NCBI GenBank assembly: GCA_009746045.1
Contig: RPFO01000313.1
Location: forward strand, 184,001-248,000
Direction of reading: 5' to 3'
DNA from: Mesostigma viride
Lineage: Eukaryota > Streptophyta > Mesostigmatophyceae > Mesostigmatales > Mesostigmataceae
DNA: 64,000 nt
Shown here piece after piece: positions 1 to 64,000 of the stretch (within the stretch, counting starts at the first letter, position 1; every line of letters starts with the position of its first letter). The translations under genes and the position numbers were made by a program. The notes below the pieces were generated by a model. That model ran no database searches and was not told where the DNA came from. It saw only the letters and a program-made list of their open reading frames with translations.

Positions 1-360
1 CACAGTAATCTAACTATTTAATAAAAGATCTCTCTATGTGTGATCTGATGATGATGAAGTAAATCTGGCGTGAACATATCAGCGCCACATCTGACATGCA
101 CAGTGTACATGTCAATCAGTCAGCTGTCCTGTCATAGATTCTCATCTCACATGTCATAGGTCAGCTGACATAGACAGATTTGTCAGCTGCCTATAAGGAT
201 CCACTTGGCATAGGTACTAATCCCTGATTACTAAAACTGGCCACAACTTTCTCATTTGTGGCCAAATCCAACGGGATAAAGAACAGTGGCTCCTGTACAA
301 GAGCCTCTATCTATCTAGCCAGGTCAGGTGGGTACAAATACAAGGACCATGTCCTTGACA
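1..360 (-). repeat. 3' LTR of the gag-only Copia element (partial)
   Basis: This direct repeat matches 4249-4609 almost base for base. It ends at 360 in CCTTGACA, which on the minus strand is the TGTCAAGG start expected for a Copia LTR. It is followed directly by CCCCCCTTAC, the complement of a polypurine tract. Confidence 0.85.
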
Positions 361-370
361 CCCCCCTTAC
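361..370 (-). other. Polypurine tract of the Copia element
   Basis: The minus strand reads GTAAGGGGGG immediately before the LTR start TGTCAAGG. This is the right place and composition for the plus-strand primer. A second copy of the same junction (CCTTGACA followed by CCCCCCTTAC) sits at 516-532, suggesting a local duplication of the LTR edge. Confidence 0.65.
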
Positions 371-1704
371 AACACATGACCTTGCTCTAGTGCTATCCTG
401 TCAAGTATAACACTTAGAGGAAAAGCTCTCAGCCATAGCTAAGTCAAGCCTTGACCAAACATAGGACTCTAGAATTAAATTCAGTACTCACTATCAAGGT
501 GACATTTGGGTACAACCTTGACACCCCCCTTACCCACATGGCACCAAACCAAAAATGGGATGCAACCCAGGCCAGTGGTAAGGATCAAACACTAACTGAT
601 CACGGGTAAGTGGGCGAAAAACATCCACCCCCCTCGCTAGCAAACACCGTGGTCAAAGTAGTCAAAAGACGATCTCCACGGAAACTGGAAACTGGAACTC
701 CGGACCGGTGACGCGCCGAGTGTCCAACGAAAGCAGCAGGAAAGATTGCCGCATCGCCCAGCAACTAGCATGTGTTGCCAAGTCAAAAACTTCGTTGGGA
801 AGATGCGCTTTGGATCACACCCCCCTCACTCTAGCGTCGCCTGAAAACATGAAGAAGCACACAAAATGCTCTAACACAGGCAAACTCTTAGACAATGCAG
901 GGGACATGATGTATGATTAACGCATAAAACATGTGATTAACGACATAAAGCATCCGACCTACGGCAGAGCACCAACGGTGAACAAGGAGCAGAACACGTA
1001 GTCCTGACACACCTTAATCACACAGGTAACTAACATAAACCGACATAGTCATGGATCTTAGCATTAGCCAACATGAACGAACTGAAAAGACAGCTCTGAT
1101 TAACCAACGATAGTTGAAAGCGACTAAAAACGGGACATGAAGCGACGACAAAGTCAGGAGCACAAACGCAGGCTATGTACAAAAGACACAACCGCAAACT
1201 GCATGAACAAACCTAGCATGCAACGAGAAAGTATGCCCTAAGAATGGGCAACACACACGACATGAAATGAACGTGCAGATTGACCACAAAAAGGGTCAGC
1301 AAGAACGGAGACATGGCCAGCAAACCGGCGCTAGCCAAACGTACCAAGATTACAAAGAACTTGGAAAACATACCATTGCTGGTAGAAGAACGTCATGGGG
1401 ACGATGAACACAGGTGGTCTAGAACTCAAATAACGCATCCCGACGAAGCGCTATGAAAAAGTCTAGCAGAAACAAAACAAGACTATGCGAGATGCATAAG
1501 GCCGGAAGGACCCCGCACCTAACAGCACAATAGACCACAAAATATTCGTGTCTAAAGCAATTTTTCACGAACGAAAAACAGTGGCGACTTGAGATCATAA
1601 GGGGTTAGTTAAGCTAGCTATCAAATTCCCAACGAACGTGACCATAGCGCATCCCCAAAAATCGCCATGAAAATAGCGGAAGCAGGGCTCCCGCACCGAC
1701 CGCC
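371..1704 (-). other. Non-coding 3' internal region of the Copia element
   Basis: This lies between the gag ORF stop and the polypurine tract. I see no coding sequence: the only ORF of any length (708-920, plus) matches nothing and is antisense to the element. Roughly 1.3 kb of untranslated internal DNA is long for a Copia element and fits a derivative that has lost pol. Confidence 0.5.
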
Positions 1705-3774
1705 TTAGTGCTCAAGGCAGCACTTGTGCCGGCAACTTGTTGGCTCAGCACAGTCCCAAATTGACAGGGACACGTGGCAGCCGACGACTCCAGCTCCAGG
1801 ACTTGGCTCCAGGACTGGGCTTGGACTTGGTGCATCTGGTGGCCTCCCCTCACCAGGAATTCCCCCCGCAGCAAAATCCAAAATGCTGGCGCCCGAGACG
1901 CGCCACGCCAAACCCCCACTTGATTCTGGCCAGGGAGCGAAACCGTCACGCAGCAGGCTTGGTGACGTCTGCGTGTTGGCACTAGTAGGCCAAACGATGC
2001 CAGGCTGGGGAAGCTCTCCCAGCACGCCACGTAGGTTGACATCCATGGACAACGGCAAGCCAGGTGAGCTCGCCGCTGGAGGGGTCAGGGAAACTGGTGG
2101 AGCAGAGTCCACCTGATCTGGCACGAGAGGGCTATAAGTAGTACTGCCCGACGCAGAACTCCAGGAACCGTCCTCCCCGTGTGCCCCAACGACCGGTACT
2201 AAGCCGATCCCATTCCTTGCCGTCCCCACCACGCCAAAATCCTGCACAATTGCAGGTTTGTCAGCGGAAAAACCGCCCTTGCCGCCACACGACAGTGGCG
2301 ACGACACCGGGCGCAGCAAAGCGCCTCGGGAAGAAGCCTGCAGTCCCAAAGGCCGCGAAAAGCCAGGCAGAAAGCCCAGCGTCTTGGACATGGCCGCCAC
2401 TGGCAGGCCAGCGCTCCACAGCGACCCCAACGGCCGCACGGTCGTGGCCGCCAGCGCCGCCTTCTTGTTGAGAGCAGGTAACACGTAGACGTTGTCCCTC
2501 TGCTCCATCTTGTGCGCCTTGTTGTCCACCACAGCGATTTCCTGGTTGAAATCCAGCTTGTGGCCAGCCTTCACGAGCGCTCCAACAGAGAGCACCCGAA
2601 CGGGCAGCTCGGGGACCAGAAGGGCTCCATCCAGTCGGAGCTCGCTCCCCGGCAAATGCACAGAAACTGTGCCAACTCCAGCAGCTTGCAGGTCGCCGCC
2701 TGATCCGACGATCTGCCTGTTGTGGGGGATAAGTGACACGAAGTCAGAACGGCACGGGGACATGTGGCTGCTCGCAGCCGAGTCCAGCACCCAGTTGAGT
2801 TTGTCGCCCGTATACTGCGTGAGAGCAGCAGCCTCCAGCGGCGTCGACGGCGACTCCTCGGCGATGGTGACCATGCAGAAGCCAGGCGGCAGTTCAGCCG
2901 CCTCCTGAGTTGCGTTGGCAGCGGATCCAGCAGGTGCGTTGCGTCCCTTGCTCTGGTTCCCTCGGTTGCCGCCCTTGCCCCCCCTGTGCTGGTTGGGGTA
3001 CCAGCGTGGGGCCTTCTCAGGATGCTCCTTCCAGCAGTCTTTGTCCTTGTGATTTGACAGGCCACAGTGACTGCATTTCTTGGTCCCCCCGTTCCCCTTG
3101 CTGTTGGTGTGGTAGGCCTGGCCAGTGCCAGCACTCTCCTTTTTCACCACAGCACGTCCCCCCTTGAGCAGATCCTCCGCCTCCATGAGTGCCCTCTTCA
3201 CCACAGGTAGTGGGTCCTCCTCGTTGAACCTTACAGACACCAGCGCAGGGCGGTACTCGTCTGTCAGTGCTCCCAGTAGAATGGCAGCAAAATCACGGTC
3301 CTGGATGACTCCCCCTGCAGCCTGGTAGTCAGCACGTAGAAGCTCCGCCCTCCTCACGAGCTGTTGCATGGTCTCGTTAGGAAGCTTCTGTAGGCGGTGC
3401 AGCTTGCTCCTCAGCTCAAACCTGTGACTCTTGGTTAGCCTGGTTTGCTCATAGTTCTCCATGAGACATTGCCATGCTTGGCTACCAGTTTTGTTGGCCA
3501 CAGTGGCCATGAGGCGTGCAGCTTCACCTGTTAGACAGGTGAGCAAAGCTGCCCACAGGGCCTTATCAGCCCTGTCATTCTCCTCAGTGCCCAGCAGGAC
3601 AGCATCCAAATTGAAAAGACTGACAACAGCCAAAAACAGATTCTTCCACTCCTCCCACTTGCTGTAATCATCACCAGCTGCACCAACAAATTTCTTGCAG
3701 CTCTTGGCAACTGTTGAAACAAGAGAGGTGTAGTCAGGCTGTCTGGTAGCAGTTTGGGTGTCTTGATCCTCCAT
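1705..3774 (-). CDS. Copia gag plus protease-like polyprotein (689 aa), no pol
   Basis: The ORF encodes a retrotransposon capsid precursor. The first ATG (3852) falls inside the primer binding site, so I prefer the next one, MEDQDTQT at 3774, which has a good initiation context (ACCATGG). Domains in order: a Copia-type gag core in the first third; a CCHC zinc knuckle (CSHCGLSNHKDKDC, about 3045-3085) for RNA packaging; a protease-like segment with DSAASSHM (about 2770-2795), where Copia proteases have D-S-G-A-S-x-H-M; and a GAG-pre-integrase-like stretch (VLSVGALVKAGH). Where the integrase core should follow, the frame passes into a Ser/Pro/Gly-rich linker like that found between integrase and RT, then stops. 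The protease active-site Gly is Ala, so activity is doubtful. The frame is uninterrupted, which suggests it is recent or maintained. Confidence 0.8.
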   Translation of the reverse strand: MEDQDTQTATRQPDYTSLVSTVAKSCKKFVGAAGDDYSKWEEWKNLFLAVVSLFNLDAVLLGTEENDRADKALWAALLTCLTGEAARLMATVANKTGSQAWQCLMENYEQTRLTKSHRFELRSKLHRLQKLPNETMQQLVRRAELLRADYQAAGGVIQDRDFAAILLGALTDEYRPALVSVRFNEEDPLPVVKRALMEAEDLLKGGRAVVKKESAGTGQAYHTNSKGNGGTKKCSHCGLSNHKDKDCWKEHPEKAPRWYPNQHRGGKGGNRGNQSKGRNAPAGSAANATQEAAELPPGFCMVTIAEESPSTPLEAAALTQYTGDKLNWVLDSAASSHMSPCRSDFVSLIPHNRQIVGSGGDLQAAGVGTVSVHLPGSELRLDGALLVPELPVRVLSVGALVKAGHKLDFNQEIAVVDNKAHKMEQRDNVYVLPALNKKAALAATTVRPLGSLWSAGLPVAAMSKTLGFLPGFSRPLGLQASSRGALLRPVSSPLSCGGKGGFSADKPAIVQDFGVVGTARNGIGLVPVVGAHGEDGSWSSASGSTTYSPLVPDQVDSAPPVSLTPPAASSPGLPLSMDVNLRGVLGELPQPGIVWPTSANTQTSPSLLRDGFAPWPESSGGLAWRVSGASILDFAAGGIPGEGRPPDAPSPSPVLEPSPGAGVVGCHVSLSIWDCAEPTSCRHKCCLEH

Positions 3775-3850
3775 GGTTGATCTGGGTCTGGGTGTTGTCT
3801 CTGGGGTAGTCAGATGAATGTCTCTGCTCCTCAAATGCAGGGTAGGCATC

Positions 3851-3865
3851 AAACCTCCGATACCA
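3851..3865 (-). other. Primer binding site of the Copia element
   Basis: Directly after the 5' LTR end (TTCAACA) the minus strand reads TGGTATCGGAGGTTT. This is close to the TGGTATCAGAGC type complementary to initiator tRNA-Met used by most plant Copia elements. Confidence 0.8.
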
Positions 3866-4609
3866 TGTTGAAAGAACTAATGGGTTTGCCTTCTACAATG
3901 CTTGTGATTGAACCCAAATGTGCCTGTCCTTGCAGGTACAGGCTATGGAGGATGGAAGCAAAGAGACAGAGACTCAGTTTGAGGCAGAATGATAGTGAGG
4001 AGTACCTTTGGCAAGGCTCCTCAGTTGTTTTATTAACTCGAGGAAAAAACACAGGCAGAAAACTGGAATGACCTGATTGGCTGGCTAGGAATGTGCCTAG
4101 GAATATTCTCATGTAATACTCAGGCCACCAATCAGGTTAGGTCAGTGTACAGGCTACCAATCAGATCTAGACAAGAATAAATCTTATCTTGTAACTGCTG
4201 TACAGTCTTATCTTGTAACTGATGTACAGCCTTAACTTGTAACTGCTGCACAGTAATCTAACTATTTAATAAAAGATCTCTCTATGTGTGATCTGATGAT
4301 GATGAAGTAAATCTGGCGTGAACATATCAGCGCCACATCTGACATGCACAGTGTACATGTCAATCAGTCAGCTGTCCTGTCATAGATTCTCATCTCACAT
4401 GTCATAGGTCAGCTGACATAGACAGATTTGTCAGCTGCCTATAAGGATCCACTTGGCATAGGTACTAATCCCTGATTACTAAAACTGGCCACAACTTTCT
4501 CATTTGTGGGCCAAATCCAACGGGATAAAGAACAGTGGCTCCTGTACAAGAGCCTCTATCTATCTAGCCAGGTCAGGTGGGTACAAATACAAGGACCATG
4601 TCCTTGACA
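3866..4609 (-). repeat. 5' LTR of the gag-only Copia element (744 bp)
   Basis: On the plus strand it starts TGTTGAAAGAAC and ends CCTTGACA, so on the element strand it runs TGTCAAGG...TTCAACA with TG/CA ends. The next 31 bases (4610-4640) repeat the polypurine tract and internal sequence found at 361-391. A further internal region of the same family therefore once lay to the right, and only this remnant is left. Because of this no target duplication can be read. Confidence 0.85.
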
Positions 4610-4663
4610 CCCCCCTTACAACACATGACCTTGCTCTAGTGTGCACTCCTGGACAGGACCATC

Positions 4664-5392
4664 ATGGCACGGATGCATAAGGGCGAGGAGGCAGAAATGC
4701 TGAAGGTGTTGCATGATGAGATGGGCGTGTTTATTAAGGAGAAGTATGTGAAAGCACCATCTAAGAATGCCAGTGCTAAGGCAGTTGAGAAGCCACATGT
4801 CATTGGAAGGGAGGCTGAGACCTTGCTGGACAAATTCCATCTGTGTGTGAACATTGTTTGCCAGCACAACGCTGATGAGGATGCAGAGTCGCATGTGGAC
4901 AGGGAGGAGCTGACCAGGGTGTGGCAGGGTTTGAAGGATGTCTGGGAGGCCCTGTGTGACTTTGATGATGATGGGCCAGGGGGGCCCAAGCGGGAGGCAA
5001 AGGCAGCCGAGGTAGAGGAGCTGGCAGCCACTTATGTTGCCTCTTTCATCTCTTTCACTGCCCCCGAGCATGTCACCACATACATGCACGACCTGGTGGC
5101 CCACATCCCATCTCAGATTCGTGAGTTGGGTGACCTGCGCCTGTTTTCGGGGGAGGCCTTAGAACACCTCCACCATGTGAACAAGGTGACCTATGCACAC
5201 CGCTCTAACAAGCGTGTCAAAACTGGGACTGACAAGCGTGGAAGGGCCATGGGCGTTGGTGCACTTGCGCAGAGCATGCATGCTGGCATGGTGCGCCAAG
5301 AGTTGGCACACCGACTCTGGATGCCACTTTCCTATGCGGAACAACGAGCAAGGAAGAGGATGCTGGATCACATGCGGGCTGCAGCAAAATGA
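4664..5392 (+). CDS. Orphan 242-aa ORF, possibly the C-terminal part of a transposase-like protein
   Basis: I do not recognise this firmly. It is a hydrophilic protein with an acidic middle and a patch (YMHDLVAHIP ... FSGEALEHLHHVNKVTYAHRSN) that recalls the last catalytic-domain segment of some transposon-encoded proteins in eukaryotes, where a Glu in an x-EALEHx-like context is conserved. That likeness is from memory and weak. The frame stays open for seven codons upstream of the chosen ATG and then meets a stop exactly where the Copia remnant ends (about 4640). The ORF is therefore probably the surviving 3' part of a longer gene cut off by the Copia element. The last residues are basic (ARKRMLDHMRAAAK). 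It could also be a host gene fragment. Confidence 0.35.
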   Translation: MARMHKGEEAEMLKVLHDEMGVFIKEKYVKAPSKNASAKAVEKPHVIGREAETLLDKFHLCVNIVCQHNADEDAESHVDREELTRVWQGLKDVWEALCDFDDDGPGGPKREAKAAEVEELAATYVASFISFTAPEHVTTYMHDLVAHIPSQIRELGDLRLFSGEALEHLHHVNKVTYAHRSNKRVKTGTDKRGRAMGVGALAQSMHAGMVRQELAHRLWMPLSYAEQRARKRMLDHMRAAAK

Positions 5393-5895
5393 GTCGCCGT
5401 GCAGGGCATGCAGCTTGATGAAGGCATAGCATGACGTTTGCATGCATGCCATGCGAGGGCTCTTCAATGGTGGCCAGTGGGCTCTCCATGTGTTATTGAT
5501 GTGTGTTATAGACGAATAAACTGGCATTCTTATGCTTTCACATGTCACAACTTGGTGATTTTACGATCGCTAGTTGCTGGATGTCTCGTTCTCATTGATG
5601 TGTATATCATTATACAGAGTGGTACCAAGTTTAAGCTCACTAGGACCTCAGTTGCTTGCTTGGAGGTGTGCACTTTCTAGTATGAAGTGCGAGTTGTTGG
5701 CTGCTGGCACACGTCACAGTTTTTTCGCCATCTGATGTGCAATCTCAGTAAAACTTGGGAGACTTGTGTAGCATGGTGCAGCATAACTGCCTGCCAGATT
5801 TCAAGCCAAACTGAGATCATTCGCACCACCTACGGTGTAATGAATGTCTTAATTTGACATCGCGGTGACATGTGACAGCAGAATATTGTCATTAA
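5393..5895. other. Intergenic stretch, no feature recognised
   Basis: AT-rich sequence between the orphan ORF and the first TTAA element. There are short ORFs only and I see no RNA gene or repeat in it. Confidence 0.5.
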
Positions 5896-7614
5896 CACGT
5901 CGTACGTAACCCTACCTATTTTTAGGACTGAGTTGAACTCAGTCCTATTTTTAGGACTGAGTTTTTGGGTTTCGTAGAAAATTCGCCCCGGTCAGAGTGT
6001 TGGACAAAAAAATTCTCTCAAAATTTATTCAAATACTACGTGAAAAGACCTTTCTTGGACATATTTTTGGGATTTTTTTTATTTTGTTTGGGCGGCTAAA
6101 TGTGCGGTCAAAGTACAGGTGGTAAGGGTACTTTTTCACGCGAAACTTGAGTTCCGGAAATGCACGACCTAGCCATGGCGGCTTGCGCCCATGCATGCAG
6201 TTTACGTTTGCGGACGATTTAGCCGGTCAAACTCAGGAAGTAGATTTCTTATGTCTTAAAGATGACACAGGCAAAATTTTAGCTCGTGGAGATGCGATTT
6301 ACCAGGTGTCGGCACTGCTCTTGGTGGAAAAAACTGCGATCAGGCAGGTTGACGGAATTGATGACCAAAAGTGCTTTCCGGCGCAGGTCGAAGGGTTTAT
6401 ATGCTTCTTTCTACTAATTATCATGAATTTTCGTAGAATAAAGTCAGTGTCAGTAAAGATTTGATGATTTCAACCACTCTGTCACGTCATGGTTTGTGTG
6501 CCGGCAAGTGTCACTTTTGCGGGCACCGCCTGGGCCAAGGTAACGCCATCCGTGAACGGTAAAGCTGAAATATCGTTGCCTCATCGTTTTTTGATGTTCT
6601 TGAATGAGTTTAAGCTTGCGAGGCGTTGTCAGTTTCGAGTCTTGATGCGCTTTCTTGACCGTTGCCTGCCCCTCTCTAAACCCCCCTTTTTTGATGATCT
6701 TACCAGGCATTTGCCTTACCCTAGTGTAATTGTGCAGGTTTTTAGGCGCTTAATGGGTTTAAATACCTTCATAGATGTTAGTTCTTCTTTTGCTACGTTC
6801 ATATTGCATGATTGTGTGGCCATGGGCTGCATCAAGCGTGCTTTCGAGCTTACACTTGTGAGTGAGAAGTCTTGGTGATAAACCACTGTCATAATGTGCC
6901 AGCAAGTATGTTGGCCATGTCATGGCAAAGCAAAACAGCTTTAGCCACGTCTATTCTTGTTAGAAACAATTGAAATATGCTTAACCTACCCATCATATTG
7001 GTGGTTAAGACTTATAATACAACCCTTTGTAGGTAGGTATCCATACCCATTCCCTACGTGCGTGCATAGGCTCTCACACATACTAAGGTATCATATAACT
7101 GCAATATGATGATGCAAGCATGTTGTCCTATTATGCTAGAAGGGAAATGAGTTGATTGGCATGGTTGGTTGCCACGGTGGTGTGTAGTATGACCGCACAT
7201 ACATGCTAGCATTTTGCTAGCAAGGCCCAGTCCTAGTATAGGACTGGCAGTATTTTGTGTGTTTCAGGCAGTGCCTGTGGCCAAATTGAGTCCAGTTTTT
7301 TTCTACAGGTCAACTGAACTATATTTTTTACATGCCTATATTTTTTAAACATGCATATGGAATTTATTCAATTTTCCCCAATCGTGCTTCCACACAAAAA
7401 TGCAAAATCGCAAGTAAGGGTCCACACCCCAGTAAAATTATACATGATTTGGTCAATGTATGATTTTTTATGCATATGCCCAAGCATTAGCATGATATTG
7501 AGTGCTATTATGCATATCAAACATATGGGGTACCCCCCTACCCTTACCGCTACATGATCTCAAAGTTGGCATACTCAGTCCTATTTTTAGGACTGAGTTT
7601 GCACGTACGACGTG
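5896..7614. mobile_element. TTAA-flanked non-autonomous DNA element, copy 1 (1719 bp)
   Basis: The ends are inverted repeats: CACGTCGTACGT at the left and ACGTACGACGTG at the right. TTAA flanks both sides (5892-5895, 7615-7618), the target specificity typical of piggyBac. Both subterminal regions hold hairpins made from AGGACTGAGTT and its complement. A second copy of exactly the same length is at 25232-26950. No transposase is visible; a 129-codon plus ORF inside is listed separately. A block with CCATGGCGGCTTGCG (about 6173-6190) lies about 280 bp from the left end and recurs in related elements. Confidence 0.8.
6489..6878 (+). CDS. ORF shared by two copies of the TTAA element (129 aa, doubtful)
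   Basis: This ORF has an equivalent at 25826-26218 with the same start and nearly the same stop (SEKSW). A weaker match is in 58596-58844 (PLSKTPFLD, GLNTSIYV). The product would be a small Phe/Leu-rich protein with no motif I know. By eye many differences between the two copies change the amino acid, which does not look like purifying selection. It may stay open because the element is young and stop-poor on this strand. Confidence 0.2.
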   Translation: MVCVPASVTFAGTAWAKVTPSVNGKAEISLPHRFLMFLNEFKLARRCQFRVLMRFLDRCLPLSKPPFFDDLTRHLPYPSVIVQVFRRLMGLNTFIDVSSSFATFILHDCVAMGCIKRAFELTLVSEKSW

Positions 7615-7618
7615 TTAA

Positions 7619-8094
7619 CTGCAATTAAATGTAAGATGCAAGTTCCCAGTCAGGCTTCATACTTCACAAATGATGTGTTTAACAAATTCTAGGTGAATCT
7701 AAGCTCATTTGCATTAATGGAGGCATCAACTTGTTAATAAAATGCCTAAAATAGGCTTTGTGTGACGTTTGACAGCATAATTGCTTTCCAAACCGTGTCT
7801 AACTCGGGTGCAATTTGGTAGGTAAGCTAAATGTGATGTAAATAAGTTATCTACCCATTTACAGGTCAAGCAGACATGATTTGTGATGTTTGTGCAATTA
7901 ATAAAGAATAAAATTGGCATTTTTTGCGTTTTTAATGCTTTTCGACGTCACCGTTCAGTAAGCACCATGTAGCCAGCCAAGGTGCAACTTGGCACATTCA
8001 AACTAGGTTTCATAAGAAAGCTTGCCACCAAGTTTGACCATCATCTGAATATAACTGCAGCTAGGAGGAGTAAGATGGGTGTTTTTTGGCACTT
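7619..8094. other. AT-rich spacer, nothing recognised
   Basis: Lies between the TTAA element and the degraded end of the gypsy element. No ORF of interest, RNA gene or repeat is seen. Confidence 0.5.
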
Positions 8095-9101
8095 TCAGAC
8101 CGTTGTGGATCCGCGGTCCTGTCGACACGCGCCGGGAAGACGCTGGGGAGGACGGGACCGGTGACGGTGCCGACTGGCCACCAGAAACGGAAGAGGCGGT
8201 GACGGACGGGGGGTACACCGGAGTATACGGCATGTCCTGAGGCGCGTCACCCGCAGATGAACCGTAGGCAGGGGTTTCCTCAGAAGACTGGTCCGCCAAC
8301 TCCATGAATTCGACGGCCCGGTTGCACGCGGTTCGTCATCTACCTCAGCATCCCCCACGGCCGGAAGCCAGTGAAAGATATCACGGAGGCGGTCGCGACC
8401 CTCTGGCGTGCAGATCGAGATAGGAGAAGACCCGGGGGCACTGCAGAACAGCCGAGATCTGTTCCAAGGCCGGACACCGAGGGCCACACCCGAGAAGACA
8501 TTGCCCCGCATCATCGAAGCTATGTATCGCAATGTGCGACCCAAGGGGATCGGCTGCGTACCAGGCCACCCCGAACAGCGCAGCCCGAACTAGCGCGGCC
8601 CGGTCAGCCGGAAGGGCCGAATGTACTGGACCACCCAGGTAACAACTGCGTGACACCCAGCGGCCAGGAAGCATTTCACAGCCACAGCTGCGGATCTGTC
8701 CAGAACCGGAGCCGTAGGGGCAGGCTGAAGATCCCCCGGAGGCATAGGGGTAGACATGACGGCTGCGGAGGGGGGGGGCAACCATCCAACCCGTTGACAG
8801 CAATCATAATCATAATAAGGCATAGAGGAACCACTACTAAAGCTTATGCAGGGTCTTATACTCCTGCAAAAGAGGACTACATCCATCTAGCTCACTCTCG
8901 GTATACCATACTCTATCTACTTCACCCCGCGCATACATCCATTTGACCTTGTACTGACGTTGAGTACCGCGGCCCCTTTTATATCCCTATGCCCGGCCAC
9001 TATACTCTCTACTTCATCCTCTACCTCGCCAGTATCAGGGTTGTGTTCTAGAGGGGCAGGGGCTAACTCTCTACCAGCAAAGGTGCTCTGATGGTAGAGC
9101 T
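8095..9101 (-). pseudogene. Gypsy pol C-terminus: chromodomain and Ser/Pro-rich tail
   Basis: The minus strand near 8945-9010 encodes a chromodomain-like segment (RGTQRQYKVKWMYARGEVD), as in chromoviruses, where it binds histone marks and steers integration. It is followed by a tail (LPGRWVSRSCYLGGP ... FDDAGQCLLGC ... MELADQSSEETPAYG) that matches the plus-strand copy at 48310-48970 along its whole length. The conserved tail is specific to this gypsy family and I do not know its role. Several stops and shifts interrupt it. Confidence 0.6.
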
Positions 9102-10221
9102 TTAACTGGCTCCTATGAAAGTACGGGAATGCGTTTGCCAGGAGGTAGGAATGCCTACTTCATAAAGAAAATTACCTACTCTAGACAACACACGGAAAGG
9201 ACCTACTAAGAAGGCAGGCCTAAGCTTAATTACTTTAAGCTCAGCCTCAAACTTGTGGGCAAAACGGCCAACCCGACGAGGGCCTTCTACTAAAACTAGG
9301 TCTCCTACTTCTATTTCTGGAGCTCGTCTATCTAGTGAGGCATGCAACCTAGCAAGATATTTGGCCTGTGCCTTAGTATGATAGCCAGCGATAGCATTAT
9401 CATGAGCATTTTTCATCCTATCTAATAGCTCACGCACGCCATTAACAGTATCACGAGACACATCATCTTTGTCCCGCAAGGGACTAGCCTAAAGAGAGGT
9501 AGGGGTGAGCTAGGGGTTGTCTACCGCCAGTATCTAAGAAGAAGGGCGTGTAACCATGGGCGGCCTGAGGACAGTTGTTCAGGGAAAACTCTACAAGACA
9601 TAGATAATCCTCCCAGTCACTACCAGAGCCATTCACATAGTGTCGCAGAGCTTCTTCTACTACTATGTTTAATCTTTAGTACCAGATGAGAGGAGGAGGA
9701 GTGATAGGCAGTACCAAAGATGACCTTAGTACCAATGGCAGAAAAGAACTGCTGCCAAAAATCAGAGGTGAATAATTTATCTTTATCTGAAATAAACTGC
9801 CTACTCATACCATGATACCGGTAAACATTATTGAGCTATATAGGCGAGCACTATCGCGTGCTGTGAGGTCAAGAGGACAAGGTACTAAATGACACATACG
9901 CGTAAGACGATCTTCAAACACCAGAATCTGAGCATTACCCTTAGCGTTTTTTCTACAGGGGCCTACAAAATCCATCATGATAGAATCCCAGGGCATGATG
10001 GGGTCGGGGAGGGTGCGGGGTTCTGCTATCTGTCCTACATTACTGGGTTTCATCTCTTGACATGATTGGCAGGTCCTAACATAATCATCTACATCTTTTA
10101 AGAGGGAGGGCCAGTAATAGGAGCGGGTCACTAAGTCCCGCACCCGTTTACCACCCTGATGCGCTGCTAAATCATGCAATTCAAACAATAATGAGGAACG
10201 GCAGATAGGACTCAGGGACAT
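9102..10221 (-). pseudogene. Gypsy integrase (fragmented)
   Basis: Three pieces in different frames. 9805-10221 has the H-H-C-C zinc-binding domain (ELHDLAAHQGGKRV ... CQSCQEM) and the start of the catalytic core (MPWDSIMMDFVGP). 9620-9808 has the core around FISDKDKLFTSDF. 9102-9479 has the C-terminal part (VGDLVLVEGPRRVGRFAHKF) leading to PTSWQTHSRTF. The enzyme would insert element cDNA into the chromosome. At least two frameshifts separate the pieces. Confidence 0.75.
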
Positions 10222-10290
10222 ATAACCGCCATTGAGGGGGAGAATCCTTTAACTGTACATAACCGCCCACGAACTTACAAGGATATTTTC

Positions 10291-11030
10291 CTAACTGTTG
10301 AGGATGTGAGGAAATAGCAGCTGCGTATAAGCTTCCGGCTCAGTGGCCGTAAACCTACTAATAAGGCGTTCTAAATCAGAGGTAGGCGTAGCTACAGAGG
10401 TATCTATAGCAGGTTTGAAGAGGTCGCCCACTGCCTTGCCAAAGAGAAGGGGAGGACCAAGAGGGACTATACTATCGTATGACTTTCCTGCTCTAGTAGG
10501 AATATGGCTAAGCGGTATAGAAATTTTATTTTTCCCCTCCCCCCCCACAGAGACAACAGGAAGGGCCTCACAAGGGAGAGAGAGTCCTACTACGTGTGAA
10601 AGGAGGTCAGGCATACGAATAGAAGTATGAAAGAGGTAGGTGTGTTGTTCATCATCAGGCAAATCACCATAGGGATAGATACCAGGAGGGGTAGGCACAA
10701 TGGTGGTGTTGAGGACGTCTAAGTCCTCGAAAAACGAATAATCGGCACGGCGGGAGAGGGCATCCGGCACAATGTTATCTACACCCTTAACATACTGAAG
10801 TTTAAAAGGGGAAAATTGTGCTAGGAATTCCATCCAGCGGGCTTGACGTGGGGTAATTAAGGTTAGGCTGTGAAAGGAGGTGAGTGAGGGGATGGTGGTC
10901 CGTCTGTATAACTAACCTATACGGATCTAATTCACAGGGCTCATTGAGGCAACATCAAACTGGGCACCTTTAAGGAAATGCTGCCAGGCATGACAACAAT
11001 AAACCACAGCCAACAATTCCTGCTGATGGA
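10291..11030 (-). pseudogene. Gypsy RNase H C-terminal part and linker
   Basis: The reading starts just left of the inserted LTR element with VHQQELLAVVYCCHAWQ (about 10985-11030) and continues with YVKGVDNIVPDALSRRADY (about 10740-10800), the hallmark end of gypsy RNase H. This leads through a linker (MPDLLSHVVGLSLPCEALPV) to the integrase. The same linker is present in the plus-strand copy at 42690-42860. Confidence 0.7.
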
Positions 11031-11035
11031 CGGGG

Positions 11036-11478
11036 AGTTAATAAATGAGTGGACCTCTCAATGCTCAATGGCCTAACGCATGTGTTTATTACAATAAATC
11101 ACAAGCCCCGCACCCAACGTGCACAAGGGCATTTAGCATTGTCGACAAGCAACGCTCTGCCTGGCCGCCACGTCTGGAGCAGCCGACAGTGGCCGTTGGG
11201 CTCTGTGGTGCAGCCTGAGTGGCGCGACGCCACTGCTAGACTCTCAGGACCTTAGTCCAACGTCCGACACCTCAATGTCAGTCCCGAGTGGGTACTGGCG
11301 ACGCCGTACCGCCAATCCTACTTGGGTACTGGCGTCCGTCACCAGGACTCGGCTATCGAATAGTCTAGCCTGCCGAATCACATATAGCCGGGACTTCTGA
11401 CCGAGCCTACACGTGCGAAACCCCAGATAGCACATTGCTATCTGGTACTTAGCCTATGTCCACGACTAGAGGCTAACT
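11036..11478 (-). repeat. 3' LTR of the gag-IN-PR-RT-RH element
   Basis: It repeats 17902-18344 over 443 bp. The outer end is TAACT next to the duplication CGGGG; the inner end abuts the polypurine tract. Confidence 0.9.
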
Positions 11479-11515
11479 CCAGTTTTATTCTTTTTTTTTT
11501 TTTTTTTTTTTTTTT
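11479..11515 (-). other. Polypurine tract with 25-base A run
   Basis: On the element strand 25 A residues followed by GAATAAAACTGG run directly into the LTR start AGTTAGCC. Position and purine content fit the plus-strand primer. Confidence 0.6.
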
Positions 11516-11847
11516 AAGGCATCAGTGCTGCACCTCCAGTTTTTATTCCTTTTTGTTTTTTTCAGGTACTTGGCAATATCATGAATAAGACATTGGTACA
11601 GGAAAACTCATATCAGACCACAATGGACGTTGTGAATTAAAGCGCCCACAGACCCCATTGCCTTTAAATCTGACAGTGTCTTTGAGGTTTCTGAACCTAG
11701 GATCCCCTGTTTGTACAAGTCAGTGGAGTGATGAGTGGCTATGGAAAAACCAGGGGGCACATCAAGAAATTATTATGTTTGTTGCCAAGTTGCCACCAGC
11801 TGGGAAAGACCATAGTCTGCACCATTAGTCTGGAGTGCCCTATTTCA

Positions 11848-14499
11848 TCATCCATTTGTCTGACTAGACAGATAGGGATTCATTGCATCACACAGAAGCT
11901 GGTACTGGGTTGCTGCTAATGACGGAATCTTGGTCAATGCGTCAGCCAGGTTCTCCTCGTCTGGCAGATGCTGCCAGCTGGAAAAATAGCTTGTTTCCTG
12001 TTTCAAAATCACCCAGTCCAGATCAGTATGCACAGCAGCAGTCACAGATTTCTTGTTAAGGAAACTAATGACTGACTGACTGTCAGTGTGTAAGTGAGCA
12101 TGCACATCAGCCTTGCTGCCAGCCTGAGTTTGCAACCAGGTTAGTATGTGCTGAAGGGATCGAGCATGCTGCACAGCAGACACCACAGCACGGCACTCAG
12201 CAGAGTTACTGCCAACAGCTTTTCTGCGATGCAATCTGCTGTACCACGACACCATGGACATATAGTCTCCCTTGTTGGTAAGGAAGAACACCCCAGCCTC
12301 CCTGGCATCCATTTTTGTTATTACCCTACTCTCCATGGAGCTGTCCATCAGACAGTTAATGTGAATATCTTCCATGAGGTTGAGTGGATGAATGACAAGG
12401 GAAGGTCCAGCCTTTAGTAGCTTCTGGAGATCCTTAGGTTTCATGGTTTGTAATACTGTGTCATCAATCCTGCTGACCACTGCCAGATGAGGTGCACAGA
12501 TAGCACTCAGCCACCCTAATTTTCCTTTGACAGTAGCACACATGTGAGCAGGAATGCACGGAATATCAAGCAGCTCTAGGCATTCTTCTAAGTACTGGGC
12601 AGGCGGGGATAGAGTACACACCCACTGTTCCTGTTGCTCTTCCAGTGCTAGCATTATGCCACAGAACTGTAGGGGTTCTGGCCCCAGCTCTGTCTGCTTT
12701 CCAATCTCATATGACTGCTGAACCTGCTGAATGAACTTGTCAACTTCAGCTCTTGGTCCACAAATCAGTTGGTCATCACCATGCCACACAAACAGGAGCA
12801 AGCCAGAGGGTGTGGGCACAGCAAAGAGACAAGGGTCCAGATCATCATAAGTGGCATTAAGTTTCTTGAACACCTCTTCTGCTGATTTTCTGAAGATAGT
12901 GGGAGCACTTTGCAAACCTTCCACCCCTAGATTTAGGAGTAGATATGGCTCATCAATATCATGTGCCCATGCAGCAGGGGTGGGAACCACATAGACCTGA
13001 CCCTTCCACACATCTTGCGCTTTATCAGGGTCCCCTCTAAGGAAAGCCCTTTTGATATCAGTAGCTTTGCAGGCATAATCTTGGCCAGCATTGAGATGGT
13101 GGAGGAAGACAGAGAGCAGTATCCTGAGGGATGTTTGCTGCAGCCCAGGAGTGTAGAGTTCACCCTTGGACAGTTTTGACATGCCTTTTAATTCTGTCAC
13201 ACATGGCCTAGCATGATATATAGGTGAGCCTACTGGCTGTGCCTTGTGTTTTAGCACAAACTTGAGTCTCAACTTTTTGGCACCTTCTGGAATTTCCCAG
13301 ACAGGAGTGACAGGTGGCTTATAGTCAGGATGCTTAGGGTTTGGCAGCACCCACTCTTCGCGGGCTTGGTGCCTAATGGCTTGGATCCATTTTTGAAACC
13401 CTTTTTGTGTTTTGCATTGTTGGATTAGAGCATCATAGTTGTGAGGAGAGTGCATGGCTAAGTCCCACTTTCCAACCCCAAAGGACTGCGGGTGTGGCCT
13501 TTGATTGTGCACCTTTTTCTCTAGGTCAGGGATTTCACCTGGCCCATATTTGATGTTAATGGCCTTGATATAGGCATCTAATCCATGAACCAGTTGGGAC
13601 AATGGAATCTTGTAGTGATCCAAGGGAATGGCTCCTACCCCAGTCACACGCAGCTGGCTAGCAGTGATGGTGACACCTGGGTAAGAGATAAAGGGTTCTC
13701 CCAACAAAGCATTGCCCATGTACCCTTCCACTACCTGGAAAGGTGTCTGGATGCCAAGTATGGGGATCATTACTTGACCCAACACATCTAAGGTTGTTTT
13801 GCCTGAAAAATCTTGCACCTGTGTCCATGGTGAGGGTGCAAGTTGCAGACCAGGAATGGCTTGTGCACTGATCACACTGACCTGTGCCTGAGTGTCCACA
13901 GCTAGGATGCAGGATTCCTGGCTATAATCGGAGCACACAGCAGAGACCTTGGCCAAACCTGAGGCTTGTTTAGCCTTGCTCTTGTGAGCCTTATGCAGAG
14001 CTGCCAGGGCTTTTTCTAGCTTGGATTTGAACTCAGCTGGATTGCCTTTGTTTTGCTCTGGTACCTCATGCCTGGTTGAACTCTGCCCAGAGGGACTTAC
14101 ACCAGGTTGTGGGGTGACACGTACCTCACTGAGGGGTGGAGGAATGACAGAGGGTGTGGTAGTGCCATCATCAGCTCCTGGTGTTGGAATGCTGGGTGGT
14201 TCTGCTTGCTCACCAGAGTTAAGGAGGGAATCCATGTTCAAGGACTCTTCCCCTGGCACGTCTGCCAAAGGAGGGAAATACTTCTTAACTCTATGACTGC
14301 TCACCCTGTGTTTTCTCCCTGTTTCCAAACTTCGAATATCCATATTTTTTCCTTTTTTGGTCATTCTTAGAACAGTGCACGGACCATACCACATGCCTGT
14401 CTTGCCATGTTTGGTTTCTTTGAAATATAGGACTTGTTCACCCAGTTGGAATACTGTTCTGGGGTGTGTTATGTCCTTTTCAGCTAGCTTATCAGCCAC
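11848..14499 (-). CDS. Pol part of the unusual LTR element: IN C-terminus, protease-like, RT, RNase H (about 883 aa)
   Basis: The first codon of the open frame is GTG, so this is a continuation of the upstream ORF rather than an independent gene. Residues about 1-75 are an integrase C-terminal domain (VFQLGEQVLYF ... HRVKKYFPP). At about 199 comes a retropepsin-like domain (AVDTQAQVSVIS ... NALLGEPF) in which the usual D-T/S-G-A reads D-T-Q-A. From about 410 a Copia-like RT follows (KLRLKFVLKHK, ATDIKRAFLRGD) with catalytic box WHGDDQL at about 570 in place of YVDD. From about 717 comes a Copia-like RNase H (MDSSMES, SAECRAVVSAV, HTDSQSVISFL, ADALTK). The frame is intact to the stop. The same order and variant motifs recur at 60532-63995. 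Confidence 0.85.
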   Translation of the reverse strand: MADKLAEKDITHPRTVFQLGEQVLYFKETKHGKTGMWYGPCTVLRMTKKGKNMDIRSLETGRKHRVSSHRVKKYFPPLADVPGEESLNMDSLLNSGEQAEPPSIPTPGADDGTTTPSVIPPPLSEVRVTPQPGVSPSGQSSTRHEVPEQNKGNPAEFKSKLEKALAALHKAHKSKAKQASGLAKVSAVCSDYSQESCILAVDTQAQVSVISAQAIPGLQLAPSPWTQVQDFSGKTTLDVLGQVMIPILGIQTPFQVVEGYMGNALLGEPFISYPGVTITASQLRVTGVGAIPLDHYKIPLSQLVHGLDAYIKAINIKYGPGEIPDLEKKVHNQRPHPQSFGVGKWDLAMHSPHNYDALIQQCKTQKGFQKWIQAIRHQAREEWVLPNPKHPDYKPPVTPVWEIPEGAKKLRLKFVLKHKAQPVGSPIYHARPCVTELKGMSKLSKGELYTPGLQQTSLRILLSVFLHHLNAGQDYACKATDIKRAFLRGDPDKAQDVWKGQVYVVPTPAAWAHDIDEPYLLLNLGVEGLQSAPTIFRKSAEEVFKKLNATYDDLDPCLFAVPTPSGLLLFVWHGDDQLICGPRAEVDKFIQQVQQSYEIGKQTELGPEPLQFCGIMLALEEQQEQWVCTLSPPAQYLEECLELLDIPCIPAHMCATVKGKLGWLSAICAPHLAVVSRIDDTVLQTMKPKDLQKLLKAGPSLVIHPLNLMEDIHINCLMDSSMESRVITKMDAREAGVFFLTNKGDYMSMVSWYSRLHRRKAVGSNSAECRAVVSAVQHARSLQHILTWLQTQAGSKADVHAHLHTDSQSVISFLNKKSVTAAVHTDLDWVILKQETSYFSSWQHLPDEENLADALTKIPSLAATQYQLLCDAMNPYLSSQTNG

Positions 14500-17400
14500 T
14501 TTAGCCTTACTGTGTTATACAGAGCTAATACCTCTGGAGGGTACACACCTGCCTGTAAGCCAATGGGAAGGATTTCCCCCCATGGTGCATGCAACACAGG
14601 TCTAAGGTTAAGTGTAGCACAGATTTCACTGCACCACAGTGCTCTGTCAGCATAGCTTCCAGATGTGGCTTTCAGGTCAGTGGATTTCGCCACTAAAGTT
14701 TTGACTGACCTGATGGTTCTTTCAATGACACCCTGCCCTTCATGATCTTGCAATCCAGCAATCTCAATATTAGCATCCCATCCTTCACACTCAGCCAGAC
14801 AGCTAAACTGTTGATCAAGCAGTATAGTGTCAACTGGGTAGAATCTGGGCAATGCTATCACAAGTGCTGCACGCAGTTGCTCTTTAGCCATTCCAGGTAG
14901 GGGTTCCATGACAGTGAATCTGGACCATGTGTCTTTTAGGATCAGATATTGTTCACCATCGATATGCACGACATCACCCACAATTATTCCCCTTTGGGTG
15001 GGTGGTGTTGCGACATGCCATTTGGGAGGTTTTGGGCCATGGAACTGACATTGCTGGCAGTGTTTTCTAGCCAACCTGACAGCATTCCTGAGTCGTGAAC
15101 CTCCTGCTCTTCTGGCAATCTTTTCTGCCACCACCTCATGACCCATGGCTATGTGGAGCTGGGTTGCTAGTTCCCTTAAGTCTACTGTGTCAACAGCAGC
15201 TGGGGTAAGAGCTTTGAGGTAGGGCAGTATCACATTATACGTGGAGGAGATTTTCTGAGCTGCCTCAAAATCTAGCAGTCCCTTGTCTTTATCCCCAATG
15301 ATAATGAGATCATATAAATCCACATAGGCGTGCTGTGAGGACGTACATCCTTTTGGAGCCTTGTCCTGCCGGTCGCACCACGTGCCGGGGGGCAGATGGC
15401 GGGGGTGCTTGCAACCGAAGCAGAGGTCCACGTCGCCTACTGCGGGGTTCCACTTGCAGTCCGCCCGCTGGTGTCCCTTGGTGCCACACCGGGTGCACTT
15501 GTTCTTGGGACCTGCATGGGGGGGCTGAGCAGTGGGTGCAGGGGTGGGTGGGGCAGGTGTGGGGGGGGTGGGCCGCCTCCACTGGTTTGGCTTGAGCTGA
15601 GCAGGCTGTCCCGGCTGGCCTTGGGGCTGGTTGCCCTTGGCCTTCTTGGACTGGCCGCCCTGCTGCCCCCCTAGCTGGCGCTTTTTTCCTTGCCCCTTCC
15701 CTTGGGTCTGTTGGACCTTGGGGGTTGGGGTTGCAGACGGAGCACCTATAGCCAGGGGAGTCAGGCAGTCTTGGATATGGTTCATCCCCGCCCGGAAATC
15801 GTTCCACAGAGGTTTGAGACCTGCAACCACAGTGGCGTACACAGCTTTGTCCAGGTTAGCATTTGACAACCATGAATACAGCAGGTAGCTAGCAGGCAGA
15901 CCCCTGAGATCAGGGTCCTTTTCTACAGCCAACCTATAATTCTTGCAATCAGTGGCATAGTCTTGCTTGTTGACCTGGTAAGCATTAAGCCAGTTGAAAC
16001 CACGGATGGATTCAAACTGTGTCCTATCCACCAGCAAGTGCTTAAGCTCATCCATGAAGGCTGGCCACAATGCAATTGCTAGGTTAGGTGTCCCAGCCTT
16101 TTCTTGGTAAATCTGGACCAAGGTTTTAATGGCTGGGGCTGACCTATGGATGGTGGTGGATGCACGCAAGGCACTGAACCAGTTCTGGACATTCAGAGAC
16201 TCAAAACAGTAGTTCAGGCTAAACAAAAATTCCTTGGCCTGTTCCTGGGTGTAACCCTCAGGTAAGCCAGGGATTTCTATTTTAGATTCTTTTTGTTTTG
16301 GGTTAAACGTACCTTTGACCGGGTCCTTCTTTTCAGCCAAGAAAGTCTTGACTGCTTGTTGAAGATCAGCCTCCTCCATGTTCGCCCTGCCCCTTTCCAG
16401 CTGGGAGATACTGGCCAGGAGGCCATCCAGCTGGGTGCGCGACAGGTCGTCCATGGGGTTGGTGGCCATGGTCTTGAGCTGTGCCGTGAGTATGGCAAGC
16501 AGCTCTTGGACGTCCCCCTTAAGGGTGGGTGGGGTTGGGTCCACTGGGGTCCCTTTTGCCACCGCCTTGCTCTTATCTGACTGCCCTGGTGTGGGTGCAG
16601 TCTGCTGGGCCTCCGCAGAAGGTGGTTGTGTTCCAGCTTGCTGTGCTAGTGCAGTGGCTGGTGGTGTTCCAGCTGCAGGCGCAGGGTCTTGTTCCCCTTG
16701 CCTTACTCCACTGCTGGTAGGAAAACCCTTGGCCTGGCCAAGCTGCTGCAGCGCTGCTGCTTGGGCTGCCAGGCCGCCCTCACGGGCTATCATGGCCTCT
16801 AGGAGTTTATTCTCCACCACCTTGCGGCGGTGGAGCTCCTGGGCATCCGGGTCACTTGGGGGTTTGCTGGGGGAGCTGGGGACAGTGCCCTGGCTCTTGC
16901 CCTGCAGCACCCTTGGTGACACGGCCCCTCCAACCACCCTTTGGCTCAAATCAGTGCCAGGGGTGGGGAGGGTATGTGCAGGGAGTGCAGGCGTTTCTGT
17001 TGCCTGCATCTTCTCCTGCAGCTTGGTCAGCTGCAACAGGAGGGAATTGAGTTGGTCCGCTGTTAGCGTGACCCCCTCGTCCCCCTGTGCAACAACCAGC
17101 TCATTGAAGAGGCGCTCATGGAGCACCTCTCCAGCTTGCATGGCAGCCAGCTGCTTTTCAGCAGTCATGTTGCGGGCCGCTGTCTTTTTGCGGTCCCGCT
17201 CTTGCTGTGCAAGACGGCGTGCCTCTACAAACTGGGCGGCGGCCTGTTCGACCGCCTGATTGAGTGGATTCATCTCAATCTCCCCATCAGAAACCCCTGG
17301 GGAGAGGGTGACCTCGTCATCAGACAGCTGAATGCTGCCGATGACGGGTCCTGGGACCTTCTTGGTCCGCATTTTGAACATGTATGCGTCCCTCTTCAGC

Positions 17401-17870
17401 TTCCTCTCGTACCCCCCCGCTTTCTGAGCGGATGAGGGGACGATCGGCACCCCCGCTTGTTCTCCACCGCTTTTGGCTATTCCGCCCTCCTCCTGAGGAG
17501 GTTGGGACGGTGCCTTAGCGGGGAGGTCAGCGGGGCTTGCCTGAGGGCTGGGGGACCGCATACTGCTTACGGATTTTTGCGAGCTAGCTGGGCTAGAAAA
17601 AACAGATTTTTCGGCCTGTTCGGCCAAGGAGGTTACCTGTTTTTGCAGGGCTGCCAGCTGCCGCTCTTGGGCGGCTGCCTTGACGCTTTGCTGAGCCATC
17701 GCTGTCGCTAGCTGCCTAGCCACTAGCTGTTCCTGCTCCGCCTGCGCCCTTCTTGCTTTTTTAATTTTCTTGGCCGCAGCCTTCTCCTCTACTGTTGGCA
17801 CCGTCTGCCAGCCAGCATCATCTATCCGCTTCTTTTTGAATTTCAGGCCTGGCATAATAGGATCTCCCAT
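14484..17870 (-). CDS. Gag-integrase polyprotein of the unusual LTR element (1128 aa)
   Basis: It starts MGDPIMPGLKFKKKR, 32 bases after the 5' LTR. The first 500 residues are long, charged and Gln/Ala/Pro-rich with coiled-coil character (KIKKARRAQAEQEQLVARQL). A gag core follows (about 545-700: EFLFSLNYCFESLNVQNWF ... WPAFMDELKHLLVD), then a basic Gln/Gly/Pro stretch and a CCHC knuckle (CTRCGTKGHQRADC, about 793). Integrase begins at about 900 with the H-H-C-C module (LHIAMGHEVV ... HCQQC), then the catalytic triad: D in VVHIDGE (about 967), D in ILLDQQF (about 1018), E in GVIERT (about 1048). No protease lies between knuckle and integrase. The ORF stops within the integrase; the rest is in the overlapping frame of the next ORF, offset by -1. 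Confidence 0.85.
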   Translation of the reverse strand: MGDPIMPGLKFKKKRIDDAGWQTVPTVEEKAAAKKIKKARRAQAEQEQLVARQLATAMAQQSVKAAAQERQLAALQKQVTSLAEQAEKSVFSSPASSQKSVSSMRSPSPQASPADLPAKAPSQPPQEEGGIAKSGGEQAGVPIVPSSAQKAGGYERKLKRDAYMFKMRTKKVPGPVIGSIQLSDDEVTLSPGVSDGEIEMNPLNQAVEQAAAQFVEARRLAQQERDRKKTAARNMTAEKQLAAMQAGEVLHERLFNELVVAQGDEGVTLTADQLNSLLLQLTKLQEKMQATETPALPAHTLPTPGTDLSQRVVGGAVSPRVLQGKSQGTVPSSPSKPPSDPDAQELHRRKVVENKLLEAMIAREGGLAAQAAALQQLGQAKGFPTSSGVRQGEQDPAPAAGTPPATALAQQAGTQPPSAEAQQTAPTPGQSDKSKAVAKGTPVDPTPPTLKGDVQELLAILTAQLKTMATNPMDDLSRTQLDGLLASISQLERGRANMEEADLQQAVKTFLAEKKDPVKGTFNPKQKESKIEIPGLPEGYTQEQAKEFLFSLNYCFESLNVQNWFSALRASTTIHRSAPAIKTLVQIYQEKAGTPNLAIALWPAFMDELKHLLVDRTQFESIRGFNWLNAYQVNKQDYATDCKNYRLAVEKDPDLRGLPASYLLYSWLSNANLDKAVYATVVAGLKPLWNDFRAGMNHIQDCLTPLAIGAPSATPTPKVQQTQGKGQGKKRQLGGQQGGQSKKAKGNQPQGQPGQPAQLKPNQWRRPTPPTPAPPTPAPTAQPPHAGPKNKCTRCGTKGHQRADCKWNPAVGDVDLCFGCKHPRHLPPGTWCDRQDKAPKGCTSSQHAYVDLYDLIIIGDKDKGLLDFEAAQKISSTYNVILPYLKALTPAAVDTVDLRELATQLHIAMGHEVVAEKIARRAGGSRLRNAVRLARKHCQQCQFHGPKPPKWHVATPPTQRGIIVGDVVHIDGEQYLILKDTWSRFTVMEPLPGMAKEQLRAALVIALPRFYPVDTILLDQQFSCLAECEGWDANIEIAGLQDHEGQGVIERTIRSVKTLVAKSTDLKATSGSYADRALWCSEICATLNLRPVLHAPWGEILPIGLQAGVYPPEVLALYNTVRLKWLIS

Positions 17871-17901
17871 GATTTTGTCTATGGTAAACGACTTTAATTC
17901 A

Positions 17902-18344
17902 AGTTAATAAACGAGTGGACCTCTCAATGCTCAATGGCCTAACGCATGTGTTTATTACAATAAATCACAAGCCCCGCACCCAACGTGCACAAGGGCATTT
18001 AGCATTGTCGACAAGCAACGCTCTGCCTGGCCGCCACGTCTGGAGCAGCCGACAGTGGCCGTTGGGCTCTGTGGTGCAGCCTGAGTGGCGCGACGCCACT
18101 GCTAGACTCTCAGGACCTTAGTCCAACGTCCGACACCTCAATGTCAGTCCCGAGTGGGTACTGGCGACGCCGTACCGCCAATCCTACTTGGGTACTGGCG
18201 TCCGTCACCAGGACTCGGCTATCGAATAGTCTAGCCTGCCGAATCACATATAGCCGGGACTTCTGACCGAGCCTACACGTGCGAAACCCCAGATAGCACA
18301 TTGCTATCTGGTACTTAGCCTATGTCCACGACTAGAGGCTAACT
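17902..18344 (-). repeat. 5' LTR of the gag-IN-PR-RT-RH element
   Basis: 443 bp, repeated at 11036-11478. On the element strand it runs AGTTAGCCTC...TTATTAACT. The sequence after it (TGAATTAAAGTCG) should be the primer binding site, but it does not match the initiator tRNA type. Confidence 0.9.
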
Positions 18345-18349
18345 CGGGG

Positions 18350-19740
18350 TACTTGCGCTCAGCGGGGAGCATAGTCCTAGAAATGTACTCTATAGGCTGT
18401 AAGCCCTGGCCCTGATCCTGAAGGAGAACACCACCTATAGCCACTTTACTAGCGTCTGTAGCTACTACGAAGGGTTTAGTAGTTTCCGGAAGAATGAGGA
18501 CAGGAGTCCTGAGTCAGGAGAAGGGATTATAAACAAACAAATGCCGACTGACACTCATCACTCCAAAGAAAAGGGATATCTTTCTAAGTTATTAATGGGC
18601 GCCGCTATAGTGGCAAACCGAGGGATAAAACATCTATAGTAGGAGGCAATACCTAGGAAACTACGCACACTCTTAACATCGGTAGGGGTAGGCCAATCTT
18701 GAATAGACTTAGTTTTATCCGGGTCGGTAGCAACACCGGCATCTGATAACACGTGACCTAGGAAGGGTACACTCCTACCGGAGCGCACTTTAGCACGCGG
18801 CGAGCCCACAACGAATTTTCTGCCATTATTTCTAATACTTTCTTTAAATCGCGGAGGTGTGTTTCAAAGTCTGGGGAATAAATAAGAATATCATCTAAAT
18901 AGGCCTGGGCACATTCACGGTCGTGCTCAGCCCAAGAAACAGAGGAGAAGGATGGATCTTTTAAATCAGAGGACACCTGGGGAAGGTGGGTGTTGCCCAT
19001 TACAGTCCTAAGAACTTCATTCATTAACATTTGAAAGGAAGCAGGAGAATTGCACAAACCCATGGCAGCTACTCTAAACTGATAATGACCAAAAGAGGTA
19101 GCGAACGCGGTATTGTGACAATCTTCGGGCGCTATGCGCAACTGCCAAAACCCATCTGCACAGTCTTACACAGTAAAACACGTAGAACCCTTAACCTTAT
19201 TTAATATGTCATCAATACGAGGCAAAGGATACTTACACTTGTAGACTTAACGGTAATATCATTTAGTTTCCTATAATCCGTAACTAGACGAAACTTGCCG
19301 TTTGGCTTAGGCACTAAAAGAACACCAGCTGAGTAGGGGGAGTTGCTAGGCTCTATTAATCCTGCTTCTAATAATGACACTAAAATCTGCGGTTTTAGTT
19401 CCTTTAACTCGGTAGGGCCACTTGCGAGGGTCCGACCCATCAAACTTGGGCAACTTAACCGCAGCACTAACAAAAGCGCCCAAACTGGTAGCAGCGGTGC
19501 AGTAGCAACGTTAGCCGCCATGTTCCCCAGATAAAAGCACTAACGACCCTGAGCAAGTTCCCACCCCTCTAAATCAAAACCCAAACCAGCTCCACCTGGA
19601 TGCCCGGAGGGGTGCTGCCTATCAAACACAGGATCTGTAAGTTCTGGGGGGTACACACAATATCCCAGACATAGGTACTGCCCCTGTATCGTGAGGATTG
19701 GATATTGATGGTTTATACTGCGTTGATTGTGCAAGAAGAT
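18350..19740 (-). pseudogene. Gypsy reverse transcriptase (fragmented)
   Basis: The right part of the split gypsy element. 19201-19521 holds the RT start (GLIEPSNSPYSAGVLLVPK, FRLVTDYRKLND). 18758-19141 holds the palm (FGHYQFRVAAMGLCNSPASF, AQAYLDDILIYSPDFETHL), the YLDD box being the catalytic site. 18558-18809 holds the thumb (FLGHVLSDAGVATDPDKT, VRSFLGIASYYRCFI). 18350-18550 leads into RNase H up to the insertion. 19540-19734 is a further open stretch upstream, probably the protease-RT linker. There are four frames in all, so this is a dead copy. Confidence 0.8.
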
Positions 19741-20148
19741 CAGCTATAGGTGCCCATAATCATGGTGTATAATCATGTGTTCAATGTTAGCATCTTGCCA
19801 CCATTTGCTAGCATGCATTCCAGCGTAATATTTGCCTGCATGTAAGCTCATGGATCACTCAACCTATCCAAGCCTTGCATTACATGTGCCTCTTGCTTTC
19901 AGTATTGCACGCGTTATGGAACAAAAACCCAGCACCTCCCTTCCCACGAGGCATGTGCTCAACACGTTGTGAGAGTGGATGTTGCTTTGGCTATGGCTGC
20001 CTGATTCAGTCATATTAGGTCATCCAGTCATGATGTTTGATGCATGTTTGATGCCTATGTAACTTGTACAACACCTATTTTCAACGTTTTGACCCTCCTA
20101 GCTCATTATGGCCCCGCATATGGTGCTCGTTTCGTCGCGTCATGCTGT
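19741..20148. other. Spacer without recognised features
   Basis: AT-rich stretch between the gypsy remnant and the 3' end of the minus-strand half-LINE. I see no gene or repeat. Confidence 0.5.
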
Positions 20149-20466
20149 CATGGCTGTGAATTGAATTGAATTGAATTGTAACCGATAACTCCGTTGGGAG
20201 TATATGTAGCACATAACCCTGAGAAGGGGTATATGGCCTATAATACACTCTGGGCTACTTCCTGCAAGGGTAGGGTGTAAACTACACCTGCTCTGGGTGC
20301 ACAAAGTGCACCTGCACACCACGTACGCACTATGACTATCGTAGCACCTAACGAAAGGTGCTGGCCTAGGGGGGAAGAAGATCAGCATGGCTATACAAAG
20401 GCTAGCTAGGGCATGGCTTCTCAGCAGAGAGTAACTCCCTGCATGGGCACAGCATAATTAAATAAA

Positions 20467-20935
20467 GAGTGGCATCTATCCGCTGGCCGGTACTAAGTCG
20501 CCGGCCTGGGCGCCTAGTCAGGTGGGCATCAAAGATTGGTGTCTAGATGCATGCTAGTCGGTGCCTAAGCAAGGTACGGACGCCAGTGCGCGCCGGGACG
20601 GTCAGAGAACCGTCGCCCTCGGTAGCACAGATCCGCTGAGTGCCGGTAGTCTCGGGTTAGAGGCTCGAGCATGCACTATCGGGTAGCCTACCGGTAGTCT
20701 CGGGTTAGAGGCTCGAGCATGCCTTATCGGTTAGCGCCGCGCCGCTGAGCTCCTTGCGGCCTGGCCAGCTGCAAGGGTTCAATAGCAATCAGTGGCGACT
20801 GCCGCGGGCTCAGCCTCCCACAATCGGTTCCCCAAACAACAAAAATCCCGTCTCCATCGCCGGCGTGCTAGCCAGCGGTGAAGGGCATTCAACTTGTATT
20901 CACAGATGAAAGAAGCGCCCATTCCCATGCAAAAA
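20467..20935. repeat. Insertion of unknown origin in the half-LINE 3' UTR, with a 2 x 46-bp tandem repeat
   Basis: Comparison with the intact copy (47358-47800) shows this stretch has no counterpart there. It contains two tandem units of CCGGTAGTCTCGGGTTAGAG type (about 20645-20738). I do not recognise it; a SINE or foldback element is possible. Boundaries are approximate. Confidence 0.4.
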
Positions 20936-21055
20936 GGCATCATCTGGAGTGTGGCACATCATAGGCACACAAGTACATGACTAAAGAGTGCTAAGGCATC
21001 AGCTGGTATAGTGCCTGTAGTAGGCGTACATGTACAAGGCCACTGCTAGGCCTGA

Positions 21056-22530
21056 CTATTCTACCTTACTACTGCTGTATTCCCCTAAGCTGGGGCGTCT
21101 GGAGACGCGGGGGTCGCGGGGGTCGTGGGGGTCGCTTGCCAGGGCTTGTGGCCGACGTAGATGGTCGCCCCCTTCCAGTACACCGGCTTCCCCGCCGCGG
21201 TCAGACTGCCGGAGCTGGAGGTAGGTCGGCCATAGCTCCCGTCGCCGTTGTTGCTGGGCCAGGGTCAAGTCGTCGTCCAAGGTGAAGGGAGTCTTCTCGA
21301 GCCGCTTGCGGCGTCTGAGAAACGAAAGCTAAATTGTCCGATGGACTCTAAAAGATGAGAAGAAGCTGTGGCGCCCCTGCCTTACCCCGCGTGCGGGGAA
21401 GGCGGTGGGCGACCAGCTTGATCTCTCCATGAGAAGGCCCATGCGATCAAGGATTTTGCTCTCAAACGCACGTGCAAGCTTCTGGGAATTCTCACCTTCC
21501 GCCATGTCGAAGTTCTTGACGATGACGTTAAGGCTGCGTTTGGCGAGCTCGGCCTCCTCTCGGAGGTCAAACGTCTGCTGCTGTAGCTGTGCTGTGACGG
21601 CGGACGGTGGTGGAGGTGGTGGAGGTGGTGTGCTGCTTAAGCATGTCCACCATGCAGGTCAGGATGGGAGGATCGAGCATCACCAGCCAGGCCAGCTGGC
21701 TTGGCGGCAATGTCCTTCACCGCCTGGGCGGTGATGCCTGCGGTGTTTTGCAGGCATCCGATGGCGATGGCATTGTCCTGGAGGCGCTGGTCGATGTCGC
21801 GGAGCTGGGCGGTGATGGAGTCGGTGGAGGGGGTGGGGTGGGGGGGGGGGGAGGCGAGGAGGGGGGAGGTGGAGGTGGGGATGGCGGGGAGCTCAGCAGC
21901 CAGCGTGCGGCCCATAGCTGTCACATCTGCAGCTAGGGGCGTCACGTGCTGTGAAATGGCTTCTTGAAGATGGAGGAGGAACTGGTGGATTCGGTCAAGG
22001 GGGAGGGGACCCAGAGGTCATCGGCAGAGCGCTTAAGGATGGAAAAGAGAGCGGCGAGCTGAAGGCGAGGGCGAGACCAGCCGGGCAGGTGGTCAGGTCC
22101 GCGGTGGGAAAACTGGCCGTCAACTCCATTGCGGAGGCGATAATGGTCGTGGAGGCGCTGGCACAGGGCCAGCAGCGAGGCGTGTGACCCGTAAAACACG
22201 AGCTCCAGTATCTTGATGGGTGGCATTTCGAAATAGCTGGGTCTGTCGACGTCAAAGGTGGAAAATAAGCTGTCGACGCCAAAGTCAAAGGTGGAAAATA
22301 ACCTGTCGACGCCAAAGTCGCGCTCAGACCAGCTAAGTTCGGCTGGGCGGCTGCGCTTGGGCTCAGGCGAGGCAGAGGGCGAGGCATTAAGCCCGGGAGG
22401 AAGCTGGGCGACCACCAGTGTGCGACTAGTGTCACCGCTGCCTGCCGGACCTGAGGGCGAAGCTGCAGCCGGTGCTGCAGACGTATTTTCAGGGCTTTAA
22501 TAGCGCAGCCGCCAGGCTGCGTTGCGTAGA
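21056..22530 (-). pseudogene. LINE ORF1-like protein, broken
   Basis: Fragments in several frames match the intact ORF1 at 45985-47358: N-terminal Ser/Pro-rich part (PSASPEPKRSRP, 22300-22400), coiled-coil region (RDIDQRLQDNAIAIGCLQNT, about 21780), RRM-like part (about 21400-21570) and C-terminal part (DDDLTLAQQQRRRELWPTYL, about 21200-21280). A 33-bp tandem duplication (GGTGGAAAATAA...) lies at about 22250-22320. Multiple shifts make it non-functional. Confidence 0.7.
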
Positions 22531-22708
22531 GGAGCGTTTGCTCGTCATATATTGCGTAATAGCTTCAGAAAATTATATCAGCGTGTGCGTCTTAGAAAGA
22601 CAAAGCGATTGTGATATTCACAGCCGAATTTGGTGCCCAAACGTGAAAGTTATGAGCGCCGCCGTCAGTCATGGCTACCTCGTGGCTCGTGGCTCGTATC
22701 ATGCTGTG

Positions 22709-23525
22709 AAGGGCTCTCATTTTTCCCACTGCGTTGTACTGCGTTGTGTTTGTGATACTAATGAAAAAAAGCTCCAGTGCTAATGAAAAAAAGCTCCAGT
22801 GGCCCAATGGGCCTGAGTTTTGTTCCACAGAGCCTGCATATGTTGCCCATAGCTCGTGCAAGAAGCCATTTTTTTTTTCATGAACCATTTGTGAATAAGC
22901 ACATGACTTGTGACCTAGGGTCAACAAATCACAGTCATGGTCAGACCCCCCTGTATTCAAACCAGTGTATCTCTCTAATGAATTAGCATTTTGTAGGTCT
23001 GAGTAGCTCAAAAAATCCTTTGATTTATGGGCTTTCAGGAAAGTATACACATGACTATGAAAAAAAAAATTCCTAGATGTTATGACGTGTTCTATAAATA
23101 GCTCACAACGCAGTATTAAAGTTAATTAATTAATTAATAGACACGTGACTGCGTCACGTGAGCATATGTCCTCAGTGGGAGGGGAACATGGGATGGGGAC
23201 GCAGTATATCGCGTTCTAAAAAAAAAACACGGGATCATAAATAATTCATCTATTCAAACGCCATACGAAACTCATGCCCTCACAAAGGACGCGTATTAAT
23301 TAATTACTTAATTAGACTCGTGCTCCCGTTGGGGAGTCACGGAGCATTAACCCCGACGCATATAACATGATAGTTGTATGATAGTTTCATTCTTGGAGGA
23401 TCTCATCATAGTTCCCACTAACAACTATGATAACAACACCAAGCAAACATTGTCATGAGATAAAACTGATACCTCGGACCCTGGTATCAATCGCCTCACG
23501 TAGTCAACCAACTATTCCTGGACAC
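22709..23525. other. AT-rich spacer with short tandem motifs
   Basis: No gene is seen. It contains a tandem duplication of CTAATGAAAAAAAGCTCCAG (about 22758-22801), runs of TTAA/TTAATTAA (23120-23140, 23295-23315), and an inverted CACGTGACTGCGTCACGTG (23142-23160). Confidence 0.4.
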
Positions 23526-23535
23526 ATGGCGCACC

Positions 23536-24936
23536 TTTTTGCGGGATAGCGGGATGGTTGCTGTCAACTGCCACTTCCAACGTCCCTCACAGGACTTGGT
23601 CACTTTTCGTGGCCCTAACGGCCATCAGGCCTGTTTGGACTACGTGGTGGTACGGCAGCCCAGGTGCACCTCGGTTCTGGACACCCGAGTTTTTGACACG
23701 CCCACGGTGTGCTCTGACCACCGGTTGGTGCGCGCGACCATTCGGCTCCGGTTCCACGTCCCCGCGCGCCGCGCCCCAGTGGTCCGCCCTGACTGGTCTG
23801 CTCTACGCCCGGTCCGGGGAGATCCTGAGGACTGGACGGACGCCGAGCACGAGCGGAACCGGTGCCGACGGGAGTACCTGTCGGCCCTGGGCGCCCGGGC
23901 GGACGTCGACGAGCTGGACAAGGGTGCCCCCGACGCCGCCATTTTTGCGGGTTTTGCGACCCGTGCCCCGCTGCTGGCAGCCCGGCACCTGCCGGCCATG
24001 CCCCGCCGCCGCCCCGGCCCGCTCTACCGCCAGGACCCCAAGGTCTTGGCCGCCCGGCACCGCCTCAAGCGTAACCAGGACCCGCTGAAGAAACCAGTGC
24101 TCAAGGCCGCCCTCGTGGAGGCCTACGAGCACGCTCAGGACGCGGAGGCGGCCCAGTGCATCGCGGATGCCAAGGCCTGCCAGGCTCGCAACCAGGGCAA
24201 GGACATGTGGTACCACCTCGACCGGCTCGGCGGCCGGCGGCAGCGCACCCCGGTGGAGCACACGGGGGACGGCACGGCGCCGGTCAGCCTTGACCGCTGG
24301 TTGGTGGCCCACAATGTTTCCTTGACCGGTGGGGCTCGCGCCCCCCCCCCGCCGCTTCACCCCGAGACGGCCGCCCGCCTCAGGGTTGCCGGACCCCCGG
24401 CGCCGCCGCCAGCGCCCCCCTCCTCGGCCGCGGACTACCAAGTCCCCGCCTTGCAGGAGGGCTGCCTTGCCACTGACGACGTCGTCCACCCCTTCACTTT
24501 GAAGGAATTGGACGGCGCCCTTGCTCGCCTGCGGTACGATGCGGCGGTCGGTGCCGACCACCTTTCTGCTGAGCTGCTGAAGACCCCTGATCCGGCGGTT
24601 AGGGATCTTCTGCTGGCATTCTGCAACCGTGTCCTGCTTTCTGACGAGCCTCCGCCTGCTGAGTGGCAGACGGCCATCCGCGTCATGCTGTACAAGAAGG
24701 GCTCTGCTGCTGACCCCGGTAACTACCGGGGTGTCTGCCTCCAGAGCGCCGCGCTGAAAGTCTTCATGCGCATGATGCTGCACAGGCTCCGCGCCGCGCT
24801 GGACCCACACCTGGGTGAGTCTCAGATGGGTTTCCGTCGTGGTCGTAACACTGTCATGGCTGTGTTTGTCGCGCGCCGGTTGATGGAGGAGGTGCGTCGC
24901 CTTCCCCCTGACAGTTTGCCGCTGGTCTTCATTTTG
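23536..24936 (+). pseudogene. LINE ORF2: endonuclease C-terminus and RT fingers/palm
   Basis: The opening (NCHFQRPSQDLVTFRGPNGH ... LDYVVVRQP ... CSDHRLVRATI) is the end of an APE-type endonuclease, with the SDH motif that nicks target DNA. After a linker the RT begins (ELDGALARLRYDAAVGADHL, WQTAIRVMLYKKG, PGNYRGVCLQ, GFRRGRNT). At about 24930-24936 a one-base shift moves the frame; the next piece reads VDYIKAFDTVLWEAL, the first catalytic Asp region. It is GC-rich compared with its flanks. Confidence 0.8.
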
Positions 24937-25231
24937 TTGACTATATCAAGGCCTTTGACACGGTCCTCTGGGAGGCTCTTTGGGCCATCCTAGCTCTGGA
25001 TCGAGTGCCACCTGCGTTTATTGCTGCCATTCGCCGACTGTATGAGGGCTCACAGGCAGTAGTTCCGACTGCGGAAGGCACCACCCCACCATTCCCCCTT
25101 CACCACGGGGTGTGGCAAGGTTGTGTCCTGTCCCCATACCTGTTCATTATTGTCGTGGATCACGTCATGCGCCGAGCACGTGCGCGCTTTACTGCTCTTA
25201 AGGGGTTCGAGCCAGGCTTGGACATCCTTAA
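24936..25231 (+). pseudogene. LINE RT middle segment up to the TTAA insertion
   Basis: It holds DYIKAFDTV (catalytic block A), an RRLYEGSQAVV segment, HHGVWQGCVLSPYLFIIVVD (block B) and ends in GFEPGLDIL at the TTAA. The reading frame continues at 26955 on the far side of the inserted element. Confidence 0.8.
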
Positions 25232-26950
25232 CACGTCGTTTGTAACCACACCTATTTTTAGGACTGAGTTCAACTCAGTCCTAATTTTAGGACTGAGTTT
25301 TAGGGTTTTGTAGAAAATTCACCCAAGTCAGAATGTTTGGCAAAAAAATTCTCTCAAAATTTATTCAAATACTACGTGAAAAGATCTTTCTGGGACATAT
25401 TTTTGCGATTTTTTTGGATTTGATTTGGACGGTCAAATGTACGGTCAAAGTACAGGTGGTAAGGGTACTTTTTCACGTGAAACGCGAGTTCCGGAAATGC
25501 TCGACCTAGCCATGGCGGCTTGCGCCCATGCACGCAGTTTACGTTTTGGGACGATATAGCTGGCCAAACTCAGGAAATAGATTTTATATATCCTAGAGAT
25601 GATACAAGTTAATTTTCAGCTCGCGGGGATGCGATTTACTAGGTGTCGGCACCGTTCTTGCTGGAAAAAGCTGTGATCAGGCAGGTCGACGGAATTGATT
25701 ACTACAACTGCTTTCCGGCGCAATTCGAAGGGTTTATAGGTTTCTTTCTACTTTTTATCATGCATGGTCATAGCATTGACTTAGTGGCAGTATAGATTTG
25801 ATGATTTCGACCACTCTGTCACGTCATGGTGTGTGTGCCGCAAAGTGCCACTTTTGCATGCACCGCCTGGGCCAAGGTAACGCCAGCCATGCCAGGTAAA
25901 GCCGGAATATCGTTGTCTCATCGTTTCTTGATGTTCGTACATGAGTTTAAGCTTGCGAGGTGTTGCCAGTTTCGAGTCTTGATGCTCTTTCTTGACCGTT
26001 GCCTGCCCCTCTCCAAAACCCCCTTTTTAGATGATGTTGCCAGGCATTTGCCTTGCCCTGGTGTAGTTGTGCAGGGTTTTAGGCGCTTAATGGGTGTAAA
26101 CACCTTCATAGATGTTAGTTATTCTTTTGCTACGTTCATACTGCATAATTGTGTGGCCATGGGCTTCGTCAAGGGTGCTTTCGAGCTTATATGGGTGAGT
26201 GAAAAATCTTGGAGGTAAACCACTGTCATCATGTGCCAGCAAGTATGTTGGCCATGCCATGGCCAGGAAAAACAGTTTTATCCATGTCCATTCTTGTTAG
26301 AGACACTTGAAATATGCTTAACCTGCCCAGTACATTGGTGGTTAACACACACAAAAAAACCTTTCGTGGGTAGGCATCCAAACCCATTCCCTACGTGCTT
26401 GCATAGGCTCTTGCACATTAGAAGGTATAATATAACTGCAATATGATGATGCAAGCATGTTGTCCTATTATGCTGGAAGGGAAATGAGCTGATTGGCATG
26501 GTTGGTGGCCACGGTGGTGTGTAGTACGACCGCACTCCCATGCTAGCATTTTGCTACCAAGGCCCAGTCCTATTTATAGGACTGGCAGTGTTTTGCATGT
26601 TTCAGGCAGTGCCAGTGGCCGAATTGAGTCCAGTTTTTTGCCACAGTTCAAGAACTCTATTATCTACATGCCTATGATTTTTAATAGTGAATATGGATTT
26701 TATTGGATTTTACACACTCGTGTTTCCACAGAAAATTTCAAAATCGCGAGTAAGGGTTGAGACTCATGTATAATTTTACATGATTTGGTCAACATATGAT
26801 TTTTTAAGCATATGCCCAAGCATTAGCATGATATTGAGTGCTATGATGCATATCAAACATATGGGGTACCCCCCCCCCCTTACCGCCACATGATCTCAAA
26901 GATGGTATACTCAGTCCTATTTTTAGGACTGAGTAATTACAAACGACGTG
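25232..26950. mobile_element. TTAA-flanked non-autonomous DNA element, copy 2 (1719 bp), inside LINE RT
   Basis: The ends are CACGTCGTTTGTAA and TTACAAACGACGTG, flanked by TTAA at 25228-25231 and 26951-26954. It has the same length and layout as copy 1 at 5896-7614, including ACTCAGTCCT/AGGACTGAGT hairpins near both ends and the CCATGGCGGCTTGCG block at about 25510. Removing it with one TTAA puts the RT frame back in register, so the ends are exact. It arrived after the LINE. Confidence 0.9.
25826..26218 (+). CDS. ORF shared by two copies of the TTAA element (130 aa, doubtful)
   Basis: Counterpart of 6489-6878, starting MVCVPQSATF and ending near SEKSWR. No domain is recognised. It is conserved in position and length, but substitutions look unconstrained by eye. 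Confidence 0.2.
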   Translation: MVCVPQSATFACTAWAKVTPAMPGKAGISLSHRFLMFVHEFKLARCCQFRVLMLFLDRCLPLSKTPFLDDVARHLPCPGVVVQGFRRLMGVNTFIDVSYSFATFILHNCVAMGFVKGAFELIWVSEKSWR

Positions 26951-26954
26951 TTAA

Positions 26955-27867
26955 CGAGAAAGAGCACGGCGGGGTTGAACCTGGCTACCGCCTGGCCGAC
27001 CTGATTTATGCGGATGACACCACCCTCATCGCGCGCCCCGAGCACATTCAGACCTGGCTGGACTGTCTGGGCCTGGAGGCGAGGGCGGTGGGGTTGGAGA
27101 TTAGTGTCAAAACTGAGGCGATGGTGATTGGGGCCTCCAGTACACCGCCGCTGCCGCGCCTCCTCGACGGGACGACGGTCCCGTTCCGCAATCGCTTCAA
27201 ACTGCTGGGGAGTTGGCTCCCTGACACCGCCGACGATGTGGACACCCGCATCGGCCTGGCCTGGGCTAGGCTTCATTCGCTCAACACCTACTGGCGCTCC
27301 AAGGGCCTGGGCGAGCACCGCAAGCGCATGCTCTTCAAGGTCCTCGTCCTCACGGTGCTCACGTATGGCGCCGAGGCCTGGACACTCACACCCACACTGG
27401 CAGCTAGGCTAGACGGCACAGTTTACAGGATGCTCCGACAGGTCCTGAACGTAGGGTTTTCCAGGCGACCATCATCAGAGTCTTTGTATCAGGGCATGCC
27501 TCGTATTTCGGACGAGATTAGACAGCATAGGATAGCATTTGTAGGACACCTTGCTCGCACCAGCCAGGTCGACACCGCCCTTGGTCTGGCAGGCCCCCAG
27601 CGGCTTGGCCAGCCAGGGCGGCACATTCTGACCTGGCCTGGCCCCAAGGGCATTGCCAAAAAGGTCGGGAAACATGTCACGAACTACGTACAGATGTTGC
27701 TGGATGACCTACTGGTCCCAGCCCAGTTTGAATACCGCATCCACTCTCTCTCCCTTCTTTGGACTGCCATTCAGAACAAGACGCGGTGGAAGAAGATTGT
27801 CAAGGCTCACACGCCCGACCCTGTGGGCAAGCCACCTCCCCCCAAGAGGAGGCGTTTTGATGAGTAG
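26955..27867 (+). pseudogene. LINE RT C-terminal part
   Basis: Continues the RT after the TTAA element. It starts NEKEHGGVEPGYRLADL, then YADDTTLIA, the xADD catalytic box of non-LTR RTs, then the thumb and the C-terminal region with YGAEAWTLT and QHRIAFVGHLAR, as usual in LINE ORF2. It ends in a basic PPPPKRRRFDE tail. The segment is open to its natural stop. The clade is not resolvable by eye; L1-like or RTE-like are both possible. Confidence 0.8.
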
Positions 27868-28175
27868 GGTAGTTAGGATTTTTCTAGACTAGCTAGATTA
27901 GCGTTAGGTTAGTTCGATTACGCGGCTCTCCCCACTCCACCACCCATCAAGGAATATGTGCTACATGATCTCCCAACGGAGGCATGTTATAATTTAATTT
28001 AATTTAATTTTAATGGCGCACCAGCCACGAGCCAAGAGCCACGAGGTAGCCATGGCTGACGGCGGAGCTCATAACTTTCACGTTTGAGCACCAAATTTAG
28101 CCGTGAATATCACTATCGCTTCGTCTTTCTAAGACGCACATGCCGGTAGAATTTTCCGACTCTATTACGCAATAC

Positions 28176-29514
28176 ATGACGAGCAAACGCCCCTCGACGC
28201 AACGCAGTTTGGCGGATGCGCTCGCCTTTAACAATGCGGCAGCTGAGGCTGCCGCTACGCCATATCCGGCAGGCAGCGGTGACACTAGTCGTGCACTGGT
28301 GGTCGCCCAGCAACCTCCCGGCCTCCATGCCTCGCCATCGGCATCGCCAGACCCTAAACGCGCCTGCTCAGCCGACAAAACAGGAGGGTCTTCACGCCCC
28401 TCGGAACCGCGCTTTCGGCTCAAACCTTTCCAGGTCGATGATCACGACTGGACCAACATGTCTCCGTCCGATGCTCTGGACTGCATCTTCTACGGGGACT
28501 ACGCCTCGCTTTACGACCTGTGCATCCGTCTCCACGCCACCGGACGCCTCCTCGTCACCGAAGGCCGTCGCTGGCACAACGTCAGCATGGTTTTCGGCTC
28601 CCCCCGCCCCGACCTCCAGCGTGCCATCCTCAACTCCCTTCTCCAGCGCTCTGACGGCAAGATCTGGGCTCCATCCATCTCCGCCCCCACCCTCCGTTCC
28701 ATCCTCATGGAAGCCTTCCAGCAGCACGTGACCCCCCTTGCTGCTGACGTCGCAGCAATCGGTGGCCCGCTGGCTGCTGAACTTCCTCACCTCACCGCCA
28801 CCTCCACTGCCATTTCCGCCTCCACTGCCGACATCAAAGCCCAGCTCCTCGACCTCGACCAACGCCTTCACGCCACCGCCACCGCCCTTGAGAGCTTGCA
28901 TGACACCGCCGGCCTCACCGCCCAGGCGGTAAAGGACATCGCCGCCCAGCTGGCGCCTGCTGGCCCGGCCGGCGATGCTCCCTCCACCTGGGCGGACTTG
29001 CTTAAGCAGCACACCACCTCCACCACGTCCACCATCACGGCACAACTCAAGCAACAAGCCCTCGACCTTCGTGAGGAAGCCGACATCGCCCAGGCTGCGC
29101 AGCCACAATGTCATCGTCAAGCACTTCGACCAGCCGGCAGGTGAGACCTCCACGAGCCTTCTTGAGGCATTTAAGCACGACATTTTTGCCCCCATGCTAC
29201 TCACTGGTGAGCTGGACATGTCGGCTGTCCGCCTCCCCCGCGCGCGGGGGAAGGCTGGCACGGCACCCGTGCTCCTCACCTTTAAGTACATGGCGGACAA
29301 GCTGTCGTTCCTTAAATGCCGCAAGAACCTCTCGAGGACTCGCTTCACGCTGGACGACGACTTGACCCTGGCCCAGCAACAGCGGCGACGCGAGCTATGG
29401 CCGACCTACCTTAAGCTCCGGCAGAGCGCAAGGGGGAAGCCGGTATACTGGAGGGGGGCGGTCATCCACGTTGACCACAAGCCCTGGCAGGCCCCCCCTG
29501 CCACCTCAGACTAG
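28176..29514 (+). pseudogene. LINE ORF1 protein, one frameshift
   Basis: The start MTSKRPSTQRS corresponds to the start of the intact copy at 45985. An N-terminal Ser/Pro-rich part, a middle with coiled-coil (LLDLDQRLHATATALESL) and a C-terminal RRM-like plus basic domain (RLPRARGKAG, DDDLTLAQQQRRRELWPTYL) resemble L1 ORF1p. The frame changes near 29098 (between REEADIAQ and HNVIVKHF). Apart from this it is open to a stop at 29514. The protein would bind RNA of the element. Confidence 0.75.
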
Positions 29515-29923
29515 GGAATATATACCAGTGGTGTAGATTAGTCAGGCTTAGCCTAGCATGTGGCCCACGCGCATGTGCGTCCATAATGGCCCCCATGGAT
29601 GATGCCTTCAGAATTTAGCCAAGCCCTGCCTATAATGGGACCCCCATGGATGTCGCATTAAGAATTTAGCCATGCTATGCCATGCAGAGAGATGCTCTCT
29701 GTCGAGAAGCCATGCCCTAGCTCTTGTATAGCCATGACGATCTTCCCCCACATGACATACTCCCCCTTAGCTGGGCATAGTGTGAAGATCATGAGGGTGC
29801 AGGTGCCCTGGTGCACCTAGAGCAAGTATTGCTTACATTCCCACCCTTGCAGGAAGTAGCCCAGAATGCCATATGCCCCTTCTCAGGGATATGTGCTACA
29901 TGTACTCCCAACAGAGTTATTTT

Positions 29924-30255
29924 CTGATTTGGCACGCCGCAAAGGTGAAAACCATTTGCGTTCAGTGCCGGTCCGCGGAAAACGCGGAAAAACGCGATCT
30001 GCAAATGAATCCAGGCCGGAATCGAATTGGGGACCTCTTGCACCAACCTGACGATAGGACGGACGTCTCCGGATCCTAGGGCATCGCCAACTGACACCTA
30101 CAGTCATCCGCAAAAGTTCTCCTTTCTGGGGAGTGATGCAAGCCTTTCGGATTTGACCAGTACTAGATAAATCATTCGAGATCTGTATGTAGGAGTACTA
30201 CACACGTGTCTGCACGCGAGACTTGTTCAGTCTCGCACCGTGAGACGGGCTGAAC
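29924..30255 (-). repeat. SINE-like repeat, copy 1
   Basis: About 330 bp, on the minus strand starting GTTCAGCCCGTCTCACGG, a hairpin, and ending ...GCCAAATCAG. It contains a tRNA B-box-like CAATTCGATTCCGG (about 30010-30025, minus strand). Near-identical to copies at 30317-30655 and 42345-42675. Confidence 0.7.
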
Positions 30256-30316
30256 ACGGCTGGAACCTTCTTGAGAAGGGGGCGTAGCCGGTACTATCGA
30301 AATCAGCCAAGCGTAT

Positions 30317-30655
30317 ATTCTGATGTGGCACGCCGCAAAGGTGAAAACCATTTGCGTTCAGTGCCGGTCCGCGGAAAACGCGGAAAAACGCGATCTGCAA
30401 ATGAATCCAGGCCGGAATCGAATTGGGGACCTCTCGCACCAATTTTGCTGACGATAGGACGGACGTCTCCGGATCCTAGGGCATCGCCAACTGACACCTA
30501 CAGTCATCCGCAAAAGTTCTCCTTTCCGGGGAGTGATGCAAGCCTTTCGGATTTGACCAGTACTAGATAAATCATTCGAGATCTGTATGTAGGAGTACTA
30601 CACACGTGTCTGCACGCGAGACTTGTTCAGTCTCGCACCGTGAGACGGGCTGAAC
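30317..30655 (-). repeat. SINE-like repeat, copy 2
   Basis: Same orientation as copy 1 and separated from it by 61 bp. The pair shares one flanking duplication (AGAGTTAT), which suggests insertion of a dimer or of one copy into the other's end. Confidence 0.7.
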
Positions 30656-30691
30656 TGAGAGTTATGTTTCTAATTAATTAATGGCGCACCA

Positions 30692-31754
30692 ATGTCGTGC
30701 AAGGACCCCTGGGCACTGCCATCGGCAGGCACATAAGTTATCAATGAGACAACCAGCGCAGGCCAGAAATCGGGAGAATCCGGACCATGGTAGCTCGAGC
30801 CTGCCGTTATCTTGTCCGCGTGTTCGAGTCGTTCAGGATGATGAAGATGAATGGTGATGGAAATGTGTATCCTTGTGCATTGAAATTATGGCTGGCTTAC
30901 GTGTAGAGCGACTAGATGACCTAGACGGTGGGGCCGGAAACAGCATGCTTGATCAGGGCGTGTGTTTCGAGCTTAACTGGCCGGGAGTGTCTAGTGGTGA
31001 GCACCATTGCTGCGATCGCTCTCCCACCATTTACGAGGAAATACCCGCAAATGGAAAACCACTGGAAAGGTCTAGCAAGTCAGTCATCACGTTAGCCATG
31101 CCATGATTCCAAACGTCCAAGAACTGCACACAGTGCAAAGGCAAAAAGCCGGAGGACAGCACTTTCAAATGTGCGGCGGGAACCAAAAGCCTGCGTATGC
31201 CAGAAAACATCGTGTTGCTGCAGCGACGCGACGATGTGGACAACGAATCCAGTGCTAAGCTCGGAACGGCCGCAAAGGAGATCTGGCATCACAGGGTTCA
31301 GATGTGCGGAGATACTGTGCGATCCAGCCGGTCCACGACCTGTTTGTAGAGCTTGTGTTATCGCCATCTTACTAAGCATGACCAGCATTGTCATTCTGGG
31401 TTTAAAAAAAAGCAGACGACAATAATGGCCTCAGCCTTGCCAGCAAAATATCCATGATCACCACAGGTAACGATGCTATTGTCCCAAATTTATGCCAGAC
31501 CTGCCTGTGCACTGATGACAGGGTAACCTCTACCCCTACATGTCATGAGCAAGGCAAAAGAGAGGAACCGTGTCAACTGGCCACCAGCCCAGCTGCCCCG
31601 GTCTCTGGTTGCAAGGTAGGGCGGTCATCCAGACAACCCAACCGTAGGGCATGCTGATGCCTGTGCCTGTCTTGTGCTATTAGCACTGACCCGTTCAACA
31701 GACAGCAGTAGTGGAGGATACCTCAATGCCAGGCATCGTGATGTCACACTCCTC
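30692..31754. other. Spacer, no gene recognised
   Basis: Original flank of the LINE insertion followed by sequence with only short ORFs on both strands. Nothing in it resembles a known gene, RNA or repeat. Confidence 0.5.
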
Positions 31755-31758
31755 TTAA

Positions 31759-33651
31759 GGGGAGGGTCCCATAGAAATATATCAAAACTTACCCCCCCTA
31801 ATAACTACAGAAATGCAACTGACAACCACTGAATGATGTTTGGGGACCATAAACATGATGTTTGGGCATGCATACCACCACTTGTTGGGGGTACTACCCC
31901 CAGCCATACACCGGCTATGAGCTAAAAATAGAAAAAAACGCTGTCCGGGGCACATCTTGCCCAGAACAGTGGGAGAACCAGTTGCATGAAAAAAGCACAC
32001 CCCATATAAAAATGTCATGGGACATTGTTTCTACCTAATTGGATCAACAAAATCAGCACATCCCTTTGAGTTATTAATTTTTGGGCCAAAAATACGCTTT
32101 TTTAGGCGGGGCGTCCCCATACACACTCATAACACATCAATTAGGCCTGAAAAGCACAAGTCAAATTCTGTCATGACCATAGAAGGCACTGTCAAAGTTT
32201 GGTGGCATTCTGAGCTCAGCTGTAGCAGTTATTAATTTTGGCAGTTGGCCACCTGTGCAGACGCTAAGGAAGGCATTAGTGAGTATTAAGGCACACTAAC
32301 ACTTCCTATGCCATCCAAAAGGCTCCTGACCATGCCCAATTCGACCACAATGTACAAGGAGGTGGCTGGGCACGTCATGTGCCCTTGCCTTACCTCGACA
32401 CGGGCAACCTGTTGCGTGTGTGCACAACAATGAGGCAGGTAGCTCTACATGCCTAGCCAACACTTCTAAAGCATATTCCAGGTTTATGGTGTGGGCATCA
32501 TCCCAAAACCAAGCTCAAACACACCCTAGAAAGCCATATCCACTAATTGCCCAACAAGGGTAACAACAGACAGTCCACAGAGAAAGCAGAATTATCATAC
32601 ATGCTGCTTGCCAAGGCTTCTTACCATGGTTACCTTGCCTTGCTAGCATATGAATTAGGGCTCTCCCATTTTAGTGGGAGAAAGGCCAACAAGACAACGA
32701 TAACCCCTACCTACGTGCAGTTCCACCCATGCAGTATGCCCCTCAGAAAAACCACTGCCACCTTTCTTTCCAGCGCAATTGTTTGCCAAGAAACAAACTC
32801 AAGCTTGTGAGCCTCTAACCACAATGAAGCCTCTGCTAAGAAAGGCCGCGTCAATATTCACACAAAACTGAGTGCTGTTAGCAATCTCCTTCCAAGAAAC
32901 CACTCAGCAAATCCCTGACAACTTGACGATATGCCACGGTCACGCTTTGACACATCCCAGCCATGCAACGTACATAAAAACCACTGAAAGGTGCCAGGAA
33001 TCTGGCGATGCGCAGCACGGAATGGCATTATACCTGGCGCTAACTGCACGGAAAGAAGCCGAAAACTTGCGTTGATAACCCATAAAGGAAGCGAAACATT
33101 CATAGGGTCACGTTGATCACACGATCGTACCATTACCGGAATTGTCCTTCGCCCAGCGGCGCAAGAAAGAACAACCTTCCATGGAATAATAAGACGCGCA
33201 TCCCGCGAGCCTGGAGAGTGTCTTACCGATCATGACGGAAATCTTGCCGAAACCCAGCAAATTTTTTAAAGCTTTACCAATAACGATTTAAACGCATCCT
33301 TGACGCTAGGTAAAGCCCATAAAACCTGACAATCACCGCCGCCAGCGTGCATTCTAATTTATTCCTCTCGACGAAAACATCAGATTGGACCCCCGTGGCG
33401 ATGGTCATCAATAAAATCATCGACACTGCAAAAAACGCGAACTCCGCTACGAAGTAGTATCATTTACTCATCGTCTTTAAGATTCGCTCAGTTTCTCTGC
33501 ATTCCGCGAGCTATCTTTTTCTACTCTGCCTGAAAGCACGTCGCCATGGCCAGCTCCGGTAGGGGTGCGCGCCCCGTGCACCACTTTTTCACGGTACGGA
33601 CGGGTACCGCGAATTTTTCGGCGCCAAAATATTCGCGCCGGGACCGTCCCC
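31759..33651. mobile_element. TTAA-flanked DNA element of a second type, copy A (1893 bp)
   Basis: The ends GGGGAGGGTCCC and GGGACCGTCCCC are inverted repeats, flanked by TTAA (31755-31758, 33652-33655). It matches 44422-48305 (minus the nested LINE) in several blocks, for example TTGTTGGGGGTACTAC at about 31880 and GGTACGGACGGGTACCGCGA near 33593. Near the right end CGCCATGGCCAGC gives a short plus frame (MASSGRGARPV...) similar to one in copy B. No transposase is visible. Confidence 0.75.
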
Positions 33652-33671
33652 TTAAGTCATGACGGCGACCC

Positions 33672-33725
33672 CTCAAAGGCGTCATTTCCCAGAAAAAAAC
33701 TTAATCTCAAAGGCGTCATTTCCCT
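33672..33725. repeat. Short direct repeat downstream of RBM25
   Basis: CTCAAAGGCGTCATTTCCC occurs twice (about 33673-33691 and 33707-33725), spanning the likely 3' UTR of RBM25 next to the TTAA element. Confidence 0.6.
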
Positions 33726-33737
33726 GAGTCCTGGCCA

Positions 33738-36700
33738 TCACCTCATCTGTCGGCGCAGCTGCTCGAAGATGAGCATGCGCCACATCTTGATCACGAATAT
33801 CTCGGCCTCGTCGTCCAGCACCGTCACCAGCTGCTCCAACAGCTGCGGCGCGGCGGCACGCTGTTGCAGTCGGCCGAGGATGAAGTCAACGAGTGTAGGC
33901 TCGTCCTCGCCGAGCAGCTCCATGATCTTTGTGCGCACCCAGGGGCGCACCTGAGCGCGGCAAGAGGGACAGGGACGCAGGAGGCACATGGCCAGCAGGT
34001 ATACCGTCAGTTCACTGAGAAAGGACGTTGCGACACGTCAACGATCAGCGACTGTGCAAACCAAATGTAGCTGGCTTCTTGGGGTGAGACACTCATGAAA
34101 CATGCCAGATGACTTCGTCCCCGTTGACATGGAATGGCATACCCAAAGCATACCCGTGCAGACAGGGATTGCAAGCAGTCAGTCGATTATCTGAAAACAG
34201 GTGAACAAACGGACATAATATCTGATATCGAGTTTTCTGTGACATCAGGTAAACAACACATAACCTACTCATGATTATTTAGGCTATGTCACCCCATCAA
34301 GGAAGTGCCGTAGACACCGCAGATACCTTATCCGCCCCACATAAAGTGGAAACAAACAAACAAGCAAACTCATTGGAAGACTGTGCCGCACTCACCTTGC
34401 CGCGCACGATGTTCTCATCAAACACCTCCCACGCGAGCGGGTACGAGAACAGCTCCTCCTTGCGCTTGGGGATGCTGTCGATAAGCGAGCGAGCCTCCTC
34501 CGGACGCAGCAAGGACACAGGGACCACTGCTGGCACCGCCCCCGCCGCCATGGGGGTTCCAGCCGAGGAAGGGGCATTGCTAGCATACGCGCCCGAGACA
34601 GGCATGCCCGCACCCCTGGCCGCCGCCGCCGCAGCATCGGCAGCCGCCGCAGCCGTGGCAGCAGCCCCCCCCCTGGCATCTGCTAATGACCCGGTTCCCA
34701 TGGGCGCAGCTGCCGTCGCCATGCCATCGCCGGCGTGCATCGGCAGGTCATTGCCGCCCGTAATTCCTACGATCCCTGCACCGGTTCCACCGACGCCTAC
34801 GCTGGCGTAAGCATGGCCCGCGGGCGTACGGAATAACGTGGCCCCGTGAGCGGGCTGTGTGTAGCCAGCAGCGGCTGAGCCAGGTATGGCCACCCCCACA
34901 GCCGCCAGGTAGCTGCCAGCACAAGCGCTGTTTGCAGACACCTGGGCATGCCCCTGCATCGTTCCAGGTGCCATGCCTGGCGTACCAAAGTACTGGCCGG
35001 CAGGTGCACCTGGCACCTCCGTGGAAGTGCCAGAATGCAGCGAGGGCCTTTGTGGGGCTGCCGCGGAGGAAAAGCCATCGGCAACAGCTGGCTGCCCGCC
35101 CGTTGCCGCCACATCCCTGGCAAGGGCGGCCGCATCGTTGGCAGTCCTGGGCCGCTCCACGTCTTGGTCGGGGGACATTGCCGTCGCCCCCCCTGGCTCC
35201 CCCCCTGCCGCGCTGATGCCTGCACTCGCTTCCTTTTCCCCCTCCCCCCCCTCGTCTTTGTCCTCCCCTCTGCGCTCGCATTCCTTAGCACGCTGTGCCT
35301 CTCGCTCCTGCTCCACCCGCCGCATGATCGCGTCCTCTTCGGCCTCCCGTTGGCGCAACCGCTTGGCGTCCTCGCTGCGGTAGTCACGCAGCGGCCGCCG
35401 CTTTGAAAGGGAGGAGCCGCCCGACCGGCGGCCGCTGCGCCCTCGCCCTCGCTCGTCGTCGCTGCTGTGGTCGCTGTCGCGCGCGCCGCGCAGCTGGGGG
35501 GGGGGTTGGAGCGGTTGGGTTGCCGGGTGGGGCGGTAGGGGTGCAGGATGTGATGGAGCCAGTGGCGGGGCCATGAGGTCGGGCAGGGTGGGAACATTAT
35601 GAGTGAATGAGCGAGGGAGGGAGGGAGGGAGGGAGGGAGGGAGGGAGGGAGGGAGGGAGGGAGGAGGGAGGGAGGGAGGGAGGGAGGGAGGGAGGGAGGG
35701 AGGGAGGGAGGGAGGGAGGGAGGGAGGGAGGGAGGGAGGGAGGGAGGGAGGGAGGGAGGGAGGGAGGGAGGAGGGAGGGAGGGAGGAGGGAGGAGGGAGG
35801 GAGGGAGGAGGGAGGGAGGGAGGGAGGGCATAAAGATAGCTTGTACAATATGGTCAGGAAAGAAATGCACACAAACAAACAGCAGTCCATGGTAGGTCAA
35901 GTCCAAAACATTTCCGTTCATCGCCATGCGACTGGTTGCAGCCGCGACCTGTTCCTCTGTACTGCCAGCACAGGTCACGTATTCACACACATTCCTCTAA
36001 TATGCCACCTGTCATCGGCAACTTCCACCCTGATCCTAATCCGGACTCATCCTTAACCCTAATGCTGTCGCTGCTGACTGTGCTCCTTACCACCCTACCC
36101 AAGGGCACTCCCCCCCCCCAAAAGACGCATCGTACAGCGTATCCACAAGGTATCCACCACGCAGCATGCTGCGCCCGATCCGTACCAACTTGAATCGCAC
36201 AATAGACACTGCCGTAGTCATCCCAAGGATCACTCCCGCAACTCCCACCCATCGCTCATGCTCCCCTCCCTCCCTCTTCTCCGTTCCTCGGACACCCATG
36301 CAGCTGCGTGAACGGACACCGCTGCAATTGCGTAAACTAGGAGATTAGAATCCCACAACTCCAGGGAAAGCAGTTGCCTGGCGAAGCGAGAGAGTGGAGC
36401 CCACTGGTGACTATACTGGTCATTGTAGCTGCTGGGTGGTTGCCAGGAGAAGGCACAGCTACCACATCTGAGACCACTTGAACTTTCCGCCAAATATAGT
36501 GTGAGAGGGTGACTCCATTGCCCCGCCCAAGCGATCTGCTTCCCTCGGGCGAAGGGATCCCCCGATTTTCCTTTCCCCCCCCCCCCCCTCGCTCCCTTCC
36601 TCACACCCACCGCACCCACCGGCACCCACCTCTCGCTCCCGCGCGCGCTCCCTCTCCCTCTCCCGCTGCCTCTCCCGCTCCATCTTCTCCTCACGCTCTC

Positions 36701-39304
36701 GTTCCCTCGCCTCCTGCTCGCGCTCCCGCAAGCCCACGAGCCGCTCCTCCTGCCGCCGCTGCTCCTCCTGAGGGGGGATGAGCGTAAAGGAAAGATGCAC
36801 AGGACAGATGTCCAGAGCAGGTGTGTAGGGCAGATGTGCAGGGAAGGTGTGCAGGGCAGAACCAGGTGTGCATTAACGCGCGAAAGATCGCTTTAGAGAA
36901 ACAATGGATGCAGCACCCAATCGCAAGGTGCTCCGATGGATGCTGGATGTTGCAAGGCAAACGTACGCCCTCGCAGGATTTTGACACCTGGCTGTTCGTT
37001 CCTTGAGACGTGCGCGCACCTGCTGCAGCAACTAAAGTACTCTAGTAACAAACCATTGCACTGTTCTTGAAAACACGCGCCCACCTGCTGCACAAAATCA
37101 AGTACTGTACTAAATAACCATTACATTGTTCTGCAGCAACTCAAATACTCTACTAACAAACTATCGCACTGCACTTGAAAACTCGTGCGCACCTGCTGCA
37201 GCAATTCAAGTACTGTAGTAACAAACAATTGCAGTGTTCTTGACAACACGCGCGCACCTGCTGCAGCAATTCAAGTACTGACAAAGCTTGCGTGCCATGT
37301 GCAGACGCAAGTACTAACAAACCGTTTGTGAAGAGCCGCACGCACCTGCAGCAGTAACTCTACCAAACTATTGTAATCCCATCCATAAAAGCGCACGCAA
37401 TAGCTGCAGCGACAATCCGTTGATCTTACCCACGCTCGCGCACCTGTAGCAGTAACTGAAATTTCTACTACTAATACGTGCAGCTGTAACCAATTCCTTC
37501 ATGCAAGCGCACGCCAACTGCAGCAGTAGGTAAAATATCAAACCAAAGTACTATACCAATGTGTTATACCAAAGTATTCTGCTACACTAGAACTGTACCA
37601 CCGATCAACGTGTCCGCGCACCTGCAGCAGCCGCTGCCGCTCACGCTCCATCTCAAACTGGCGCTCGACACGCTCCTCCGCCGCCTCCCGGGACGAGCGA
37701 CCACGCTCCCGCTCGCGCTCCTCCTGCCGCTTGGACCCATCCTCCCCACCCACATCCCCTTCCTTGCCGTCCACGCCGCCCGCCTTATCCCCCCCTTCCT
37801 CCCTGGCCCGCCCGTCAGCAGACAGGGCCGCAGCCCCGCCGTCCCTGTCCCTGTCCCTGTCGTGGTCGCTGCGCCCTGCGCTGGCACCGCGCCGCTCGTC
37901 TGTGCCCCTGTCAGACTCCCTGGCGCGCTGCGAGGAATGCTCACGATCCGCACTGTGGTCTCTCCTCCTGTCTCGGTCCCTGTCCCGGTCCCTGTCCCTC
38001 ACCTTCTCTCTATCTCTATCCCTACCCCTGTCCCTATCCCTACCCCTGTCTCTATCCCTATCTCTGTCTCTATCCCTATGTCTCTCCCTGTCTCTATCCC
38101 TGTCCCTATCTCTGTCCTTCTCCCTCTCCTTGCTTTTCTCCCACTCCCGCTCCCCCTCTCGCCCCCTCTCCCTCGCTATCTCCTCCACCCGAGGGCCTTC
38201 CCCCTCCTTCCACTCCGGCAGCAGCGCACGAATCTGCGACCTCACCGCCTCGTCCTCAGCCACCATCGTGGGGTCCGCAAACGGCGCATCAACACCCTCC
38301 TCCTTGCCCACGTCCTTGCCCTCCTTCTTGCCCTCCTCCTTGCCTTCGCCCGCGCCCCGGCCACTATCATCAGCCCCAGCAGCACCGCTGCCGTCGACCG
38401 CCCCGCGTCCTGCCCCCTCCGCCAGGGCTCCCCCCGCACGTTCCCCGTCTTGCCCCTCGCCAGCATCACCTGCATGCGCGGAATCTCCTGGGGCAGACCC
38501 CCCTGCAGGGCCCTCGTTGGCCTTGCCCCGCGCTGCCGCGGCCTCGGCATCCTGCTTCTTCTTCTTGAGGAAGTTTTCCAAGTAGTCGTGCGTCGCCTGG
38601 TTGGCGGTCACCACCAGCTCCTGCCCCAGCACCCGGACCTTGTTCAGCACGCGGAGAGCGCGTAGGGCACCCTCTGCCAGCTCGTACTCGCAGAACCCAA
38701 ACGCCTTGGGCTTGCCCGAGACAGGGTCGAGCGCGCGCTTCCACGAACGGACGGGCCCACACAGCCTCAGGATCTCCTCCAGCTTGCCGTCCTCCACGTC
38801 CGCCGAGATCTTGCCCACGTACACCGTCGTGTGCGCTTCCTCCTTGGCGGGAGGAGCGACGGCGACAGGGGGCATGCCGGCACGGAGAGGTGCCATGCCG
38901 GACATCATGGGAGGCATTCCCATAGGAGGCCGCGGGGGCATTGGCATGCTGCCTGGGAAAGGACCCGCGGCGGGCGCCATGGGCATCATTTGGGGCATGC
39001 CAGGCCGCCACGCCGGGGAAGGATAGGCCATGCTGAGGGGCATACCCGGTGGCATAGGCACCATCCCAGGCGGCGGTGGTCGCCACGAAGCATATGTAGT
39101 CCCCAATAGAGGCGCACCTTGCTGCTGCCATTGCATAGGAGCAGGGCCAGCCGGTCTTTGCCCTTGCATGCCAGGGGGAAACTGGCCGCCAAGCATTGGA
39201 TTCGGCATACCGGGAAAGGGTGCCCCCGGCATGGCAGGTGCACCGGCCGGACGCATGGGCATCATTCCGCCAGGCATCCCATACGGAGGCGGTGGATTAT
39301 TCAT
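33738..39304 (-). CDS. RBM25: RNA-binding protein 25 homologue (RRM, RE/RD-rich, PWI), 4 exons, about 1043 aa
   Basis: RBM25 is a nuclear splicing regulator associated with U1 snRNP. Exons on the minus strand: 39304-37622, 36767-36630, 35493-34396, 33950-33738; all introns are GT-AG and all phase 0, giving 561+46+366+70 residues. I chose the start MNNPPPPYG because it opens the Pro/Gly/Met-rich N-terminus; an in-frame ATG lies nine codons upstream. The RRM is at about 158-245 (RNP2 VYVGKI, RNP1 KAFGFCEYEL). A long Arg/Asp/Glu-repeat region follows at about 380-660, crossing exon 2 (REREREEKMERERQRERERE). An Ala/Gly/Pro-rich stretch typical of no RBM25 I know fills about 690-940. The PWI domain ends the protein (SLIDSIPKRKEELFSYPLAW ... 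VRPWVRTKIMELLGEDEPTL ... EIFVIKMWRMLIFEQLRRQM). Human RBM25 is shorter, about 840 residues. It is the only clear host gene here. Confidence 0.9.
35613..35828. repeat. (GGGA)n microsatellite in RBM25 intron 2
   Basis: About 215 bp of nearly pure GGGA units with a few GGA slips. The transcribed RNA carries the UCCC complement, so the intron has a very long pyrimidine tract about 120 bp upstream of the exon 3 acceptor. ORFs in all frames here are artefacts. Confidence 0.95.
36985..37621 (-). repeat. Degenerate tandem repeats in RBM25 intron 1 carrying copies of the splice donor
   Basis: At least six units of roughly 60-110 bp contain CTGCTGCAG followed by GTGCGCGC or close variants on the minus strand (near 37015, 37085, 37195, 37255, 37350, 37440). 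That is the same sequence as the exon 1 end and donor at 37622/37621. Spacers share TTGTTTGTTACTACAGTACT-like text. The array looks like serial duplication of the exon-intron boundary. Confidence 0.65.
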
Positions 39305-41791
39305 CTTTACCAGTGAGCGTTGCCTGCGCAAAGGACTACCTGATTATCAGCCAAGGACGTCCATGTTGTACGCCCGCCTTTGGTCCCTGCCGCCACAAAA
39401 CTGCTATTTACCAACAAGACAGCGGGCCCCGCCGACAAAAGACGAATACGGCTAAATAATCATAAGCTGTTCAATGCTCGAAATCATGCTCACGTTAAAG
39501 AGACAGGCTGCCTCCTCTTGTGCACAGCTGACTGCCATACTGCGACTGCTTTTGCAGTTGGCAGGCTTTGGACAACCCCGACAGGCACGCACGCACGCAA
39601 GAAATAGGTTCCCAGGTTCCCGGGTTTGGGCAGAGCGCTGGCAGTCACAAGTCACAACTCAAGACTCACAAAACGACGGTCGGACTAAGCCGGTAGGGAG
39701 AACGGCGTCTGGCTTGATGCAGAAAGCTGCAGAAAGCGGGTCAGAAAGCCCATGGAAACTGGAAAGCCCTACTGTACACCAATTACCAAAGCGCAGTAGA
39801 CCATATTTTTCAGACTCATTGAGTCTGGATGCGCATCCAGACTCACCCGAGCCTACTGTAGTGGCGCGGTACTCCAAGCAGGTCCGTAGCCTTCATACAA
39901 GGCTCGCCCCTGGGCGGCGTGGGACACAACAACAACAACAACAACAACAAGGCTCGCCTGTCGGCCGGTGGGCCTGCGGGCGCGTAAATTACTCAGTTAG
40001 GCGCCGTAAGTGCAAGACAGCAGACCCCCGGCAGCCATGGCGGGAGAAACATTCCGGATATTAACGGGGGCGGCATGGACATTTACCTAAACGTAGATCG
40101 ACGTTTCAATGTCTTGTTTCTATGCACGTTGTTTCTATGCACGCAGGTTAGCGTTAATTTCAATCCGATAGATAAGGCATTTTATCATGGATTTTCTCCA
40201 GAGCTTGACAGTGTTTGTCGTGGACGACTGGTCCAATCCAGTAAATCAAGTGTCGGCATTACTATCGATTGTTCCTTTGGATTGCTGCATTTGCCAATTG
40301 AGCTTCACTTCGAAGAGTGATATTGCCTTGTTATGTTGCCAGGCGGAGCAAATGTTGCCAGGCGAGTTACCGTCAACTGTGCTCGCCATCACCTTGCAAC
40401 AGTTTTAAGTACATGCAACTGGCGAGCGGGGTTGCTGGTGCTCTTTTCTTTCCTGCGAGCTGTCTTGGTTCTTCTGCGTTGTGCATTGTTTCTCGATGCA
40501 TGTAGGAGCGCGCATATAAGCGGGCTTGCTTTCTTTGGGTCAGGTCCCGATGGTGCGTTGTCAATCGAGGGAGCCCGTCAAGCAGGCGTGCTGGTTGCTT
40601 ATTATTATGATGATTTTAAACTGGTCTGATTCCCACCATATGTTCAGCTAGACTATGGCCACGTTTGGTGCCATGATGCTACAGTTTTACCGATGGCAGC
40701 CATATTTTCCGCTTGCGTCAAGCGTTGGAATGCACAACCTCTCCATTTTTTTTCCCGCCCGGCATGTCAGTCTCGGAACTCCAGGTAAGAGACCCTTCAT
40801 GGCTTATTCATACTTGCTGATTGGGCCAACGTATGTGCTTCTATCGCCAGCCGCGCTTCTCCTTACACCTTATTTTGTTTGCCTGCAAGGGCCCTGCCTG
40901 ATGCCTTGGCGTTGGCGGTGGTCGTTATGGATGTCAAGCACGTGGTCAGAAAGACGGTATCGCGGTATGGCATTGGTAAAACTTCTATAATTCAGTGTAG
41001 GTAAAGCTCTTGCCAGCATCCTAGGCACCATAGCAGTAGTATTGTCAGTACGGTTCCTGTGCTTGCTCGACAGCATTAGTCGTGTAGCCTTATTTTTTTT
41101 CTCATGAAGGCTATGGTTGGCAGTGGTACCATTACATGTTGCCTGCATGCAATTGTTCTAGGCTCGATACCTGTCCATGGTAGGTGATTACGATAAGGGT
41201 GATAGAATTTCTTCTAAGAGACCGGAAGTCCTGTTGAGATCAAGGTTGGGAGAATATGTAGGCGACTGGTGTTGTCACATTGGTTTCTCTATGCTAATGT
41301 GAATCGGGTTGTGGTGTTGGGATGCTGCATGTTGCCACCGGAGGAAGGCAGGATTCATGCTTCAAAAAGAAACTATTGTAGCAAACTATAGCAAACTATA
41401 TCATAGCAAAGTATTATAGAAGCAGCCAGCAGGTAATACCTAGCATCGGTCCTTAGGTAAGCGAACTTCTTGCATATTGCATCCTGTCTTTCCTTGCTTC
41501 CAGGCTTGCTTCGTTACTTTGGGTTTCCTTGCTGGCCGGCTTGCTGGCTGGCTTGTATTGCTTGTTCATGCCCACACGTACACATTTGCATATTTACGTA
41601 CACACGTGTCCATACGCACACACACAGTGCTATCCACACACAATACCGCGCTTGTGCCACTACATCAGAGCAACCAACCAATGTAACAAGCTGCCATATC
41701 CCATATCGTCATGGCTTCCCACCCTACGCAGCTGTTAGCTGCACCGCAGGACCAGTGTCTCCTAACACCATGGGTTGTCATGCCAAATCGC
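39305..41791. other. Region upstream of RBM25, no gene recognised
   Basis: It must hold the RBM25 promoter and 5' UTR, although I see no clear core element. An (AAC)n microsatellite lies at about 39928-39952. Short plus ORFs at 40075-40320, 40333-40629 and 40655-40990 match nothing I know; the last has hydrophobic stretches and could be an exon of an unknown gene. Confidence 0.4.
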
Positions 41792-41849
41792 TGTCATGGC
41801 TGTCATGGCTGTCATGGCTGTCATGGCTGTCATGGCTGTCATGGCTGTC
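41792..41849 (+). repeat. 9-bp minisatellite (TGTCATGGC, about 6.4 units)
   Basis: A perfect tandem array of TGTCATGGC. It abuts the foldback element at 41850. Confidence 0.9.
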
Positions 41850-42330
41850 CTGCGCAGGATGTAAGAATATGCGTTAACCTTAGCTAAAAGGTTTGCGCAT
41901 AAAAAGTATAAGCGTTAGCTTGTACAACTTAGAACCGGCGCGGCGCGGAAGTCATGGGTTCGAAACCTCGTGGGGACAGTGCCGAGTAGGGATTATTTGC
42001 ATGGGAGGATCCGCCGGGGCACCAGTCGGACCTAATTAATCGCCTAGCGAGGTAGATATCGGACCTTCCCGGGATTAATATCGAATCAGTAATTCGATAT
42101 CGAATTAGTAATTCGATGCGGAAGTAAACCCTAGTTAGGGAGCCGCTTAAATATTCCGCCCCAACGCGCAAAGGTTTAAGTTGTACAAGCTAACGCTTAT
42201 ACTTTTTATGCGCAAACCTTTTAGCTAAGGTTAACGCATATTCTTACATCCTGCGCAGGATGTAAGAATATGCGTTAACCTTAGCTAAAAGGTTTGCGCA
42301 TAAAAAGTATAAGCGTTAGCTTGTACAACT
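41850..42330. mobile_element. Foldback element with long inverted repeats and tRNA-like core
   Basis: A 74-bp arm (41856-41929, AGGATGTAAG...GTACAACT) is followed by a core with a tRNA-like B box (GGGTTCGAAACC, about 41955), then the inverted arm and again the direct arm. The last two form a perfect palindrome (42179-42330). An A-box-like TTAGCTTGTACAACTTAGA at the arm-core junction, about 30 bp before the B box, suggests a tRNA-derived SINE head. The right end abuts gypsy sequence. Confidence 0.65.
42179..42330. repeat. Perfect 152-bp palindrome
   Basis: Two 74-base arms are exact reverse complements around GCGC. Left arm starts AGTTGTACAAGCTAACGC; right arm ends GCGTTAGCTTGTACAACT. Confidence 0.95.
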
Positions 42331-42344
42331 AATACTACTCTAGT

Positions 42345-42675
42345 GTTCAGCCCGTCTCACGGTGCGAGACTGAACAAGTCTCGCGTGCAGACACGTGTGT
42401 AGTACTCCTACACACAGATCTCGAGTGATTTATCTAGTACCAAATCCGAAAGGCTTGCATCACTCCCCGGACAGGAGAACTTTTGCGGATGACTGTAGGT
42501 GTAAGTTGGCGATGCCATGGTAACCGGAGACGTCCGTCCCATAGTCAGCAAAATTGGTGCGAGAGGTCCCCAGTTCGATTCCGGTCGGATTCATTTGCAG
42601 ATCGCGTTTTTCCGCGTTTTCCGCGGCCCGGCACTGAATGCAAATGGTTTTCACCTTTGCGGAGTGCCTGATCAG
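42345..42675 (+). repeat. SINE-like repeat, copy 3, with 14-bp target duplication
   Basis: Same family as 29924-30655 but on the plus strand. It starts GTTCAGCCCGTCTCACGG and carries CCCCAGTTCGATTCCGG (about 42570-42586), a B-box-like T arm. It is flanked by AATACTACTCTAGT (42331-42344, 42676-42689), a length typical of LINE-mediated insertion. The target is gypsy linker sequence, which reads on at 42690. Confidence 0.8.
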
Positions 42676-42689
42676 AATACTACTCTAGT

Positions 42690-44421
42690 TCCTACCACTA
42701 TTGGTGTAACCCCTTATGGTGAACTACCGGATGATGAACCTTATGCCTACCTCTTTCATACTGCTGTTCGCATGCCTGACCTCCTTTCTCACGTAGGACT
42801 CTCTCTCCCGTGTGAGGCCCTTCCTGTGGTCTCTGTGGGGGGGGGAGGGGAAAAATAAAATTTCTATACCGCTTAGCCATATAGCGACTAGGTCAGGAAA
42901 GTCCTATGATGATATAGTCCCTCTAGGACCTCCTCTTCTCTTTGGCAAGGCGGTAGGAGACCTCTTTAAACCTGATATATTAATATAGATACTTCTGTAG
43001 CGATGCCTACCTCTGATCTCGAACGCCTTATCAGTAGATTTACTGCCATAGCCGGAAGCTTTAGCTGCTATTGCCTCCCATCCCCAACAGTTAGGCAAAT
43101 ACCCCTGTAAATTTGTAGGTGGGTTTTTATATGTGCAGATAACAGATTCTCCCCCTCAATGGCGCCTGTATGTCCCTCCTATCTGTCGCTTCTCCTTGCT
43201 TTTTGAGTTGCATGATTTAGCTGCTCACCAGGGCGGTAAACGGGTACGGGATCTAGTAACCCGTTCCTACTACTGGCCTTCCCTCTTAAAGGATGTAGAT
43301 GAGTATGTTAGGACCTGCCAATCTTGTCAGGAAATGAAACCTAACAACGTAGGGCAGATAGCCGAGCCTAGGACCCTTCCTGACCCCACCATGCCATGGG
43401 ATTCCATTATGATGGATTTTGTAGGACCTTTTAGAAAGAATGATAAGGGTAATGCTCAGATCCTTGTGTTTGTAGATCGCTTTACGCGTATGTGCCATCT
43501 CGTGCCTTGTCCCTTGGAACTCACCGCACGCGATTGTGCCCGCCTATACCTCAATAATGTTTATAGATACCATGGTTTGAGTAGGCAGTTTATTTCTGAC
43601 AAAGATATTTACTTCAGATTTTTTGGCAGCAGTTCTTCGCTGCTATCGGTACCAAGGTTACCTTCGGTACTGCCTACCACTCCTCCTCTTCTCATTTAGT
43701 AGAACGTTTGAATAGAGTAGTGGAAGAAGCTCTGCGGCACTATGTGAATGGCTCTGGGAGTGATTGGGAGGATTATCTATGTCTGGTAGAGTTTTCCCTT
43801 AACAATTGCCCTCAGGCCGCGCATGGTTATACGCCCTTCTTCCTAGATACAGGTAGACAACCCCTTACCCCTACCTCTCTCTTAGCCAGTCCTTTAAGGG
43901 ACAAGGATGATGTGTCCCGGGATACCGTAGAAGGTGTGCAGGCGTTATTAGATAAGATGAAGCATGCCCACGACAATGCTATTGCAGGGTACCATAGGGC
44001 GCAGGCCAAGTACCTTGCTAGGTTGCGTGCCTCATTAGATTGAAGAGCACCTGAGATAGAAATAGGAGTCTGATTTAGTCTTAGTAGAAGGCCCTCGTGT
44101 TGGCCGATTCGCTCACAAGTTCGAGGCTGAACTTAAAGTGAAACTCAGGCCCGCCTTCTTAGGACCCTTCCGTGTGTTGCCTAGAGTAGGTAATTTCTTG
44201 TATGAGATAGATATCCCTACCTCTTGGCAAACCCATTCGCGCACCTTTCATAGAAGCCAGCTAAAGCTTTACCACCAAAGCACGTTTGCTGGTAGAGAGT
44301 TGGCCCCTGCCCCTTTAGAGCATAATCCTGATACTGGTGAGGTAGAGGACGAGGTAGAGAGTATCGTGGCCCATAGAGACATTAAAAGAGGCCGTGGTAC
44401 TCAACGCCAGTATAAGATTAA
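42690..44421 (+). pseudogene. Gypsy integrase and start of chromodomain
   Basis: Linker (MPDLLSHVGLSLPCEALPV, 42770-42830), then zinc-binding domain (FELHDLAAHQGGKRV ... CQSCQEM, 43200-43350), core (MPWDSIMMDFVGP; FISDKD near 43600) and C-terminal domain (LKLRPAFLGPFRVLPRVGNF, 44140-44200). Last comes VESIVAHRDIKRGRGTQRQY, the first strand of a chromodomain, cut at AAGATTAA (44414-44421). Frameshifts occur near 42855, 43670 and 44045. Confidence 0.75.
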
Positions 44422-45826
44422 GGGGAGGTGGCACCCCAAAACCCTTCAAAATTGAACTATGGTAGTAATAACACTTGAAATTCATTTGCACAATGCTGAA
44501 ATATGATTGCGGGCACTAAATAACATCTCTTGTGAGTTGTCCATGCACTTGTTGGGGGTACTACACCCAAGTATACGCCAATATTGCTCTATAAATAGAA
44601 AAAGATGTTAATTAGGGCTGGGTATGCCCCAGCCAATGCACACATTTGTCGGCAACGAAAAATCAACCATTTGTAGTTCCCTGAGTGTGTAGCTTGCTGA
44701 GCTATTTACATCATGGAAATGGCAAAACCTTGAACAGTTATTAATTTTCCCGCAAAACAGGTCTTTTTTTACCGGACATTGGGAATAAACATATCATAAA
44801 CACTTCAGATAAGGCCACAAAATCAAGCGAAAATCCGTCTAACAGGGGGACAGCAGTGGTCCAAGTCCCAGGTCATTCCGACAAGTCTAGCTCAAGTTAT
44901 AATAAGGTTTTGCGTGATAAATCCTGAACATACGCTAAATGAGGTTTTTCTGTGTATAAGGCCACCTAGACATGATGTTTTCCATCCAAGATCAAGCCAA
45001 AAAACACGCCCAACTTGATCACACAACATAAGAAAAGGCTAGGCACCTCATCTGCCCTCCCCTGCCCTCTGCATGGCCAGCCTTGCCAGCGTGGGCATAG
45101 CAACACCATCGCTAGGCATACACGCACCAAGAGAGCATACACTATGCTCAGCCCAAGGTTACCATGTAAATTTATGCCAAGAACTCAGCAAGTATACGTG
45201 TAAAAACCTTAAGAATGCCCAAGCAATAGAGGCAACTGCAGCCTGCAAACTTGGCAGCAAATCATACATGCTGTCTGCCAAGCATTCACATCCTATCCAG
45301 CTTGCCTTGCTGCACACATAGCAGGGAAGTCTTAATGGTTATAGCTCAAGGAAAGCAATGGAAACACCTATCTAATGCAATGCCACTCATGCAGTATGGC
45401 CAGCAAAAGAACCACTCTCACCTTCCTTTCCAATATGGCAATTTGCTAAGAAGCTGATGCCAGCTTGTTAGCCTCCGTATAGGCACATGCCGGATGTCGT
45501 TACTAAAACAGGCGTGTCAGATCCGGCACATAACAAAGCGTCTGAGCAAGCTCATGTCCAAAGGATTATGGAAAACAAATGTCAACACATTACCAACAAC
45601 TTGACCTCGGCGCCTCAAGGATGCCAGCCATAAACTACACGAAATTGTACGAAATTGCTAGGAATCTGACGATGCAACCGAAAGAAATGGAACGCTTCCT
45701 GCGCAGGGAAACTGCCCGAAAGAAAGGCGAAAGGCCGACGTTAATGCACCTGCCTGCGTGGAAATGTTTCATGCATCAACTGGCACGCAAGCTCGAACAA
45801 TAAAAGACATCATCCATTGATCAGGC

Positions 45827-47800
45827 ACAGCAGCCACGAGCCACGAGCCACGAGGTAGCCATGGCTGTCGGAGCTCATAACTTTCTCATTTGAGCACCGA
45901 ATTCAGCTGTGAATATCACAATCGCTTCGTCTTTCTTAGACGCACATGCTGATATAATTTTCCGACGCTATTACGCAATATACGATGAGCAAACGCCCAT
46001 CGACGCAACGCAGCCCGACGGCTGCGCTCGGCAATGAAAATACGTCTGCAGCTTCGGCTGCAGCTTCGCCCACCGGCCCAGAAGGCAGCGGCGCCACTAG
46101 CCAAGCTCTAGTGGTCGTCCAGCCCCCTGCTGCGCCCGCATCGCCAGCAGCGTCGCCCGAACCCAAGCGCAGTCGCCCTGACGGGCTGCTGGATGAGTAC
46201 GACTTTGACGCCAGCCAGCCCGGCTATTTTGACAAGCTTACACCCGATCGCATCCTGGGCCATGTGTTTTTCGGGACGCATGCCTCTCTTCTAGAACTGT
46301 GCAAGCAGCTTTCCCACCAAGGTCGCCTTGTCAATGCCTTCCTCCAGAGGCGCAATTTCGGCAAGGACGTCCTCAACGCCCGCCGCCCCCACCTCCAGCA
46401 ATACGCCCTCTTTTCCCTCCTTGGACGCTCCATCGAGGAGCTTTGGCCTCCAAAGCCCCTCACCACCACCTTAACCGAATCCTCCATCCGCTCACTCCTC
46501 AAGGAGGCCCTCGAGCAGCACGTGGCCCCCATCGCTGCAGATGTGGCGGCCATGGGCAGCACGCTGGCTGCCGAGCTCCCCCTCCTCTCCACCATCCCCA
46601 CCGCCACCGCCACCCTCCTCGCCTCCTCCACCGCCACCACCCCCACCTCCGACGCCATCACCGCCCAGCTCCGTGAAATCGACCAGCGTCTTAAAGACAA
46701 CGCAATCGCCATCGAGGTCCTGCAGAACACCGCCGGCCTCACCGCCCAGGCGGTGAAGGACATTGCCGCCAAGCCAGCCCCTGCTGGCCTGGCCGGCGAT
46801 GCTCCTCCCATCACGACCTGGGCGGACATGCTTAAGCAGCACACCACCTCCACCACCTCCGCCGTCGCAGCACAGCTCCAGCGGCAGACGCTTGACCTCC
46901 GCGAGGAGGCCGAGCTCGCGAAGCGCAGCCTTAACGTCATTGTCAAGAATCTCAAGATGGAGGAAGGTGAGAATTCCGAGAAGCTTGCGCGTGCTTTTGA
47001 GAGAGAAATCCTTGATCGCATGGGCCTTACTGGTGAGATCGAGCTGGCCGCCCACCGCCTTCCCCGCGCGCGGGGTAAGGCAGGGCCGCCCCCGCTCCTT
47101 CTCACCTTTAAGACCCCGGCGGACAAGATTTCTTTTCTCAGACGCCGCAAGCGGCTCGAGAAGACTCTCTTCACCCTTGATGACGACCTGACCCTGGCGC
47201 AGCAACAACGGCGACGGGAGCTATGGCCGACCTACCTCCAGCTCCGGCAGACCAAGGCGGGCCAGCCGGTGTACTGGAAGGGGGCGGCCATCTACGTCGG
47301 CCACAAGCCCTGGCAGGCGACCCCCGCGGCCCCAGCGACTCCAGGCGCCCCAGCTTAGGGGAATACAGCAGTAGTAGTGTAGAATAGATAGACCGTGGCC
47401 ATGTACATGTACGCCTCCTAGAGGCCCTCTCCCAGCTAAGCCACGCGCTTTATTTAATCATGTACATGTGTGCCTATGATGAGCCACACTCCAGATGATG
47501 CCTAGCTTTATTTAGTTATGTTGTGCCCATGCAGGGAGTAACTCTCTGCTGAGACGACATGCCCTAGCTTTTTGTATAGCTATGCTGATCTTCCCCCCCA
47601 TGACAGGCTCCCCCTTCGCTGGGCATAGCTTGAAGATCATGGGGATGCACGTGCCCTGGTGCACCTAGAGCAAGGGTCCTTTACATCCCCACCCTTGCAG
47701 GAAGTAGCTTAGGATGTATGATAGGCCATATGCCCCCTCTCAAGGGCTATGTGCTACATATACTCCCAACGGAGTTATGTTACAATTCAATTCAATTCAA
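45827..47800 (+). mobile_element. ORF1-only LINE (half-LINE), intact copy
   Basis: Flanked by a 10-bp duplication TTGATCAGGC (45817-45826, 47801-47810). The 5' end is ACAGCAGCCACGAGCC, followed by about 160 bp of leader, one intact ORF, and a 440-bp 3' UTR ending in TATGTGCTACATATACTCCC, then ACAATTCAATTCAATTCAA. The RT-bearing LINE at 23536 has the same 3' end layout. With no enzyme domain it must be mobilised in trans. Confidence 0.9.
45985..47358 (+). CDS. LINE ORF1-like RNA-binding protein (457 aa), intact
   Basis: It starts MSKRPSTQRS, at the position shared by all three copies. The N-terminus is Ser/Ala/Pro-rich with a basic patch (PEPKRSRPD). A helical region follows (FFGTHASLLELCKQLSHQGR), then Ala/Thr-rich sequence and a coiled coil at about 225-250 (REIDQRLKDNAIAIEVLQNT). 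The C-terminal half resembles the L1 ORF1p RRM and C-terminal domain: SLNVIVKNLKMEEGENSEKL, AHRLPRARGKAG, LLLTFKTPADKISFLRR, DDDLTLAQQQRRRELWPTYL, PVYWKGAAIYVG. Family knowledge: such proteins trimerise and coat the element RNA. The likeness is by pattern, not by search. Confidence 0.75.
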   Translation: MSKRPSTQRSPTAALGNENTSAASAAASPTGPEGSGATSQALVVVQPPAAPASPAASPEPKRSRPDGLLDEYDFDASQPGYFDKLTPDRILGHVFFGTHASLLELCKQLSHQGRLVNAFLQRRNFGKDVLNARRPHLQQYALFSLLGRSIEELWPPKPLTTTLTESSIRSLLKEALEQHVAPIAADVAAMGSTLAAELPLLSTIPTATATLLASSTATTPTSDAITAQLREIDQRLKDNAIAIEVLQNTAGLTAQAVKDIAAKPAPAGLAGDAPPITTWADMLKQHTTSTTSAVAAQLQRQTLDLREEAELAKRSLNVIVKNLKMEEGENSEKLARAFEREILDRMGLTGEIELAAHRLPRARGKAGPPPLLLTFKTPADKISFLRRRKRLEKTLFTLDDDLTLAQQQRRRELWPTYLQLRQTKAGQPVYWKGAAIYVGHKPWQATPAAPATPGAPA

Positions 47801-48305
47801 TTGATCAGGCGAACAAGGAAGGTGCGCCTTCCGTGAATACGTCGAAGGCGACATGCGCAGGCCTGCGTAGGTTCTTACCTTGAATGCCGGAAATGTAAAA
47901 GAAACCGGGAAGCTTCGGCACAAACTCGACAACACCATTAAGTTAGCCTCATAATCGCTCGTTAGAGCCTACGTTGCCTCACAATCGCTGCCGTAAACCT
48001 GCATTAAATTTCATGATCCGCAAGAGAAATTATATCCTGGACCCCCGCGCCCGTAGCCGTTCGAGGAATTAGCGATATTGCAAACCGTAAACTTTCCGCC
48101 ATGAAATGAGGTCATCGACTAATCTTCTGCGAAATCCATGCATTTTTTCTAGCTTTTTAGATGCCATATCGATTAATATTGCCTGAAGGCAAGCCGCCAT
48201 GGCCACCTCCGCGAGGGTTGAGCGGTCCGGGCACACATTATACACCGTACGGACGGTACCGCGCGAATTTTTTGGCGCGGAAAATATTCGGCGCGCCACG
48301 TCCCC

Positions 48306-48970
48306 TTAAATGGATGTATGCTCGTAGCGAGGTAGATAAAGTCTGGTATACGGACATGCCGCCTACCCCTGATCCGGAGCTATATTATGAGGTCCTTCCG
48401 GGCCGGTGGGTCTCCAGATCCAGCTTCCCGGGTGGCCCAATCCATCCTGCCCTTCAGGCGAGTCATGCTGCTTTGGTCCGGGCCGCCCTCTTCGGGGTCT
48501 CCTGGTTTGGGCCAGACCCCCATGAACCGCAGCAGTTGGTTGTTCATGGTTTCGACGACGCTGGACACTGTCTCCTTGAGTGTGGGTCCCGCTGCCCTGC
48601 CTTGGGGCAGATAGATGCCATCCTCCAGTGTCCCAGGATTTTCTCATACAGGTCTGTCTACCCCTGTGGGCCGCTCCTGCCTCCGGGATGTTTTCCCTTG
48701 GCTTCCGGCTGAGGGCGATGCCGAGTTAGATGATCACCCCTGTGACCTCCTGCGGCCGGGCGGTCGAGTTCATGGAGATTGCGGACCAGTCGGCGGGGGT
48801 GTTAGCATATGGCGATCCTTCCCCTGTGGATGCACCGGTAGAGTCGCAGTACACGCCGGAGTATTCGGCCTCAGTCGCAGCTTCCTCCTCCTCCGTGTCG
48901 GCGCCTTCTCCTGTTCCGTCATCACCGCAGTCGACCAGGCGCGTGTCGGAGTTGCAATCTGTTGCATGAC
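48306..48970 (+). pseudogene. Gypsy chromodomain end and family-specific tail
   Basis: The frame resumes after the TTAA element with WMYARSEVDKVWYTDMP, then LPGRWVSRSSFPGGPIHPAL, FDDAGHCLLECGSRCPALGQ and a Ser/Pro-rich end (SAPSPVPSSPQSTRRVSE). The tail aligns with the minus-strand copy at 8095-8800. Confidence 0.65.
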
Positions 48971-48992
48971 CGAAATGCGTGTATAAACTGGT

Positions 48993-50155
48993 GCATGCAT
49001 CTGCCAGCATAGCCCCTTGGGTATTGTCTAGCCCTTCCTTGGTTGAGACGTGCCTGGCAACATCATGGAAGGATATGGGGCTTTCAGTGGCAACATCGTG
49101 GAAGCTCATCCCCAAACTGTCAGGGGTGAGGGCTTAAGGGGTGAGAAGATCGCGTGCAGGAGGCATTTCAGAATCCTTGTACTCTACCCCTTTCATGGCA
49201 GCCACCATAGGCAATGAGAGACCCCGAGCAGCGACATCGAGGGAAAAATTATTCAATCGCATACAGCCAAACCCCGCTCGGGACAGCTGTGTGCTGCTCA
49301 CTGTAACCCCGGGTAGCGTCAAGAACGGCTGCCCTAATAAGGCGGGCCCATCATACCCCTCTACCACACACATGGGCGTGTCTGCGCCGAGTATGGTTAA
49401 TAAGGGAAATTCCCCCAGGACCTTGTAGGACCCTGACCTAGCAAAATCAGTGACCTGAGTCCAATGAGAGGGCAGCAAAGGAAAGTCTACACAATTGGCC
49501 CCGATAATAGAGACCTGGGCCTGGGTATCAATGAGGAGCCCACAATTCAGCGCCCTAGCGGTTAACAAGGAAGATATGACTGCAGTGCTCGGGCCCAGCT
49601 GAGGGGGGACGCCTGCAGTCTGTGGTGGGTTGCTCAGCAAGATTGTTCTAGGGCTGCGCCGGGACAATAACATGGGGTTAGTAGGCTCCCTTTGCCGCCC
49701 ACCACAGACTGCAGGCGTCCCCCCTCAGCTGGGCCCGAGCACTGCAGTCATCTCTTCCTTGTTAACCGCTAGGGCGCTGAATTGTGTGTGGTAGAGGGGT
49801 ATGATGGGCCCGCCTTATTAGGGCAGCCGTTCTTGACGCTACCCGGGGTTACAGTGAGCAGCACACAGCTGTCCCGAGCGGGGTTTGGCTGTATGCGATT
49901 GAAAAATTTTTCCCTCGATGTCGCTGCTCGGGGTCTCTCATTGCCTATGGTGGCTGCCATGAAAGGGGTAGAGTACAAGGATTCTGAATTGCCTCCTGCA
50001 CGCGATCTTCTCACCCCTAAAGCCCTCACCCCTGACAGTTTGGGGATTAGCTTCCACGATGTTGCCACTGAAAGCCCCATGTCCTTCATGATGTTGCCAG
50101 GCACGTCTCAACCGAGGAAGGGCTAGACAATACCCAAGGGGCTAGTATGCTGGCT
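48993..50155. repeat. Imperfect inverted repeat of protease-RT linker sequence
   Basis: The left arm (about 48993-49680, coding on minus) and right arm (about 49683-50155, coding on plus) are reverse complements, except that the right arm lacks about 160 bp (counterpart of about 49385-49545). Both encode the same protease-like segment. This is an inverted duplication with a deletion. Confidence 0.75.
49134..49673 (-). pseudogene. Protease-like fragment of the unusual LTR lineage
   Basis: LIDTQAQVSIIGANC, then FPLLTILGADTPMCVVEGYD and PALLGQPFLTLPGV match the protease-like domain at about 13900 and 61970. The DTQAQVS active-site variant is kept. There is no integrase or RT in this arm. Confidence 0.7.
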
Positions 50156-50330
50156 GCAGGGGAACGATGGTTAGGACTGGGTTGTGTGGAGCCAGTGGAC
50201 CTAGTCCCAAGGGATGGCCGGTTGCCTCGTTTCAAATGGACCTTCCAGATGAAGCCGGTTCCCGGCACTGACAGGAAAGTAGAGTTTGCTAGACCTGTGG
50301 TGCTAGAATTTTCTGGATCTTCTAGTTAGC
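49782..50330 (+). pseudogene. Protease-like and RT N-terminal fragment of the unusual LTR lineage
   Basis: Plus-strand arm. It begins within the protease-like domain (CVVEGYDGPALLGQPF) and runs through the linker (FSLDVAARGLSLPMVAAMKG). A second frame (50127-50329) has RFKWTFQMKPVPGTDRKVEF, similar to the RT entry region of the related element at 13280 (KLRLKFVLKHK). It stops at 50330; the active-site part is in the deleted stretch. Confidence 0.6.
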
Positions 50331-51980
50331 AACAAAGCCAGAGCGTGAGCTCCTGGTCTTTCACGCACACAACGGGATGAGCCAAAGTTGCAGGACAGCA
50401 ACCTTTTAACCCGTGCACCAAGCCACGACCACGGTGAGCGGTTCCACGTCCAATGTGGGAGCCTCGGTTCGTGCTTGCCAAGATAGCTGGTCATCCCCCA
50501 TGACCAAGCTATATCCTTTGTGTTGTTCCTCGTTCCCATCGGCGTGACGAGGCACGTGCAGGCGTGCAAGCAAATCCTCAATGTCCACTGGCATCAGTGC
50601 AGAGCCAGGACGAACTGGATTTGCCTAGACTTCTGCAACCTAGGAAGTACAGGACCTGTCACAAGCCTGCAAGGCCTAGTATCCTTGCAGTCCTGTGCCA
50701 GCGATCCAGTATTCCACCAGTCACAGGCTGCTGCTCCACCTGGTCTACGTGGACCACAGTCACGTGATAGTCAGGCTAAGCCTGTGCAGGCACGGCCTGC
50801 CACGTGTCCTGTCCACTATACCAGAGGACTGCACCCTAGTCAGCCACGGACGGCTAGGACTTCGGGACCTCATATCTTTCTCGTCCCTTGTCTGTTTCAG
50901 GCGGTCAGCACGGCGTTGGAAAGGTCTTTCCAAACTGCATCCACTTAGCATATTGGTTGCCCAAAATGCTAACTCCAACCCTTTCTTCTTTTGAGCTGGA
51001 CCAGCTTGAAACAAGCCTAACTTTGCTTGTGCCCACTCAGCCACAGACCACTTGGTCCCTTGAGGTTGATCAGACCTGTTAGGGCCCAGGGTCCTGCCTC
51101 CTTTTGGGTAACAACATATATGCCCTTAGACCAGGCTAGGTGTACTGGCCAGTGAATCAGAGGTCACCCCAGGTTATCCCCTGACCCCTTGGTCAGCTCC
51201 CAACCTTTCCTTGGGAACTTGGTGCTAGATTAAAGTCAAGGCACATTACCTAGTCCAATGGCTGGGATTAAAGGATGCCAAGAACGTATTATTGTGAGTT
51301 CCTGATCTTTCACAGTTATCACAGGCGCCCGTTCTTATGGCGCCCGCCTTGGCCAAGCTTTCCCTTTTATGCTCAAAGAGACTTAGGTAGCACCGATGTA
51401 AATGCTGCCTTATTGGGGAGCCCATGTCATCACTGGGTGTTAAGCCCAGGAATCACTCATGCCAGGCTGTGGCTCTGCTGGGGAATTGAACCCCACCCCA
51501 ACCTCCAGGTTTATAGGTGACCTGGAACTTTTACACAAGACAAACATTACAACCATGAGAACAACATGAGAATGACATGATTATGTTTTATTCAAGCATT
51601 ATATAACCCAGAATGTGGCTCCCTGGCAACCATGTTCCACATGGTCACACAACCAGGTTCTTTATTAGCAACAGGTTGGAAACAAGCACTAGAAAACATA
51701 TGTACAGCAACCTGTAAGAACCAGCATTCGGGTTGCCCTTGCATGGCCTAACTGTTTGAGGCCAAAGGCGTCGACTTAAGTCCTGGCGACTCTTCTGAAC
51801 CCCATGGGGAGGGCCAGGCATGATTCTCAGCTGGTAGGAGTGCATTCCACACCAACTCCTGTCCAGGAGGGTGTACCTAACCCTGAAGGACCGGCTGTCA
51901 ACCAGTAAGCACCAGTCACCACTTGGTACTTTGGTCAAGCAGCCCACTGGGGACACCCAAGCTGAAGCAAGGCCTGGTCT
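50331..51980. other. Non-coding stretch, probably LTR and 3' sequence of the RT fragment to its right
   Basis: No ORF of note. On the minus strand, AGTTAGGCCATGC starting at 51753 resembles the LTR start of this lineage (AGTTA), and AATAAA occurs downstream (about 51585, 51660), so a 3' LTR may begin there. A B-box-like GGGTTCAATTCCCC (minus strand, about 51480-51495) hints at a tRNA-derived repeat. Both are weak. Confidence 0.3.
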
Positions 51981-53505
51981 CTATGGCCGCCCGTGTAAGG
52001 GGTCCATGAGCCCACGGAGCAGGGGGTACTGCCGCTCCGCCTTCTCCTCCAGCTTGGTGAGGGCATCTGCAGGGTTATCCACACCAGGCACATGTTCAAT
52101 GTGAGCTAGGTAGGACATCTCCTTGAGCAACAAGTAGTCAAGGTCCCTGCTCCTGGCCAGCTGCCTGTGCACAAATTGCACCATGCCCATGCTATCAGTC
52201 CTCACCAGTGTGTGCAGCTGCAACCTACAGGAAGCCACTTGACATAGCTGGTAGAAGAGCTCCCTCAAGTAAAGAGCAGTATGCAGCCCTTCACAGATTG
52301 CCCTGCACTCAGCAATATCACTGCTGGGTGTAACCCTGTTCTGTAACCGACTGTACAAGGTAACAAGTGAGGTGTGATCTTGCTCCAGGGTAACTAATGC
52401 TGCTGCCCTGCCCCTGACCTCTGTGACCTTCCTATTGTCCATAGAACTGTCCACATAGAGGATCATGTCAAGGGGCTTGTACAAATCCACAGGACCCAGT
52501 ATAAGAGGGGGAGACATCATGACAGCCTGCACCACACTCTCAGCACCCACCTCAACTAGCTGGGAATCAGTAAGTCGACTCAATACCAGCAAGTCAGGGG
52601 CACATATACTTGCAAGCCATGCCAGCATGCCCCTGATGGTAGCACACATAGCCTGCGTGATGGGCTCCTGCAATGCGTCTACAATCTGTTGTGGATAGTC
52701 CTTACCACCCTCCATCTTGATGAACCACGAGCCCTTGGCTTGGAACAACGTAGCCTGCATGCCACAGAAGACCATAGGCTCATTCTCCACCATGTGCTGT
52801 ATCTTACCCAGCTCAAACCGCTTCTGGATCTTGGCCAAAACAGCCTCAACCCAGTCTGGTGGACCTATGAGATGCAGGTCATCACCATGCAGTGAGGCAA
52901 AGACAGGGAGGCCATTGTGGGACCCTTGGAACAAACAGGGATCCACTGGAGACACAGAAAACCCACAAGTATTCTTCAAGAATTTCTCTAGGCTCTTTCT
53001 CCAGATGATGGGACTGGACCTGAGACCTTCCAACCCTTTTAGAATTCTCAGGTACCTGGCCTTTATCTCTGCTCTCCATACAGCAGGTACAGTCACAAAG
53101 AAAGGATCGAGGGATATCTCTCCAAGTCTGCCTAGCCTGGTCCTGGTCACCCTTGAGAAAAGCCCTCTTGAAATCAATCAGCACAGAGCTATAGGGCACA
53201 CCCTTAACCAGGAAAGACAGAAATATACACAGCAGAATCCTCCACGTGTCATGCAGCATCCCTGGAGTATAGAGCTCCTCATCTAACAACTGGCCAGTGC
53301 CATGATACTCGGTTACAACTGGTCTGACATGTGGCACCTGGACACCATCTACCTCCTTGAGCTTGAGGACAAACATCAATCTGAGCAGCTGGTGAACTTC
53401 TGGCAGCTCATCCACAGGCTCTGCACAGTTGGAAACTATCCACTCATGCCCAGAAGCAACAAAGCCAAGAGTCCATGCCTTAGCCATCTTGGGGCTTTGC
53501 ATCAT
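51981..53505 (-). pseudogene. RT and RNase H of a third member of the unusual LTR lineage
   Basis: Two overlapping frames. 52882-53505 has the RT start (LLRLMFVLKLKEVDG, VLIDFKRAFLKGDQDQA). 51981-53177 has the rest (KGLEGLRSSPIIWRKSLEKF, LHGDDLHLIG, TIRGMLAWLASICAPDLLVL) and a Copia-like RNase H (ILYVDSSMDNRK, DIAECRAICEG, VRTDSMGMVQF, NPADALTK). The catalytic box is again HGDD. One frameshift lies near 53120. Nothing upstream of RT is preserved, so gag, integrase and protease are lost here. Confidence 0.75.
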
Positions 53506-53670
53506 CTCGACTAACTGGCGCCAGGGAATAGGACTGTGAGCAGCTATCTGGTACCTGTTTACCCCTAATTACTGCCGTGGATCAAAAATGGTTGGGATGA
53601 TCAACAGGTCCTCAGCTATGGGCTCCTGACCTTGGGGACCCTCTACTTGCTGACTCTTAACAGCCTTCAC

Positions 53671-54191
53671 AGTTATTCTAGGGCTTCAGGCCTAGACTAT
53701 CAGTACACGTGGCGTTGTCCCCGTCTACCAAGTGGGATACGGACATGGACGGTAGTGTAGTACACTGGACATATCTCTACTAGGATTTAGATCCGCACGT
53801 GCCATGTTGGGCACGTGGGTGCTAGATATTAGCACTGAGATATGTAGGGCACACGCACGTGGGTATTCACGTGGTAGGGTTTATGAGCTGTGATGCAGAC
53901 CACAAGGTGGTTGCAGTGCTAGTCCTGTACGGAGGTCCTAGGGGAGGTCCAGGACCGTCCACGTAGTGCTGCTAGGCAGTCGTTGCCTGCGGGCATCGTA
54001 TCAGTCCTAGCTGGAGTAGATCTAGCTGGACGGAGCCAGCACCTCATTGGTTAGCACTAGTGCAGGATAGCTAGGTTACCCTAACCTACGTGCCCATGCA
54101 ATCCAGCTTGGCAAGCTTGCATGGATTGATATTATGCCAGCCATTGCATAATCCAACACACGTTCGCTTCCATTGCACAAGTGCATTAACT
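53671..54191 (+). repeat. Probable 5' LTR of the second unusual element (521 bp)
   Basis: The boundaries follow from the ends AGTTA and TTAACT, the same as in the complete element, and from the position about 50 bp before the gag ATG. The partner LTR is outside the window, so this is not proven. Confidence 0.5.
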
Positions 54192-54240
54192 TTCATTAAT
54201 AAAAACTCTCACGGTTTTTATACTACTCTATCATCGTAAA

Positions 54241-56697
54241 ATGTCGAACGTTTCCGATAACGATTACTCTTCGGAGTCGAGCCTGTCGCCATCGTCCGAG
54301 GATTTGGACTACCGGGCGGCAGTGAGGGGCCGGCAGGGTAGGGGTGATCACGCTGGCAGCGATGCCGGCAGTGGTCGCTCGTCCTCGGACGAGGACCCGC
54401 GGTACCTCGACCAACTGGCGTTGAGACCGCCGACATACAATGTCTGGCGACCCAACGCGCCACCGGCTGAAGGGCAGCCCACGGCACCCGAGTTGATAAC
54501 TGGGCCGGGGAGGGTGGTGCCAGTTCTGGGGGATATCCCGTCGGATGGATACGACGAGGACGAAGACCTAGTCGATCTCGAGCTGCCTGAGGACAGGGAG
54601 CAGCGAGAGGAGCTGCTCCGCCGGGAGGCAGAGCGCCTTCGGCAGGAGGCCCAGCTCCGCAGAGAGCTGGAGCAGCAGCGCGAGCTGGAGGCTCAGCGCG
54701 AGGCTCTGAGCTGCGGGCGGAGAATGAGATAGACAGGACAGCCCGGGTGCTCGCGGAGCGGCAGCAGGAGCGGGATCGTGTGGCCAGGGCAGGCCTGCGC
54801 GCGGGACCGACAGGTGCGCGCGAGGCGCCCCCCTACGTGCTACGCAAGAAGAACGAGCTCTTCACCTTTGCTCACAGGCGCACAGCGCGCAACTTTCGGC
54901 GCATGGCAGGGGATGTGTTGCAGGAGACAGACTCCTCGGTTGAGATGCAGCCAGGAGCGCGGGGGGAGGAACTGGTTCTGATGGACCCGGCCATGGTCGA
55001 GGCCGAGAGACTGGCCAAGATCGAGTACACTCGGCATTGCCAGCGGAAGGCAAAGCGAGCGATGGTCCGGTCGATGGCAGAGAACAGCTTGGCTCGGGAG
55101 CGTGCAGCCAGGGAGGCGCAGCATCGGGAACTGCGCAGACTTCGGGCGAAGGCACACGACGCCACAGAGAAGACCCGGCGTCATCAGGCGCGTTTGGACG
55201 CAGCCATGAAGAGGTCGGAGGCGGCACTGGCTGTGATGGTGGGCCCGGCGAGGAGGGAGCAGGAGGCCAGGCTGGCGAGGAAGAGCAGGCGGAACGCACG
55301 TGCCCTAGACAGGCGCATGCGTAAGGAGGAGAGGGCTCTCCGCCGGTATCAGGAGGCGGCCAGGACCTGGGCTCTGCAGGGCGAATTCGGAGACGCCATC
55401 CGTTTTGAGCGTGGTCTGGCGCCACATGAACCGCTGCCCGAGGACGCGGTACTGGACTTCATGCGCACCCCACAGCCAGCAAGAGCCCAGCGAGGAGCGG
55501 CTTTGTTAACCGCGCGTGAGCGCGTACGTGCTGGTGCAGACACACCCCACACCCCACCCCCCACACCCAAAACCACTTTGCAGACCGACACGGACTTGGA
55601 ATTGGACCGCATCGCTGCACTACTCCACCAGGAGCTGGACGCAGCGGAGGCCAACCCGACCAAGCGGGCGCGGGCAGCAGAGGCAGTAGAGCAACTGCTG
55701 AGGGCCGCCAAGCGGGTACGCCAAGGAAAGGGACAGGCGGGGTGTGGACCATCGTCTACGCCCCAGCGGTCGCATCCAGAGGAGGATGGTGACGAGGGGA
55801 AGGACGGGGGAGCACCAGGGGGAGGGGCACCCTCAAGCACCGGGGGTATGGCGGGCGGCAGCAACGCTGGAGCGACAACCCAGCAGCAGCAGCAGCCACA
55901 GCATCAACAACAGCAGCAGCAGCAGCAGCAGCAGCGGCAGCACCGGCAACAGCAACCGCAGCAGCAGCCGCAGCAGCAGCAACCTCAACCACAAGCGGCT
56001 GTCGCTGTACCACAGCGACCCAGTTTTGATGCATCCCGTAGGGAAGATAGGATTACCTTCCCAGGTCTAGCTGAGGGGTTTGTGCAGGAGGATGCACTTG
56101 AGTTTCTTTTCAAGATAGAACATTCCTGGTCCCATGATAACATCCGTGATTGGTTTCCTGCTCTTAGGGTGTCTAACACGATCCACCAATCTGCACCTAG
56201 CATAAAACAAATGGTACAGATGTACGAGAGGAGGGCCAGCACACCTGGGGCAGAGGAGGTGCAAATCTTCACAGAATTCATAGCAGACCTAAAGGGGCTG
56301 TTGACCAAGGGGGAACACCTGCAGGCTCTCAAGGGGTTCAATTGGTTGGCCTCGTACAAAGTCAACAAGTCTGACTACGTACGTGACAACAAACAGTATG
56401 TCATGTACATAGACAGGGACGAGGAGTTGAAGAAACTCAACTCTAAGTACCTGATCCATCAGTGGCTCACCAAAGCTGAGTTGGACAAGAACACCAATGC
56501 AGTTCTGCTGGCTGCATGGCCTTAAAGACAAGTGGGATGATTTTAGGGGGGCCATGTTGTTCATTCAGCAGAGCCTAGAACCCTTCTCCACTGTCAAGGA
56601 ACCCAAGGTCAACAAGGTCCAAGGGGGGGGAGGTCAGGACGGTGCAGGTCCTAGCAGGAAGAAGCTCATTGTCCAAAAACCAAATGTCCTCATTTGA
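54241..56697 (+). pseudogene. Gag of the second unusual element (three frames)
   Basis: It starts MSNVSDNDYSSESS with an acidic, Ser-rich head, then a Glu/Arg/Gln coiled coil (LLRREAERLRQEAQLRRELE). A shift near 54712 leads to the frame 54747-56525: a basic region (RARAALDRRMRKEE-like), a polyGln tract (about 55880-56000), and the gag core (EDALEFLFKIEHSWSHDNIR, FIADLKGLLTKGEHLQALKG) that aligns with the gag core at about 16200 of the complete element. A further shift near 56510 gives GLKDKWDDFRGAMLFIQQ. It is then cut by the nested insertion. Confidence 0.7.
55880..56000 (+). repeat. CAG-type repeat coding polyglutamine in gag
   Basis: Runs of CAGCAG interrupted by CAA, CAT, CGG and CCG encode about 40 mostly Gln residues. 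Confidence 0.9.
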
Positions 56698-59600
56698 GGA
56701 CATAGTCCTCGTTTGAGACGGGGGGGTTCAGGGGCGTGGTTTTGGCGCCAAATTTGGTCCTAGGGTCACTTGGTGGGTTTTGGCGCGAAACTGGGATAGG
56801 TACTGAGCGCGCCAAGCCCCTGGGGTCGACAGGGGTCGACCGTACCTGGAAAATATGAGGCGACGAAAAGTACCTACAACAGCAAGAACATCGCAATGCA
56901 ATCGAGTGTTTCGTCGAGTGGCGGCTATGGGGTCGTGCCAGTTCCGAGGCTTGCTTGAATGTTATAGGGCATTATTTTGCCCCGGACGAAGACAGCATTT
57001 TAGATCGTCATCTAGTGATTTCGAAAATGCTATTCTTCACGTGCAGGTGCTTTGTATATGTCGAACATTTTGTTCATGAACGGATTTTGGCATTGTTGAA
57101 GAAAATCTGAGAGCTACGTAGATCGCATGATAGGTTAGTTCGCAGTTCGGTTTTACAATTTCTTTTTCCGCCCAGGCGCTGCGGATATCGCGAGTATGGG
57201 TTATGGTACGCTTCTGGGCTTATGGGCGACATGGGGAGAAGAGGGACCTGGGCAGTTGCATGCGTCAAAGAGTCTCTATTTTTTCGTCGTGATGTCGCAG
57301 TCGCGCCTGGCGAAAACCAGGGCGAGCGCGAGCCATATTTTTCTTTTGCCGCGAGGCTGGGTGCTTCCCACGCGTCACCGTCCTTTAATATATATTTCTT
57401 GAGCTGGCCCGCGCAGCTGGCGGCCTGGGCGCACGTCAAGAACAAGGTTCCGACTGTCATTCTCAACCGCATCGTTCTAAGTAAGCGTGTTGAGCGGATT
57501 GTAACCTGTAACTCCCGCAGGCGTGATAATTCCGGTTGCTTTCAATGCCCAACATCGTGGTTTTGATTACGTTTATGCCCGGGGAATAACGGAAGTTTGC
57601 TGGGCAGTACTTTCTTTTTCCCATTGCGTCACTGAAAAGGTAAACGGCCTTGCGTTATCAAAACAGCAGCAAGTAGAAGTCGCTGTGCTTAATTGCGATG
57701 TGGTAGTTTGATTCAACACATATACTGCCTTGTTGCTGAGAAGTTTTTCAAGGCTTGCTGGTATGTTGCCCATATGTTTCTAATGCTTCAACTCATGTCC
57801 AAGTGATCAAGACTGGCTTGGAAACTTGAGCTTGTCATGTTTACATTGTGCTTGTGTTACAACTTGTGCCTCTTTGCAGTATATCCCCTAAATGGTCTTG
57901 CGGCCGATTTTCCGCCAAAAATCGAGTTCCAGCCGATGCATCGGCCCCTTCTCGGGCGACCAAATGCCGCGAAAACTATTGAGAATTAGGAAAAGTTTAG
58001 CTGAGAAGATCGAAAGTTTATAAAATACTCTAAAGCATGGTATATGGGTTTGCATACTTCTGACAAAGTTATAGAGGTGTTCTGGCCGGTCAAAGTACAA
58101 GGGGTCAGGGTACTTTTTCACGTACAACGTGCATTCCGGAAAACGACGACCTGGCCATGGCGGCTTGCGCCCACGCATGGCATTTACGTTTTCGTTCGAA
58201 TTTTCTGACCAAACTTAGGATATTGATTTTATACGTCCTAAAGATCATACAGGCCAATTTCTGGTTCGCGGGAATGCCATTTGATAGGTGTCGGCAGCGT
58301 TCTTGCTGGAAAAAACTGCGATCAGGCCGGACGATAGAAACGTTGACAGCAATACCTTTCCGGCGTATTTTAAAGGATATATCGGTTTCTTTATACTTTT
58401 TATGATACATAGTAGTCGTAAACGTGCAAGGGTGGCCAGAAATCGCCGAATCCAGCGACCATGCTGCACAACTTTGGTGTGCCGAAATGCGCCATTTTGC
58501 GGCCACCGCCTGGGCCAAGGTAACGCCATCCATGCCTGGTAAAGCTTAAGCATCGTTTTCCTATCGATGTTTGACGTTTATATATACGTTCTAGCTTGTG
58601 TAGCACATTCTTTTTGCATTATTCATGCTCTTTCTTGACCCTGGCCTGGCCCCTTTCTAAAACACCCTTCTTAGATGCTTCCCTCAGTCAGTTGACCTGC
58701 CACAGGGTGATGGTGATAAGTTTTAGAGGCTGTATGGGTTTGAATACCTCCATATATGTTTGTTATACATTTCCCATACACATATTGCATGAGTGTGAGG
58801 CAGTTGGCTGGTCGCTGTGGCATCATCAAGCACGTAACTGGTGAGTAAAAGCTTCCCATTGACAGCATGTGCCACCAGGTGTGCTGGCCATCACCTGGCA
58901 AGCTATAGCAGCTTAGGCCTAGTTTATCCTTGCTAGGGCAGGCTGAAATAGGCTCAACATCACTAGTTTGTTGGTGGCTGCCTCCTAGAATGCATGCCTT
59001 GCGTAGGGTATCCGTACCACGTTACCTACGTGCATGGACAAGGTAGCACCTGCACATAGGTGCCATGTAAGGGCAGTGTGATGATGCAGTTATGTTCCCC
59101 ATCATTGTGGAAGGGAAATGTATTGTTTGGCATGGTTGGTGGCTATATTAGTAGGTAGTATGCCCACCCCTACCCCCTTGGTTGCTTTTTACCAACGGTA
59201 CCCCTATGGGCTGTACTGGGTGTAACTGCTGGTATACCCACCCAAATGATGACCCCAATGGCTCAAACTGTTCAGCAACTAATTGTTTATCATCCCTGAA
59301 GTGGTAGGTGCCTAGGTCTTATAACATAATTCAAAATGCACATTCTACCAAAAATGAAAACGCGCGTCTTGACCCCCCTGACTTTGACGGCAGTTATACA
59401 TGGCCTACCCTGCATATATGTGAGGTTGTGATATACCAACCCGAAGGGCAACTCATGGACATGCTTGGCCCCCAAGGACAGCCATTGGATATGGGTAGGT
59501 TGGATGGCATCTGGTTTGCAAAATTGTGAAGATCCAGCCGATTTATCGGCAGGATCTCAGACCATTTAGGGGATATGTTTCATATATAACGTAAGGGTTC

Positions 59601-60104
59601 AGCATCATGGTTTAGCACCGTGGTGGCAGCCGAGCCTCTACTAACGATCATGGACCTAACCTTGGCAAGTATTTGCTTCATATTTCACTCTTTGGACTGA
59701 GCTAGCTTTACACCTGCTGTTTGGCCTGCACCATGGTCCCTGGCTGCCAGTTACATTTTGTGCCCCCCCCTGGCAGGCTGCAGGGTCTAGGACTGCGAGG
59801 GTGTAACATAGACATGCTGTGGGCACCCTGGGTGCATTTTCAGGACCAGCCATGACCTGGCCATGCCTTCTTTCATGGCATATTGTTGACTTGAGTGCTA
59901 TTTGGTCACTCGCGTAGCGACCCCCCTGCATTCATAAATTGTAAACAATTATACAATGATCATATTTCATGCATGTTAAGCATTGCAACTCTTGAACATA
60001 TCATAAATGAACATGGTTCCATACCGTACCCATGGATTTGTTGACATGTGTGAGTTATTACAAATGGTATCCATCCTTAAAAATGTCCTCATGTGAGGAC
60101 ATTT
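56682..60104. mobile_element. DNA element with palindromic ends inside gag, itself hosting another element
   Basis: Both ends are 20-bp palindromes of one pattern: ATGTCCTCATTTGAGGACAT (56684-56703) and ATGTCCTCATGTGAGGACAT (60083-60102). It separates the gag core from its zinc knuckle. Without the inner element (57881-59576) it is about 1.7 kb. I could not read a target duplication or a transposase. Confidence 0.55.
57881..59576. mobile_element. Third member of the 1.7-kb TIR family, diverged (1696 bp)
   Basis: The ends ATATCCCCTAAATGGTCT and AGACCATTTAGGGGATAT are inverted repeats, followed by subterminal GCCGATGCATCGGC and GCCGATTTATCGGC palindromes. The internal blocks CCATGGCGGCTTGCGCCCA (58155) and ACCGCCTGGGCCAAGGTAAC (58503) match the elements at 5896 and 25232. 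TTAA is not at the ends; if ATAT is the duplicated target, the TIR starts CCCCTAAATGG. A minus frame at 57888-58178 and its counterparts share VKKYP..LYFDR. Confidence 0.7.
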
Positions 60105-60131
60105 TCTTGGTGATTAGACATCATCAAGGAG

Positions 60132-60563
60132 GTGGTAGCTCAGGTCAAGGCGGTGTTCAAGGGTCCCCAGCACGGTAAGAAGGCAGGGGGGTCATCCAAG
60201 CAGCAGGGGAAATCAGACAAGGGGGGAAAGGGGAACCCAGGCAGTAAGGCAGGGCCCTCCCAGGGGCCTAGTCAGAAAGGTAAGCCTCATGACTCCACCC
60301 TGTACTGCACCAGGTGCTCATGCAAGGGGCATGAGAGGGATGATTGCTGGAAGGGCAAACCCGAACTTGGATCTGATGTGGATGTGTGCCCAGGTTGCTG
60401 GGAGCCCCGCCACCCGTTACCTGCAGGGGGACGCTGCAACAAGCCCAGGAAGGGAGCCTCGACGGGGCGCCCCACAAAACAAGCCAGCACTCAGGACGAC
60501 TGTAAGTCTCCTGTACCCTGGTTTCTTAATGGCCGTGTACCCTATTTGCTCTGTGTTGCCTGA
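60132..60563 (+). pseudogene. Gag zinc knuckle region of the second unusual element
   Basis: A Lys/Gly/Gln-rich basic stretch followed by YCTRCSCKGHERDDC, a CCHC knuckle, and a second Cys/His patch (VCPGCWEPRHPLPAGGRCN) that also follows the knuckle in the complete element (LCFGCKHPRHLPPGTWC). It is in a frame different from the integrase that follows. Confidence 0.7.
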
Positions 60564-62928
60564 CAGTGAGGAAGTGGATTGGGACCTGGCTTATGACATG
60601 ACGTTAGCACAGGTGGCCCAAGATCCCACTATAGCCTCCTTAGATGCAGCAGCAGATAAGGTTATCTCCTATGCCAGGTTAGCCCAACAGCTACACAAGG
60701 CAATGGGGCATGAGGCAGTGGCAGAAAGGCTGGCCAACAAAATTGATGGCCGTGACCTGGAACAGATGTGCAGGCATGTCAGGAAGCACTGTGAAGCGTG
60801 CCAACTGCATGCACCTAAACCCAAGAGATGGCATGTGGCCACCCCACCACTGGCTAGAGGAAAGCTAGTAGGGGATGTGATACACGTGGTGAAGGACACG
60901 GTGTATTACTTGGTCCTAAAAGATGCCTGGTCTAGGTTTGTGGTGATAGAACCCTTGCCAGGCATGGCCAATGAACAACTGCACAGAGCCCTGCTGATTG
61001 CACTAGCACGGTATCATCCTCAGGAAAAATTAATGCTGGATCAGCAGTTCACGTGGATACAAGATTATCCTGATCTGCCCAAGATAGACATTGCTGGGGC
61101 TCAAGATCATGAACGCCAGGGGATGATTGAACGTACCATGCGTGCTATCAGGGACCTCATAAAGAAAAATGAGTCCAGGACAGCAGAGTCTGGGAGCTAT
61201 GCTGATAGGACAGCGTGGGCAGCTGAGGTGTGCAGAACTCTGAACACCAAGCCCCTCATGTCTTCTCCTTTTGGTGAAATCACATCAATTGGCCTGCAAT
61301 CAGGTAGCTACTCTCAGGAGGTACTAGACCACTACAACACGCAAAGGCAACACTTGGCCAAGTTGCTGGCAAAAAAGGATAAAAGTAATGCCAGGCCTGT
61401 GTTTGAAGTGGGGGATCAGGTACTCTACTATAGGGAGGGGGAAGGGAACAAAGCCCACTCTGGTAGATGGCATGGTCCAGCTGAAATCATCAGGTTGTCA
61501 GAAACAGGTGACACGGTGACTATTCAGCATCACAGAGAGCGAATGGTTGGCAAGCATAGACTGAAGCTTTATTACCCTCCTTTGGCAGACGTGTCAGGGG
61601 TAGAATTCTTGGACATGGATTCAGAGCCTCAGTCTGGTGGGTTGGTCTCACCCAGTGAACTGGCTAGGGACATAGCTGATGCAAGCAACACAACCATAGA
61701 CGCTCCTGTGTTCCTCAGTGGTGCAGCCCCACCACAGCCCACTGGTCCAACTGGGCAGGAGGAACGTGCACTGGATGAGCAGCAGGTCGCTCCTCCCTCA
61801 TCTCAGGAACAGCCACACGAAGCAGCAGATCCTGTTGTCCCCAGGAATAAATTTGCTGAGGCTCTAAAAGCTCTACATAGAGCACACACTGCCAAGGCAC
61901 AAATGGCAGCAGGTGCAGCACAAGTCAATGCTGTGGGTGAATCTAACCAGGATCCCAGTATTCTGGCAGTAGACACACAGGCACAGGTGAGCATCATCAG
62001 TGCACAAGCTGTATCTGGCCTAAGTCTGCAACGCTCGCCCTGGGCTAGAGTGTCAGATTTTTCAGGCAAAACAAAAATGGCAGTCAAAGGCCAAGTGCTA
62101 ATTCCCATTCTGGGTGTGCCCACTCCCTTCCAGGTAGTAGAGGGCTACAAGGGGAATGCACTGCTGGGGGAACCATTTGTCTCATACCCTGGAGTAGTCA
62201 TCTCAGCTGGGAGGTTGAGTGTGACTGGGGTGGGGCAGGTCACCCTGGACCATTTCAAAATTCCTTTAACACAGATCAGTGATGGCCTGGAAGCAGCCAT
62301 CAATGCTGTCAACATAAAATACCTCCCAGGTCAGGAACCCTGTGTTGATTCCCTCATTCATTCTCAGAAGCTACACCCCTCTGCGTTTGGGCTTGGTAGA
62401 TGGGACATAGCGTCCATGTCTCCCTTGTCCTATGATGATGTGGTCAAAGACTGTCAAACGCAGATTGGTTTTCTGAAATGGATGGAAGCCTTTAACAGGG
62501 CTAGAGAGGAATGGGTTTGTCCTGATCCACGTAGCAAGTCCCAGGTACCACCTGTAACACCGATTGAGGCACTGCCACAAGGGGCCAGAAAGCTCAGACT
62601 GAAGTTTGTCTGCAAGCATAAACCCCAGGCAGATGGGACACCTCCCATTTTTCATGCCAGACCTTGTGTCACGGAGTTCAGGGGCTCCACTGAGCTAACA
62701 GAGGCTGAACTGTATACCCCTGGTATTCAGCAGACGTCTCTTAAGGTCCTGTTGGCCACTTTCCTTCACCATCTGAATGCTGGTAAGGACTACGTGTGTA
62801 AAGCCACTGACATTAAACGAGCCTTCCTTAAAGGCAACCCTGACATAGCCCAAAAGGTGTGGAGGGGTCAAGTCTATGTGGTAACACTCCCAAAGTCTGG
62901 TCTGGGGACATCAAGGAACCTCATCTAA
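60532..62928 (+). pseudogene. Integrase, protease-like domain and RT start of the second unusual element
   Basis: One open frame covers three domains, so the order IN-PR-RT is continuous here. Integrase: QQLHKAMGHEAV ... HCEACQ (zinc module), VIHVVKDTVYYLVLKDAWSR (first acidic region; the Asp present in the complete element is Val-Lys here), LMLDQQF (second Asp), GMIERTMR (Glu). Integrase C-terminus: VFEVGDQVLYY ... HRLKLYYPP. Protease-like: AVDTQAQVSIIS ... NALLGEPF (61965-62180). RT: KLRLKFVCKHK, ATDIKRAFLKGN. A shift near 62884 ends the frame. The 5' start is arbitrary because the upstream gag is in another frame. Confidence 0.75.
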
Positions 62929-63995
62929 GGCCTAACTTGGGGGTAGAAGGGCTTCAGTCAGCACCTAAAATTTTTAGGCTGTCTGCCCAAGAGGTCTTCC
63001 TGAAGCTGGGGGCCCAGTATGATGATATTGACCCTTGTTTCTTCACCATCCCTCATCCTGCTGGTATGATGATGTTTGTGTGGCATGGGGATGATCAGCT
63101 CATTACTGGTCCCAGGGCAGCTGTGGAGGATTTCATTGCTCAAGTGTCTGCTAGCTTTGAATTAGGCAAGCAGCTGGAGCTGGGGAAAGATCCTGTCAAG
63201 TTCTGTGGCATCATTCTGAACCTGTTTAAGGAGCAGAAGGAGTGGGTGTGTTCTCTCAAAGCATCCCCTGAGTATGTCATGTCTTGCAAAGATGTTCTTC
63301 CCTCTGACATCACTCCTGATCTCTGTCCCACTATTAGGGGTAAGCTAGGTTGGCTGTGTGCCACTTGTGCTCCTCACCTGGCAGTGGTCAGCAGAGTGGA
63401 TGATGATGTCCTCATGGAGGTAGGGTCTAGGGCTATTAAACAGGTGTTGCATGATGGCCCTCCCCTTATTCTTCATGCCTTGGATCTGTTCCAACCCATC
63501 ACATCACATGCATGATGGACAGTTCCATGGAGTCACGGGTAGTCACTAAGGTACAAGCCAGAGAGGCAGGCTCTTTATGTTGTCTAACCCCACTGGCAAG
63601 CAATCTTTGGTTTCCTGGTTCAGCAGACTCCACAAGCGCAAGGCAGTCAGCAGCAATGTAGCTGAATGCCGTGCTGTGGTATCAGCTGTGTTGCATGCCA
63701 GGTACTTGAACCATCTGCTGGTGTGGTTGCAGCATCAGGCTGGTAGTTATGCTGGTGTCAAATCCATCTGCTGACTGACAGTCAATCCCTTCTCTCTTTC
63801 CTGGACAACCCCTTGGCTGTGCACACCGATTTGGACTGGATTGTCCTCAAGCAGGAGTGTACCTATCTGGAGTCCAAGACTCACATCCGAGACCCTGACA
63901 ATGCAGCAGATGCACTCACAAAAGTGCCACAGGCTGCAGGGCCTCAGTACAGAGTCCTATACACGCTGATGAACCCATATAACGGCAGAGGGTGA
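62859..63995 (+). pseudogene. RT C-terminal half and RNase H of the second unusual element
   Basis: Frames in order: 62859-63515 with LGVEGLQSAPKIFRLSAQEV and VWHGDDQLITGP (catalytic box), and TIRGKLGWLCATCAPHLAVV; about 63510-63774 with MDSSMESR, FSRLHKRKAVSSNVAECRAV; 63813-63995 with LDWIVLKQECTYLE and NAADALTKVPQ, ending at a natural stop, MNPYNGRG. RNase H is Copia-like. At least three shifts. Confidence 0.75.
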
Positions 63996-64000
63996 AGTGC

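Follow-up and report, generated by a model that had tools for sequence, protein, structure and literature searches.

The locus described here raises the question of whether an LTR retrotransposon with its integrase (IN) ahead of its protease-like domain (PR) represents an inherited gene order and, if so, which domain would cut its polyprotein. Textbook layouts are gag-PR-IN-RT-RH for Copia (Pseudoviridae) and gag-PR-RT-RH-IN for gypsy (Metaviridae). Element 1 of the window, i.e. the whole 64,000-nt stretch of DNA analyzed, within which all coordinates are positions, matches neither the Ty1/Copia nor the Ty3/Gypsy layout: it is a complete LTR retrotransposon coding on the minus strand for gag, a CCHC region, integrase, an SH3-like domain, a retropepsin-like domain, reverse transcriptase (RT) and RNase H (RH), with domain limits placed by tblastn of domain queries on that strand. 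As it lies outside both textbook layouts, this order gives a hint of a retrovirus-like branch that is still undescribed. We consider it quite probable that element 1 belongs to a distinct, probably autonomous lineage of LTR retrotransposons with the order gag-IN-PR-RT-RH, in which the retropepsin-like domain most likely cuts the polyprotein.

Element 1 is identified as an LTR retrotransposon by a near-identical pair of 443-bp LTRs and a 5-bp target-site duplication. The 5′ LTR (17902..18344, minus strand, as are all features of element 1 given here except the duplication) has the ends AGTTA...TAACT, the 3′ LTR (11036..11478) differs from it by a single mismatch, and the duplication CGGGG stands at 18345..18349 and 11031..11035. 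A 31-nt leader (17871..17901) from the 5′ LTR to the first ATG of ORF1 is the presumed primer-binding site; it begins TGAATTAAAG in family A and TGAATTTTAT in family B, in neither case TGG, and self-priming matches of at least 8 nt were not found in family A. A run of A on the element strand near the 3′ LTR (11491..11515) is the presumed polypurine tract. Complete LTR pairs were present in 5 of 8 self-compared loci, four of these five with a matching 5-bp duplication.

Two frames of the ORF list carry the coding domains. ORF1 (14484..17870) contains gag, the zinc knuckle and the integrase through its core domain; ORF2 (11848..14499) contains the integrase C-terminus and the PR-like, RT and RNase H-like domains, such that the frame break falls between the integrase core and its C-terminal domain, a break absent from some natural copies. 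The capsid-like (CA) region of gag (15714..16301) was recognized by conservation between families and had no Pfam match, and the CCHC/NC region (15348-15506, tblastn) includes a CCHC zinc knuckle (15456..15497; zf-CCHC E=0.2, below cut-off) followed by a second Cys/His cluster (15375-15422). The integrase (14505..15173), placed by tblastn and by its residues, has H-H at 15138-15158, C-C at 15048-15059 and the D-D-E residues within 14958-14978, 14805-14822 and 14715-14732, respectively. Its SH3-like end, GPY/F-like by eye, lies inside ORF2 (14272..14451), followed by the PR-like domain (13603..13953) with DTQAQ at 13882-13896 and NALLGEPF at 13690-13713, the Copia-like RT (12367..13365) with HGDDQ within 12769-12786, and the RNase H-like domain (11851..12366) with SNSAECRA, LHTDSQ and NLADALTK, which we take to be RNase H-type motifs.

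Given several broken, interleaved elements inside the window, one might suppose that rearrangement or misassembly had scrambled an ordinary element of Copia or gypsy type. On the plus strand, element 2 has a zinc-knuckle frame (60132..60563) and a single frame (60289..62928) with IN at 60679-61347, SH3 at 61402-61578, PR at 61921-62265 and the start of RT at 62500-62898, with the remaining RT and the RNase H decayed in other frames (62886..63980) and the latter split into three pieces. A capsid-like gag part (56037..56610, plus) 3.7 kb upstream of its knuckle probably belongs to the same element. The window also holds a truncated minus-strand copy of family D with RT and RNase H-like parts, 34-43% identical (51999..53445), a minus-strand fragment whose PR-like domain is diverged (type E) and reads DTQAQ (49239..49547), and an inverted partial copy of that fragment on the plus strand (49788..49916). 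But the identical order is found in many copies across contigs, each with its own duplications, in single open frames in family A and in further families. Of 30 family A loci fetched, one of them the copy in the window, 29 carried IN-SH3-PR-RT on a single strand and the last had PR-RT-RH only; CA-NC-IN-SH3-PR-RT-RH was found in all seven longer loci selected by frame length from families A and B. Family C (51% identical) keeps the order in the one copy read, that of the window; in family D (37% in RT), 8 of 10 loci show PR-RT-RH, and the single copy read upstream has IN and SH3-like domains in front. Because the order recurs in independent copies with their own duplications, scrambling is refuted, and we give it practically no weight. 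The initial annotation had proposed the gag-IN-PR-RT-RH order and had denied that it was an artefact of rearrangement; with many copies and several families the order is real and inherited, and its repetition in independent copies bears out the denial. Its claim that element 2 has IN, PR and RT in one frame holds for IN, PR and the first part of RT, the rest of RT being in another frame. All element families and controls were drawn from one genome, and relatives were not found in viral and prokaryote collections.

Among 44 family A copies with identical PR, a 2018-aa frame was present in 7, and two 2018-aa copies read have the whole order within one frame; the 888-aa class, to which the window copy belongs, accounted for 10 copies and a 1335-aa class for 11. 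The family B frame stops inside RNase H. Because these classes coexist among the 44 copies, the data do not support programmed frameshifting from ORF1 into ORF2 as a general mechanism.

The kinship of the domains is mixed. RVT_2 was matched in ORF2 above the Pfam cut-off (E=3.9e-9) with no RVT_1 hit, and the RT profile gave 96.5% (E 1e-9) against Copia RT of the same genome and 0.09% against gypsy, comparable to Copia vs gypsy (0.3%), in keeping with the Copia-like RT of the initial annotation. In an RT tree of 8 rows with long branches, covering families A, B and D with family C left out, these three grouped together (100/99), and the tree supports nothing beyond that grouping. The integrase is less readily placed: Pfam rve was matched below cut-off in element 2 (E=2.7e-4; 4.2e-5 for the IN piece alone), and the IN piece of element 1 itself, which drew no integrase match from Pfam, is assigned by its 50-55% identity to the IN of element 2. 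Against the Copia integrase profile, with three Copia families as reference, it gave 0.2%, compared with 93% for gypsy vs Copia of the same genome, and it is weakly gypsy-like (profile 18.8%, GPY/F-like SH3 end). The RH assignment follows from position after RT, motifs and a weak RVT_3 match in family D (E=0.26), with no RNase H found by Pfam in the RH piece of element 1. The HMM search that had been proposed placed RVT_2 over the cut-off, with rve and protease matches below it and RNase H only as the weak RVT_3 of family D. The earlier inference of a Copia-related lineage with a moved or re-acquired protease is supported for the RT but not for a relocated Copia protease; with an integrase that shows no detectable likeness to Copia and a weak one to gypsy, a simple shift of the protease within a Copia element explains too little. 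The order could equally have arisen by joining a Copia-like RT/RH to IN and PR of gypsy-like or unknown origin.

Retropepsins carry a Gly after Asp-[Ser/Thr], the D-[ST]-G motif. The PR-like domain does not have it, reading DTQ in families A, B, C and E and DTN in D, with the second motif LLG or ILG present in all five PR families and 30 invariant columns in their alignment. The domain is strongly constrained, with dN/dS of 0.09 (A/B) and 0.13 (A/C); values for RT and RH (A/B) were 0.08 and 0.07, all with dS above 1 or saturated. The same-genome Copia proteases vary at the Gly site, with DSA in 2 of 3 fetched and DTG in one, and a Copia ORF of the window at 1705 also reads DSA. Pfam gag-asp_proteas was matched below cut-off by the PR pieces of element 1 (E=0.0054) and element 2 (E=0.0085) and by four of five PR families (best E 0.0052, below the curated cut-off), aligning over positions 12-90 (family A), 11-90 (D) and 6-57 (C) of the 92-position profile. 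Only two Pfam families were matched across the five PR pieces, both aspartyl proteases; in a scan of whole ORF2 the protease match (E=0.049) was no better than one to the unrelated PH_17 (E=0.025). PDB sequence searches with ORF2, PR or IN gave nothing beyond chance hits (E at least 0.4). The PR profile did not match gypsy or Copia proteases in a comparison that also misses gypsy vs Copia, and of 20 pairwise PR tests one gave z=3.8 (family C vs one Copia protease) and the others at most 2.0, with Copia vs gypsy proteases at most 0.9. The PR-like domain is the sole protease candidate seen in these elements. D[ST]G was absent from the frames read of families A, B, C and D and window element 1. 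A protease hidden between knuckle and integrase is rejected: the 94-124 aa that link the two in families A, B and D contain no D[ST]G and Pfam gave no retropepsin hit from knuckle to integrase, in agreement with the earlier statement that no protease motif precedes the integrase. Linkers reached z of at most 0.7 against same-genome proteases; since this pairwise test is insensitive and misses most true-looking pairs, those scores were discounted and only the missing motif and absent Pfam hit count.

With Gln (families A, B, C and E) or Asn (family D) standing in for the Gly of DTG, and the rest of the frames read free of D[ST]G, the domain might have a retropepsin fold without being a working protease and serve as a structural or binding module, the polyprotein being cut by a host protease or left uncut. 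We regard this as unlikely while taking it seriously, as Asp-Thr and LLG/ILG are retained under dN/dS of 0.09-0.13 and same-genome Copia proteases also vary at the Gly site (DSA, DTG). A lineage without its own protease, in which the domain is no retropepsin and DTQAQ a coincidence, is very improbable: it is consistent with Pfam scores under the cut-off and the absent PDB match, but the PR pieces matched only aspartyl-protease families, over most of the profile in A and D, and the domain stands directly before RT with LLG/ILG following. On the reading we prefer, the element most likely behaves like other LTR retrotransposons: one LTR-to-LTR transcript would yield a Gag-Pol polyprotein that assembles into particles; the retropepsin-like domain between integrase and RT would cleave it with Gln or Asn replacing Gly after Asp-Thr, the Copia-type RT/RNase H would carry out reverse transcription, and the D-D-E integrase would insert the element, leaving 5-bp duplications. 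The LTRs, duplications, domain order, conservation, constraint and RT kinship are direct results; the working protease is a prediction from sequence, as are RNase H activity, priming and particle formation.

More tentatively, and leaning slightly against it, we suggest that these elements may form a separate family-level LTR branch, with an integrase older than the gypsy/Copia split or from an unsampled source, RT/RH sister to Copia, an Asp-Thr-Gln/Asn protease and IN-PR-RT-RH kept since the families diverged. Domain order is a standard sorting criterion, and layouts that are not expected may be dropped from surveys as erroneous (Neumann et al.). An abundant, constrained lineage of several families would demonstrate a greater flexibility of pol order than survey criteria assume. 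It would also offer a test of how the pol genes of gypsy, Copia and retroviruses were assembled, and of whether retropepsins lacking the active-site glycine can be functional.

Searches of PMC turned up no published description of the IN-PR-RT order. Gmr1-like gypsy elements have a Copia-like order with PR first; they differ from the present elements, with PR after IN and a Copia-like RT, also in their gypsy RT. They are a known case of an unusual integrase position in pol (Goodwin and Poulter 2002, as cited in PMC2774666). Kuafuorterviridae and Troyka are recently proposed deep LTR-element lineages, and the gypsy/BEL order reported for Troyka and the listing of protease, RT, RNase H and integrase for Kuafuorterviruses set both apart from gag-IN-PR-RT-RH elements (PMC11673190, PMC12440569). 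Ordinary Copia and gypsy elements share the genome with these elements: one gypsy control reads PR-RT-RH-IN by eye, and in 3 of 3 Copia controls Pfam places Pol_BBD, the beta-barrel domain taken as their protease, before rve. Ty3/Gypsy is resembled in the retropepsin-like domain directly before RT-RH and in the weakly similar integrase with its GPY/F-like SH3 end, whereas IN is last in gypsy and in front here, and the RT is not recognizably gypsy-like. Ty1/Copia is resembled in the RVT_2 RT, the RNase H-like part directly behind RT, the 5-bp duplication and IN before RT. Unlike Copia, these elements place PR after IN instead of before it, have no Pol_BBD, gag_pre-integrs or SH3_retrovirus match, carry an integrase not confidently alignable to that of Copia, and have LTR ends AGTTA/TAACT and an RT with HGDD as opposed to HVDD in the same-genome Copias.

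The complete long terminal repeat (LTR) element on the minus strand of the window has the domain order gag-integrase-protease-like domain-reverse transcriptase-RNase H, as the initial annotation had claimed: its 443-bp LTRs (5′ at 17902-18344, 3′ at 11036-11478) differ by a single mismatch and have CGGGG on either side as a flanking duplication, and the domains could be located in ORF1 (14484-17870) and ORF2 (11848-14499), both on the minus strand. Across these frames run a capsid-like region (CA), a CCHC zinc knuckle (NC), an integrase (IN) with H-H-C-C and D-D-E residues, an SH3-like part, a protease-like domain (PR), reverse transcriptase (RT), and an RNase H-like part (RH). Among Pfam models, RVT_2 was above cut-off in the new elements, rve, gag-asp_proteas, and zf-CCHC matched below cut-off only, and Pol_BBD, gag_pre-integrs, and SH3_retrovirus were not matched; in this element the integrase piece had no Pfam match and the RH piece matched no RNase H model. 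In its D-D-E integrase, 30 residues separate the Glu from the preceding Asp, where 35 is usual. LTRs usually end in TG...CA, in place of which families A (that of this element) and B have AGTTA...TAACT (here at 11036-11040 and 11474-11478). A poly-A run lies near the 3′ LTR. The leader from the 5′ LTR to the first ATG of ORF1 is only 31 nt and begins TGAATTAAAG, and thus does not resemble a sequence complementary to the CCA terminus of a tRNA. The first bases after the 5′ LTR are TGAATT, judging by which the primer appears to be something other than the 3′ end of an ordinary tRNA.

An accident of one copy could produce such an order, but this explanation was rejected because the order recurs across loci of families A and B. 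A search with the PR domain of the genome holding the window (440 Mb, 2243 contigs, eukaryotic judging from its size and content) yielded 4481 candidates at first look. Of the 150 that were scored, 44 matched the full-length query without a difference, another 11 were 98–100% identical, and 95, at 77%, belong to family B. Thirty family A loci were fetched, the window element counting as one: 23 had NC-IN-SH3-PR-RT-RH, five had this order without RH inside the fetched stretch, one began at IN, and one had only PR-RT-RH. All seven longer loci of both families, chosen by frame length and exclusive of an eighth cut at a contig end, had CA-NC-IN-SH3-PR-RT-RH. The whole order occupied a single 2018-aa frame in two family A copies read, while one family B copy had a frame of 2063 aa, running from gag into RNase H and stopping approximately 75 residues short of the family A end point, and another had the full RNase H end with a frame starting only before the knuckle. 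Self-comparison of eight loci revealed complete LTR pairs ending AGTTA...TAACT in five, four with matching 5-bp duplications and the fifth carrying an additional two bases at one end, without a clear duplication match; in one other locus the LTR pair was partial, truncated where the stretch ended, and two had none.

The second, partly decayed window element (plus strand, main frame 60289-62928) is a member of family C, the third large one. Over the part they have in common it is 51% identical to A and B, and domain order was read from the window copy alone; 150 scored matches included 81 identical PR copies, with others at 96–99% and 86–87%. Family D (window copy at 51999-53445) had 104 matches scored, mostly at 98%, and showed 37% identity in RT and 45% in PR. 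Eight of ten family D loci had PR-RT-RH and two RT-RH only; one copy, followed further upstream, had gag with a knuckle in a different frame, and after it IN (32% identical, E 3e-26, with C-x-C rather than C-x-x-C at the C-C pair) and an SH3-like part, the adjoining PR being taken from other copies. A fifth PR type, E, is a fragment at 49239-49547, and an inverted duplication at 49010-50144 (363 bp, 98%) carries diverged PR-like fragments on both strands. Elsewhere in the window, frames in pieces at 23539-27867 appeared by eye to be non-LTR retrotransposon-like, with RT-like sequence; frames at 28140-29144 and 45985-47358 (plus strand) have by eye similar starts (SKRPSTQRS) and probably are one repeat family; and a minus-strand frame at 37538-39331 has an apparent RNA-recognition motif and an Arg-Asp/Glu-rich tail, presumably resembling splicing factor RBM25.

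Asp-Thr and LLG/ILG were present in the PR of all five families; the canonical motifs of clan AA are DT/SG and ILG, according to PMC2642776. Four of five PR families matched gag-asp_proteas (best E 0.0052), and the sole other Pfam family listed for the PR pieces was another aspartyl-protease model. All of these scores were below cut-off, and a scan of whole ORF2 gave the unrelated PH_17 (E 0.025) a better value than the protease match (E 0.049). No solved structure was matched by sequence to the domain. Values of dN/dS for PR were 0.09 (A/B) and 0.13 (A/C), compared with 0.47 for the gag N-terminus, all rough because they came from one copy per family with dS >1; the domain looks to be under purifying selection. 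Where DTG has Gly, families A, B, C, and E have Gln and family D has Asn; proteases of same-genome Copias vary at this site too, with DSA in two of three fetched (L047 and L048) and DTG in one (L049). The ordinary Copia at 1705-3852 (minus strand) likewise has DSA where DSG is expected. No D[ST]G was found in the frames read of families A, B, C, and D and the complete window element, so no better protease candidate was seen there.

The initial annotation had proposed a Copia-related lineage with a moved or re-acquired protease. In same-genome profile comparisons using 3–5 sequences a side (two for gypsy RT, one for gypsy PR), the RT agreed with this, matching Copia RT at 96.5% (E 1e-9) and gypsy RT at 0.09%, with Copia versus gypsy at 0.3%. 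The integrase did not, scoring 0.2% against Copia and 18.8% against gypsy (E 1.3e-3, 172 columns), whereas gypsy and Copia integrases matched each other at 93%. All protease comparisons were <2%, gypsy versus Copia included, so they do not discriminate. In a small RT tree with long branches and a midpoint root, A, B, and D were joined with support of 100/99. In this reading, pol is a different assembly, with Copia-like RT/RH, an integrase that cannot be clearly assigned to either Copia or gypsy, and a retropepsin-like domain with altered active site between integrase and RT/RH. The findings are best explained by an undescribed lineage having the order gag-IN-PR-RT-RH, which most likely works like other LTR retrotransposons; family rank would hinge on phylogenies with outside reference elements.

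Searches of PMC, in which few subscription journals are represented, turned up no description of IN before PR. Gmr1 is a known exception to pol order (PMC2774666), and elements of unexpected order were reportedly removed from one analysis (PMC6317226). Within the same genome, the single gypsy copy read by eye had PR-RT-RH-IN, and all three Copias scanned had, in order, Pfam matches to Pol_BBD, which from its DSA/DTG motif we read as their protease, gag_pre-integrs, rve, SH3_retrovirus, and RVT_2.
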